Source of the DNA: Corallococcus praedator | GTDB lineage: Bacteria > Myxococcota > Myxococcia > Myxococcales > Myxococcaceae | Assembly (NCBI RefSeq): GCF_003612125.1 | Contig: NZ_RAWI01000018.1 | Coordinates: forward strand, 1-53,849 | Length of the DNA: 53,849 nt | Direction: 5' to 3' | Shown: positions 1-53,849 of the stretch, one piece after another | How the letters are laid out: the number at the start of each line of letters is the position of its first letter | How positions within the stretch are numbered: the first letter of the stretch is position 1 | Notes under the pieces: generated by a model | Database searches by the model: none | Told to the model about the DNA's origin: nothing | What the model saw: the letters and a program-made list of their open reading frames with translations, nothing else | Translations under genes and position numbers: made by a program

Positions 1-27
1 CCCTTCCCCCTCGGAGCTCCCCCCGTC

Positions 28-4364
<4,337 letters not shown>

Positions 4365-4368
<4 letters not shown>

Positions 4369-5642
4369 CGAACTCCTCCTGGTCTCCCTCCTCCTGGCGC
4401 GCGAAGCCAGTCCGCTACATCCCCGACGACTACCCCGACCTTCCCGCCCTCGCGCGCGTGGAAGCGGAGCTGGCGAAGCTGCCGCCCCTGGTCCCCGCGG
4501 AGGAGACGCGCCGGCTGCGCGACGCGCTGGGACAGGTCGCCGAAGGCAAGGCGTTCCTCCTTCAGGGCGGTGACTGCGCGGAGAGCTTCAAGGAGTTCGC
4601 CGCCCAGAACGTCCGGGACACCTTCCAGTTGCTGTTGCAGATGGCGGGCGTCCTCACCTTCGCGGGTGGCTGCCCGGTGGTGAAGGTGGGCCGCATCGCG
4701 GGCCAGTTCGCCAAGCCGCGCTCCAACGCCACGGAGACGATCAACGGCGTCACCCTGCCCAGCTACCGCGGCGACATCATCAACGGCATGGACTTCAACT
4801 CCCGCGAGCGCACGCCGGATCCGCAGCGCCTCTTGCGCGCGTACCACCAGTCCGCGGAGACGCTGCAACTGGTGCGCGCCTTCGCCCGCGAGGGCTACAC
4901 CGACCTGACCCGCCTGCTGGGACACCGGCCGGAAGCCGAGGGCGCCGTGCGCCCGGTGGACTTCTTCACCAGCCACGAAGCCCTGCTCCTCAACGTCGAA
5001 CAGGCGATGACCCGCGTCGATGAAGCCACGGGCGGCTGGTACGACACGTCCGCGCACATGCTCTGGATTGGCGAGCGCACCCGCCAGTTGGACGGCGGCC
5101 ACGTGGAGTTCATGCGCGGCATCCAGAACCCCATCGGCCTCAAGTGCGGCCCCACGATGGAGCCGGACGACCTCTTGCGCCTCATCGACACGCTCAACCC
5201 CCAGGGCATCCCGGGCAAGCTCACGCTCATCGGGCGCTTCGGTTCGGATCAGGTCGCCATCGCCCTGCCCCACCTGATGGCCGCCACCCGCCGCCATGGC
5301 GGCCCCGTGGTGTGGTCCATCGACCCGATGCACGGCAACACGCACAAGGCCAGCAACGGCTACAAGACGCGCTCGCTGGAGCGCATCCTCGCGGAGGTCA
5401 TGGCCTTCCTCCAGGTCGCCGCCGCCGAGGGCGTCCACCCCGGTGGCCTCCACCTGGAGATGACCGGCCAGGACGTCACCGAGTGCCTGGGCGGTCCGCT
5501 GGACGTCTCCGAGGACGACCTCTCCAGCCGCTACCACACGCACTGCGATCCGCGCCTCAACGCGGATCAGGCCCTCCAGCTCGCCTTCCGCGTCGCCGAC
5601 GGCCTCCACACCGTGCGCGCCCCCCAGGCCCGCGCGGCCTGA
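4365..5642 (+). CDS. aroAA5: Class II (plant-type) DAHP synthase of the myxochelin locus
   Basis: 3-deoxy-D-arabino-heptulosonate 7-phosphate synthase joins phosphoenolpyruvate and erythrose 4-phosphate, the first step of the shikimate pathway that supplies chorismate for 2,3-dihydroxybenzoate. Type II signatures are clear: QGGDCAESF near the N-terminus, [25 protein letters not shown] and DPMHGNT. The GTG start at 4365 overlaps the mxcG stop (GTGA), implying translational coupling. It gives 425 residues, somewhat shorter than typical type II enzymes of about 450-470. An in-frame upstream ATG at 4275 would add 30 residues lying wholly inside mxcG and is less likely. A dedicated copy inside a siderophore operon probably raises aromatic flux under iron limitation. 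The symbol follows the name I recall for the Stigmatella homologue. Confidence 0.9.
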
Positions 5643-5656
5643 CGCGGCGCGCGGCC

Positions 5657-5686
5657 TTGACAGTCCCGAACCGAAGCGGCTAAACG
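5657..5686 (+). promoter_or_regulatory. Candidate sigma70-type promoter of mxcH
   Basis: A perfect TTGACA lies at 5657-5662, followed after 18 bases by TAAACG (5681-5686), a weak -10 match. The predicted start of transcription would fall around 5693, just upstream of the Fur box. Bound Fur would therefore cover the initiation region. The -10 match is poor, so the exact start site is uncertain. Confidence 0.42.
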
Positions 5687-5696
5687 TCGCGCCGCT

Positions 5697-5715
5697 GATA
5701 ATGAGAACCATTTTC
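5697..5715 (+). promoter_or_regulatory. Fur box over the mxcH start
   Basis: GATAATGAGAACCATTTTC matches the classical 19-base Fur consensus GATAATGATAATCATTATC at 16 of 19 positions. It stands out as AT-rich in very GC-rich DNA. It sits between the DAHP synthase stop and the receptor frame, and includes the proposed ATG of mxcH at 5701. This predicts Fe(II)-Fur repression of the receptor and downstream lipoprotein when iron is plentiful. Confidence 0.82.
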
Positions 5716-8280
5716 ATAATCACGAATGAGTGGCGGCGGTTCGGGGCGGGCGCCGCGCTGTTGACGAGCCTGTGTCTGGGCGATCCAGCGCACGCGGGCG
5801 CGATGCAGACAGGCGGGGCCGCGCAGGGGCCGGAGGCCACGCCCTCCGCTTCGGCGGCACCGGTCGCCGCTCCGGCGGCACCGGTCATCGAAGCGCCGAA
5901 GCTCCTCCAGAAGACCGAGGCTTCCTACCCCGCCGAGGCCCTGGCGGCGCGCCTGGAAGCGAACGTGCGCCTGCAACTGAAGGTGGACGCGGAAGGAAAG
6001 GTCACCGAGGCGGAGGTGATGGAGCCCGTAGGCCACGGGTTCGACGAGGCCGCGCGCACCGCCGCGCTCCAGTTCCGCTTCGAGCCCGGCAAGCGCGACG
6101 GCGTCGCGAAGCGCTTCCGCATCGTCTACACCTACGCCTTCCGGCTCCCGGTGGACGCCGCCCCTCCGGGCCCCGTGGCCGAAGCCGGCACGCCCCCGGA
6201 CGCGGCGTTGCCGCCCGAGGTGGTCTCCAGCACGGATGAGAACACCATCGATGTGACCGTCGTCGGCGAGTCCGCCGCCGAGCGCCACCGCCAGTCGGCG
6301 GAAGCGGTGCAGGTCATCGAGATGGAGCAGATCGGCTACGAGACCGCGGACCTGGGCAAGGCCCTGGCGCGGACCGAAGGCGTGGACGTGCGCCGGGCCG
6401 GAGGCCTGGGAAGCAACACGCGCGTCTCGCTGGCGGGCCTGTCGGATGATCAGGTGCGCTTCTTCGTCGACGGCATCCCGCTGGAGTTCGCGGGCTACGG
6501 GCCGGGGCTCGCCAACGTGCCGGTGAACCTGGTGCAGCAGATGGAGGTCTACCAGGGCGTCGTGCCCATCCGCTTCAGCGCGGACGTGCTGGGCGGCGCC
6601 GTGCAGCTCATCACCGACCAGGACGTCCACGACTCCGGCGTGGCGGCCTCCTACGAGCTGGGCTCCTTCGACACGCACCGCATCACCGCGAGCGGCCACC
6701 ACCTGCAGGAGTCCACCGGCCTGCTGGTGCGCGCGCACGGCTTCTACGACAACGCCCGCAACGACTACCTGGTGGACGTGCAGGTCCCGAACGACGCGGG
6801 CAAGCTTGCGCCCGCGCGACTGCCGCGCTTCCACGACGGCTATCAGGCCGGCGGCGCGAGCCTGGAGGTGGGCTTCGTGGACCGCCCGTGGGCCCAGCGC
6901 CTCCTGGTGCGCGCCTTCATCAACGCGACCGACCGGGACATCCAGCACAACCCGTCCATGACGCAGGTCTTCGGCGACGTGACGGGCACGGACGGCTCCG
7001 CGGGCACCACGCTGCGCTACGCGCAGACCTTCGGCCAGGGCCTCACCGTGGACACCGTGGGCGGCTATACGTTCCGGCGCAGCCGCTTCCTGGACGTGAG
7101 CAAGTGCCGCTACGACTGGTACGGCCGCTGCTTCGTGACCCTGGAGACCGGGGGCGAGATGGACTCCGGGGCGGTGGAGCGCTACGTCAACCAGCACGCC
7201 GTCTTCGCGCGCTTCAACGCGAGCTGGCAGCCGGGCGCGCCGCACACCCTGCGGCTCGCGGTGGCGCCCACGTTCGTCGTGCGCACGGGCGAGGACCGCC
7301 AGCTCCAGCTCCTCCAGCAGGCGGATCCGCTCTCCGCGGATCGCGACGTGGGCTCTCTGGTGACGGGCCTGGAGTACCAGTACGAAGCGCTCGAGGGCCG
7401 GCTGCAGAACGTCGCCTTCGCCAAGGACTACCTCCAGTCCACGGGCGCGCAGAAGCTGCTCGCGAGCAACGAGTTCCTGGACCTGACCCGGACCACGCAC
7501 GAGCTGGGCGTGGGGGACAGCTTCCGCCTGCGCCTGACGCCCACCCTCACCGCGAAGGCATCCTACGAGTGGGCCACGCGCCTGCCCCGTCCGGACGAGC
7601 TCTTCGGCGACGGCCTGCTCATCGAGGACAACCTGGAGCTGGTCCCCGAAACCAGCCACAACTTCAACCTGGGGTTGGGCGTCTCCCTGCTGCCCGGCCG
7701 CCACGGCTCCTTCCGCGCCAACGTGGGCGGCTTCGCGCGCCTTTCGGATCAGCTGATCACGCTCATCCCGCAGGGGAGCTTCTCCCGCTACCAGAACGTC
7801 TACGCCGCGCGCTCGCTGGGGGTCATCGGCGCCGCCGGCTGGACGTCCCCCGGACAGCTCCTGTCGCTGGACGGCAACGCCACCTGGCAGGACGTGCGCA
7901 ACGTGTCCGGCGAGGGCAACTTCGGCTCCTTCAAGGGCCAGCGCATTCCCAACCAACCCTCCCTGATGGCCAACGGCAGCGCGCAGGTGAAGCTCTCGGA
8001 CCTGCTGCGCTCCCAGGACGAGCTGCTCATCACCCTGCGCTCGCGCTACGTGCATGAGTTCTTCCTCGCCTGGGAGGGCGCGGGCGCCGCGGCGACCAAG
8101 CTGACCATCGACACGCAGCTCACGCACTCGGTGGCGCTGACCTACGTGATGCGCGACACCCCCACGAAGCTGAGCTGGACGCTGGACCTGCAGAACCTCA
8201 CCAACGCCCGCACCTTCGACTTCTACGGCGTCCAGCGCCCCGGACGCAGCCTCGCCGCCAAGTTCACGCTGGAGCGCTGA
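5701..8280 (+). CDS. mxcH: TonB-dependent ferric-myxochelin receptor with fused N-terminal TonB-C domain
   Basis: This is an outer-membrane receptor of 859 residues. The N-terminus resembles a signal peptide (about 1-33, ending AHA-GA). Residues about 62-150 look like a TonB C-terminal domain (SYPAEAL start, then a VRLQLKVDAEGKVTEAEV-type core). Residues about 197-305 form a TonB receptor plug (GVDVRRAGGLGSN, FFVDGIPLEFAG), followed by a beta-barrel with alternating aromatic strands and a C-terminal LAAKFTLER strand. TonB-C is normally part of the inner-membrane energy transducer, so the fusion is unusual. The ATG lies inside the Fur box with no Shine-Dalgarno sequence, so the message may be almost leaderless. 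A TTG at 5761 is an alternative, but it would cut into the signal peptide. Assignment to MxcH rests on the neighbours and the receptor fold. Confidence 0.85.
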   Translation: MRTIFIITNEWRRFGAGAALLTSLCLGDPAHAGAMQTGGAAQGPEATPSASAAPVAAPAAPVIEAPKLLQKTEASYPAEALAARLEANVRLQLKVDAEGKVTEAEVMEPVGHGFDEAARTAALQFRFEPGKRDGVAKRFRIVYTYAFRLPVDAAPPGPVAEAGTPPDAALPPEVVSSTDENTIDVTVVGESAAERHRQSAEAVQVIEMEQIGYETADLGKALARTEGVDVRRAGGLGSNTRVSLAGLSDDQVRFFVDGIPLEFAGYGPGLANVPVNLVQQMEVYQGVVPIRFSADVLGGAVQLITDQDVHDSGVAASYELGSFDTHRITASGHHLQESTGLLVRAHGFYDNARNDYLVDVQVPNDAGKLAPARLPRFHDGYQAGGASLEVGFVDRPWAQRLLVRAFINATDRDIQHNPSMTQVFGDVTGTDGSAGTTLRYAQTFGQGLTVDTVGGYTFRRSRFLDVSKCRYDWYGRCFVTLETGGEMDSGAVERYVNQHAVFARFNASWQPGAPHTLRLAVAPTFVVRTGEDRQLQLLQQADPLSADRDVGSLVTGLEYQYEALEGRLQNVAFAKDYLQSTGAQKLLASNEFLDLTRTTHELGVGDSFRLRLTPTLTAKASYEWATRLPRPDELFGDGLLIEDNLELVPETSHNFNLGLGVSLLPGRHGSFRANVGGFARLSDQLITLIPQGSFSRYQNVYAARSLGVIGAAGWTSPGQLLSLDGNATWQDVRNVSGEGNFGSFKGQRIPNQPSLMANGSAQVKLSDLLRSQDELLITLRSRYVHEFFLAWEGAGAAATKLTIDTQLTHSVALTYVMRDTPTKLSWTLDLQNLTNARTFDFYGVQRPGRSLAAKFTLER

Positions 8281-8334
8281 AACGCGCCTCCCGCATCCGC
8301 ACGCAGCACCCACACCCCATCGAAAGGGAAGTCC

Positions 8335-9588
8335 TTGAAGCCCTCACCCTTCTTCCGAACCTCGGGCCGCGTCCTCGCGGCGCTCGCCTTCAGCTTCGTC
8401 GCGGCCTGCGACAACACGGATCCGGACAACGGCAACCCGGACGCGGGCACCGGCACCAACACGTCGCCGCTGTACGCGTTCGTGGCGCAGGTGAGCGCGG
8501 ACTCCGCGTCCACCAGCTACATCATCCTCACGGACAAGGTGGACCACACCGAGCCCCTGTCGCTCGCGAACGCCACGGAGATCAACGGCCGCGCGCTGGG
8601 CTCCGGCATCGAGAAGACGGGCGCCATCTTCGTCTCCAGCAGCGGCTCCGCCGTCGTCACCCGCTACAACGTGACGGCCGACAACAAGCTGGAGAAGGCC
8701 GGCGAGGTGAGCTTCGCGGGCAAGGGCCTGACGACGATTGGCGAGTACCAGAACCAGTTCCAGTTCGCATCGGACACGAAGGCCTACTACTTCGACGGCC
8801 GCACCGCGCAGATCGTCATCTGGAACCCGAAGGAGATGACGCTGACGAACACCCTCGCCCTGCCGGGCATCACCATCGACGGGACGGTCCTGTCGTTCGC
8901 GTCCAATCCCATCCGCGTGGGCACCAAGGTGCTGATGCCGCTGGCCTGGCGTCCGTCCGCGGGCATCGGCATCACCAAGAAGGCGGGCATCGTCATCCTG
9001 GACACGGCGACGGACACCGCGCAGGTCGTCACCGACGACCGCTGCGGCTACGTGCGTGACGGCGTGGTCGGCACGGATGGCCAGGTGTACCTGGCGACGG
9101 AGGCGTACGGCGCCGCGGTGAAGCGCACCGCGCAGGCGAACCCGGACGTGCCCGCGCCCTGCCTGCTGAAGTTCGATCCGCAGACGGCCACCTTCGACCC
9201 GGCCTTCTACAAGGAGCTGGGCACGCTGACCAATGGCGGCGCCACGGGTTCGCTGCTCCAGGGCCCCGCGGGCTCCGGCTTCCTGCGCGTGCTGGACGAG
9301 TCGACCTACACGGTGGTGGACGGCACGCACCCGCGCGTCATCGCGAGCGCCGTGGCGTGGAAGTGGTGGAAGCTGGACCTGAAGGCGGACATGACCGCGG
9401 CCACGCTGGTGGACACCCTGCCGGCCAGCACGGGCAGCTCCTTCCTCTTCCACGCGGGTGACCGCACGCTGTTCACCGAGTTCACCAACAGCAGCGGCAC
9501 GACGAACTTCCGCGAGCTGACCGACCTGAGCGGCAAGCTGGTCGCGACGCACGACGGCCTGTCGTTCTCGTTCCTGCAGCTGCGCTAG
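8335..9588 (+). CDS. Secreted lipoprotein, iron-regulated partner of MxcH
   Basis: This is a 417-residue lipoprotein. The signal peptide ends in a lipobox (V-A-A-C, Cys25), followed by an Asp/Asn/Gly-rich spacer. The rest alternates short beta-strand-like segments and turns (for example TEINGRALGSGIEKTG and KVLMPLAWRPS), suggesting a beta-propeller-like fold; no catalytic motif is visible. It starts with TTG at 8335 behind a GAAAGGGAAG Shine-Dalgarno, 54 bases after mxcH, so it should share the Fur-controlled transcript. A gene called mxcI occupies a comparable place in described myxochelin loci, as I recall, but I cannot confirm identity from sequence alone. A role in surface capture of ferric myxochelin is inferred from position. 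Confidence 0.82.
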   Translation: MKPSPFFRTSGRVLAALAFSFVAACDNTDPDNGNPDAGTGTNTSPLYAFVAQVSADSASTSYIILTDKVDHTEPLSLANATEINGRALGSGIEKTGAIFVSSSGSAVVTRYNVTADNKLEKAGEVSFAGKGLTTIGEYQNQFQFASDTKAYYFDGRTAQIVIWNPKEMTLTNTLALPGITIDGTVLSFASNPIRVGTKVLMPLAWRPSAGIGITKKAGIVILDTATDTAQVVTDDRCGYVRDGVVGTDGQVYLATEAYGAAVKRTAQANPDVPAPCLLKFDPQTATFDPAFYKELGTLTNGGATGSLLQGPAGSGFLRVLDESTYTVVDGTHPRVIASAVAWKWWKLDLKADMTAATLVDTLPASTGSSFLFHAGDRTLFTEFTNSSGTTNFRELTDLSGKLVATHDGLSFSFLQLR

Positions 9589-9632
9589 TCGTCCCTTGCG
9601 ACAACCCAAGGGCCCTCGTGGCTCCGGACGCG

Positions 9633-9653
9633 GGAAGGCAGGACGCCTTCTTT
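9633..9653 (+). terminator. Candidate intrinsic terminator after the mxcH operon
   Basis: A hairpin (GAAGGC, five-base loop AGGAC, GCCTTC) is followed by TTT in the short gap between two convergent genes. The stem is only six or seven pairs and the T tract is short. It could serve the operon ending at 9588. Confidence 0.4.
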
Positions 9654-9685
9654 CCGCTTCCGGCACCCCGGGGGCCCTTTCCCTT

Positions 9686-12133
9686 TCAATGGGGAGCACC
9701 GGCCTGCGCCTCCACGGACACCTGGGACGGGAGCGTGAAGGAGAACGTGCTCCCCGCCCCCGGAAGGCTCTGCACGCTCAGCTCTCCTCCGTGGGCCTCG
9801 ACGAGCCCCTTCACGATGGCGAGCCCCAGCCCCGCCCCCTCCTTGCGCCTCGCGTGGGCCTGCCAGAAGGGTTTGAAGAGGTGCGGGAGGTCCTCCGGTG
9901 GAATCCCGGACCCCGTGTCGCGCACCGAGAAGCGCACCTGGTCTCCTTCGGCCTCGACGCACAGGGTGATGCTCCCGCCTTCAGGCGTGAACTTGAGGGC
10001 ATTGCCAATGAGGTTGGAGAAGATCTGCAGCGTCCGTTCCCGGTCGGCCAGGACCCTGGGCAGCCCCTCCGGGATGAGGGCCACGAGGTGGAGTGAACGC
10101 GCCTCCGCGAGCGCCCGGTGCAGCTCCACGGCCTCGCGGACCAGGGGCGCCACCTCCAGCGCTTCACGCTCCACCGACAGGCCGCCGCCCTCCATGCGGG
10201 CCACGTCCAGCAGGTCCTGGATGAGCCGGTTCGCGCGCTGGAGCGACTTCTCCAGGGAGTCCAGGGGCCGCTGGAGGGCGCGCCCCTCTGGCAGCCCCTT
10301 GCGGAGCACCCCGGCGCTCAGGGCGATGACGTTGAGGGGCGCGCGCAGGTCGTGGGCGACGATGCGCAGCACCTGATCGCGGACCCGGGTCGCCTGTTGC
10401 GACTTCTCCAGGAGGAGGTGCCAGGACTGCTCCATCCGCTTGCGCTCCGTGATGTCCTGGATCTGCGAGACGAAGTGCAGGGGCTCCCCGTGGGCATCGC
10501 GGACCATCGAAGCCGTCATCTGGACGGTCACGATGCGGCCGTCCCGATGGAAGTAGCGCTTCTCCATCTGGTACGAGTCGATGTCGCCCTGGAGCAGCCG
10601 GCGCACGTTCAGCAGGTCCAGCTCCAGATCCTCCGGGACGGTGATGTCCTGGAACGTCCTCGCCAACAGCTCCGCCTGCGAATAGCCGACCATGTGGCGC
10701 AGTGAGGCGTTCACGTTGAGGAACCGGCCACTCAGGTCGACCAGGGCCATCCCGATGGGCGCGTCCTCGAAGGAGGTCCGGAAGCGCTCCTCGCTGTTGC
10801 GCAGCACCTCCTCCGCCTGCTTGCGCGTGGTGATGTCGCGAAGGATGACGGTGAGGGTCCGGGCCCCTTCCACCTCCAACTTCGAGATGCTGGCCTCCGC
10901 GGGGAAGGTCTCTCCCCCCTTGCGCCGGCCGGAGATGGGCTGCCGCACCCCCATGTGCCTGGACGTCATGGAGCCCCCGGCGAAGTGTTGGACGTGCCGC
11001 GCGTGGACGGCCTGGAGGCTCTCGGGCAGCAGCACCTCCAGGGACCGGCCCACGACCTCGCTCGCGGCGTAGCCGAAGATGCGCTCAGCGCCCGCGTTGA
11101 AGAGGATGATGCGCTGGGCATCATCGATGGAGATGATGGCGTCCGCCGCGTTGGAGACGATGCCGGCGAAGCGCGCCTCCGACAGCCGCAGGGACTGCTC
11201 CACCAGCCGGTTTCGCGCGTCCAGCCGGGAGACGATCCTCGCGTTCCAGAAGGTCACGGCGAGGAAGGCGACCATCGTCAGGCCCGCGAAGAGCGTGACG
11301 CCAAAGGCGGGCCCGAAGTACGCCAGCCGCTCCCCCAAGAGCCGGACCCCGCCCACGACCAGGGGCGCGAGGATGGCCGTCGGAAGGATCCGCCGCGCCA
11401 GCAGGCCGCCCAGGTCCTTCTTCAGGAGCACGCCCATCAGCCCCCGCTCCGGGTGGACGGAGAGGATGGCGAGCGACAGCAGCAACAGGACCAGCGCCGT
11501 GTGCAGCCCCATGGGGGTGAAGGACGACGGGGAGCGGACGGGCGGCTGCGGCCCCGCCTCGCGGAACAGGAAGCCCAGGAGGACCCACGTGGCCATCAGC
11601 GCACAGGCCAGGGCCAGCCACCGGGCGGGGCGCCCCCCCTGGCGCGTGCGCACGTGCAGCACCAGGAGCGCCAGTCCCGTGAGACAGAGCCCCACCCCGC
11701 TGCCCGGCGTGTCGAGCACGGACGTCGGCGCGCCCCCTCCGTCCCCGAGCAGGAGCCGGTGGACGCCCACGCCGCCCCCGAGCGCGGACCACCCGAGGGC
11801 TTCGATCCCCAGCAGCGCGGCCACCGTCGCCAGCCCACGCCCCACGCTCCGACGCCACCCCTGGACCGGCGCCTTGTGGAGCCACCAGAGCGCGCCGCCG
11901 GCCGCCATCAACCCCAGCGCCACGCCCGGCACCATCACGCCCGTGCGCGTCGAGGAGAGGGCCACGACGAGGCTGGGGACGCCCAGCACCCAGCCCACAA
12001 GCACGAGCGCCCCCATCCCCACCGCGGACGCGCTCGCGACCGGCACCAGTCCGCCGAGCATCCACTGGAGCCGCTGGAGCGAGTCGCTTCGCGAGCGTCC
12101 CAGCGTCTGGGCATGCGACTCCGGTTTCGTCAT
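9686..12133 (-). CDS. Membrane PAS-PAS sensor histidine kinase
   Basis: This is an 815-residue sensor kinase. The N-terminal 300 residues contain about eight hydrophobic segments in a MASE-like membrane sensor region. Two PAS domains follow (about 307-430, containing AADAIISIDDAQRI, and about 440-560, containing APIGMALVDLSGRF) with a PAC-type ending. Then come a HisKA dimerization helix (VAHDLRAPLN, phospho-acceptor His594) and a HATPase domain with NLIGNALKFTPEGG, DTGSGIP and GAGLGLAIVKGL boxes. No receiver domain is attached and no response regulator gene is adjacent, so it is an orphan kinase with unknown output. I chose the ATG at 12133: the 44 in-frame residues upstream are Arg/Pro-rich and unlike a real N-terminus. 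The membrane part identifies no ligand. Confidence 0.9.
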   Translation of the reverse strand: MTKPESHAQTLGRSRSDSLQRLQWMLGGLVPVASASAVGMGALVLVGWVLGVPSLVVALSSTRTGVMVPGVALGLMAAGGALWWLHKAPVQGWRRSVGRGLATVAALLGIEALGWSALGGGVGVHRLLLGDGGGAPTSVLDTPGSGVGLCLTGLALLVLHVRTRQGGRPARWLALACALMATWVLLGFLFREAGPQPPVRSPSSFTPMGLHTALVLLLLSLAILSVHPERGLMGVLLKKDLGGLLARRILPTAILAPLVVGGVRLLGERLAYFGPAFGVTLFAGLTMVAFLAVTFWNARIVSRLDARNRLVEQSLRLSEARFAGIVSNAADAIISIDDAQRIILFNAGAERIFGYAASEVVGRSLEVLLPESLQAVHARHVQHFAGGSMTSRHMGVRQPISGRRKGGETFPAEASISKLEVEGARTLTVILRDITTRKQAEEVLRNSEERFRTSFEDAPIGMALVDLSGRFLNVNASLRHMVGYSQAELLARTFQDITVPEDLELDLLNVRRLLQGDIDSYQMEKRYFHRDGRIVTVQMTASMVRDAHGEPLHFVSQIQDITERKRMEQSWHLLLEKSQQATRVRDQVLRIVAHDLRAPLNVIALSAGVLRKGLPEGRALQRPLDSLEKSLQRANRLIQDLLDVARMEGGGLSVEREALEVAPLVREAVELHRALAEARSLHLVALIPEGLPRVLADRERTLQIFSNLIGNALKFTPEGGSITLCVEAEGDQVRFSVRDTGSGIPPEDLPHLFKPFWQAHARRKEGAGLGLAIVKGLVEAHGGELSVQSLPGAGSTFSFTLPSQVSVEAQAGAPH

Positions 12134-12512
12134 GGAGGTGGGGCCCCCGCCGTCCAGGCGTGGGCCCGGCCGGGCTCTCTCCCCAGCGCGCCCCCTCCCG
12201 GGGCAGAGGCTCCGTGGCGGGCAGGGCCGTGAGCGCCAGGGAGCCTTCGCCAGGCACGCGGACAACCGGTGGACCCCTGGCCGTGCGGGGCCATCGCGCG
12301 TCCGAAGCGCGGTGGGTGCGCGAGCCTGACGCGGGCGCCCGCTCCCCGGGCTGCGTCGACGAAACCAGACAGGCGGCTGACGCGGACGGGGATTCGCATG
12401 GCGGGGCCAGACGGAAAGCTGGAGTCCCTTCGGGGGTCCGGCAACGCGCAGGACGCCCCAGCGGGACGGAAGGGCTGCCCGGCTGGCGGCCTTGGTTTCA
12501 GGGCGGGCAAAG
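12134..12512. other. Intergenic region upstream of the histidine kinase
   Basis: About 380 bases separate the kinase start from the terminator of the preceding minus-strand gene. It must contain the kinase promoter, but I see no convincing -35/-10 pair, operator or small ORF with a ribosome site. Confidence 0.6.
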
Positions 12513-12543
12513 AAAAAGGGCGGCGCCCGGATGGACGCCGCCC
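12513..12543 (-). terminator. Strong intrinsic terminator of the dipeptidase-like gene
   Basis: Read on the minus strand, GGGCGGCG, a ten-base loop and CGCCGCCC form an eight-pair GC stem followed directly by TTTTT. It lies 24 bases past the stop of the lipoprotein gene at 12567. Confidence 0.85.
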
Positions 12544-12566
12544 CGGTTCAGCACATCAGGACTTCA

Positions 12567-14603
12567 TCAGGTGCACATCAGCCACGAGCACTTGTTCGAC
12601 TGGCACTCGCGCCCGGTGGAGCACAGCGAGCCCTTGGGACGCTTCTCCACGCACTTGCCGGAGTTGGTGCCCCAGCCGCAGAACTGGGTCGCGCCGCAGT
12701 GCGAGTCGGTGGTGCAGGAGCAGGTGCCGTTCAGGCCGCTGCAGCCGTCAATCGCGTTGCAGGAGCCACTGCGGCACTCCTGGTTGAAGCGGCACGTCTC
12801 CGCGACGTACTTGGTGGCGGGCGCGTAGGCCTTGCCGCAGATCTGCGGGAAGGCCGCCTCGCGGGTGGCCTTGGGGACGTAGGCCGCGACGCCGCCGGTG
12901 TCGATGTCGTTCGCCGCGTCCGCCATGCCGGAGCGGGCGCCGTTGGCGCGCTCCCACATCCGGATGTAGTTCTCCGACGAGCCCTCCAGGCCGCTGGTGT
13001 TGACGCCCAGCTGCTTGAGGTCCTTCACCACGTCCGGCAGCAGGCCCACGTGGGCCAGGCCGTAGATGTCGAAGTCGGTGCCCAGGCGGCCCGGGCCGGA
13101 GACGCGCTGCTGCTCGCGCTGCGCATCCGCCTCCGCGCGGAAGCCGGCCGAGCACGCGCCGAAGTCACCGAAGCGCGGGCGCGTCTGCTGGATGAACCCG
13201 TTCAGGTCCGCGCCGAAGCCCATGTTGACCTTGAGGCCCTGGCGGCCGAACTCGTACGCCTGCGCGAGCGAGCGCGTGGAGCCCTGGCAGGAGTTGGCGA
13301 CGGCGGTGCGGGTGTAGTCGCGCGTCTCGTCGTGCGCGGTGCGCAGGCCGAACATGCCGCCCGTCTGGCGCACGTAGCGCACCACCCAGGACGGGGTGGT
13401 CTTCTCGTTGGCGGCGAGCGCCGGGTTCATGATCTCCCGGAAGTGGCCGTGGGAGATCATCAGCGGGTAGTAGGTGTTCGCCTGGGACACGGCATACGTG
13501 TCCTGCACGCTCTTCTCGGACATGTGGGCGATGTCGATGATCATCCCCTTGGCCATCATCTCCTGGACCAGCGCCTTGCCGTCCGCGGTGAGGCCCTTGG
13601 TGTTCTTGCAGTTCGCGTCCACGTCGAAGCCCAGCGTGAAGCCGGAGCCGGTGAGGCCGCAGTCCGTGTCGATGTGACAGTTCTCCAGGAACTGGGCGAC
13701 CTGGAAGATGGCGTTGTGGGGCGCGGCGCCGCCAAAGCGGTTGTCCAGCTGGTGCACGGGCTGCAGCGAGCGCACGCCCAGCGAATAGACGCGGTTCAGC
13801 TCCGAGCGCCAGTCCTTGGTGCCGAACAGCTTGCTGGACTCGATGGAGAGCACCATCGCCAGCTTGCCGGAGGCGATGATCTGCCGGGCATGCGCGGGTG
13901 ACAGGGCGATCTCCGCCCAGTCGGTGCGGGCATCGAAGTCGCGGGCCATCTGGAGCTGGACGTCCACGTCCATCATCTCGTCACAGGGCCGCTTGAGGTT
14001 CTGGTACGGCAGCGCCTTGCAGAGGAACTCGTTGCTGACGAGCGACACCATGACCAGGGACATGCCGCCCTGGCGGGCCTTGTTGAGCCAGCCTTCCCAC
14101 GCCTGCTGGTGCGCGATGGTGTCCCAGCGGGGCCACTGGGTGTTGACGTCCTTGCGGCCCAGGTGCAGGCCGGTGTCGCCCTGCGTGCCTTCGACCTGAC
14201 CGATGACCTCCGAGGCCAGCGCGCCGCCGACGCCGAAGACATCCGACAGGATGGGCACGCCGCCCAGGTTCACGCTGCCGGAGTTGGGACAGAGGTTGAG
14301 CATGTCGCGAAGGTCCATGCGGACCCGAGCATGGTCGCTCTCCGGCTCACCGCCGTCACAGCTCGCGAGCGTGCCGGTGTGGCTGCCGTGGAACCAGCCG
14401 CCGCCGAAGGCCTCCTCGGCGAACATGTGGTGATGCATCTCCGCGAAGCCGCCCACGGCCAGCGGCTGGGCGACCTCCGCCGGGGCCTCGGGTTGCGCGG
14501 ACGGAGCCTCGTCGGAGACGGGGCCACAGCCCAGCGCGAGCGCGGAGGCCGCGAGGACTGGAGAGAACAGACTGCGGGGACTGAAGCGGGAACGACGTGA
14601 CAT
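12567..14603 (-). CDS. M19 (membrane dipeptidase)-like lipoprotein with Cys-rich C-terminus
   Basis: This is a 678-residue exported protein. The Arg-rich N-terminus and hydrophobic stretch end at ALGC, a near-canonical lipobox. Motifs recall M19 dipeptidases of the amidohydrolase fold: an early MHHHMF in place of the usual HxD, IES, IIDIAHMS, ISHGHF and GFGADLNG (cf. GSDFDG). The last 65 or so residues hold many cysteines in short repeats (CRFNQECRSGSCN, TDSHCGATQFC, STGRECQSNKC), typical of myxobacterial surface proteins. I take the ATG at 14603 because AAGAAAGG lies eight bases upstream; a GTG at 14612 would overlap that ribosome site. Substrate is unknown, and hydrolase activity is uncertain because the first metal motif is altered. 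Confidence 0.82.
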   Translation of the reverse strand: MSRRSRFSPRSLFSPVLAASALALGCGPVSDEAPSAQPEAPAEVAQPLAVGGFAEMHHHMFAEEAFGGGWFHGSHTGTLASCDGGEPESDHARVRMDLRDMLNLCPNSGSVNLGGVPILSDVFGVGGALASEVIGQVEGTQGDTGLHLGRKDVNTQWPRWDTIAHQQAWEGWLNKARQGGMSLVMVSLVSNEFLCKALPYQNLKRPCDEMMDVDVQLQMARDFDARTDWAEIALSPAHARQIIASGKLAMVLSIESSKLFGTKDWRSELNRVYSLGVRSLQPVHQLDNRFGGAAPHNAIFQVAQFLENCHIDTDCGLTGSGFTLGFDVDANCKNTKGLTADGKALVQEMMAKGMIIDIAHMSEKSVQDTYAVSQANTYYPLMISHGHFREIMNPALAANEKTTPSWVVRYVRQTGGMFGLRTAHDETRDYTRTAVANSCQGSTRSLAQAYEFGRQGLKVNMGFGADLNGFIQQTRPRFGDFGACSAGFRAEADAQREQQRVSGPGRLGTDFDIYGLAHVGLLPDVVKDLKQLGVNTSGLEGSSENYIRMWERANGARSGMADAANDIDTGGVAAYVPKATREAAFPQICGKAYAPATKYVAETCRFNQECRSGSCNAIDGCSGLNGTCSCTTDSHCGATQFCGWGTNSGKCVEKRPKGSLCSTGRECQSNKCSWLMCT

Positions 14604-14638
14604 GCGGTGCACCTTTCTTGGGGGGAAGGCTCACCGGG

Positions 14639-14666
14639 CGTATCAGCAGTCGTTCCAGCTAATCAA
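14639..14666 (-). promoter_or_regulatory. Candidate promoter of the dipeptidase-like gene
   Basis: On the minus strand TTGATT (14666-14661) is followed after 16 bases by GATACG (14644-14639), in an AT-richer patch. Predicted transcription would begin about 30 bases before the ATG and include the AAGAAAGG ribosome site. The -10 element is only a partial match. Confidence 0.33.
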
Positions 14667-14712
14667 TTCTCACGGGCTAAGCATGGTGACACGCCACACT
14701 GACGCACTGCGC

Positions 14713-14746
14713 GGGGTGGCGCGCGGACCGGGCCGCACGCCACCCC
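14713..14746 (-). terminator. Hairpin after the kelch-repeat gene
   Basis: GGGGTGGCG and CGCCACCCC form a perfect nine-pair stem with a 16-base loop, starting eight bases past the stop of the gene ending at 14754. There is no T tract, so it may act as a U-less terminator or protect the 3' end. Confidence 0.5.
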
Positions 14747-14753
14747 AGAGGGG

Positions 14754-17700
14754 CTACGGGGCGCTGAAGACGAGGTCGTCCATGTCGTCGTACAGGCCCG
14801 AGGAGCAGGCACTCCGCGTGCCGCCGTAGCGGAAGACGGCCCGCACCGCCTGGGGCACGCCGGCCGTGCTGGTGGGCAGGGGGAACGTCACGGACAGGTC
14901 CAAGGGCCCCGAGCTCTGCGGCGTGACGGTCCCGACGAAGGTCCACACGGGCGCGGAGGCATTGGGCGCGGAGTAGATGTCGAGGACGTCCGACGTGCTG
15001 TACGCCCAGACGGTGGCGGTCACCTTCACGGACGTCCCGGAGCGAAGGGCCCCGCCATCCACGGTGGAGATGACGAGCCGATCCACGGACTCATCCGAGT
15101 GGAACGAGCCGTACGTCCCATCCGCGCAACCGCCATACAGGGTGTTGGGAGCATGCGGCTCCGGTCCCAGGTTGGCCCGTCCCGTGAGCAGGGTGCCCGA
15201 ATCACATCCCGAACCGGCCGCCCCCAGACAGACAGGGGTCTTCCAGGAGGTGTCATGGACGGCGCTCACGGGCCCCGGGGGCGCGACGTTGACGGTGATC
15301 AGGGTGGAGACGCCCAGATTGCCCAACCCATCCGTGGCTCGCGCATACAGCAGGTGCGCGCCCACCGTGGAGGAAGCCGTGTTCCAGCTCAGCGTGTAGG
15401 GAGGGCCCTGGGCGATGCCCAGGAAGAGGCCGTCCAGATAGAACGACACCTGTGTGATGCCAAAGGCGTCCTGCGCCGAGGCCACCAGGGACACCGTGCC
15501 GCTCACGGTCGCGTTATTGGCGTGCGAGGTGATCGCGACGCTCGGCGGAGTGTTGTCGATGGCGAAGGTCCTGGAGGCCTCGGATTGATTGCCTGAGAAG
15601 TCATACGCGCGGGCGACCACCCGGAAGGAAGTGGGCGTCGGGTAGGGGTGGACATAGGTCGCCGTGTACGGCGCCGAGGTGTCAACGGTGAGGGGGGTGA
15701 GTGCGCCGTTCGGCGGGTTGTTCTGGATGTAGAAATCGACGCGCTGGACCGCGACGTTGTCGGTCGCGCCCACCTGGAGATTGACCGGCTGGTACTGCGC
15801 TCCGACGGTGTCCATGACGGGAGCGGTGATCGCGACGATGGGCGGGGTCGTGTCCTCGGCACTGTCGACCTGGAAGACGAGGTCGTCATGATCCGAGGAC
15901 GGCGCGGCGGCACAGCTCACCGAGTAAGGCCCTTCGCTGTCGTCGCGGACGATGCCACGCAGGACCTGGCGGTTGCCCACGCGCAGCACATGGGTGGTTG
16001 AAAGGACCTGGAGGCCCACGGCCGGTCCCGGCACCAGGCTCCCGACGAAGATCCAGTTCGGGCTGGAGGCGGACGCGGCGGAGAAGAGATCCACGCGGGT
16101 GGACGAGGAGGCATTCCAGAGCGTCACGTCCACCTGGACCGTCTTCCCCGGTTGGAACGGACCGCCGTCCAGGGTCTTCACCACGAGCCGATCCAGGGAC
16201 GGATCGACGTGGAAGACTCCCGCCGTCCCGTCCGCGCAGGCGCTGGTCGTCAGCGTGTTGGGGGCGTGGGGCTCCGGCCCCAGCGCGTCCCGGCCCACCA
16301 GGAGCGAATCCGAGTCACAGCTCGACGACAGGGTGGCGCAGACCGGGGCTCCCAGCGTGGCGTCGTAGAGTGCATGCCCCTCCGGTACGATGACGCAAGC
16401 GCCCGGTCCCGGATCACAGGCTTCACCCGCGCCGCACACACCGCAGCTCAGCGTTCCACCGCAGCCGTCGGAGACGGGTCCACAGGCCCTCCCCTGCTCC
16501 GTGCAGGTGTTGATGGGCACGCAGACACAGACGTTGTTCGTGGCGCACACCTCGCCCGCGCCACAGGTGCCGCACTCCAGCGTGTTGCCGCATCCGTCGG
16601 GGATGCTTCCACAGGTCTTGCCCTGCGCCGCGCAGGTGGTGGGGCTGCAAACGCAGACGTTGGTGGCGGAGCAGGCCTCACCCGCGCCACAGGTGCCGCA
16701 CGCCAGCGTGTTGCCGCACCCATCGGGGATGCTTCCACAGGTCTTGCCCTGCGCCGCGCAGGTGGTGGGGCTGCAAACGCAGACGTTGGTGGCGGAGCAG
16801 GCCTCACCCGCGCCACAGGTGCCGCACGCCAGCGTGCCGCCGCACCCGTCGGACACGGTGCCGCAGGTCTTGCCCTGCGCCGCGCAGGACTGGGGCACGC
16901 AGGAACCGGTGAGAAGCTCGGCGGCCTGGGGGCCGTTGATGCTCATGTCCGAATAGGCCCCGATCCGATACGAGCCGCCCACCACCAGCACCTCCCCGGA
17001 GGCGAGTTGCACCATCTTGGCCTGATGGCGCTTCTGGGCCAGGGCCGGCGCCTGGGACCAGGTGCCCGTGCCGGGCTGGTAGCGTTCGACCGACCCGAAG
17101 GTCGTGGCCACGCCATCATGCCCACCGGCGGCGAGCACGGTTCCATCCGCCAGCACGGTCGAGGCCGCGAAGTGACGGTTGTTGACGAGCATGGCGCCCG
17201 TGGTCGTGAACTGGAGGAGGACCGGGTCGAAGAGCTCCGACGTGGTCCGGCTCCCTCCGGCCAACAGGACCCGTCCATTCGGGAGCCGCTCGGCGAGATG
17301 GTCGTAGCGACCGTTCGCGGACGTGCCCACCTTCGTGAACAGGTTCGTGGCGGGATTGAAGACCTCCGCGCCGTAGAAGCCGACCAGCAACACGCGCCCA
17401 TCCGCGAGCAACGTGATGGAGCAGTCCGAGTAGTACGAGTAGTTCGCCTCGTTGGGCAGGGCCGTCCAGGCTCCCGTCGCGGGGTCGAAGGTCTCCGCGC
17501 TCCGGGTGGCCACGTTGGACGGGTTGAAGCCCCCCACCACCAGCACCCGGCCGTCCGCGAGCCGGGTCGCCACCGGCCGTCCCCGGGGCTGGTTCATCGC
17601 GCCCGTGGCGGACCACGTGTTCGTCTGCGGAGTGAAGAGCTCCGCATTGGCGAAGCGGGTGTAGGGGCTTCCGCCCTCCCCTCCTATGGCCAGGGCCCGG

Positions 17701-17996
17701 CCGTCCGCCAGGGAGACCACCACGCTGTAGTGGCGGACGGGCGTCCGCGCAGGCGTGGCCGTCCAGCCATTGGTGGCCGGGTTATAGGTCTCCGAGATGT
17801 AATCCACCATCAAGGCACGTCCATCCCCCAGCAGCGTGAGCGCGGGAACGGAGTGTGAGTTCGTCATGGGACCGGTGAACCCGGTCAATGCCAGCTCCGT
17901 GGACTGGAACTCCGAATCCAATGAGCCGGGCGACACCTGACCACAGGCGATAGCCAACAGACCCGCCATGACGGCGAGCGTGAGACGTTTATGCAT
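14754..17996 (-). CDS. Large kelch / Cys-repeat / Ig-like surface lipoprotein
   Basis: This is a 1080-residue predicted lipoprotein (lipobox ending at Cys18). Residues about 40-385 contain seven kelch-like strands of the form DGRVLVVGG, consistent with a seven-bladed propeller. Four tandem cysteine-rich units of about 42 residues follow (CAAQGKTCG, DGCGNTLACGTCGAGEAC). Then come two copies of a module with GPEPHAPNTL and DRLV motifs, flanking two Ig-like domains (PPIVAIT, PPSVAIT). The architecture suggests surface adhesion or carbohydrate binding; no catalytic residues are visible. The ATG at 17996 has GAGGAAA six bases upstream. An in-frame extension to 18125 lacks both the signal peptide position and a ribosome site. 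Confidence 0.88.
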   Translation of the reverse strand: MHKRLTLAVMAGLLAIACGQVSPGSLDSEFQSTELALTGFTGPMTNSHSVPALTLLGDGRALMVDYISETYNPATNGWTATPARTPVRHYSVVVSLADGRALAIGGEGGSPYTRFANAELFTPQTNTWSATGAMNQPRGRPVATRLADGRVLVVGGFNPSNVATRSAETFDPATGAWTALPNEANYSYYSDCSITLLADGRVLLVGFYGAEVFNPATNLFTKVGTSANGRYDHLAERLPNGRVLLAGGSRTTSELFDPVLLQFTTTGAMLVNNRHFAASTVLADGTVLAAGGHDGVATTFGSVERYQPGTGTWSQAPALAQKRHQAKMVQLASGEVLVVGGSYRIGAYSDMSINGPQAAELLTGSCVPQSCAAQGKTCGTVSDGCGGTLACGTCGAGEACSATNVCVCSPTTCAAQGKTCGSIPDGCGNTLACGTCGAGEACSATNVCVCSPTTCAAQGKTCGSIPDGCGNTLECGTCGAGEVCATNNVCVCVPINTCTEQGRACGPVSDGCGGTLSCGVCGAGEACDPGPGACVIVPEGHALYDATLGAPVCATLSSSCDSDSLLVGRDALGPEPHAPNTLTTSACADGTAGVFHVDPSLDRLVVKTLDGGPFQPGKTVQVDVTLWNASSSTRVDLFSAASASSPNWIFVGSLVPGPAVGLQVLSTTHVLRVGNRQVLRGIVRDDSEGPYSVSCAAAPSSDHDDLVFQVDSAEDTTPPIVAITAPVMDTVGAQYQPVNLQVGATDNVAVQRVDFYIQNNPPNGALTPLTVDTSAPYTATYVHPYPTPTSFRVVARAYDFSGNQSEASRTFAIDNTPPSVAITSHANNATVSGTVSLVASAQDAFGITQVSFYLDGLFLGIAQGPPYTLSWNTASSTVGAHLLYARATDGLGNLGVSTLITVNVAPPGPVSAVHDTSWKTPVCLGAAGSGCDSGTLLTGRANLGPEPHAPNTLYGGCADGTYGSFHSDESVDRLVISTVDGGALRSGTSVKVTATVWAYSTSDVLDIYSAPNASAPVWTFVGTVTPQSSGPLDLSVTFPLPTSTAGVPQAVRAVFRYGGTRSACSSGLYDDMDDLVFSAP
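16395..16902 (-). repeat. Four tandem ~126-base units encoding Cys-rich repeats
   Basis: Each unit encodes about 42 residues with eight or more conserved cysteines. The two central units are nearly identical: the first ~105 bases from 16605 and from 16731 match exactly at 126-base spacing. The outer two are more diverged, which suggests recent expansion by slippage or unequal crossing-over. Confidence 0.88.
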
Positions 17997-18299
17997 GGTG
18001 TTTCCTCGAAACCACGGTCCCCGGACCGCGGCGGGTGTGAACTCCACGAGGACCCAGAGTGGTACTGCCCCCCTCTTCGTCCCCCCTCCGCCATCATGGA
18101 TCGCGGTGTCAGGAAGCCCTGACACCTGAACCCATCACGGCGCGGCGGGACCATACCGTGCTCACGCTCGGAAACAACAGCCCTGCTTGTCATTCATTGC
18201 TGAAGCCGGGAGCGGGTCTGTCTTCACCCGCACCGCTTGTCCTGAAGACTCCAGACAATGCCTGTTATCCAGGGGGCTTCCCGCAAAGACAACCGCGAT
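17997..18299. other. Intergenic region upstream of the kelch lipoprotein gene
   Basis: These 303 bases lie between two minus-strand genes and must hold the promoter of the kelch gene and the end of the YCII gene transcript. Besides the ribosome site and the inverted repeat at 18105-18126, I see no gene or clear promoter boxes. Confidence 0.6.
18105..18126. repeat. Perfect nine-base inverted repeat
   Basis: GGTGTCAGG, a four-base loop AAGC, and CCTGACACC pair perfectly. It sits about 110 bases upstream of the kelch gene start and 175 bases past the YCII gene stop. It may be an operator or a terminator hairpin; there is no T tract on either strand. Confidence 0.6.
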
Positions 18300-18662
18300 T
18301 CACTCGTCGTAGCAGGGACCGCTCTGGCGGACCTCGACGGTGGACCACTCCGCCGCCGGGCACTCGCTGGCGATGGCCAGGGCTTCCTCGCGGGTGCTGA
18401 CGTTGATGAGGAAGAAGCCCCCGACGATCTCCTTGGACTCGGTGAACGGACCGTCGCTGAAGGTCCGCTTGCCTCCACGGGTTTCAATCCGCACGCCTTC
18501 CTCATCCGACTTGAGCGAATCGCTGGCCATGAGCAGGCCCCGGGCGTGGAGGCCCGCGCCGTAGCGCTGCATGCGCTCCATCCGCTCGGCGGCGATGCGG
18601 CGTTCGCTCTCCGTGCGGGGACGCGCCCGCTCTTCCGACTGGATCAACAGCATGAACGACAT
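18300..18662 (-). CDS. YCII-related domain protein
   Basis: This is a 120-residue cytoplasmic protein of the YCII (DGPF) family. It has the N-terminal MSFMLLIQSEE strand, the signature SDGPFTESKEIVGGFF and the C-terminal VEVRQSG. The family forms ferredoxin-like dimers; many members are stand-alone or partner with ECF sigma factors, and their biochemical role is poorly defined. The ATG at 18662 has GGAAGGGAG a few bases upstream. It is divergent from the monooxygenase gene, with 179 bases between the starts. No sigma factor gene is adjacent here. A link to the lipopeptide cluster is unlikely. Confidence 0.88.
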   Translation of the reverse strand: MSFMLLIQSEERARPRTESERRIAAERMERMQRYGAGLHARGLLMASDSLKSDEEGVRIETRGGKRTFSDGPFTESKEIVGGFFLINVSTREEALAIASECPAAEWSTVEVRQSGPCYDE

Positions 18663-18841
18663 GGCGTACTCCCTTCCTTGCCCCCTCTATGCCACGGCCA
18701 CGCCCAGCCGTCCCCCGTCCAGTTGACCGGCCCCCCAGGTCATTCCCGCGAGGGCGCGGTCCGTAATACCTTCGCCGTCCCGCAAGCACACCGCGTCCGG
18801 TGTTTCAGTGTCAGCCGGACCGCCGAGGAGTCGAGCGCACC

Positions 18842-21457
18842 ATGAAGAACGTCGAGGACGTCTACCGGCTCACTCCCGCCCAGCGGGAGCTGTTGTTGCC
18901 ACCGTCGCCCGTGCCGGAAGCGCCCCTCGAACACCTCGTCGCGGACGTGCGGGGCCCCCTGGACGAAGCGTTGCTGGAGGAGGCCCTGCGGGAGCTGGTG
19001 CGCCGCCACACCGCGCTGCGCACCGCGTTCTTCCTCCAGGGCATGCCGGAGCCCATGCAGGTGGTCCGCGAGAAGCTCTCCCCTGCCCTGGAACGGGCGG
19101 ACGCGCCCCAGGGCCTGGAGTCCTGGCTGGAAGCGGATCGCAAGCGGGGCATGGGCCTGACGTCCGCGCCGCTGGTGCGCCTGTCGGTGGTGCGCACCGC
19201 CCCGGAGGCGTCCTTCCTCGTCTTCGCATGGCACGCGGCGGCGCTGGACGCGGGCGCCGCGAGGCTCTGCCTGGAGGAGCTGCTGCGCCTGTATCAGGCC
19301 GCGCGGGGAAAGGGCGACGCCGGGCTGGAGAAGGCGCGGCCGTTCCGTGAGTACCTCGCGTGGATGGAGGCCCAGGGCTCGGGCGACGCGGAGGCCCACC
19401 TGCGAGAGGCGCTGAAGGATCCGCGCCCCACCCTGCTGGCCGTGCGCTCCGAAGCCGGCCCCGTGACTGTCTCCGGCCTGCAACAACTGCTGCTGCCCGC
19501 GACGGAGTCCGGCAACGTGCTGGCCTTCCTGCGCAAGCACAAGCTGGGGCTGGGCACGTTGCTTCAGGCCGCGTGGGCGCTGATGCTGCGCCACCACACC
19601 GGCAACGCGGAGGTCGTGTTCGGCGCGCAGGTCCCCGGCCGCACCGCCACGCTCGTCCAGGGCCGACCGCTGGTGGGCCGCTTCGCGCACCTGCTGCCGC
19701 GCAGGCTCTCCATCCCCGCCCAGGGCACGCCCCTGCGCTGGCTGCGCGCCCTCCAGGCCGAGCTGTCCGAGGCCCAGCGCCATGAGCACGCCTCCCTGTC
19801 CCAGGTGCGCCAGTGGCTGAAGCTGCCGGACGACGTCCCCCTCTTCCAGAGCGCCGTCCTCGCGTGGGAGCCCCCGGAAGAGGACACGCTGAAGCCGCTG
19901 GCTCGCGGCCTGGGCCTGGGTTCCTTCCGCCACGTCTCCGCCCCGCCGTCCGTCCCGTTGACGGTGGAGGCCGTTGCCGGCGAGCGGCTGGCGCTGCGGC
20001 TGCACCATGACGCGAACCGCTTCGCGCCCCTGGACGTCATCCGCCTCGTGGGCCAGCTCGCGGCGCTGCTCGATGTGATCGCCACGCAACCGGACCGCGA
20101 GCTGTCCTCGCTAGGCGAGGTGCTGGACTCCGCCGGCGGCACCGCGCGGAGCCCCGCCACCGCGAGCACGTCCGTGGGACCGGAGGAGCTGCGCGCCCTG
20201 CTGGCGTGGCACCCGGAGGTGCGCGCGGTGGACGTGCGCGTGGAGGGCTCTCGGCTCGTCGCGCACGTGGTGCCCACCCGCCGCCGCGCGCGGAAGCTGG
20301 ACTTCGGCCTGTTCTTCTTCGCGGACGAGGACGCGGGCACCACCGACAAGTACCGCCTGCTGCTAGAGGCGGCGAAGTTCGGGGACGCGCACGGCTTCTC
20401 CTCCGTCTCCACCCCGGAGCGCCACTTCCACGAACACGGCGGCATCTACCCGAACCCGTCGCTGCTCGCCGCGGGCCTGGCCACGATGACGAAGCACATC
20501 GGCCTGCGCGCGGGCAGCGTCGTGCTGCCGCTGCAGAGCCCCTTCCGCGTCGCGGAGGAGTGGTCCATCGTCGACAACCTCTCCGGCGGCCGCGCTGGCA
20601 TCTCCATCGCTTCCGGCTGGGTGCCCAACGATTTCGCCCTCAACCCGGAGGCCTTCACCCGCAAGCGCGACGTCATGTGGGAGAACCTGGAGAAGGTTGA
20701 ACGGCTGTGGCGCGGCGAGTCCGTGCCGGCCCGTGACGGCGTGGGCAAGGAGGTGGACCTGAAGGTCTTCCCCCGCCCCATCCAGCCCCGCCTGCCCACG
20801 TGGGTGACGTGCGCCACGGACCCTGCCCTCTTCGAGCGCACCGGCACCGGCGGCTACAACGTCCTCACGTCCCTGCTGGGCCAGCCGCTGGAAGAGGCGC
20901 TGGAGAAGATCGGCCTCTACCACGCGGCGGCGGACAAGGCCGGCCACGCGCGCGACCAGCGCACCGCCACGCTGATGATGCACACCTTCGTCGGCCAGGA
21001 CGTGGACGACGTGCTGGACACGGTGCGCGCTCCGCTCACCGCGTACCTGCGCGCGCACGTAGCGCTGATGCAGACCATGGTGAAGAGCCTGGACCTCCAG
21101 GTGGACATCAACGAACCCAAGTGGGCGGACTACCTGGCCTCGTACGCCTTCGAGCGCTACTACCGCTCCGGCGCGCTCATCGGCACCGTGACGTCCTGCC
21201 TGCCCATGGTGGACAAGCTGCTCGCCGGAGACGTGGACGAGGTCGCGTGCCTCATCGACTTCGGCGTCGGCACCGACGCGGTCCTCCAGAGCCTCACGCA
21301 CCTGGCGGAACTCAAGCGGCTGGTGCAGGACGAGTCCCTGCGCATGGAACGCGTGCTCACCGAGTACCTCGCGGAACGGCTCCCGGGCGCACGCCCCGCC
21401 CTGTCGGTGAGACTGACCGACAGCCTGTCCGCCGAGCATCCCGGCCCCACCCTGTAG
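18842..21457 (+). CDS. Degenerate condensation domain fused to MupA/Atu3671-type luciferase-like monooxygenase
   Basis: This is an 871-residue two-domain protein. Residues about 1-440 form a condensation-superfamily domain whose first residues (MKNVEDVYRLTPAQ) match the start of the giant NRPS at 36461 (MKNVDDIYRLSPMQ). The catalytic HHxxxDG is replaced by WHAAALDAG: the first His is kept (131) and the essential second His is Ala. Residues about 485-850 are a bacterial-luciferase-like FMN-dependent monooxygenase (DFGLFFFADEDAG, FSSVSTPERHFHEHGG, GRAGISIASGWVPNDF). Members of this type hydroxylate carrier-bound intermediates in PKS/NRPS pathways. There is no A or carrier domain, so the protein probably acts in trans on the downstream assembly line. 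A GAGGAG ribosome site precedes the ATG at 18842. Substrate carbon and timing are unknown. Confidence 0.88.
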   Translation: MKNVEDVYRLTPAQRELLLPPSPVPEAPLEHLVADVRGPLDEALLEEALRELVRRHTALRTAFFLQGMPEPMQVVREKLSPALERADAPQGLESWLEADRKRGMGLTSAPLVRLSVVRTAPEASFLVFAWHAAALDAGAARLCLEELLRLYQAARGKGDAGLEKARPFREYLAWMEAQGSGDAEAHLREALKDPRPTLLAVRSEAGPVTVSGLQQLLLPATESGNVLAFLRKHKLGLGTLLQAAWALMLRHHTGNAEVVFGAQVPGRTATLVQGRPLVGRFAHLLPRRLSIPAQGTPLRWLRALQAELSEAQRHEHASLSQVRQWLKLPDDVPLFQSAVLAWEPPEEDTLKPLARGLGLGSFRHVSAPPSVPLTVEAVAGERLALRLHHDANRFAPLDVIRLVGQLAALLDVIATQPDRELSSLGEVLDSAGGTARSPATASTSVGPEELRALLAWHPEVRAVDVRVEGSRLVAHVVPTRRRARKLDFGLFFFADEDAGTTDKYRLLLEAAKFGDAHGFSSVSTPERHFHEHGGIYPNPSLLAAGLATMTKHIGLRAGSVVLPLQSPFRVAEEWSIVDNLSGGRAGISIASGWVPNDFALNPEAFTRKRDVMWENLEKVERLWRGESVPARDGVGKEVDLKVFPRPIQPRLPTWVTCATDPALFERTGTGGYNVLTSLLGQPLEEALEKIGLYHAAADKAGHARDQRTATLMMHTFVGQDVDDVLDTVRAPLTAYLRAHVALMQTMVKSLDLQVDINEPKWADYLASYAFERYYRSGALIGTVTSCLPMVDKLLAGDVDEVACLIDFGVGTDAVLQSLTHLAELKRLVQDESLRMERVLTEYLAERLPGARPALSVRLTDSLSAEHPGPTL

Positions 21458-21480
21458 CACCCGCGCGGGAAGCCCTGTCA

Positions 21481-21504
21481 GAGGCCCGATGTATCAAGGG
21501 CCTC
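21481..21504 (+). terminator. Hairpin after the monooxygenase gene
   Basis: GAGGCCC and GGGCCTC form a perfect seven-pair stem with a ten-base loop, 23 bases past the stop at 21457. It lacks a T tract. It may end or attenuate the monooxygenase transcript before the FAAL promoter region. Confidence 0.42.
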
Positions 21505-21600
21505 GACCAGGAACTGCCTGTCAACATGGACAGTTTGTAACGTGCTGTGTTAACTGTACTGTACGTTTTCCACGAATAATTCCGCTCACGCTGCATGAGT
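21505..21600 (+). promoter_or_regulatory. AT-rich promoter/operator region of the lipopeptide operon
   Basis: This short stretch is far richer in A/T than its surroundings. It contains the inverted repeat CTGTC-N6-GACAG (21518-21533), an overlapping imperfect repeat CAGTTtgtAAC...GTTAACTG (21531-21556) and an AATAAT (21575-21580) that could be a -10 element. It lies upstream of the first gene of the long co-directional NRPS/PKS series. I call it the likely operon promoter with regulator sites; the regulator is unknown. Confidence 0.5.
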
Positions 21601-21665
21601 CTCGTACTGCCCCTGCGGGTCGTTTCGGGGAGTCGGGTCTCGACACATCTCGGTCGGCCCAACGC

Positions 21666-24600
21666 ATGCGTTCGCCTGAATTGTTACAAGATGTGTCGAC
21701 GCTGGTGGAGCTGTCGCGTCGCAGGGCGGAGCAGCGCCCGGACCAGCTCGCCTACACGTTCCTCGTGGATGGTGACTCGGAGGAGGCGCACCTCACCTAC
21801 GGGGACCTGGATCGACGGGCGCGGGCCATCGGGGCGGCGCTGCAAGCGCGCGGGGCTCGGGGCGAGCGGGTGCTGCTGCTCTACCTTCCAGGTCTTGAGT
21901 ACGTGGCCGCCTTCGTGGGTTGTCTGTATGCCGGCGCGGTGGCGGTGCCGGCGTATCCGCCGGATCCGATGCGACTGGCGCGCACGCTGCCCCGGCTGGA
22001 GGCGGTGATCCAGGACGCGCGGGCGCGGTTCGCGCTCACCACGGGCTTCATCCAGGGCTTCATGGAGTCGATGGGCGAGCAGTCGGCGGCGCTCGCCGGC
22101 CTGTCGTGGCTGGCCACCGACGCGGTGGAGGACAGCGAGGCCGGTGCCTGGAAGGATCCGGGCACGGCGCGGGAGGCGCTGGCCTTCCTCCAGTACACCT
22201 CCGGCTCCACCGGCACGCCCAAGGGCGTGATGCTCAGCCACGGCAACCTGCTGGCGAACTCGCTGGCGATCCACCAGTGCTTCGAGCACTCGGACGACAG
22301 CCGCGGCGTCATCTGGCTGCCGCCGTACCATGACATGGGCCTCATTGGCGGCGTGCTGCAGCCGCTGTGCGGCGGCTTCCCCGTGGTGCTGTTGTCGCCG
22401 CTGGACTTCCTCAAGCGGCCGGCGCGCTGGCTGGAGGCCGTGTCGCGATACCGCGCGACGACGAGCGGCGGGCCCAACTTCGCCTTCGACCTGTGCGTGC
22501 GCAAGACGACGCCGGAGCAGCGCGCGGCGCTGGACCTGAGCTCCTGGGACGTGGCCTTCAACGGCGCGGAGCCGGTGCGCGCGGAGACGCTGGAGCGCTT
22601 CACGCGCGCCTTCGCGGACTCGGGGTTTCGCAAGGAGGCCTTCTACCCGTGCTACGGCCTCGCGGAGACCACGCTCATCGCCTCCGGTGGACGCAAGGCC
22701 GCGCCCCCGGTGGAGCGCGTATACCGGCAGGACGCGCTCCAGCAGGGCCGCGCGGAGGCACCCGCCCCTTCCGAGCTGACGGACGCGCGCACGCTGGTGG
22801 GCAGCGGCGTGAGCATCCCCGGGCAGGAGCTGATCATCGTGGAGCCCGAGTCCCGCCTGCCCGTGCCCGAGGGCCGGCTGGGGGAGATCTGGCTGCGCGG
22901 CCCGAGCGTCGCGGGCAGCTACTGGGAGCGCCCTGAGGAGAGCGAGGCCACCTTCCGGGCCCGCCGCGCCGACACCGGCGAAGGGCCCTACCTGCGCACC
23001 GGCGACCTGGGCTTCGTGTCCGGTCAGGAGCTGTTCGTCGCGGGCCGCATCAAGGATCTGATCATCCTGCGCGGCCGCAACCACTACCCGCAGGACCTGG
23101 AGCTGACGGCGGAGTCCAGCCACCCGGCGATGCGTCCGGGCTGCTCGGCCGCGTTCTCCGTGGACCGGGGCGGCGAGGAGCGGCTGGTGGTGGTGTTGGA
23201 GGTGGATCGCAAGGTGCTGGGCGAACCGTCCGCCGCCATCGACGCCATCCGGCGCGCCATCGCGCAGGGCCACGAAGTGGCCGTGGACACGGTGGTGCTC
23301 ATCCCCGCGGGCGGACTGCCCAAGACGTCCAGCGGCAAGGTGCAGCGGCGCGCGTGCCGCACGCAGTATCTGGCGAACGGGCTGGAGATCCTCGCGCAGG
23401 AAGCCCTCGCCGACGCTTCCGCCGACGCCGTGAGTGCTCCCGAGGTCGCTGCCCCGGAAGAGTTCCGGCTGACGCGCGCCGCGCTGCTGACCGCATCCGA
23501 GGCGGAGCGCGCGGCGCTGCTGGGCACGTACCTGCGGCGGCACCTGTCACGGGCGCTGTCCGTGCCGCTGTCGTCGCTGGAGGCGACCCGGCCCCTCACA
23601 GCGCTGGGCCTGGACTCCATCCACGCCGTCGAGCTGAAGGCGGCGCTGGAAGAGGAGCTGGAGATCCACCTGCCGGTGGCGCTGTTGCTGGAGGGCGTGC
23701 ACCTGGAAGCGCTCACCGCGCGGGGGCTCGCGGAGCTGCGCCATCCCACCGCCGCACCGCCGCCGTTGGTGGCGGGGGCTCGCGGCGATGCGCCGCTGTC
23801 GCACGGCCAGGAGCGGCTGCTGTTCCTGGATCAGCTCGCGGCGGGCAGCGCGGCCTACAACATCCCGGCCGCGGTGGAGCTGGAGGGACAGCTGGACGTG
23901 GCGGTGCTGACCCGCAGCCTGGAGGCCATCGTCCACCGGCATGAAGCGCTGCGCACGCGCTTCCCCCGCTCACAGGGCCGCCGCGTGCAGGACATCGTTG
24001 CGCCTTCGGGTGTTCCAGCGGGCGGACCGCTGGCGCTCCCGGGCGCGGTGGTGGACCTGAGCGGCTTGCCGGAGGCACAGCAGGCCGCCGAGACGGAGCG
24101 CCTCACCGCCCAGGAGGCGCGCGGGCCCTTCGACCTGGAGCGCGAGCTGCCGGTGCGCGCGAAGCTGTTGAAGCTCTCCGACACGCGGCACCGGCTGCTG
24201 CTCACGCTGCACCACGTGGTGTCGGACGGCTGGAGCATGGGCGTGGTGGTGCGGGAGCTGGGCGCGCTCTACGCGGCCTTCGCGCAGGGCCGACCGTCGC
24301 CGCTGCCGGAGCTTCCCGTGCAGTACGCCGACCATGCGGCGTGGCTGCGTCGCCGGCTGGAGGGTGGCCTGCTGGACGAGGAGCTTTCGTGGTGGAAGGA
24401 GCGCCTGTCGGGAGCGCCTCCGCTGCTGGAGCTGCCCCTGGACAAGTCGCGTCCGGAGCGCCAGCACTTCGAGGGCGCGCGGCAGCCGGTGTCGCTCTCC
24501 GTGGCGCTCAGCGAAGGGCTGCGGCAGTTGGGCCGGGCCGAGGGCACCACGCCCTTCATGTCGCTGCTGGCGGGCTTCCTGGTGGTGCTGCACTCGCGCA

Positions 24601-25229
24601 CCGGCCGCACGGACCTGGTGGTGGGCACGGACGTGGCCAGCCGCGAGCACGCACGCACCCAGAACCTCATTGGCCTGTTCGTCAACCAGCTGGTGCTGCG
24701 CGTGGGCCTGGAGGGCAACCCCACCTTCCGGCAGGTGCTCGGGCGCGTGCGCGAGGTGGCGTTGGGGGGACAGGCGCATCCGCATGTCCCGTTCGACAAG
24801 CTGGTGGAGGCGCTGCGCCCTCCGCGCGACGCCCGCTACAACCCCTTGTTCCAGGTGATGTTCGTCCTGGAGAACGCGCCCCTTCCCGCGCTGCGACTGC
24901 CGGGACTGAAGCTGCGCCAGCTGGAGATCGACGACGGCGGCTCGCCGTTCGACTTGTCCGTGCTGCTGTCCGAGTCCGAGGGCCGCTTCCAGGGCGTGCT
25001 GCGCTTCGCCACCGCCCTCTTCGACGCGGCCACGCTCGCGCGGCTGGCGGAGGACTACGAGGCGACGCTGGCCGCGGCGGTGGCCCGGCCGGACGCGACG
25101 TTGGAGGAGCTGCACGGGGTGCTCGTGGAGCGTGAGCGCCAGCGGCAGCAGGAGCGGGCACAGGCGCTCCAGTCCTCTCGCAAGGAACTGTTCCGCGGCG
25201 TGCGCCGTCGCGGTGGGAGCGAATCATGA
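21666..25229 (+). CDS. Lipopeptide starter: fatty acyl-AMP ligase - ACP - condensation
   Basis: This protein has 1187 residues. Residues 1-595 are a fatty acyl-AMP ligase (FAAL): TLVELSRRRAEQRPDQLAYTFL start, YTSGSTGTPKGVMLSH core and LPPYHDMGLIGGVL. An ACP follows (GLDSIHAVEL, phosphopantetheine Ser651), then a full condensation domain (about 715-1160, HHVVSDGWSMG, second His 850 intact). FAALs make fatty acyl-adenylates and pass them to the ACP without CoA. The C domain then acylates the first amino acid, here on the module encoded two genes downstream. I use the ATG at 21666 because it directly precedes conserved FAAL sequence. A longer frame from ATG 21489 would add 59 residues unlike the family and cross the AT-rich promoter patch. 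No strong ribosome site is visible. Confidence 0.9.
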   Translation: MRSPELLQDVSTLVELSRRRAEQRPDQLAYTFLVDGDSEEAHLTYGDLDRRARAIGAALQARGARGERVLLLYLPGLEYVAAFVGCLYAGAVAVPAYPPDPMRLARTLPRLEAVIQDARARFALTTGFIQGFMESMGEQSAALAGLSWLATDAVEDSEAGAWKDPGTAREALAFLQYTSGSTGTPKGVMLSHGNLLANSLAIHQCFEHSDDSRGVIWLPPYHDMGLIGGVLQPLCGGFPVVLLSPLDFLKRPARWLEAVSRYRATTSGGPNFAFDLCVRKTTPEQRAALDLSSWDVAFNGAEPVRAETLERFTRAFADSGFRKEAFYPCYGLAETTLIASGGRKAAPPVERVYRQDALQQGRAEAPAPSELTDARTLVGSGVSIPGQELIIVEPESRLPVPEGRLGEIWLRGPSVAGSYWERPEESEATFRARRADTGEGPYLRTGDLGFVSGQELFVAGRIKDLIILRGRNHYPQDLELTAESSHPAMRPGCSAAFSVDRGGEERLVVVLEVDRKVLGEPSAAIDAIRRAIAQGHEVAVDTVVLIPAGGLPKTSSGKVQRRACRTQYLANGLEILAQEALADASADAVSAPEVAAPEEFRLTRAALLTASEAERAALLGTYLRRHLSRALSVPLSSLEATRPLTALGLDSIHAVELKAALEEELEIHLPVALLLEGVHLEALTARGLAELRHPTAAPPPLVAGARGDAPLSHGQERLLFLDQLAAGSAAYNIPAAVELEGQLDVAVLTRSLEAIVHRHEALRTRFPRSQGRRVQDIVAPSGVPAGGPLALPGAVVDLSGLPEAQQAAETERLTAQEARGPFDLERELPVRAKLLKLSDTRHRLLLTLHHVVSDGWSMGVVVRELGALYAAFAQGRPSPLPELPVQYADHAAWLRRRLEGGLLDEELSWWKERLSGAPPLLELPLDKSRPERQHFEGARQPVSLSVALSEGLRQLGRAEGTTPFMSLLAGFLVVLHSRTGRTDLVVGTDVASREHARTQNLIGLFVNQLVLRVGLEGNPTFRQVLGRVREVALGGQAHPHVPFDKLVEALRPPRDARYNPLFQVMFVLENAPLPALRLPGLKLRQLEIDDGGSPFDLSVLLSESEGRFQGVLRFATALFDAATLARLAEDYEATLAAAVARPDATLEELHGVLVERERQRQQERAQALQSSRKELFRGVRRRGGSES

Positions 25230-26305
25230 CGACGGATGGTCAGCCGAAGCGCGCACTCCCGAAGCTGCGCAGGCGCGAAGTGGATGGCTCCGGCCAGGAC
25301 TGGGTGCGCTTCGAGGAGCTGCGGCCCGGGCTGCACCTGCCCGTGGTGGCCCGTCCGGCGCTGCCGGGCATCGAGCTGGCGGACTGGGGCCGCACGCACC
25401 GCGCCCTCGTGGACGCGCAGATCCACAAGCATGGCGCAGTGCTGTTCCGGGGCTTCGACGTGGTGACACCCGAGGCCATGGACCGGGCCATCCAGGCGAT
25501 GGCGGATGAAGCGCTGGCCTACGAGGAGCGCTCGTCGCCGCGCTCGCAGGTGAGCGGGAACATCTACACGTCCACGGACCACCCGCCGTCCGAGCGGATC
25601 TTCCTGCACAACGAGCAGTCCTACAACCAGACCTTCCCGGCGCGCCTCTTCTTCGCCTGCGTGTTGCCATCGCAACAGGGTGGCGAGACGCCGCTGGCGG
25701 ACACGCGACGCATCTTCCAGCGCCTGCCGGCCGAAGTGCGCGCGCGGTTCCTGGAGCAGGGCTACACGTACGTCCGCAACTTCGGCCACCGGCTGGGGTT
25801 GAGCTGGCAGCAGGCGTTCCAGACGGAGGACCGCGCCGAGGTGGAGGCATACTGTCAGCGCAGCGGCATCCAGGTGGAATGGCGCGACGGCAACCGCCTG
25901 CGCACGCGGCAGGTGCGTCGCGCGGCCGGTCTGCACCCCGTCACGGGCGAGCCCGTCTGGTTCAACCACGCCACGTTCTTCCACGTCTCCACGCTGCCGG
26001 CGCCGGTGGCCTCCGCGCTGCTGGCGGACCTGGGTGAGGAAGAGCTGCCCAACCACACGTATTACGGCGACGGCGCTCCCATCGAGCCCGAGGTGATGGA
26101 GACGCTGCGCGCCGCGTATGAGGCCGAACAGGTGATGTTCCCCTGGGAGAAGGGAGACCTGCTCGTCATCGACAACCTGCTGGCCGCCCACGCGCGTTCG
26201 TCCTTCGTGGGACCCCGGCGCGTGCTGGCCGGCATGGCCCGTCCGTTTCCGTGGAGCGAGGTCGCCCCGGTGGCGGACGCGCCCCGCGATTCCCCTCCAG
26301 GCTGA
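25226..26305 (+). CDS. SyrP/TauD-like Fe(II)/2-oxoglutarate-dependent hydroxylase
   Basis: This 359-residue protein belongs to the TauD/TfdA superfamily. The iron-binding triad is visible: His128 and Glu130 in LHNEQSY (the SyrP-type HxE variant), and His322 in NLLAAHARSSF. A following GPRRVLAGMARPF supplies the probable 2-oxoglutarate-binding Arg. SyrP-like enzymes hydroxylate the beta carbon of an amino acid on an NRPS carrier protein. The ATG overlaps the previous stop (ATGA), so translation is coupled to the loading gene. The next gene begins with a degenerate condensation domain, the arrangement expected for a hydroxylase recruited in trans. The likely substrate is the residue loaded by that A domain. 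Confidence 0.88.
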   Translation: MTTDGQPKRALPKLRRREVDGSGQDWVRFEELRPGLHLPVVARPALPGIELADWGRTHRALVDAQIHKHGAVLFRGFDVVTPEAMDRAIQAMADEALAYEERSSPRSQVSGNIYTSTDHPPSERIFLHNEQSYNQTFPARLFFACVLPSQQGGETPLADTRRIFQRLPAEVRARFLEQGYTYVRNFGHRLGLSWQQAFQTEDRAEVEAYCQRSGIQVEWRDGNRLRTRQVRRAAGLHPVTGEPVWFNHATFFHVSTLPAPVASALLADLGEEELPNHTYYGDGAPIEPEVMETLRAAYEAEQVMFPWEKGDLLVIDNLLAAHARSSFVGPRRVLAGMARPFPWSEVAPVADAPRDSPPG

Positions 26306-26361
26306 ACGCCTGAATCCGCGGGTCTCGCGCCCGCCCCCGTCCCCTTCCAGGAGCCTTCAGC

Positions 26362-27690
26362 GTGACCCAGCCAACCGGATTCCGGCTCTCCCCCCAACAG
26401 GCAAGACTCTGGTCCCTCCTGGCGGCCGTTCCAGGAGCGCCATCGCGCGCCCGGGCCGTGCTCTCCCTCGACGGACCGCTCGACGTGGCGCGACTGGAGC
26501 GCGCGGTGCGTGAGCTGATCTCCGCGCACGAGGTGCTGCGCACCACGTACCGCCACCTCGCCGGCACGGCCGCCGCGGTGCAGGTGCCCGGGGAGGTTCC
26601 GGCGACAGTCCTGGAGGTGCTTGACTGGAGTGCCCTCTCCGAGACGGAGAAGTCCGCACGACTGGCGGCGCTGGGCTCCGAGTCCGGTTCGGCGGCGCTG
26701 GACGCTCTGACACCGTGGCGGCTCGCGGTGCTGGGCCCGGACCGCCATGCATTGCTCGTGGAGGTGCCCGCGCTCTCCGCGGACCGGCAGACGTTCGCCG
26801 TGCTCGCACGCGAGCTGGGTCGCGCGTTGACGACTTCGTCGCCCCAGGACGAAGAGCCGCCTCCGCAGTACGCGGACGTGGCGGAGGTCTTCCACCAGAT
26901 CCTCGAATCCGACGACGGCGCGGATGGACGGCGCTTCTGGAAGGGTCGTGACCTGACGGGCGCCACGGGCGCGACGCTGCCCACGCGCCGCAAGGACCCG
27001 GGGGCGCTCGGACTTCGCCCCCGTCGTGAAGCACTCGCACTGGCGCCCGAAACGGTCTCGGCCCTGGAGGCACTGGCCGGCCGGCTGGGTGTCCCGGTGG
27101 CGGACGTCGTGCTCGCGGGCTGGTCGCGCCTGCTGGCACGCATGGGAAGCAGCGGCGATGCGTGCGTCTCCGTGCGCGTTGAAGGCCGTGGCTACGAAGG
27201 ACTGGACGTGGCGCTCGGCCTCTTCGAGCGCTGGCTGCCCGTGCGCACCTCCGCTGCCTCCAGCTTCGATGCGCTCGCGCGCGACGTGGCGCGAAGCGTT
27301 CGCGAGACCGCCGCCTGGCAGGACGACTTCGACGCGTCGAGCGCCTTCCCCGCCGTCGGTGGCACCCCGCCCTCCCGCGCCTTCGCCTTCGAGGACCTCA
27401 CGTGGCCGGAGCCCGTGCGCGCGGGTGGACTGACGCTGACCCTCGCCCACGTTGAAGCGCGCGGCGAGCGCGCCGAGCTGACCCTGGCCCTGGTGCGCGG
27501 GCGCGGTTCCCTGTCGCTGGAGCTGCACCACGACGAAGCCGCGTACGCCCCGGAAGAAGCAGCCCGGCTCCTGGAGCGACTGGAGACCCTGCTGGCCTCG
27601 GCGCTGACCGCGCCCGAGCGCTCGCTGGACGCCCTTCCCTGGGTCGGTCCGCATGAACTGCGGCAGTTGGCGGACTTCAACCGCACCGCT
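26362..27690 (+). other. Degenerate C-like (interface-type) domain within the NRPS module
   Basis: The domain has condensation-family architecture but Pro and Ala where the two catalytic histidines should be. A non-catalytic C-family interface domain paired with a TauD-type beta-hydroxylase is described in siderophore NRPSs. The order here, C (end of previous NRPS), pseudo-C, A, PCP with an adjacent hydroxylase gene, fits that layout. Confidence 0.7.
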
Positions 27691-29595
27691 CGCGATCACG
27701 ACACGCAGGACACGCTGCCCTCGCGCTTCGACGCCGTGGCGCGCACTCGGCCGGACGCCGTGGCGGTCGCCTTCGAGGACGAACAGCTCACCTTCGCCGC
27801 GCTGTCAGAGCGCGCCAACCGGCTCGCGTCGCACCTGCGCTCCAAGGGCGTCGGGACCGAGACGCGCGTGGCGGTGTGCCTGGAACGATCGGTGGAGCAG
27901 CTCGTCGTGTTGCTCGGCGTCCTCAAGGCCGGCGGCACCTTCGTGCCGTTGGATCCGACCTACCCGCGCGAGCGACTGGCCTACGTCATCCAGCAGGCCG
28001 GCGCGCCGCTTGTCGTCACCCGCTCGAACCTGCGCGCTTCGCTCCCTGACGGCGCGCACACCTTCGTCTGCCTGGACCAGGAGACCGACGCCCTGGCCGC
28101 CGCGTCCTCCCACGTGCCCGACGTGACGCTCTCCCCGGAGAACGCCGCCTACGTCATCTTCACGTCCGGCTCCACGGGCCGCCCCAAGGGCGTGATGATC
28201 CCGCACCGCTCGGCGCTCAACCTCGCCGCCACGCTGCGCGACGTCGTCTACCAGGGCCGGGGCCCCGGCCTGCGGGTGAGCGTCAACGCGCCGCTCGTGT
28301 TCGACGCCTCCGTGAAGCAGTGGCTCCAGCTCCTCAACGGGCACTCGCTGCACATCGTCCCGGAAGAGGTGCGGCCGGACGCGGTGCGCATGCGCGCGTG
28401 GGTCCAGCGGTACGCCGTGGACGTCGTGGACTGCACGCCGTCGCTGTTGGGACCGCTGCTGGTCCAGGGACTCGGCCGTGACGCGGATTTCTCCCCGGCC
28501 ATCGTGCTGGTGGGCGGAGAAGCCATCGACGCGCGCACCTGGACGGACCTCACGCCGCTTACGCGCACGCGCTTCGTCAACATGTACGGCCCCACCGAGT
28601 GCACCGTGAACGCCACGGCGTGCCCCATCGCGGACTCCGCGCAGCCGAGCATCGGCGGACCGCTGGGCAACGTGAGGGTGCACGTGCTGGACGCGGGCCT
28701 GCGGGAGCTGCCCCTGGGCGTGCCCGGTGAGCTGTTCATCGGCGGCGCGGGCGTGGCCCGAGGCTATGAAGGCCGGCCGGACCTCACCGCCGAGCGCTTC
28801 GTGCCGGATGCCTTCAGCCCCACGCCGGGCGCGCGGCTGTACCGCACGGGAGACGTGGGCCGCTACCGCGAGGACGGCCGCATCGACTTCCACGGCCGCG
28901 CCGACTTCCAGGTGAAGGTGCGGGGCTACCGCATCGAGCCCGGTGAAATCGAAGCGCAGATGCGCTCGCACCCGGAGGTGGGCGAAGCCGTCGTCGTCGT
29001 GCGTGGCACGAAGGAGGATGCCCGGCTGGTGGCGTACTTCGTGCCCCGTCGCGGAATGCCCGCGGACACCGATCCGGCGACGGCGCAGCTGGCCCTGGAG
29101 CTGCGCGGCTTCCTGCGCGAGCTGGTGCCCGAGTTCATGCTGCCCTCCCACTTCGTGCCGCTGGCGCGACTGCCGCTCAACCGCAACGGCAAGGTGGACC
29201 GGGGCGCGCTGCCGGAGCCGGTCGCCGCGAGGCCGGAGACGGTGCCCTACGAGGCGCCCGTCACGGAGCTGGAGCAGCGCATCGCCGCCATCTGGCAGGA
29301 GGCCCTCAAGGTGGACCGGGTGGGCCTGCACAGCAGCTTCTTCGATCTGGGTGGGCACTCGCTCCTCATGGTGCAGGTGCACGAGAAGCTGTCGGTGCTG
29401 ATGGGCCGGCGCCTGTCCATGGTGGAGCTGTTCCAGCACCCCACCGTGGCCTCGCTGGCGAAGTACCTGGGACAGGCCCCGGCGAGCGCGGCCCAGGAGT
29501 CCCTGCAACAACAGGCGCGTGACGAGCGCGCGAAAAAACAACTCCAAGCGATGCAGCAACAGGCCCTCTTGATGAAGGCCAGGGGTAAGCGATGA
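26362..29595 (+). CDS. NRPS module: pseudo-condensation (interface-like) - A - PCP
   Basis: This protein has 1077 residues. Residues 1-445 have the length and edge motifs of a condensation domain (FRLSPQQARLWSLL). The HHxxxDG site reads VPALSADR, so both active-site histidines are missing. The A domain (about 460-970) has FTSGSTGRPKG, YGPTECTVN and YRTGD motifs, and a pocket read by eye as D-A-K-D-L-G-M-V-N-K, closest to Glu/Gln codes. The PCP has LGGHS with Ser1000. A Gln/Lys-rich tail (QQQARDERAKKQL) may be a docking helix. GTG start at 26362 has AGGAG eight bases upstream. Bond formation for this residue probably depends on the C domain of the FAAL protein; the pseudo-C likely recruits the adjacent hydroxylase. 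Confidence 0.9.
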   Translation: MTQPTGFRLSPQQARLWSLLAAVPGAPSRARAVLSLDGPLDVARLERAVRELISAHEVLRTTYRHLAGTAAAVQVPGEVPATVLEVLDWSALSETEKSARLAALGSESGSAALDALTPWRLAVLGPDRHALLVEVPALSADRQTFAVLARELGRALTTSSPQDEEPPPQYADVAEVFHQILESDDGADGRRFWKGRDLTGATGATLPTRRKDPGALGLRPRREALALAPETVSALEALAGRLGVPVADVVLAGWSRLLARMGSSGDACVSVRVEGRGYEGLDVALGLFERWLPVRTSAASSFDALARDVARSVRETAAWQDDFDASSAFPAVGGTPPSRAFAFEDLTWPEPVRAGGLTLTLAHVEARGERAELTLALVRGRGSLSLELHHDEAAYAPEEAARLLERLETLLASALTAPERSLDALPWVGPHELRQLADFNRTARDHDTQDTLPSRFDAVARTRPDAVAVAFEDEQLTFAALSERANRLASHLRSKGVGTETRVAVCLERSVEQLVVLLGVLKAGGTFVPLDPTYPRERLAYVIQQAGAPLVVTRSNLRASLPDGAHTFVCLDQETDALAAASSHVPDVTLSPENAAYVIFTSGSTGRPKGVMIPHRSALNLAATLRDVVYQGRGPGLRVSVNAPLVFDASVKQWLQLLNGHSLHIVPEEVRPDAVRMRAWVQRYAVDVVDCTPSLLGPLLVQGLGRDADFSPAIVLVGGEAIDARTWTDLTPLTRTRFVNMYGPTECTVNATACPIADSAQPSIGGPLGNVRVHVLDAGLRELPLGVPGELFIGGAGVARGYEGRPDLTAERFVPDAFSPTPGARLYRTGDVGRYREDGRIDFHGRADFQVKVRGYRIEPGEIEAQMRSHPEVGEAVVVVRGTKEDARLVAYFVPRRGMPADTDPATAQLALELRGFLRELVPEFMLPSHFVPLARLPLNRNGKVDRGALPEPVAARPETVPYEAPVTELEQRIAAIWQEALKVDRVGLHSSFFDLGGHSLLMVQVHEKLSVLMGRRLSMVELFQHPTVASLAKYLGQAPASAAQESLQQQARDERAKKQLQAMQQQALLMKARGKR

Positions 29596-32500
29596 GCAGC
29601 GAAGTCGAGCAGGACGCTCCTCAGATGGAAGGCGTGGCGATCGTGGGCATGGCGTGCCGGTTCCCCGGCGCCAGCACCCCCGAGGCTTTCTGGAAGAACC
29701 TCCAGGAAGGCGTGGAGTCCATCACCTTCCTCAAGGACGAGGAGTTGGATCGCGCCGCCATCGACCCCGCGGAGCTGAAGGATCCGAAGTACGTCAAGGC
29801 GCGGGCCACGCTGGACGGCATCGACCAGTTCGACGCGCGCTTCTTCGAACTGTCGCCGCGCGAGGCGGAGATCACCGATCCGCAGCAGCGCCTCTTCATG
29901 GAGTGCGTCTGGGAGGCCCTGGAGACCGCAGGCCACGACCCGTCGCGAGCCAAGGGGCCCATCGGCATCTACGCGGGCGCGGGCGCCAACGGCTACCTGC
30001 TCTACAACCTGTCGTCGGCCGGGCACCTGACGGGCACGGTGAGCGCGTTCCAGGCCGTCATCCACAACAAGAACGACCACCTGGCCACGCGCGTCGCCTA
30101 CAAGCTGGACCTCAAGGGCCCGGCGGTGACGGTGCAGACCGCGTGCTCCACGTCGCTCGTGGCCGTCTACCACGCGTGCCAGAGCCTGCTGAACTTCCAG
30201 TGCGACATGGCGCTGGCGGGCGGCGTCACCATCACCGTCCCGCAGAAGACGGGCTACCTCTACACCGAGCGTGGCATCGGATCCCCGGACGGCCACTGCC
30301 GCCCGTTCGACGCGAACGCACAGGGCACGGTGGGTGGCAGCGGCGCGGGCGCGGTGGTGCTCAAGCGCCTGTCTGACGCCATCGCGGACGGCGACATCAT
30401 CCACGCGGTCATCCGCGGCGGCGCGCTCAACAACGACGGAACCGACAAGGTCGGCTACACGGCGCCCAGCGTGAACGGCCAGGCCGAGGTCATCGGCATG
30501 GCGCACGCGCTGTCCGGCGTGGATCCCGACACCATCACCTACGTCGAAGCCCACGGCACGGGCACGCCCATGGGCGACCCGATTGAAGTGAAGGCGCTGA
30601 CGAAGGCGTTCCGCTCCGGCGGCGCCACGCGCAACGGCTACTGCGGCCTGGGCTCCGTGAAGAGCAACGTGGGCCACCTGGACACGGCGGCCGGCATCGC
30701 GGGCCTCATCAAGACGGCGCTGACGCTGAAGCACCGTCAGCTTCCGCCCAGCCTCGGCTTCGAGAAGCCCAACCCGGAGATCGACTTCGCGGGCAGCCCC
30801 TTCTACGTCAACGCGAAGCTCCAGGACTGGAACGCGCCCTCTCCGCGTCGCGCGGGCGTGAGCGCGTTCGGCCTGGGCGGCACCAACGCGCACGTCGTCC
30901 TGGAGGAGGCGCCCCAGCGCGCGCCGTCCGGGCCCTCGCGTGAGCACCAGTTGCTGGTGGTGTCGGCCCGCTCGGACGCGGCGCTGGAGACGGCGACGAC
31001 GCGGCTGGCGGAGCACCTGAAGGCGCATCCGGACCTGAACCTCGCGGACGTGGCTTTCACGCTCCAGAAGGGGCGCAAGGCCTTCGAGCACCGCCGCTTC
31101 GTGGTGGTCCGCACCGTGGAGGAGGCCGCGCAGGCGCTGGCGACGCTGTCCCCGGACCGCGTCATCACCCGCACCCAGGAGCGCGTCACCCGGCCCGTGA
31201 TGTTCATGTTCCCCGGCCAGGGATCGCAGCACCCGGGCATGGCCGCGTCCCTGTACCGGGGCGAGTCCGTGTTCCGCCAGGAGGCGGACCGCTGCCTGGA
31301 GCTGCTGTCCAAGCGCCACGGGCTGGAGCTGAAGGCGCTGCTGTTCGAAACCGACACGCAGGATGCGCAGGCCGCCTCGAAGCTGGAGCAGACGGCCCTC
31401 ACCCAGCCCGCCCTCTTCGTCGTGGAGTACGCGCTGGCGAAGCTGCTGCTGTCGTGGGGCCTGGAGCCCGCGGCGATGATCGGCCACAGCGTGGGCGAGT
31501 ACGTCGCGGCCTGCCTGGCCGGCGTCTTCACGCTGGAGGACGCGCTGGAGCTGGTCGCCACCCGGGGCCGGCTGATGCAGTCCTGCCCTCCGGGCGCCAT
31601 GCTGTCCGTACAGCTCGCGGAGGCGGACGTTCGCCCGTACTTGAGCGAGGGGCTGGAAGTCGCCGCCGCCAACGCGCCGGGCTCGTGCGTCGTCGCGGGC
31701 CCTCCGGCGGCCATCGAGGCGCTGGAGAAGCGGCTCGCGGCCAAGGACGTGCTGGCCCGTCGACTGCGCACGTCGCACGCGTTCCACTCCGCGATGATGG
31801 ACCCCATCGTCGGGGCCTTCCGTGACGCGGTGGCGAAGGCGAAGCCCTCCGCGCCGAAGCTGCGCTTCATCTCCAACGTGACGGGGACGTGGATCACCGC
31901 CGAACAGGCCACGTCGCCCGACTACTGGGCGAAGCACCTGCGCCAGCCGGTGCGCTTCGCGGACGGCCTGGATGAACTGCTGAAGGAGTCCGAGGCGGTG
32001 TTGCTGGAGGTGGGCCCGGGCAAGGCGCTCCAGTCGCTGGCGCGCTGGCACCCGCGCAAGAAGCCGACCCAGTCCATGCACACCCTGCTGCCGACGGTGG
32101 GCGAGGCCACGCCGGAAGCGGAGTACCTGCTGCGCACGCTGGGCCACCTGTGGCTGCTGGGCGTGGATGCGCCGGGCTACTTCGACGGTGAAACGCGCCG
32201 TCGCGAGCCGCTGCCCACCTACCCCTTCGAGCGCCAGCGCTACTGGGTGGACCTGCGCTCCTCCACCAGCGCCCAGGCGAAGCGCGGAGGTTCGCTGGAG
32301 AAGCGCCAGGACGTGGCGGGCTGGTTCTGGCTGCCGGTGTGGAAGGAGTCCGCGCCGAAGGTGGCCGCCGTCGGAGCCGCCAACGCGAAGGCGGCGCCGT
32401 GGCTGCTCCTGCAGGACAAGGCGGGCCTGGGCGCGAAGCTGGCCACGCGCCTGCGTCAGCAGGGCCACGCGCTGGTGGAAGTCATTCAGGGCCGTGAGTT

Positions 32501-35500
32501 CCGCCGCACGGGCGCGGACGCGTACGAGCTGAACCCCGGCCGCCGCGAGGACTACGCCTCGCTGCTGTCGGAGCTGGCGGCGGATGGACGGCTGCCGGAG
32601 CGCATCGTCCACCTCACCGGCATCACCGCCGAGGGCTCGGGCGCGGCGACGGAGGACGTCGTCGAGCGGTCGTTCTTCAGCCCGCTGCACCTCGCGCAGG
32701 CGCTGGGCGCGCACACGACGGGCAAGCCGGTGCGCCTGACGCTGGTGTCCAACGGCATGCAGGAGGTCACGGGCGGGGACCTCGTGTCGCCGGAGCAGGC
32801 GGTGGCGCTGGGGCCCACCAACGTCATCCCGCGCGAGCTGCCGCACGTGCACTGCCGCAGCGTGGACGTCACCCTGCCCCCGCTGAGCAGCTTCCAGGCC
32901 GGACGGCTGGTGGAGCTGCTGGCCGCGGAGCTCGCGTCGGACTCGGAGGAGCCCGTGGTGGCCTTCCGGAGTGGCCGCCGCTGGGTGCGCGACTTCGAGG
33001 AGGTGCGCCTGGAGGAAGGCCCCGAATCGGCGGTGCCGCTGCGCGAAGGCGGCGTGTACCTCATCACCGGCGGCCTGGGCGGCATCGGCCTGTCCTTCGC
33101 GGAAGCGCTGGCGGAGAAGTGCCACGCGCGGCTGGTGCTCGTCGGGCGCGCGGTGGTGCCTCCTCGCGAGGAGTGGGCGAAACACCTGGAGGCGTCCGGT
33201 GGTGACGAGGCCACGCGCCGTCGCATCCAGGCCGTGCAGCGCCTGGAGGAGAAGGGCGCGAAGGTGCTGGCGCTCAGCGCCGACGTGACGGACCTGGAGC
33301 GCATGCGGGCCGTGGTGGCCACCGCGCGGGAGCGCTTCGGCGCCATCCATGGTGTCATCCACGCGGCCGGTGTGCCGGGCGGCGGGCTGCTCCAGCTCAA
33401 GACGCGCGAGGCGGCGACGGCGGTGCTCGCGCCCAAGGTGACGGGCACGCGCGTGCTCGGGGCAGTGCTTGAGGGCGAGCGGCTGGACTTCTTCGCGGCC
33501 TGCTCGTCGCTCACCACCGTCGTGGGCCGCTTCGGCCAGGTGGACTACACGGCGGCCAACGCGTACCTGGACGCCTTCACCCGCGCGTACCAGGCCCGCA
33601 CCGGCACCTACGCGGTGTCCATTAACTGGGGCGCGTGGGACGAGGTCGGCATGGCGGCGCGGCCGGCGACGCAGACCGGCGAGGGCCGTGCGATTCCGCA
33701 CCCGTTCGTGCACCGCTGCCTCGTGGACACGCCGCAGCGCAAGGTCTTCTCCGGCACCTTCGGCGAGCCGCGCTCGCAGTGGGTGACGGACGAGCACCGC
33801 ATCCTCGGCAACCCAACGGTGCCGGGCGTGACGTACTTCGAGATGGTGCGCGCCGCGGTGGCGGACGAGGCGAAGGGCCGCACCATCGAGCTGTTGGACA
33901 ACTACTTCCTCGCGCCGCTGCGCGTGCCGGAGAACGAGACGCGCGAGGTGCGCCTCACCCTGGAGAAGGACGGGGACGGCTACCGCTGGGGCGTGAAGAG
34001 CCTGCCGCCGGGCGGCGTGGGCAAGGGCACGGACCACTCGGCGGGCCGGGTGCGCTTCGGCGGGCCCCGCGTGGCGCGCGTGGAGGACCTGGAGGCCATC
34101 CGCAAGCGGTGCGACAAGCCGCGTCCGCAGTCGCTGGAAGCCGAGTACGAGCAGGAGCTGGGGCCGCGCTGGCGCAGCGTGCAGGCCATCCTCCCGGGTG
34201 ACAACGAGCTGTTGATGGTGCTGGAGCTGATGCCGGAGTTCACCGGCGACTTCGAGCAGCTGCTCTTCCACCCGTCGCTCATCGACCGCACGTCGGGTAT
34301 CGCCAAGAGCTTCCTCGCGGAGCACGGCTACTACCTGCCCTTCGGCTACAAGGTGCTGCGCCTGCACGGCGAGCTGCCGCGCCGCGTGTACAGCCACGCG
34401 CGCTTCCGGGCCAACGAGTCGTCCAACGGCGATGAGACGCTCGCCTTCGACCTCACGATGATGGACGAGCAGGGCCGCGTCCTGGTGGAGGTGGAGCGGC
34501 TGACGCAGAAGCGCGTCAACGACCCCGCCGCCGAGCTGCGCGCCCTGGCCGCCGCCGCCCGCGAGTCCGCGCTGGCGAAGGTGCTTCCCACCGAGGAGCG
34601 CCAGGAGATCTCCCCGCGCGAGGGCGTGGTGGCGCTGGAGCGCATCCTGGCCTCCGCGCTGGCGTCCCAGGTGGTGGTGTCCGTGCGCGACCTGCACGCG
34701 ACCATCGCCCACACGGACGAGGTCGTCCGCGAACGGGTGCTCCAGGCCGTGGGGGAGACGCGTGCCCCCGGCGAGCAGCAGGCCCGTCCCAAGCTGAAGA
34801 CGGAGTACGTGGCGCCGCGCAACGACATCGAGCAGCGCATCGCCGAAGCCTGGCAGGCGGTGCTCGGCATCGACCGCGTGGGCGTGAACGACAACTTCTT
34901 CGAGCTGGGCGGCGACTCCGTGCAGGCCATCCAGATCATCGCGCGCGGCAGCCAGTCCGGGTTGCAGTTGAGCCCGCAGCAGTTCTTCCAGTACTCCACC
35001 ATCGCGGAGCTGGCGGCGATGATCGCCGGCATCGTTGCGAAGCAGGCCGAACAGGGACCGGTGGTGGGCCCTGCCCCGCTCACCCCCGAACAGCGTCGCC
35101 TGTTGGAAGCGCCCACCGGCGCCTCCACGCGGGTGGCAAGGGTCGCGGTGCGTGGGCCGGTGGACGCGCCCGCGCTGTCCCAGGCCCTGGGCACGGTGCT
35201 GTCGCACCACGACGCCCTGCGCCTGCGCTTCACGCGAGGCGTGTCCGGTTGGCAGCAGGCGGGCACGGCTCCCGGCACGGAAGTGTCCTTCGCGGAGGTG
35301 GACCTGCGCGCACTGCCCGCCGCCGAGCACGAAGCGGCGCTGCACGGCGAGGAGGAGAAGCTCCGCGCGAAGCTGGACGTCGGCGCGGGTCCGCTCGCGG
35401 CGGCCGCGTGGGTGCGGCTGGAGGGCGGCGTGGGCAGCCAGTTGCTGATCGCGGCGCATGGGCTCGCGGTGGACGGGGCCTCCTGGAGACTCCTCGTGGA

Positions 35501-36452
35501 GGACCTGTCCGCGGCCGTGCGCCAGACGCGCGGTGGACCGGCCCTGCGCGCGAAGACGGCGTCCTTCAAGCGCTGGGCGGAGCGGCTGACGGAAGAAGCC
35601 GCCTCCGAGTCCCTGCGCAAGGAGGAGTCGGTGTGGACGGGCGCCGCCCAGGAGGGCGCCACGAAGCTGCCGGTGGAGCGCGCGGGGAGCCCGTCGGGGG
35701 CGGCGCGCGTCGTGGAGGTGTCGCTGTCGGAGGATGAGACGCGGCGGCTGCACGAGAAGCTTTCCGGCACGTGGCGCGCGGACGTGGCCGAGGGCGCGCT
35801 GGCGGCGCTGGGTCAGGCCCTGGCGACCTGGACCGGCGGCGGACGGCTGCGCGTGGATGTCGTGACGGACGGACGCGACGCGTTCGACGGTCAGGACTTC
35901 TCGCGCACGGTGGGCTGCTTCGACGTCACCTGGCCGCTGCTGCTGGAGCTGGATCGTGACCAGGGGGCAGGCGACGCGCTCAAGGCCGCGAAGGAGCGCA
36001 TGCGCCGCGTGCCGCGCCGGGGCATCGGCTTCGGGCTGCTGCGCGACGGCTCTCACGGCGAGCTGTCCGAACGCCTGCGCCACCTGCCCAGGGCGGAGGT
36101 GCTCGTGCGACACCTGGGGTCGGTGGACGCTACGGAGGACGCGGCGCCCTTCGGTGCGGGTACGTCGCCCGGTGCCCACCGCGCGACGGGTGGGTACGCG
36201 CTGGAGGTGGAGACGTTCCTGTCCGGCGGGCGCCTGCACGTGCGCTGCGCCTACGACGACGGGACGTACACGCAGGGAACGGCGTCGAAGCTCGCGGGCG
36301 ATGTCCTCGCGGCGTTGCGCACGCTGGGCAGCGAGGCGCAGGACACGAAGGCGGCGCTGTCATCCGTGGATTTCCCCCTCGCGGGACTGGATGACTCGCA
36401 GCTGGGGGCACTCGCGGCGCTCATCAACGATGCGGACGGGTCGGAGAGCTAG
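29592..36452 (+). CDS. PKS module KS-AT-KR-DH-ACP with C-terminal epimerization-like domain
   Basis: This is a 2286-residue type I PKS overlapping the previous gene by ATGA. Domains: KS (13-430, Cys185, His321, His362); AT (about 535-850, GHSVGEY Ser633, HAFHS implying malonyl-CoA); KR with structural half (about 900-1330, GGLGGIG, Tyr1319); DH after the KR (about 1370-1640, [11 protein letters not shown] His1402, HPSLIDRT Asp1565); carrier (GGDS, Ser1776, the variant usual before epimerization domains). The last ~460 residues resemble an NRPS epimerization domain ([28 protein letters not shown]). The EGHGRE box that holds the catalytic Glu is changed to TDGRDAF, and HH is AH. The module should add malonate, reduce the ketone and perhaps dehydrate. 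Confidence 0.9.
35070..36440 (+). other. Epimerization-like pseudo-domain on the PKS
   Basis: Residues about 1825-2280 of the PKS. Ser-Trp after the DG motif and SRTVG are hallmarks of epimerization rather than condensation domains. His1956 (second of the motif) remains, but the general-base Glu is not conserved. Its position behind a PKS carrier, not an aminoacyl carrier, is odd. Confidence 0.72.
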
Positions 36453-36460
36453 GCAACACC

Positions 36461-39400
36461 ATGAAGAACGTCGACGACATCTACCGTCTTTCGCCCATGC
36501 AGCAGGGCCTGCTGTTCCACACGCTCGGCGCGCCGGGCACCTACGTGGAACAGGTCTACTGGTCCTGGCGCGGCGAGCTGGACGTGGCCACGCTCCAGCG
36601 CGCGTGGCAGCGGATGGTGGAGCGGCACACGCCGCTGCGCACGGCGTTCTTCTGGGAAGGCATGAAGGACCCCCTCCAGGCGGTGCGTCGGAAGGTGGAA
36701 CCGACGTGGCGTCTGGAGGACTGGACGCAGGTGCCTCCGGAAGATCAGGAGGCACGCTTCGCGGCCCGGCTGGAAGCGGATCAGCGCGAGGGCTTCAATC
36801 TGTCCGCCGCTCCGCTCCTGCGCTTCACGCTGGTGAAGTGCGGGCCCGCGCTCACGCGGTGCATGCTCAGCTACCACCACCTGGTGATGGATGGCTGGTC
36901 GCTGCCCGTGTGCATGCGGGAGCTGTTCCTCACCTACGACGCGCTCAGCCGGGGCGAGGAACCTCAGTTGGATCCGGCCCGGCCGTACCGGGATTACATC
37001 GGCTGGCTGTCGAAGCAGGACCGGGCCCAGGCGGAGCGCTTCTGGCGTGAACGGCTGGCGGGCTTCCACGCCGCCACCCCGCTCGCGGCGGACCGGCCCG
37101 CTGGGCATGGTTCGGAGGTGGAGGCCTACGGCACCCGGTCCCTGCGGCCGGGCGCGGCGCTGAGCGGGAGGCTGGCGACCTTCACGCGGCAGCATCAGGT
37201 GACGTTGAGCACGCTGGTGCAGGGCGCGTGGGCGCTGACGCTGGGCCGGCACAGCGGACAGGAGGACGTGGCCTTCGGCACGGTCGTGTCCGGACGTCCG
37301 CCCTCGCTGCCCGGCGTGGACGGCATGCTGGGCACGTTCATCAACACACAGGTGAGCCGGGTGCGGCTGCCTTCGGACACCAGCGTGCTGTCGTGGCTGA
37401 AGGCGCTGCAGGCGGAGCAGTTCGCCGCGCGGGACTACGAATACGTATCGCTGGTGGACGTGCAGGGGTGGAGCGACGTGCCCCGCGGCCAGCCCCTCTT
37501 CGAGAGCCTGGTCATCTTCGAGAACCTGCCGCGCCGGGGACTCGCGTCGGAGATGACGGCGAGGCTGCCGGTGGACGGCTTCGCGCGCACGCACGCGCGC
37601 ACCGGCTACCCGCTGAGCTTCGTGGTGCTTCCAGACGCCACGGACCTGGAGCTGCAACTCACCTACGACGAGGCCCGCTTCGACGCGGCCACGGTTCAGC
37701 GGATGCTGGGCCACGTCGCCACGGTGCTGGAGTCCATCGTCGGCGCGCCCGAGGCGCGGCTGGCGGACGTGTCGCTGCTCACACCCGAGGAGCGTCAGCA
37801 GGTCCTGCACGCGTGGAACGACACGCGCGCGGAGTACCCGTCCTCTGAAGGCATCGCCTCACTCTTCGAGTCCCAGGCGCGCCGCACGCCGGACGCGATC
37901 GCGCTCTCTTTCGAGGGACAGTCCCTCACCTACGCGCAGCTCGACGCGCTCTCGAATCAGCTTGCCCGGCGGCTCCAGGAGTTGGGGGTCCGCCCCGGTG
38001 ACTTCGTCGCCCTCTCGCTGGAGCGCTCCTTCGAGCTGGTCGTCTCCATCCTCGCCGTCTTGAAGACGGGCGCGGCCTACGTGCCGCTGGAGGCTTCTCA
38101 TCCCCGTGAGCGCCTGGCGCTGATGCTCCAGGATGTCGGGGCGCGACTGCTCATCACCCGGCAACGGTTCGCGGACGCGCTCTCTCCGCTCGTCCCGGCG
38201 ACGCTCTGCCTCGATGAGGACTGGCGCGCGCAGCTCGCGTCCCTGTCGGACTCCACGCTGGAGGTCCCGGGCCTGGGCGGAGACAGCCTTGCCTACGTGA
38301 TGTTCACGTCCGGCTCCACGGGCCGGCCCAAGGGCGTGTGCGTCCCCCACCGTGCGGTCGTGCGGCTGGTGCACGGCAATCGCTTCATGCGCTTCGGGCC
38401 CCAGGAGGTCTTCCTCCAGTTGGCCCCCGCCGCGTTCGACGCCTCCACCCTGGAGGTCTGGGGTGCGCTGCTGCACGGCGCCCGGTTGGTCCTGGCCCCC
38501 GCTCGGGACCTCTCGCTGTCCGAAGTGGCGGCACTGCTGCGCGAGCACCGCGTCACCACCCTCTGGCTGACGGCTGCGCTCTACGAGCAGATGGTGCTCC
38601 ACCACGTGGATGCACTGGCGACCGTGCCCCAGGTGCTCGCGGGCGGCGACGTGCTGCCGGTGCAGCGCGTGCGGGAGCACGTCTCGCGGTTGTCCGCGGA
38701 GTCGGTGCTGCTCAATGCCTACGGCCCGACGGAGAACACCACCTTCTCCACCACGCTCACGCTCACGCGGAGCAGCACGGTGGAGGCCGCGGTCTCCATC
38801 GGGCGTCCCATCGGAAACTCGACGGCGTACGTGCTGGACCCGGCGCTGCGGCCGGTGCCCGTGGGTGTTCCGGGCGAGCTGTACGTCGGTGGCGAAGGGC
38901 TCGCGTGGGGCTACCTGCACCAGCCGGCCCTGACCGCCGAGCGCTTCCTCCCCCACCCCTTCAGCCCCACCCCGGGTGCGCGTCTGTACCGCACGGGCGA
39001 CTCCGTGCGCTGGCGTCCCGACGGGACGTTGGACTTCCTGGGCCGCACCGACTTCCAGGTGAAGCTGCGCGGCTTCCGCATTGAGCCCGGTGAAGTCGAG
39101 GCCGCCGTGCGCCAGGTGCCCGGTGTGCGTGAAGCCGTCGTCCTCGTGCGCGAGGACATCCCCGGCGACAAGCGCCTCGTCGCGTACGTGGTGCCCGCCG
39201 GCCCGGATGCGGCGCACCCCTCCCCGTCCGAACTCCGCGAACACCTGCGCCAGCGCGTGCCCGAGTACATGGTGCCCGCGGCCTTCATGGTGTTGGAGGC
39301 GCTGCCGGTCAACGCCAACGGCAAGGTGGACCGCAGGGCCCTGCCCGCGCCCGACGCGAGCGCCGTGGTGCGCGCCCCTTCGCGCCCCCCCTCCACCGAC

Positions 39401-39610
39401 ACCGAGCGCCGGCTCGCGGCCCTCTGGACCGAGGTGCTCAACGCCGGCACCGTGAACGCGGAGGACGACTTCTTCGCGTTGGGTGGCCACTCGCTGCGCG
39501 TCACCCAGCTCGTCTCCCGCGTGCGCGCGGTCTTCGACGTGGAGCTGCCCCTGCGGGCCGTCTTCGAGGCCCCGACCCTCGCCGCCCTGGCCGCGCGCCT
39601 GGACGCCGCC
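36461..39610 (+). other. Giant NRPS module 1 (C-A-PCP), Val-like pocket
   Basis: C domain 36461-37790 has intact HHLVMDG. The A domain (about 37850-39350) pocket reads D-A-L-W-L-G-A-T-F-K, seven of ten positions like the Val code DAFWIGGTFK. The PCP has LGGHS at Ser1011. Confidence 0.75.
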
Positions 39611-42600
39611 AACACCGACGCCGCGAAGCAGGCACCGCCCCTGGTGCGTGCACCGCGCGAAGGCGCCCTGCCGCTGTCCTTCTCACAGCAGCGGCTGTGG
39701 TTCCTGGATCAACTCCAGCCGGACAGCGCCTTCTACAACGTGCCCGGCGTGGTGTGGCTGGAGGGAGAGCTCGACGCGCAGGCCCTGGAGCAGAGCTTGC
39801 GCGCCCTGGTGGAGCGCCATGAAGTGCTGCGCACCACCTTCCCGCCGGAAGGCGACACGCCCGTCCAGGTCATCCACCCCACGGGGCTGGCCGCCCTGCC
39901 CGCCATCGACCTGACGGACCTGTCCCCCGACGCGCGCGAGGCCGAAGCCCGGCGCCTCGCCTCCGAGGAAGCCGGACGTCCGTTCAACCTGAAGCACGGG
40001 CCCGTGCTGCGCGTCACCCTGCTGCGGCTGGAGCCCACGCGTCACGCGCTGCTCGTGACGCTGCACCACATCGTGTCGGACGGCTGGTCCCTGGGCGTGA
40101 TGGTGCGCGAGCTGGCCGCCTTCTACCGCGCCTTCACCACCGGCCAGTCTCCCAACCTTCCCACGCTGCCCGTGCAGTACGCCGACTTCGCCGTCTGGCA
40201 GCGGCAGTGGCTCCAGGGCGACGTCCTGGACGCGCAGCTGGACTTCTGGCGTCAGCAGCTCGCGGGTGCGCCCGCGGCGCTGGAGCTGCCCACCGACCGG
40301 CCTCGCCCCGCGATCCAGTCCTTCCGGGGCGCGTCCCTCCCCGTGCGACTGCCCCGCGCCGTCGTGGATCCGGTTCAGGCCCTGGCGCAGCAGGAAGGCG
40401 CTACGCCCTTCATGGTGCTGCTGGCCTCCTTCCAGCTCCTGCTCTCGCGCTACTCCGGTCAACAGGACGTCAGCGTCGGCGCGCCCATCGCGAACCGCAA
40501 CCGCGCGGAGACCGAAGGCCTCATCGGCTTCTTCGTCAACTCGCTGGTCCTGCGCGCGCGCATCGACGCACGCGCTTCCTTCCGCACCCTGTTGCGACAG
40601 GTGAAGCAGTCCACGCTCGCCGCCTACGAGCACCAGGACGTGCCCTTCGAGAAGCTCGTCGAAGCGCTCCAGCCCCAGCGGGACCTGAGCCGTTCTCCGC
40701 TGTTCCAGGTCATCTTCGCGCTGCAGAACGCGCCCATGGGTTCGCTGGCGCTGCCCGGACTGAGCCTCAAGCTCCAGGAGCCGGACACCTCCACCGCGAA
40801 GTTCGACCTGGACCTCAACCTCCAGGAGACCCCTGAAGGCCTCGCCGGCTCCATCGGCTACAGCACGGACCTCTTCGACACCTCCACCATCACCCGGATG
40901 GTGGAGCACTTCGGCGTGCTGCTGAGCGCGCTGTGCGCCCGGCCGGATGCACCGCTCGCCTCGTTCTCCCTGCTGACCGGTGACGAGCGGCAGCGCGTGC
41001 TCGTGGACTGGAACGCCACCGCCCGCGACTACCCGCGCGAGCCGTCCCTCGCGGCCCTCTTCTCACGACAGGCCGCGCTCACCCCGGACGCCATTGCCCT
41101 CGTGCAGGGCGAGCAGGTGCTGACGTACGCCCAGCTCGACCTGCTCTCGAATCAGGTCGCGCATCCGCTCCGGGTCCTCGGCGTCGGCCCCGGCTCCCGC
41201 GTCGCCCTTTCGCTGGAGCGTTCGTTCGAGCTGGTCGTCTCCATCCTGGCCATCCTCAAGGCGGGGGGCGCCTACGTCCCCCTGGACGCCTCGCTCCCTC
41301 GCGAGCGCCTGGGCTTGATGATCCAGGACGTCGGGGCCCGCATCCTCCTCACGCAGGAGCGGTTCGCCGCATCGCTCTCGCCGCTGTTCGACTCGACGTT
41401 CCTCTTCGATGCCGACTGGCGCGCGCGCCTCGCGACGCAGCGGGACTCCGCGTTGGAGATCCCGGACGTGGGAGGCGACAGCCTCGCCTACGTGATGTTC
41501 ACGTCCGGCTCCACGGGCCGGCCCAAGGGGGTCTGCATTCCCCAGCGTGCCGTCACGCGGCTGGTGCGCGACAACACCTTCCTGCGCTTCGGACCCCAGG
41601 AGGTCTTCCTCCAACTGGCGCCCGTCGCCTTCGACGCCTCCACCCTGGAGCTATGGGGCCCGCTGCTCCACGGCGCCCGGCTGGTGCTGCCCCCTCCGCA
41701 CGCGCTGTCCCTGGAGGAGATCGCCGGACTGCTGCGGCAACACCGCGTCTCCTCGCTCTTCATCACGACCGCCCTCTTCGCCCAGTTGGTGCAGAACGAG
41801 CCCGAAGCGCTGGCGAACGTGTCCCAGCTCATGGCCGGCGGCGAAGCCATGCCCCTGGCGCGCGCTCGCGAGCACCTGGAGCGCATGCGCCCGGGCACGC
41901 GCTTCTTCCACGTCTACGGGCCCACGGAGAACACCACCTTCTCCACCAGCCAGCCGCTGGAGCCCGGGACGCCCGTGGGCGGCTCGCTGCCCATCGGCCG
42001 GTCCATCTCCAACTCCACGGCCTACGTGTTGGATCCGGACCTGCAACCGGTGCCGGTGGGCGTACCCGGCGAGCTTTACGTCGGTGGCGAGGGCCTTGCC
42101 TGGGGCTACCTCCAGCAGCCGACGCTGACGGCCGAGCGCTTCCTTCCGGATCCTTTCGGCACCACGCCGGGCGCGCGCCTGTACCGCACGGGCGACAAGG
42201 TGCGCTGGCTGGCCGACGGGGCCCTGGACTTCCTGGGCCGCACCGACTTCCAGGTGAAGCTGCGCGGCTTCCGCATCGAGCCGGGTGAAATCGAAGCCGT
42301 CCTGCGCCAGGTGCCCGGCATCCGGGACGCCATCGTGCTTGTGCGCGAGGACAGCCCCGGGGACAAGCGGCTGGTCGCGTACGTGGTTCCGTCCGCATCC
42401 GGCGAGGCAGGCCCCACGCCGGACACGCTGCGCACCACGCTCAAGCAGCACCTGCCCGAGTACATGGTGCCCGCGGCCTTCGTCCTGATGGACGCGCTGC
42501 CGCTCAACGCCAACAACAAGGTGGACCGCAAGGCGCTGCCCGTGCCCGACGCGGGCTCCGTGGTGCGCGTCGCGTCGCGTGCGCCCGAAACGGACACCGA

Positions 42601-45600
42601 GCGTCAACTGGCGGTCCTCTGGGCCGACGTGCTGAAGCTCGACACGGTGGGCGCCGGGGATGACTTCTTCGCCCTGGGCGGCCACTCGCTGTTGGCCACG
42701 CAGCTCGTCTCCCGCCTCCGCGCCGCGTTCGGGGTAGAGCTGCCCCTGCGCACGCTCTTCGAGGCCCCCACGCTCGAAGCGCTCGCGGCACGCATTGATG
42801 CCATGCGCACCCGGGCGCTCGCGCCCACGGCTCCGCCGCTGGTGCCGGTGTCGCGCGAGGGCGCCCTGCCGCTCTCCTTCGCGCAGCAGCGGCTGTGGTT
42901 CCTGGATCAGCTCGAACCCGGCAGCACCGTCTACAACGTCCCGGGCGTCCTCCGGCTGGAAGGAGAACTCGATACCGCCGCGCTCCAGCAGGCCCTGGAT
43001 GCGCTGGTGCGGCGACACGAAGTGCTGCGCACCACCTTCGCCCCGGGCCCGTCCGGCCCCGTGCAGCGCATCGCGCCGCCCGCCCCGTGCGTCTTCGAGC
43101 GCATCGACCTGGAGTCCCTGTCGCCGTCGGCGCGCGAGCTCCGGCTGCGAAGCCTCATCGCCGACCACGCCTCGCGTCCGTTCGACCTCGCGCGAGGCCC
43201 GCTCTTCCGCGCGGTGCTGGTGCGCCTGACGGCGAAGCAGCACGCGCTGCTGGTGCTCACGCACCACATCGCTTCGGACGGCTGGTCCGTGGGCGTGATG
43301 GTGCGCGAGTTCGCCGCCCTCTACCGCGCCATCTCCACCGGAGAGGCCTCGAACCTGCCCGCGCTGCCGGTGCAGTACGCCGACTTCGCCGTCTGGCAGC
43401 GGCAGTGGCTCCAGGGCGACGTCCTGGACGCGCAGCTGGACTTCTGGCGCCAGCAGCTCGCGGATGCACCCGCGGCGCTGGAGCTGCCCACCGACCGGCC
43501 CCGGCCCGCGATCCAGTCCTTCCGGGGCGCATCCCTTCCGGTCTCCCTGTCCGCCCCGGTCTCCCGCGCCCTCAAGGCCCTGGCGCAGCAGGAAGGCGCT
43601 ACGCCCTTCATGGTGCTGCTGGCCTCCTTCCAGCTCCTGCTCTCGCGCTACTCCGGCCAACAGGACATCAGCGTCGGCTCGCCCATCGCGAACCGCAACC
43701 GCGCGGAGACCGAAGGCCTCATCGGCTTCTTCGTCAACACGCTCGTCCTGCGTGCACGCATCGACGCGCGCGCTTCCTTCCGCGCCTTGCTGCGCCAGGT
43801 GAAGCGCTCCACGCTCGCGGCCTACGAGCACCAGGACGTGCCCTTCGAGAAGCTCGTCGAAGCGCTCCAGCCCCAGCGTGACGCCAGCCGTTCGCCCTTC
43901 TTCCAGGTGTCCTTCGCGCTGCAGAACGCACACGTGGGCGCGCTGGAGCTGCCAGGGCTGAGCCTGAAGCTTCACGAAGCGGAGGCCACCACCGCGAAGT
44001 TCGACCTGGACCTCAACTTCCAGGAGACCGCGGACGGCTTCACCGGTTCCATCGGCTACGGCACGGACCTGTTCGACGCCTCCACCGTCACCCGGATGAT
44101 GGAGCACTTCGGCGTGCTGCTCGACGCGCTGTGCGCCCGGCCGGACGCGCCGCTGTCCACGCTGTCGCTCCTCGCGGGCCCCGAGCGACAGCGGGTGCTG
44201 GTGGACTGGAACAAGACGCGCGCCACCGCTCCGGTGGACGACACGCTCCCGAGCCTCTTTGAATCCCACGTCCAGCGGGCCCCATCGGCCGTGGCCGTCG
44301 AACACGAAGGCCAGCGCCTCACGTACGCGGAGCTGGACTCGCGCGCGAACCAGCTCGCCCACCACCTGAAGTCGCTCGGCCTCCCGCCGGAGGCGCGCGT
44401 CGGCCTGTGCGTGGAGCGCGGGTTGGATCTGATGGTCGGCCTGCTGGGCATCCTCAAGGCCGGTGGCTGCTACGTGCCGCTGGAGCCGGCCTACCCCCGA
44501 CAGCGCCTGGCCTACATGTTCCAGGACTCGGGTGTGGCGGCGGTGGTGACGCAGCAGGCGCTGCGAGACTCGCTGCCCGAACATTCGCTCCCCACGGTGT
44601 GCCTGGACTCGGACGCGCCGGTGCTCGCGCGTCAGTCCACGCAGGCCACCCAGGGGCCTCGCGTCGCGGCGGATCAGCTCGCGTACGTCCTCTACACCTC
44701 CGGCTCCACGGGCCTGCCGAAGGGCGTGGGCATCACCCACCGCTCCATCGTCCACCTCGTGCGCGACACGGACTACGTGGACCTGGGCCCGGCGGACTGC
44801 ATGGCCCAGGTGGGCACGCCGTCGTTCGACGCGGCCACCTTCGAAATCTGGGGCGCGCTGCTCAACGGCGCGCGGCTGGCCGTCATCCCGCGCGACGTGA
44901 CGCTGTCGCCGCGAGCGCTGGCGAAGCGGCTGAAGGAGGTGGGTGCCACCACCGCCCTGCTCACCACCGCCCTCTTCCATCAGGTGGCGCGCGAGGTGCC
45001 GTCGGCCTTCGAGGGCATGCGCTACCTCTTCTTCGGCGGAGAGAAGGCGGACGCGCGAGCAGCGCTCCAGGTGCTCGGCGCGCATGGCCCCCGGCATCTG
45101 GTGAACCTCTACGGCCCCACCGAGGCCACCGTCTGCTCCACCTCGCAGGAGGTCGCGGGCCTGCCGCCCGACGCCACCGCCATCCCCATTGGCGGACCGC
45201 TGACGCGGATGCGCGCCTACGTGCTGGATGCGCACGGACAGCCCGTGCCCACCGGCGTGCCCGGTGAGCTGTACCTGGGCGGCGTCGGACTGGCGCGGGG
45301 CTACCTGGGCCAGCCCGCGCTGACGGCCGAGCGCTTCGTGCCGGACGCATTCAGTGACCTCCCCGGAGCGCGGCTGTACCGCACGGGCGACCGGGCGCGC
45401 TGGAACGCGCACGGCACGCTCGACTTCGTGGGCCGCGTGGACGCACAGGTGAAGCTGCGCGGCTTCCGCATCGAACCCGCGGAGGTGGAGGCCTTCCTCC
45501 TCCAGCACCCCCAGGTGCGCGAAGCCGTGGTGCTGGTGCGCGAGCAGGCGCCGGGCGATCACCGCCTCGTGGCCTACGTGGTGGCCACTGTCCCCGAACC

Positions 45601-48600
45601 GGACACCGCGGCCCTGCGCGCCTTCCTCACCGAACGGCTGCCGGCCCACATGGTGCCGTCCGCCTTCGTGTCGCTGCCCGCACTCCCGCTGACGCCCAAC
45701 GGGAAGCTAGACCGCCACGCGCTGCCGGCCCCGGATGCCCGGTCCGTCGCCACCGCGTCCACGCCCGCCGTGCCTGAGAGCCTGACGCTCTTCCAGCAGC
45801 GCATCGCCGCGCTCTTCGGCGAGCTGCTGAACCTGGAGCGCGTGGGCCTGCACGATGACTTCTTCGCGCTGGGCGGCCACTCGCTGCTGGCGACCCAGCT
45901 CGTCTCGCGCGTGCGCTCCACCTTCGGCGTGGAGCTGCCGCTGCGCACGCTCTTCGACGCGTCCACCGTCGCCCGGCTCACCGGACACGTGGAGGCACTG
46001 CTCCTCTCGCGCGCCACGACGCCCCAGCTTCCGCCGCTGCGCCCCGTGCGCCGCGACGCGGACCTGCCGCTGTCCTTCTCCCAGCAGCGGCTGTGGGTGG
46101 TGGATCAGCTCCAGCCCGGCGGCAGCCAGTACAACATCCCCGTGGCGATCCGGCTGGAGGGCACGCTGGACGTCGAGTCCCTGCGCCTGGCCCTGGAGCA
46201 CCTGGTCGCCCGCCACGAGTCCCTGCGCACCACCTTCGCGCTGAAGGACGGACAGCCCGTCCAGCAGGTCCATCCCGCCTCCACGTGGACGCTGCCACTC
46301 ACCGACCTGGGCACCGTGCCGCCCGAAGCCCGCGAGGCCGAAGCGCACCGCGTGACCGCGGAGGAAGCCAGCGCGTCGTTCGACCTGGGCACCGGCCCGC
46401 TCCTGCGCACGCGCCTGTTGCGGCTGGACGCGGAGCATCATGTCCTCTTGCTCAACATGCACCACGTCGTCTCCGACGGCTGGTCCATGGGCGTGCTCGT
46501 GCGCGAGGTGGCCGCCGGCTACGCGGCCTTCTCCACCGGGAAGACGCCGTCGCTGCCGCCGCTGCCGGTGCAGTACGCCGACTTCGCCGCGTGGCAGCGC
46601 CAGTGGCTCCAGGGCGACGTGCTCTCGCAGGAAGTGACGTGGTGGAAGGAACAGCTCGCCGGGGCGCCGCGCGTCCTGGAGCTGCTCACCGACAAGCCCC
46701 GTCCGGCCATGCGCTCCTCGCGCGGCGGCCTGCTGCCCGTGCACCTGCCCCTGGAGCTGACCCAGGGCCTGCTCAAGCTCGCGCGGCAGGAGAACGCCAC
46801 GCCGTTCATGGCGCTGCTGGCCCTGTGGCAGGTGCTCCTGTCCCGCTACACGCGGCAGGAGGAGCTGCTAGTCGGCTCGCCCGTCGCGGGTCGCCGCCAC
46901 GGCGAGCTGGAGGGGCTGGTCGGCTTCTTCGTCAACACGCTGGTGCTGCGCGGTCGCGTGCGCGGCAGGGATTCGTTCCGCGCGCTGCTCGCCCAGGTGC
47001 GTGACACCACCCTGGCCGCATACGAGCACCAGGACCTGCCCTTCGAGAAGCTCGTCGAGGAACTCCAGCCCCAGCGCGACCTGAGCCGCAACCCGCTGGT
47101 GCAGGTCATCCTCGCGCTACAGAACGCGCCCCAGGGTGAGCTGAAGGCCCCGGGCCTCACGCTGCGCCCGGTGGAGGTGGAGAACGCCACGGCCCGGTTC
47201 GACCTGGGCCTGCTGCTCTCCGAGTCCCCGGACGGCCTGCGCGGCGTGCTCGAATACAGCACCGACCTGTTCGAGCCCGCCACTGCGGTCCGCATGGCCG
47301 GACACCTGCGCACGTTGCTGGAGTCCGTGGTCTCCACGCCGGAAGCGCCGCTGTCCACGCTGGAGTGGCTGACCCCACCCGAGCGCCAGCAGCTCCTGGT
47401 GGACTGGAACGCCACCGACGCCGCCTACCCGCGCGATGCGTCCATGCCGGAGCTGTTCGAGCAGCAGGTCGCCCTGCGCCCGGATGCGATGGCGTTGGAG
47501 TTCGAGGACGAGCGCCTCACCTACGCCCAGCTCGATGCCCGCGCGAACCAGATGGCGCACCTGCTGCGGGAGCACGGCATCGGGTTGGACTCGCTGGTGG
47601 CCGTGTGCCTGGAGCGCTCCACGCAGATGGTTGTGTCGCTGCTGGCCATCCTCAAGGCCGGTGGTGCGTACGTGCCGCTGGACGCCGCGTACCCGACCCA
47701 GCGCCTGACGTACATGCTGGAGGACGCGCCGCCGCGACTGCTGATCACCACGCGCGCGCTGCGCCCGAGCCTGCCGGTGTCCGACGCGCTGCCCTGCCTG
47801 TTCGTGGAGGAGCTGCGCCTGGACGCGCAGCCCACGTCCCCGACGGGCGTCCGTCCGCTGGCGCGCAACTTGGCCTACGTGGACTTCACGTCGGGCAGCA
47901 CCGGCCGGCCCAAGGGCGTGGCGGTGGAGCACCGGGGCGTGCTGCGCTTGATGTACGGCGCGAAGTACGTGGACATGGGGCCCGAGGAGACGCTCATCCT
48001 CATGGCGCCCATCTCCTTCGACATCTCCACCATGGAGGTCTGGGCCGCGCTGCTCACGGGCAGCAAGCTCGCCATCTTCCCGCCGGTGCCTCCCACCGAC
48101 CTGGAGCTGCTGGGCACCGTGCTGCGGCGCCATGCCGTCACGACGCTCTACCTGTCCACGGGCCTGTTCTCCCAGATTGTGGACGTGGGGCTGGAGATGC
48201 TGCGCGGCGTGCGCCAGGTCATCGCGGCCGGCGACATCCTGTCCCCCACGCACACGCGCAAGGTGCTGGACACGCTGGGCATCCCCGTCGTCAACGGTTA
48301 CGGGCCCACGGAAGGCACCGTCTTCGCCAACTGCCTGCGGGTGACGCGCGCGGAGGACGTGGGCACGAGCGTGCCCATTGGCCCGCCCATCTCCAACACG
48401 CAGGTGTACATCCTGGACGCGCACCTGCGCCCGGTGCCGGTGGGCGTGCCCGGTGAGCTGTGCATCGGCGGCGACGGACTCGCGCGGGGCTACTTGTCCC
48501 GCCCGGACCTGACGGCCGAGCGCTTCGTGCCGGATGCCTTCGGCGGCAGGCCCGGAGAGCGGCTCTACCGCACGGGCGACCTGGCGCGCTGGCGTCCCGA

Positions 48601-51600
48601 TGGCGCGGTGGACTTCCTGGGCCGCATCGACACGCAGGTGAAGGTGCGGGGCTTCCGCATCGAGCTGTCGGAAGTCGAAGCCGCCGTGATGTCCACGCCC
48701 GGCGTGCGCGAGGCCATCGTGCTGGTGCGCGAGGACGTGCCCGGCGACAAGCGGCTCGTCGCCTACGCCGTGCCCGCGCTCCCCGCCACTTCGGGAGAGG
48801 TGGCCACGGCCCTGTCCGCCACGGACCTGCGTGAACACCTGCGCCAGCGGCTGCCCGAGTTCATGGTGCCGTCGGCCTTCGTCGTCCTGCCCGCGCTGCC
48901 GCTGAACCCCAACGGCAAGGTGGACCGCAAGGCGCTGCCCGCCCCCACGTCCACCGGGAGCGCGGGCCGCTTCGTGGAGCCCGGCAACCCGCTGGAGGAG
49001 AAGATCGCGGCCATCTGGGCGCGCGAGCTGGGACTCGAGCGCGTGGGTGTGCACGACCACTTCTTCGAGGACCTGGCCGGCACGTCGCTGTCCGTGGTGC
49101 GCGTCTCCACGCGTCTGCGCGAGGAGCTGAAGCACGAGCTGCCCGTCGTGTGGCTCTTCGAGCACCCCACCGTCCACGGCCTCGCCCTGCGCCTGGAGCG
49201 CGAATCGGGTGGAGCCCTGGGCCGCACCGAAGCGACCGTCGCGCAGCCCAGCGCGCCCGTGGCTCCGCCGCGCGCGAAGGCCCCGCAGGCGTCGGGGTCC
49301 GCCGACATCGCCATCATCGGCATGGCGGGCCGCTTCCCTGGCGCGGGGTCCGTGGAGGACTTCTGGAAGAACCTGCGCGAGGGCGTGGAGTCCATCTCCC
49401 GCTTCACGCCGGAGGAGCTGGAGCACCTGCCCGGCCTGCCCGAGGGCATGGAGCTGTGGCAGCACCCGGGCTTCGTCCCCGCCGGTGGCGTGCTGGACGA
49501 CATCGACCAGTTCGACCACGCGTTCTTCGACATGTCGCTGCGCGAGGCGCAGTGGACGGATCCGCAGCAGCGGCTGTTCCTGCAGTGCACCTGGGCGGCG
49601 CTGGAGGACGCGGGCATCGAACCGGAGCAGTTCCCTGGAGACATCTCGCTGTACGCGGGCGCGAACGACTCCGGCTACGCGCAGGCGGTGCAGCAGAACA
49701 TGCCGCTGGACGGCGCCGCCTTCTTCGAGCTGTACGGCACCGCCACGCACCAGAGCCTCGCGCAGAAGACGTCCTGGAAGCTGGGCCTGCGCGGAGAGAG
49801 CACGCTCGTCTACACCGCGTGCTCCACGGGGCTCGTGGCGGTCCACCTCGCGTGCCAGAACCTGCTGGCCGGGCTGTCCGACGTGGCCCTCGCGGGCGCG
49901 ACGCGTCTGAGCGCGGCCCAGCGCACGGGCTACGTGTACCAGGAGGGACTCATCTTCTCTCCGGATGGCCACTGCCGCGCGTTCGACGCGAAGGCGAAGG
50001 GCACCATCTCCGGCAATGGCGTGGCCGCGGTGGTGCTCAAGCGGCTGGACGACGCGGTGCGGGACGGCGACTCCATCTACGCCGTCATCCGCGCCACGGC
50101 GACGAACAACGACGGGCGGGACAAGTCCGGCTTCACCGCGCCCAGCGTGCAGGGCCAGTCCTCCGTCATCACGCAGGCGCTGTCGCGCGCGGGGGTGCAG
50201 CCGAAGGACATCGGCTACGTGGAGGCGCATGGCACGGCCACACCGCTGGGCGACCCGATTGAAGTGGCTGCGCTCCAGCGGGCCTACGGGCTGGGGCCCG
50301 AGCACCGGGGCACCATCGCGCTCGCGTCGCTGAAGACGAACATGGGCCACCTGGACACGGTGGCCGGGCTCGCGGGCCTGATGAAGGCCGCGCTCGCGCT
50401 GCACCACGGGGAGATTCCCCCCAGCCTGCACTTCGAGAAGGCCAACCCGCAGATCGACTTCGACGCCGGACCCTTCTTCGTCAACACCACTTTGCGGCCC
50501 TGGCCCGCCGGCGAGACGCCGCGTCGCGCCGCCGTCAGCTCCTTCGGCGTCGGCGGCACCAACGCCCACGCCGTGCTCGAGGAAGCACCCATGTCGCACA
50601 GCGGTTCCACCACGCGTTCCCACCAGGTCGTCCTGCTCTCCGCTCGCACCCCCGAGGCGTTGGAAGCGGCGTCCCAGCGGCTCGCGACGCACGCGGAAGC
50701 CCGGGCGGACCTGTCCATGGCGGACGTGGGCTTCACCCACGCGGTGGGCCGCAAGGGCTTCGACCACCGGCGCACGGTGGTGGCCCGCGACGCGGCGGAC
50801 CTGGCGAAGCAGCTTCGCAAGCCGTACACGCCGGTGACGGTGAAGGACGCGGAGTCCGCGCGCCGTCGCCGCGTGGCCTTCGTGTTCCCCGGTCAGGGCG
50901 CCCAGCAGGTGGGCATGGGCCGCGATCTGTATGAGGCGGAGCCCGCCTTCCGCGCGCACCTGGATGCGTGCCTCGTGCTGCTGGAGGTGCCGCTGCGCGA
51001 GCGCGTCACCACGTTGCTCCAGGCCGTACCCGGTCCGCAGGCTCCGGAGTCCGCGCTGCTGGCCGACACGCGCGTCGCGCTGCCCGCGCTGTTCGCCGTG
51101 GAGGTGTCGCTGGCGCGCATGTGGATGGACTGGGGCGTCAGGCCCCACGCCGTCCTGGGCCACAGCTTCGGCGAGTACGCGGCCGCATGCGTGGCGGGCG
51201 TGCTGTCGCTGGAGGACGCCCTGAAGCTGGCGGTGGCGCGTGGAGAGCTGATGCACCGCATGCCGCCCGGCGCGATGCTCGCGGTGGCGCTGTCCGAGGC
51301 GCAGGTGGTGCCGCTCCTCAAGGGCCGCCTGACGCTGGCCGCCCACAACTCGCCGGACCGGTGCGTCGTCTCCGGTCCGGTGGAGGAAATCGAGCGGTTG
51401 CAGGAGGAGCTGAAGCGGCGCAACGCAGGGGCGGTGCGCATGCCCGCGCCGCACGCGTTCCACTCGGCGGACGTGGAACCGCTGATGCCCGAGCTGGCGA
51501 AGGTGGTGGGCTCGCTGGGCCGCGCCGAGCCGACGGTGCGCTACGTCTCCGGACTTACCGGCACCTGGGCCCGTCCGGGGGAGCTGGGGACACCGCGCTA

Positions 51601-53849
51601 CTGGGCGGATCAAATGCGCCAGCCGGTGCGCTTCACGGACTCCGTAGGGGCGCTGCTGGAAGAGGGCTGCAGCGTGCTGCTGGAGGTGGGGCCCGGACAG
51701 GATCTCACCCCGCTGATGCGCGCGTGCTTCGGCCAGGACAAGGACCGCGTGAAGGCGGTGCCCTCGGTGCGTCGCGGAGGCTCCACGCCGGAGCACGCCG
51801 GCCTGTTGGCGTCGATGGGCGAGCTGTGGACCCACGGGCTCGCGCTGGACTGGAAGGCGTTCTACGCCCACGAGCAGCGCCTGCGGATCCACCTGCCCAC
51901 GTACCCGTTCCAGCGCAAGCGCGTCTGGGTGGAGGCCTCGCGCACCACCGCGCCCGTGGCGGCGCCGGCCAACGCACCGCGCGCGGAGCCTGTCCCCGCC
52001 CAGGCACCGGCGCCCGTGGTGACGGTCTCCCCGTCCTCGCAGGGAACGCTCGCCGCCCCTTTGCCGGACACGTCCGCGCGGACCGGAATGGCCCAGCCGG
52101 CCGCCGTGGCCCAGGCTCCCGAGCCGGCTCCCCTGGCCCGGGTTCCCGTGACGCCCGCGGCGGTCACACCGGGAGCCCCCGCGCGCGCGGATGCACCGCG
52201 AGGCGACATCGAGGAGCGCGTGGCCGCGCTCTGGCGCGAACGGCTGGCGCTGGAGTTCGTCGGACGCGACGACAACTTCCTGGAGATCGGCGGCAACTCG
52301 CTGATGGCCGCGCAGTTGCTCAACCAGTTGCGTGACACGTTCGGCGTCCAGGTGCCGCTGGCGGCCCTGTTCGAAGCCCCCACTGTGGCGGGCATCGCCG
52401 CGCGCATCGAACCGATGATGCAGCAGGCGCCCAGCGCCGTGCAGACGCGCGAGCTGCCACTGGAGGCCCTGCCGCGCACGGGCGAGCTGCCCCTGTCCTT
52501 CGTGCAGGAGCGCGTGTGGCGCCTGGAGCAGCACCTGCCGGGCCTCTCCGCCTACAACATCCCCGTCGTCCTCAAGCTGGAAGGCCCGGCGGCCGTGGAG
52601 CCGCTGGAGCGCGCCATCCAGGAGATCGTCCGCCGCCACGAAGCGCTGCGGACCACCTATGACCTGGTGGACGGCCGTCCCGTGCAGCGCTTCCACCCGC
52701 ACGTGCGCATCCCGCTGGAGCGCGTGGAGCTCACCGGCACGCCCGAGGAGCGCGAAGCCGAAGGCCTGCGCCTCGCCCGCGAGGACGCGGCGCGTCCGTT
52801 CGACCTGGTGAACGGGCCCGTCCTGCGCACCACGCTCGTGCGACAGGCGGAGGACGTGCACCTGTTGCTCGTCTGCATCCACCACGTCGTCTGCGACACG
52901 CTGTCCATCGCCATCTTCATCCACGAGCTGAGCCAGCTCTACGGCGCCTTCCGCCAGGGCAAGCCCTCCCCGCTGGCGCCGCTGACCGTGCAGTACGCGG
53001 ACTTCGGCGCGTGGCAGCGCCGCACCATCGCCGAGCACCTGGTGCCGGAGCAGGAGCAGTGGTGGCGCACCCGGCTGGCGGGCATGCCGCGCCAGTTGGG
53101 CGTGCCCACGGACCGGCCGCGCCCGGAGAAGTGCCCGCTGACGTCGGAGCGCATGAGCGTGGCGTTCACGCAGGCGCTGGCCCGGGAGCTGGTGGCCTTC
53201 GGCAAGCGCGAGGGCTTCACCGGCTACATGACGGTGCTGGCCGCGTGGAACGTGCTGCTGCACCGCTACACGGGGCAGACGGACATCATCGTCGGGACGC
53301 CCATCGCCAACCGCACGCGGCCGGAGCTGCTGTCACTCATCGGCTACGTGGCGCACTCGGCGGCGTTCCGCACCAGCCTCGCGGGGGACCCGTCCTTCCG
53401 CGAGCTGCTGGAGCGCGTGCGCCAGGAAGTCACCGACGCGCAGGCCCGCCCGGACGTGCCGTTCGAGTACCTGGTGGAGCAGCTTGTCCCAGGCAAGGAC
53501 ATCGGCCGGGACCGCATGGCCGACACCGTCTTCGTCTACCACAGCAACGCCGTGTCCAGCGTCGATGCGCAGGACACGATGGGCGTGCGCACCTCCATCG
53601 TGGAGGTTCCCGGCACCCCCGTGCAGTGGGGCACGACGCTGTCCGACCTGACGCTCATCCTGTCGGAGGGGCCCGCGGGCGTGCACGGCGCGCTGGAATA
53701 CGCCACCGAGCTGTTCGATGCGTCCACGGCCCGGCGGATGCTGGAGCACCTCCAGACGCTGCTGACGTCCGCCCTCGCGACGCCCGATGAGCGGCTCTCC
53801 CGCCTGTCGCTCGCCACCGAGGTCGAACGCAACGCCTGGCCCCGTCCCC
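36461..53849 (+). CDS. Giant hybrid NRPS/PKS (C-A-PCP x4, KS-AT-ACP, C...), partial at window end
   Basis: The reading frame opens at ATG 36461, eight bases past the PKS stop, and has no stop before the window ends: at least 5,796 codons. Four C-A-PCP modules repeat with a 1065-1068 residue period (PCP serines 1011, 2076, 3141, 4209). They are followed by KS (Cys4454, His4590, His4630), a malonyl-type AT (Ser4902, HAFHS), a Pro/Ala-rich linker, a carrier (GGNS, Ser5280) and another condensation domain (HHVVCDT). The first C domain (RLSPMQQGLLFHTL, HHLVMDG His140) is of the kind that follows epimerization domains, matching the PKS it follows. The other C domains start LSFxQQRLW. No epimerization domain is seen. 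Further modules must lie beyond the window. Pockets are read by eye, so specificities are tentative. Confidence 0.93.
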   Translation, partial: MKNVDDIYRLSPMQQGLLFHTLGAPGTYVEQVYWSWRGELDVATLQRAWQRMVERHTPLRTAFFWEGMKDPLQAVRRKVEPTWRLEDWTQVPPEDQEARFAARLEADQREGFNLSAAPLLRFTLVKCGPALTRCMLSYHHLVMDGWSLPVCMRELFLTYDALSRGEEPQLDPARPYRDYIGWLSKQDRAQAERFWRERLAGFHAATPLAADRPAGHGSEVEAYGTRSLRPGAALSGRLATFTRQHQVTLSTLVQGAWALTLGRHSGQEDVAFGTVVSGRPPSLPGVDGMLGTFINTQVSRVRLPSDTSVLSWLKALQAEQFAARDYEYVSLVDVQGWSDVPRGQPLFESLVIFENLPRRGLASEMTARLPVDGFARTHARTGYPLSFVVLPDATDLELQLTYDEARFDAATVQRMLGHVATVLESIVGAPEARLADVSLLTPEERQQVLHAWNDTRAEYPSSEGIASLFESQARRTPDAIALSFEGQSLTYAQLDALSNQLARRLQELGVRPGDFVALSLERSFELVVSILAVLKTGAAYVPLEASHPRERLALMLQDVGARLLITRQRFADALSPLVPATLCLDEDWRAQLASLSDSTLEVPGLGGDSLAYVMFTSGSTGRPKGVCVPHRAVVRLVHGNRFMRFGPQEVFLQLAPAAFDASTLEVWGALLHGARLVLAPARDLSLSEVAALLREHRVTTLWLTAALYEQMVLHHVDALATVPQVLAGGDVLPVQRVREHVSRLSAESVLLNAYGPTENTTFSTTLTLTRSSTVEAAVSIGRPIGNSTAYVLDPALRPVPVGVPGELYVGGEGLAWGYLHQPALTAERFLPHPFSPTPGARLYRTGDSVRWRPDGTLDFLGRTDFQVKLRGFRIEPGEVEAAVRQVPGVREAVVLVREDIPGDKRLVAYVVPAGPDAAHPSPSELREHLRQRVPEYMVPAAFMVLEALPVNANGKVDRRALPAPDASAVVRAPSRPPSTDTERRLAALWTEVLNAGTVNAEDDFFALGGHSLRVTQLVSRVRAVFDVELPLRAVFEAPTLAALAARLDAANTDAAKQAPPLVRAPREGALPLSFSQQRLWFLDQLQPDSAFYNVPGVVWLEGELDAQALEQSLRALVERHEVLRTTFPPEGDTPVQVIHPTGLAALPAIDLTDLSPDAREAEARRLASEEAGRPFNLKHGPVLRVTLLRLEPTRHALLVTLHHIVSDGWSLGVMVRELAAFYRAFTTGQSPNLPTLPVQYADFAVWQRQWLQGDVLDAQLDFWRQQLAGAPAALELPTDRPRPAIQSFRGASLPVRLPRAVVDPVQALAQQEGATPFMVLLASFQLLLSRYSGQQDVSVGAPIANRNRAETEGLIGFFVNSLVLRARIDARASFRTLLRQVKQSTLAAYEHQDVPFEKLVEALQPQRDLSRSPLFQVIFALQNAPMGSLALPGLSLKLQEPDTSTAKFDLDLNLQETPEGLAGSIGYSTDLFDTSTITRMVEHFGVLLSALCARPDAPLASFSLLTGDERQRVLVDWNATARDYPREPSLAALFSRQAALTPDAIALVQGEQVLTYAQLDLLSNQVAHPLRVLGVGPGSRVALSLERSFELVVSILAILKAGGAYVPLDASLPRERLGLMIQDVGARILLTQERFAASLSPLFDSTFLFDADWRARLATQRDSALEIPDVGGDSLAYVMFTSGSTGRPKGVCIPQRAVTRLVRDNTFLRFGPQEVFLQLAPVAFDASTLELWGPLLHGARLVLPPPHALSLEEIAGLLRQHRVSSLFITTALFAQLVQNEPEALANVSQLMAGGEAMPLARAREHLERMRPGTRFFHVYGPTENTTFSTSQPLEPGTPVGGSLPIGRSISNSTAYVLDPDLQPVPVGVPGELYVGGEGLAWGYLQQPTLTAERFLPDPFGTTPGARLYRTGDKVRWLADGALDFLGRTDFQVKLRGFRIEPGEIEAVLRQVPGIRDAIVLVREDSPGDKRLVAYVVPSASGEAGPTPDTLRTTLKQHLPEYMVPAAFVLMDALPLNANNKVDRKALPVPDAGSVVRVASRAPETDTERQLAVLWADVLKLDTVGAGDDFFALGGHSLLATQLVSRLRAAFGVELPLRTLFEAPTLEALAARIDAMRTRALAPTAPPLVPVSREGALPLSFAQQRLWFLDQLEPGSTVYNVPGVLRLEGELDTAALQQALDALVRRHEVLRTTFAPGPSGPVQRIAPPAPCVFERIDLESLSPSARELRLRSLIADHASRPFDLARGPLFRAVLVRLTAKQHALLVLTHHIASDGWSVGVMVREFAALYRAISTGEASNLPALPVQYADFAVWQRQWLQGDVLDAQLDFWRQQLADAPAALELPTDRPRPAIQSFRGASLPVSLSAPVSRALKALAQQEGATPFMVLLASFQLLLSRYSGQQDISVGSPIANRNRAETEGLIGFFVNTLVLRARIDARASFRALLRQVKRSTLAAYEHQDVPFEKLVEALQPQRDASRSPFFQVSFALQNAHVGALELPGLSLKLHEAEATTAKFDLDLNFQETADGFTGSIGYGTDLFDASTVTRMMEHFGVLLDALCARPDAPLSTLSLLAGPERQRVLVDWNKTRATAPVDDTLPSLFESHVQRAPSAVAVEHEGQRLTYAELDSRANQLAHHLKSLGLPPEARVGLCVERGLDLMVGLLGILKAGGCYVPLEPAYPRQRLAYMFQDSGVAAVVTQQALRDSLPEHSLPTVCLDSDAPVLARQSTQATQGPRVAADQLAYVLYTSGSTGLPKGVGITHRSIVHLVRDTDYVDLGPADCMAQVGTPSFDAATFEIWGALLNGARLAVIPRDVTLSPRALAKRLKEVGATTALLTTALFHQVAREVPSAFEGMRYLFFGGEKADARAALQVLGAHGPRHLVNLYGPTEATVCSTSQEVAGLPPDATAIPIGGPLTRMRAYVLDAHGQPVPTGVPGELYLGGVGLARGYLGQPALTAERFVPDAFSDLPGARLYRTGDRARWNAHGTLDFVGRVDAQVKLRGFRIEPAEVEAFLLQHPQVREAVVLVREQAPGDHRLVAYVVATVPEPDTAALRAFLTERLPAHMVPSAFVSLPALPLTPNGKLDRHALPAPDARSVATASTPAVPESLTLFQQRIAALFGELLNLERVGLHDDFFALGGHSLLATQLVSRVRSTFGVELPLRTLFDASTVARLTGHVEALLLSRATTPQLPPLRPVRRDADLPLSFSQQRLWVVDQLQPGGSQYNIPVAIRLEGTLDVESLRLALEHLVARHESLRTTFALKDGQPVQQVHPASTWTLPLTDLGTVPPEAREAEAHRVTAEEASASFDLGTGPLLRTRLLRLDAEHHVLLLNMHHVVSDGWSMGVLVREVAAGYAAFSTGKTPSLPPLPVQYADFAAWQRQWLQGDVLSQEVTWWKEQLAGAPRVLELLTDKPRPAMRSSRGGLLPVHLPLELTQGLLKLARQENATPFMALLALWQVLLSRYTRQEELLVGSPVAGRRHGELEGLVGFFVNTLVLRGRVRGRDSFRALLAQVRDTTLAAYEHQDLPFEKLVEELQPQRDLSRNPLVQVILALQNAPQGELKAPGLTLRPVEVENATARFDLGLLLSESPDGLRGVLEYSTDLFEPATAVRMAGHLRTLLESVVSTPEAPLSTLEWLTPPERQQLLVDWNATDAAYPRDASMPELFEQQVALRPDAMALEFEDERLTYAQLDARANQMAHLLREHGIGLDSLVAVCLERSTQMVVSLLAILKAGGAYVPLDAAYPTQRLTYMLEDAPPRLLITTRALRPSLPVSDALPCLFVEELRLDAQPTSPTGVRPLARNLAYVDFTSGSTGRPKGVAVEHRGVLRLMYGAKYVDMGPEETLILMAPISFDISTMEVWAALLTGSKLAIFPPVPPTDLELLGTVLRRHAVTTLYLSTGLFSQIVDVGLEMLRGVRQVIAAGDILSPTHTRKVLDTLGIPVVNGYGPTEGTVFANCLRVTRAEDVGTSVPIGPPISNTQVYILDAHLRPVPVGVPGELCIGGDGLARGYLSRPDLTAERFVPDAFGGRPGERLYRTGDLARWRPDGAVDFLGRIDTQVKVRGFRIELSEVEAAVMSTPGVREAIVLVREDVPGDKRLVAYAVPALPATSGEVATALSATDLREHLRQRLPEFMVPSAFVVLPALPLNPNGKVDRKALPAPTSTGSAGRFVEPGNPLEEKIAAIWARELGLERVGVHDHFFEDLAGTSLSVVRVSTRLREELKHELPVVWLFEHPTVHGLALRLERESGGALGRTEATVAQPSAPVAPPRAKAPQASGSADIAIIGMAGRFPGAGSVEDFWKNLREGVESISRFTPEELEHLPGLPEGMELWQHPGFVPAGGVLDDIDQFDHAFFDMSLREAQWTDPQQRLFLQCTWAALEDAGIEPEQFPGDISLYAGANDSGYAQAVQQNMPLDGAAFFELYGTATHQSLAQKTSWKLGLRGESTLVYTACSTGLVAVHLACQNLLAGLSDVALAGATRLSAAQRTGYVYQEGLIFSPDGHCRAFDAKAKGTISGNGVAAVVLKRLDDAVRDGDSIYAVIRATATNNDGRDKSGFTAPSVQGQSSVITQALSRAGVQPKDIGYVEAHGTATPLGDPIEVAALQRAYGLGPEHRGTIALASLKTNMGHLDTVAGLAGLMKAALALHHGEIPPSLHFEKANPQIDFDAGPFFVNTTLRPWPAGETPRRAAVSSFGVGGTNAHAVLEEAPMSHSGSTTRSHQVVLLSARTPEALEAASQRLATHAEARADLSMADVGFTHAVGRKGFDHRRTVVARDAADLAKQLRKPYTPVTVKDAESARRRRVAFVFPGQGAQQVGMGRDLYEAEPAFRAHLDACLVLLEVPLRERVTTLLQAVPGPQAPESALLADTRVALPALFAVEVSLARMWMDWGVRPHAVLGHSFGEYAAACVAGVLSLEDALKLAVARGELMHRMPPGAMLAVALSEAQVVPLLKGRLTLAAHNSPDRCVVSGPVEEIERLQEELKRRNAGAVRMPAPHAFHSADVEPLMPELAKVVGSLGRAEPTVRYVSGLTGTWARPGELGTPRYWADQMRQPVRFTDSVGALLEEGCSVLLEVGPGQDLTPLMRACFGQDKDRVKAVPSVRRGGSTPEHAGLLASMGELWTHGLALDWKAFYAHEQRLRIHLPTYPFQRKRVWVEASRTTAPVAAPANAPRAEPVPAQAPAPVVTVSPSSQGTLAAPLPDTSARTGMAQPAAVAQAPEPAPLARVPVTPAAVTPGAPARADAPRGDIEERVAALWRERLALEFVGRDDNFLEIGGNSLMAAQLLNQLRDTFGVQVPLAALFEAPTVAGIAARIEPMMQQAPSAVQTRELPLEALPRTGELPLSFVQERVWRLEQHLPGLSAYNIPVVLKLEGPAAVEPLERAIQEIVRRHEALRTTYDLVDGRPVQRFHPHVRIPLERVELTGTPEEREAEGLRLAREDAARPFDLVNGPVLRTTLVRQAEDVHLLLVCIHHVVCDTLSIAIFIHELSQLYGAFRQGKPSPLAPLTVQYADFGAWQRRTIAEHLVPEQEQWWRTRLAGMPRQLGVPTDRPRPEKCPLTSERMSVAFTQALARELVAFGKREGFTGYMTVLAAWNVLLHRYTGQTDIIVGTPIANRTRPELLSLIGYVAHSAAFRTSLAGDPSFRELLERVRQEVTDAQARPDVPFEYLVEQLVPGKDIGRDRMADTVFVYHSNAVSSVDAQDTMGVRTSIVEVPGTPVQWGTTLSDLTLILSEGPAGVHGALEYATELFDASTARRMLEHLQTLLTSALATPDERLSRLSLATEVERNAWPRP
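39640..42800 (+). other. Giant NRPS module 2 (C-A-PCP), Ile-like pocket
   Basis: The C domain has HHIVSDG. The A domain (about 41040-42540) pocket reads D-A-L-F-M-G-V-T-F-K, eight of ten like the Ile code DAFFLGVTFK. The A10 motif reads NANNKVDRK with Asn for the usual Gly; the catalytic Lys is kept. PCP Ser2076. Confidence 0.75.
40172..40737 (+). repeat. Near-identical C-domain block, copy 1 (module 2)
   Basis: Closely matches 43370-43935 at a constant 3198-base offset, including 80 identical bases from 40172 to 40251 and another long run around the TPFMVLLASFQLLL codons. It reflects recent module duplication or gene conversion. Confidence 0.85.
42830..46000 (+). other. Giant NRPS module 3 (C-A-PCP), substrate unassigned
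   Basis: The C domain has HHIASDG and is almost a copy of module 2's C domain in its second half. The A-domain pocket reads D-A-F-L-F-G-L-V-C-K, which I cannot assign. PCP Ser3141. Confidence 0.72.
43370..43935 (+). repeat. Near-identical C-domain block, copy 2 (module 3)
   Basis: Partner of 40172-40737. Differences are scattered and mostly silent; the sequence diverges more on both sides, in particular in the N-terminal half of the C domain. Confidence 0.85.
46030..49200 (+). other. Giant NRPS module 4 (C-A-PCP), substrate unassigned
   Basis: The C domain has HHVVSDG. The A-domain pocket reads D-I-M-Y-I-A-G-V-F-K and is unassigned. The carrier motif is LAGTS rather than LGGHS, with Ser4209 kept; it hands over to a KS. 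Confidence 0.72.
49300..52410 (+). other. Embedded PKS module KS-AT-ACP without reductive domains
   Basis: The KS has TACSTG, EAHGTA and NMGHLD. The AT has GHSFGEY and HAFHS (malonyl). A ~100-residue Pro/Ala/Val-rich linker replaces any KR/DH, then the carrier GGNS. The product should keep a beta-ketone unless changed in trans. Confidence 0.82.

Follow-up and report, generated by a model that had tools for sequence, protein, structure and literature searches.

A stand-alone protein of Corallococcus praedator, in which a dead condensation domain is fused to a flavin monooxygenase, is, at a probability that we put at roughly 0.57, a trans-acting alpha-hydroxylase of a PKS-NRPS line that would be recruited to the PKS-bound chain via a copied COM acceptor. 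We refer to the protein as C*-MOX, after its pseudo-condensation domain (C*) and its luciferase-like monooxygenase (MOX), and we infer its binding, its substrate, its reaction and the order of events from the comparisons set out below.

The window, by which we mean the whole stretch of 53,849 nucleotides that was analysed, is one entire contig of a 10.5-Mb genome, and its features are collected in Table 1. The C*-MOX reading frame extends from an ATG at 18842 to a stop at 21457, with exact coordinates. Pfam places a Condensation match at residues 5-425 (143.8 bits) and a Bac_luciferase match at residues 488-737 (131.8 bits), and MOX scores 447.6 bits against the NCBIfam model TIGR04020 (cut-off 244.45), covering positions 1-341 of its 341, which bears out the assignment of this half to the MupA/Atu3671 type in the first-pass annotation. 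The same annotation had denied the protein any adenylation (A) or carrier domain, and this holds for the A core and the carrier: no AMP-binding core or PP-binding carrier match was found in the protein (Pfam, E ≤ 0.001), and neither is present among the families listed for 21 C*-MOX members, so that the protein is neither an NRPS module nor, with no A core around MOX and no carrier, an A-embedded MOX module. It does not hold for the A C-terminal subdomain, a remnant of which lies between the two halves. There, Pfam AMP-binding_C matches 10 of the 21 members at E ≤ 1 (best 2.1e-4), the window's own protein not among them, while a profile of 136 A C-terminal subdomains matches the linker in 20 of the 21 (E < 1e-3, for a set of 21). 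Judging by the remnant, the copy seems to have taken in more than a C domain, the A core and carrier having since gone. Behind MOX, a further stretch looks like the following part of this subdomain; alone it gives no significant match (none of 21 at E < 1e-3, the best being 0.031), and it adds bits only when placed in order (median 25.0, against 20.6 when shuffled). An AlphaFold model of the protein (mean pLDDT 72.9, pTM 0.56), in which the placement of the domains is unreliable, was used only for the fold search.

Table 1. Features of the window, with positions in nucleotides of the window and the basis of each assignment
Feature	Position	Strand	Basis or remark
C*-MOX gene (pseudo-condensation domain, A-subdomain remnant, flavin monooxygenase)	18842..21457	+	871 aa
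C* domain, aa 1-425; DCL/COM-acceptor type, sister of gC1	18842..20116	+	Pfam, PDB profile matches, tree
First COM-acceptor element, aa 1-15, MKNVEDVYRLTPAQR	18842..18886	+	15-aa window most like gC1; COM anatomy PMC12402864
Second COM-acceptor element, aa 59-74 hairpin, LRTAFFLQGMPEPMQV	19016..19063	+	Window 59-73 second most like gC1
Dead active-site motif HAAALDA in place of HHxxxDG, aa 131-137	19232..19252	+	Alignment with gC1
Remnant of adenylation C-terminal subdomain, aa 446-478	20177..20275	+	Pfam AMP-binding_C in relatives, custom profile
MOX, MupA/Atu3671-type FMN luciferase-like monooxygenase, aa 488-825	20303..21316	+	NCBIfam TIGR04020, PuwE match, tree
FAAL-T-C loading protein, same cluster, not always linked to C*-MOX	21489..25229	+	Pfam, locus maps
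TauD-type dioxygenase, same cluster, not always linked	25226..26305	+	Pfam, genome search
C-A-T protein, C domain also without HHxxxDG (PALSADR)	26362..29595	+	Pfam, motif reading
PKS, KS-AT-KR-DH-T-E*, probable partner of C*-MOX	29592..36452	+	Pfam, PDB profile matches, co-occurrence
Dead epimerization-domain motif HGLAVDG; second His lost, Glu of LEGHGRE lost too	35457..35477	+	E-domain alignment
COM-donor-type C-terminal tail of PKS, 30 aa	36360..36449	+	PDB comparison, conserved across loci
Giant NRPS	36461..53849	+	Runs off contig
gC1, first C domain of giant NRPS, HHLVMDG, active-type paralogue of C*	36461-37750	+	Tree, alignment

C* is a catalytically dead condensation domain. In the alignment with gC1, the positions H-H-x-x-x-D-G correspond to H131-A132-AAL-D136-A137, with the Asp retained and the second His gone, as the first-pass annotation had read from this sequence. 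The second His is replaced in all 21 aligned C* domains (P in 12, A in 7, S in 1, G in 1), all of which keep the Asp and lack the Gly (A in 10, E in 6, D in 3, R in 2), the first His being kept in 19. A homologue with an intact HHxxxDG at the same position had been named in advance as evidence against the proposal, and there is none among the 21, so that none of them qualifies as a catalytic C domain.

The architecture recurs in other genomes, where the first-pass annotation had suggested looking for it. Searches that scored only the best candidates (the best 9 per genome for C*-MOX, the best 11 for the PKS) returned 22 C*-MOX loci in 17 of 96 Myxococcaceae genomes (E ≤ 1e-120), two contig-end fragments of the G006 gene being counted as one and this split gene being excluded from the alignment of 21; matches at 1e-150 were found in 17 of 195 Myxococcota genomes. 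Four full-length orthologues stand at 90-91%, a fifth, split across two contig ends, at 88%, and the remoter ones at 50-75% overall; these orthologues show that C*-MOX is not an assembly error. One TGA within the match was reported for 3 of the 21, and we read each of these frames as uninterrupted until a stop close to the C-terminus. When one genome per species was scanned for either of two exact peptide patterns, a search that may pass over distant cousins, 60 loci came up. On the domain map, C* is followed directly by MOX, with no A domain between them, in 11 of these (L031-L041), all from Myxococcaceae and from the genera Corallococcus, Myxococcus, Pyxidicoccus and Archangium, and in none of the remaining 49, in most of which an A domain follows the C domain. 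In the open-access literature listings, to which the search was confined, we found no description or known product of C*-MOX.

By its relatives, C* falls into the DCL/COM-acceptor class of C domains, as judged from the tree, the best PDB matches and the conserved windows discussed below. The C* and gC1 sequences (14 rows each) form single-origin groups (100/100 and 99/96) within a joint clade (96/94), so that C*, compared with the C domains of the cluster as the annotation had proposed, is sister to gC1. The tree takes in C domains from the cluster, from the bacterium's own genome and from other bacteria; in it this clade is nested within the class that follows E domains, and its two sides branch in largely matching ways, with weak support at one C* node (90/73). 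From this tree 11 of 61 rows had been dropped (own_C1491, own_C559, own_C743, oth_L062, LCL_FAAL and six near-copies), and a quick tree of all 61 rows contains the same clade with a support of 98; the C* rows used numbered 18 of 21 in the quick tree, 14 in the careful tree and 17 in the COM-window control. The solved chains that best match the C* profile are the C domains of McyB, PvdL, BacC, SrfA-C and TycB, all of the class that follows E domains. HHxxxDG is present in 16 of 16 gC1 rows, a count that is circular because the rows were picked with this motif as a condition; in an unfiltered list of 31 MKN-type N-termini, only the C* proteins are without HH. Judged by these trees, C* and gC1 are the products of one old duplication. 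The idea that a functional C domain was copied is thus upheld by the clade and its single-origin sides, and has to be widened, since part of the A subdomain seems to have been copied too. The near-identical N-termini on which that idea had leaned are indeed present (MKNVEDVYRL at 18842, MKNVDDIYRL at 36461); besides marking the copying, they belong to a docking surface that all C domains of this class have in common.

The bacterium's own genome holds nine other MOX matches (E ≤ 1e-90), in frames of 1181 to 10247 aa. Seven of the nine were read: six are embedded in A domains, where the motifs place them between A4 and A5, and the seventh belongs to a PKS. We considered, and rejected, a C-A-MOX-T module that merely lost its A core and carrier, because the six A-embedded MOX sit between A4 and A5 and not in the A subdomain, which makes a module of this kind an improbable source for the MOX of C*-MOX. 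A first domain map had suggested Parvularcula as the holder of a C-A-MOX-T ancestor; this too was rejected, as a reading of the locus shows a C-A-T protein and a separate, stand-alone MOX.

In the BacC work, the donor tail consists of a seam, a lid and a helix and is gripped by a hand made of the first strand and the hairpin strands of the next C domain (PMC12402864). The corresponding windows of C* are those most like gC1: over windows of 15 residues, identity is 0.69 at 1-15, 0.68 at 59-73, 0.65 at 235-249 and 0.54 at 108-122, with a mean of 0.33, the third most alike window not being a COM element and the hairpin being placed at gC1 59-74 from the end points of the BacC alignment, to about 3 residues. 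Within the COM windows C* and gC1 share 0.62-0.63 identity, against 0.31 in the remainder of C*, where gC1 and the other groups share 0.41. In other C domains of the class, however, which served as a control, the first two elements are equally conserved (0.59-0.69 between groups). Compared with the domains of the bacterium's own genome, gC1 reaches 0.63 and 0.59 in these windows and C* 0.51 and 0.55, slightly below gC1, while C* against outside groups gives 0.51-0.57; residues 13-16 read AQRE in C* and MQQG in gC1. As the COM windows are conserved throughout the class, their retention may reflect the fold as much as docking, and we therefore rejected them as proof of docking and take them as support only.

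One could also speculate that C* is an evolutionary relic with no docking role, MOX finding its carrier unaided, as MupA does. The faster evolution of C* would fit this (dN/dS over 10 chosen pairs of 0.19-0.44, against 0.03-0.21 for MOX and 0.04-0.77 for the short remnant with linker, the domain limits being taken from the boundaries of one sequence), as would the drift of its body from gC1 outside the COM windows, and neither MupA, in the account cited (PMC10953402), nor the Parvularcula MOX has such a domain. Yet both halves look to be under purifying selection in the 10 pairs, which for C* suggests a stable dead domain and not a decaying gene; C* has been retained at full length in the 21 aligned proteins, and its COM windows have stayed about twice as close to gC1 as the rest. 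We regard a mere relic as improbable.

If C* is an acceptor, the likely partner of C*-MOX is the PKS, with its carrier, dead E domain (E*) and COM-donor tail, a call that we base on domain content and co-occurrence. The carrier-docking adaptor of the first-pass annotation can thereby be narrowed to one probable partner, which that annotation had not named. Pfam finds a KS, an AT, a KR, a DH, a carrier and a C-terminal domain of the C superfamily, the last being an E domain by its PDB matches (PvdL at 184.4 bits, BacC at 156.6, TycA and GrsA). The BacC work gives one His and one Glu as the key residues of such domains (PMC12402864), and both are missing from E* in every one of the 15 myxobacterial loci read, as they are in Parvularcula, the second position being G, E, A, D or P; the G020 PKS, cut by the end of the fetched stretch, was left out of this reading. 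The tail, DFP(L/H)xxLDxxQ, is conserved in 15 of 15 myxobacterial loci. Orthologues of the PKS (KR to the start of E*, at least 62%) number 22, as do the C*-MOX loci, and both sets are confined to one and the same group of 17 out of 96 genomes, each of which has as many copies of the one as of the other (1 or 2); of six further PKS matches at 42-45%, two are in genomes without C*-MOX (G007 and G080) and four in genomes with it. As the PKS, gC1 and C*-MOX are neighbours, co-inheritance could explain this co-occurrence.

In all 16 loci that were mapped, out of the 22, the PKS with E*, a gC1-type NRPS and C*-MOX lie close together and share their strand, C*-MOX coming after the NRPS in 11, between PKS and NRPS in one (G056) and before the FAAL gene in four (this window, G009, G015 and G079a). 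In the compact mapped clusters the only tailed E domain on the domain map is that of the PKS, which faces two acceptors. The FAAL-T-C, TauD and first C-A-T genes accompany C*-MOX in 10 of the 16 and were absent from the fetched flanks of the other six, which extend at least 22 kb upstream of the PKS in G018b, G017, G079b and G067b and are short in G006b and G020b. A TauD orthologue (at least 72%) occurs once in each of seven genomes searched, five of which have two C*-MOX loci. These three genes not always being linked, the unit that stays together is the PKS with E*, the gC1-type NRPS and C*-MOX.

This bears on the suggestion that the target of C*-MOX is a fatty acyl chain on the carrier loaded by the FAAL, whose gene comes next downstream in Corallococcus. 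The two genes are adjacent, with C*-MOX on the upstream side, in four of the 16 mapped loci, this window included, but the FAAL, TauD and first C-A-T genes were not found near C*-MOX in the four loci with long flanks, and their place in G017 is at 1.99 Mb on a contig of 12.49 Mb (TauD by genome search), with C*-MOX at 10.26 Mb; moreover, the last domain of the FAAL protein is a C domain (HHVVSDG) and not an E domain, and we hold this reading to be very unlikely. Equally, C*-MOX might cleave and release the chain, as an amide or truncated product, like the myxothiazol MOX, and in compact loci it is the last core gene after an NRPS that ends in a TE (confirmed by Pfam for G063). A TE is then already present, however, and C*-MOX comes first or in the middle in five of the 16 mapped loci, so that release is to our mind the least probable reading of all. 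An interface domain is a dead C-like NRPS domain that is paired with a TauD-type beta-hydroxylase, which it recruits. By this description C*, fused to MOX and sister to gC1, is not an interface domain. A closer match to it than C* is the C-A-T protein at 26362.

The MOX half appears to be closest to enzymes of polyketide lines. In a tree of 25 rows, which took in 11 of the 21 C*-MOX proteins and left out two of the nine own-genome MOX, C*-MOX (11 rows), two PKS-embedded MOX, PuwE and the Parvularcula MOX stand apart from 10 A-embedded MOX (91/94, a node that is not starred, with the Parvularcula row flagged as a long branch of unsure placement), which argues with moderate strength for an affinity to polyketide-acting relatives. 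The stand-alone MOX of Parvularcula has for neighbours a C-A-T protein, with the motif HHLILDG, and a PKS that bears the tail and a dead E domain (domains confirmed by Pfam). Going by these domains, the locus is one of similar functions without the C* fusion, and C* is thus not required by every such MOX.

It is also conceivable that C*-MOX docks as proposed and acts elsewhere, on an amino acid or peptide held by the carrier of the gC1-A-T module, like the MOX in glycine-specific A domains. In all 16 mapped loci a gC1-type NRPS accompanies C*-MOX just as the PKS does, a MOX inside an A domain is common in the bacterium's own genome (6 of 7 read), and A-embedded MOX hydroxylate the glycine alpha-carbon in myxothiazol and melithiazol (PMC11342130). 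Against this stand the grouping of MOX with the PKS-type relatives and the variation of the selectivity motifs after gC1, which would mean a substrate that changes from cluster to cluster. On a simple reading of motifs, 13 clusters vary in the first A domain that can be read after gC1 (DAL..(A/G)TF, DAW..LID, DVW..LVD, DTF..GTF), whereas the first-module A domain is nearly constant in 10 clusters (D(A/T)K..(M/V/L)V(N/D)). We take the meanings of such motifs to be Val-like, Gln, Ser and Glu-like. As selectivity after gC1 varies between clusters, MOX is less likely to act on this varying residue than on the constant PKS unit, and we consider the alternative unlikely.

On the reading that we prefer, of an alpha-hydroxylase acting in trans on the PKS, extension by the KS would leave a beta-keto chain bound to the carrier of the PKS, next to its dead E domain, where the COM acceptor of C* would dock on the COM-donor tail behind E* and bring MOX to the carrier-bound chain. 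MOX would then hydroxylate the alpha-carbon, by analogy to MupA, for which this was shown, and to PuwE, for which it was proposed: MupA hydroxylates only an ACP-bound beta-keto thioester (PMC10953402), and the PuwE monooxygenase has been proposed to help form the 3-amino-2-hydroxy acyl unit of the PKS chain (PMC4219810). The KR and DH may act after the alpha-hydroxylation. Since C* is unable to condense, C*-MOX would leave, and gC1 would dock on the same donor, take the oxidised chain and condense. More tentatively, and at somewhat less than even odds, C*-MOX and the downstream NRPS may bear paralogous acceptors by which they bind one PKS exit in turn, the swap from dead to live acceptor timing the oxidation before the transfer; a tailoring enzyme would then have taken over the synthetase's own docking address.

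Each part of this proposal has a counterpart in known systems. MupA and OocM, from the KS0 bimodules of mupirocin and oocydin, belong by name to the same monooxygenase family (TIGR04020) and work in trans, as C*-MOX is predicted to, where a PKS junction has a domain that does not elongate, but the MupA account recognises no docking motif at that junction (PMC10953402), whereas C*-MOX carries its own dead C domain and faces a junction of dead E domain and COM-type tail. The nearest solved MOX is the OX domain of PuwE (PDB 6KET, puwainaphycin synthetase; 367.9 bits in phmmer, 49% in Foldseek), which acts in cis between PKS and NRPS modules in a single polypeptide, with neither C* nor trans docking, while C*-MOX is a separate protein. 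The A-embedded MOX of the myxothiazol type are of the same family, and a piece of the A subdomain adjoins MOX in C*-MOX as well, which however lacks the A core and carrier and has MOX placed after the remnant. In the COM pairs (TycA/TycB, BacC E-COM-C, SrfA-C) the acceptor surface lies on the C domain after an E domain and the donor tail behind the E domain, as here, but the pairs described feed an active C domain, whereas here one donor has a second, dead acceptor and the E domain is itself dead and on a PKS. The X domain of glycopeptide NRPSs recruits P450 enzymes; it is C-like and non-catalytic, as C* is, and delivers an oxygenase to a carrier, as C* would. It is, however, part of the NRPS with the oxygenase external, and C* is fused to its oxygenase. 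Nor is C* an X domain by its profile, which scores 77.9 bits against the X domain and 264.7 against McyB, X domains ranking from 38 on by fold.

What appears to be new here is thus a MupA-type oxygenase, predicted to act in trans, with a copied and dead COM-acceptor C domain. The mupirocin work reports no recognisable docking interface for the stand-alone MupA-type oxygenase (PMC10953402), and the C*-MOX family offers a compact and testable answer, being an oxygenase with a built-in, recognisable docking domain, for which the active paralogue can serve as control and for which there is probably one donor only. At the exit of the PKS, the dead E domain has apparently been kept as a scaffold, which fits the scaffolding role that PMC12402864 proposes for COM domains. 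If the proposal is true, it may provide a route to plug an alpha-hydroxylase into other E-COM junctions.

In the first C-A-T protein (condensation (C), adenylation (A) and carrier (T) domains), the C domain lacks the HH of the catalytic HHxxxDG motif in all ten clusters that were read, namely the one in the window and, through matching proteins, nine others. Judged by its sequence, this domain is dead, and counting it brings the dead C-superfamily domains in the window's cluster to three. Because it follows the terminal C domain of the FAAL-T-C loading protein, whose HHVVSDG is intact, and because the gene for the TauD dioxygenase adjoins that of the first C-A-T protein, it may recruit the dioxygenase in the manner of an interface-type domain. 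In the PKS, the epimerization (E) domain on the polyketide carrier has apparently been retained as a scaffold; here, as in the mapped loci, KR precedes DH.

Features of the window with their coordinates
Feature	Window position	Description
C-A-T-reductase NRPS	28-4368	upstream of cluster
TonB-type receptor	5701-8280	upstream of cluster
First C-A-T protein	26362-29595	C domain with PALSADR replacing HHxxxDG
PKS	29592-36452	carrier, then dead E domain and COM-donor-type tail

The NRPS and receptor genes upstream (28-8280 together) look like a separate siderophore locus of myxochelin-like kind.

Elsewhere in the Myxococcaceae, the loci of genomes G069 and G071 carry two consecutive NRPS proteins ahead of C*-MOX (a dead C domain fused to a flavin monooxygenase, MOX), each with a thioesterase-like C-terminal stretch and a first C domain resembling that of the giant NRPS (58-60%); these tandem proteins could possibly provide two exits for one PKS. 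In G017, contig 1 holds FAAL-T-C, TauD and C-A-T together at 1.99 Mb, and the PKS with its dead E domain, C-A-T-thioesterase and C*-MOX together at 10.26 Mb, a distance of 8.3 Mb in contig coordinates, and the pathway may thus be divided between two places.

Finally, because the usual A-domain motifs (SGSTGxPKG, FDxS, NxYGPTE) look degraded by eye in the A domains that hold several embedded MOX domains (loci L004, L007 and L008 of the scan of one genome per species, and stretches of G009 and G015), the modules that bear them may act as oxidation stations with no loading of their own.
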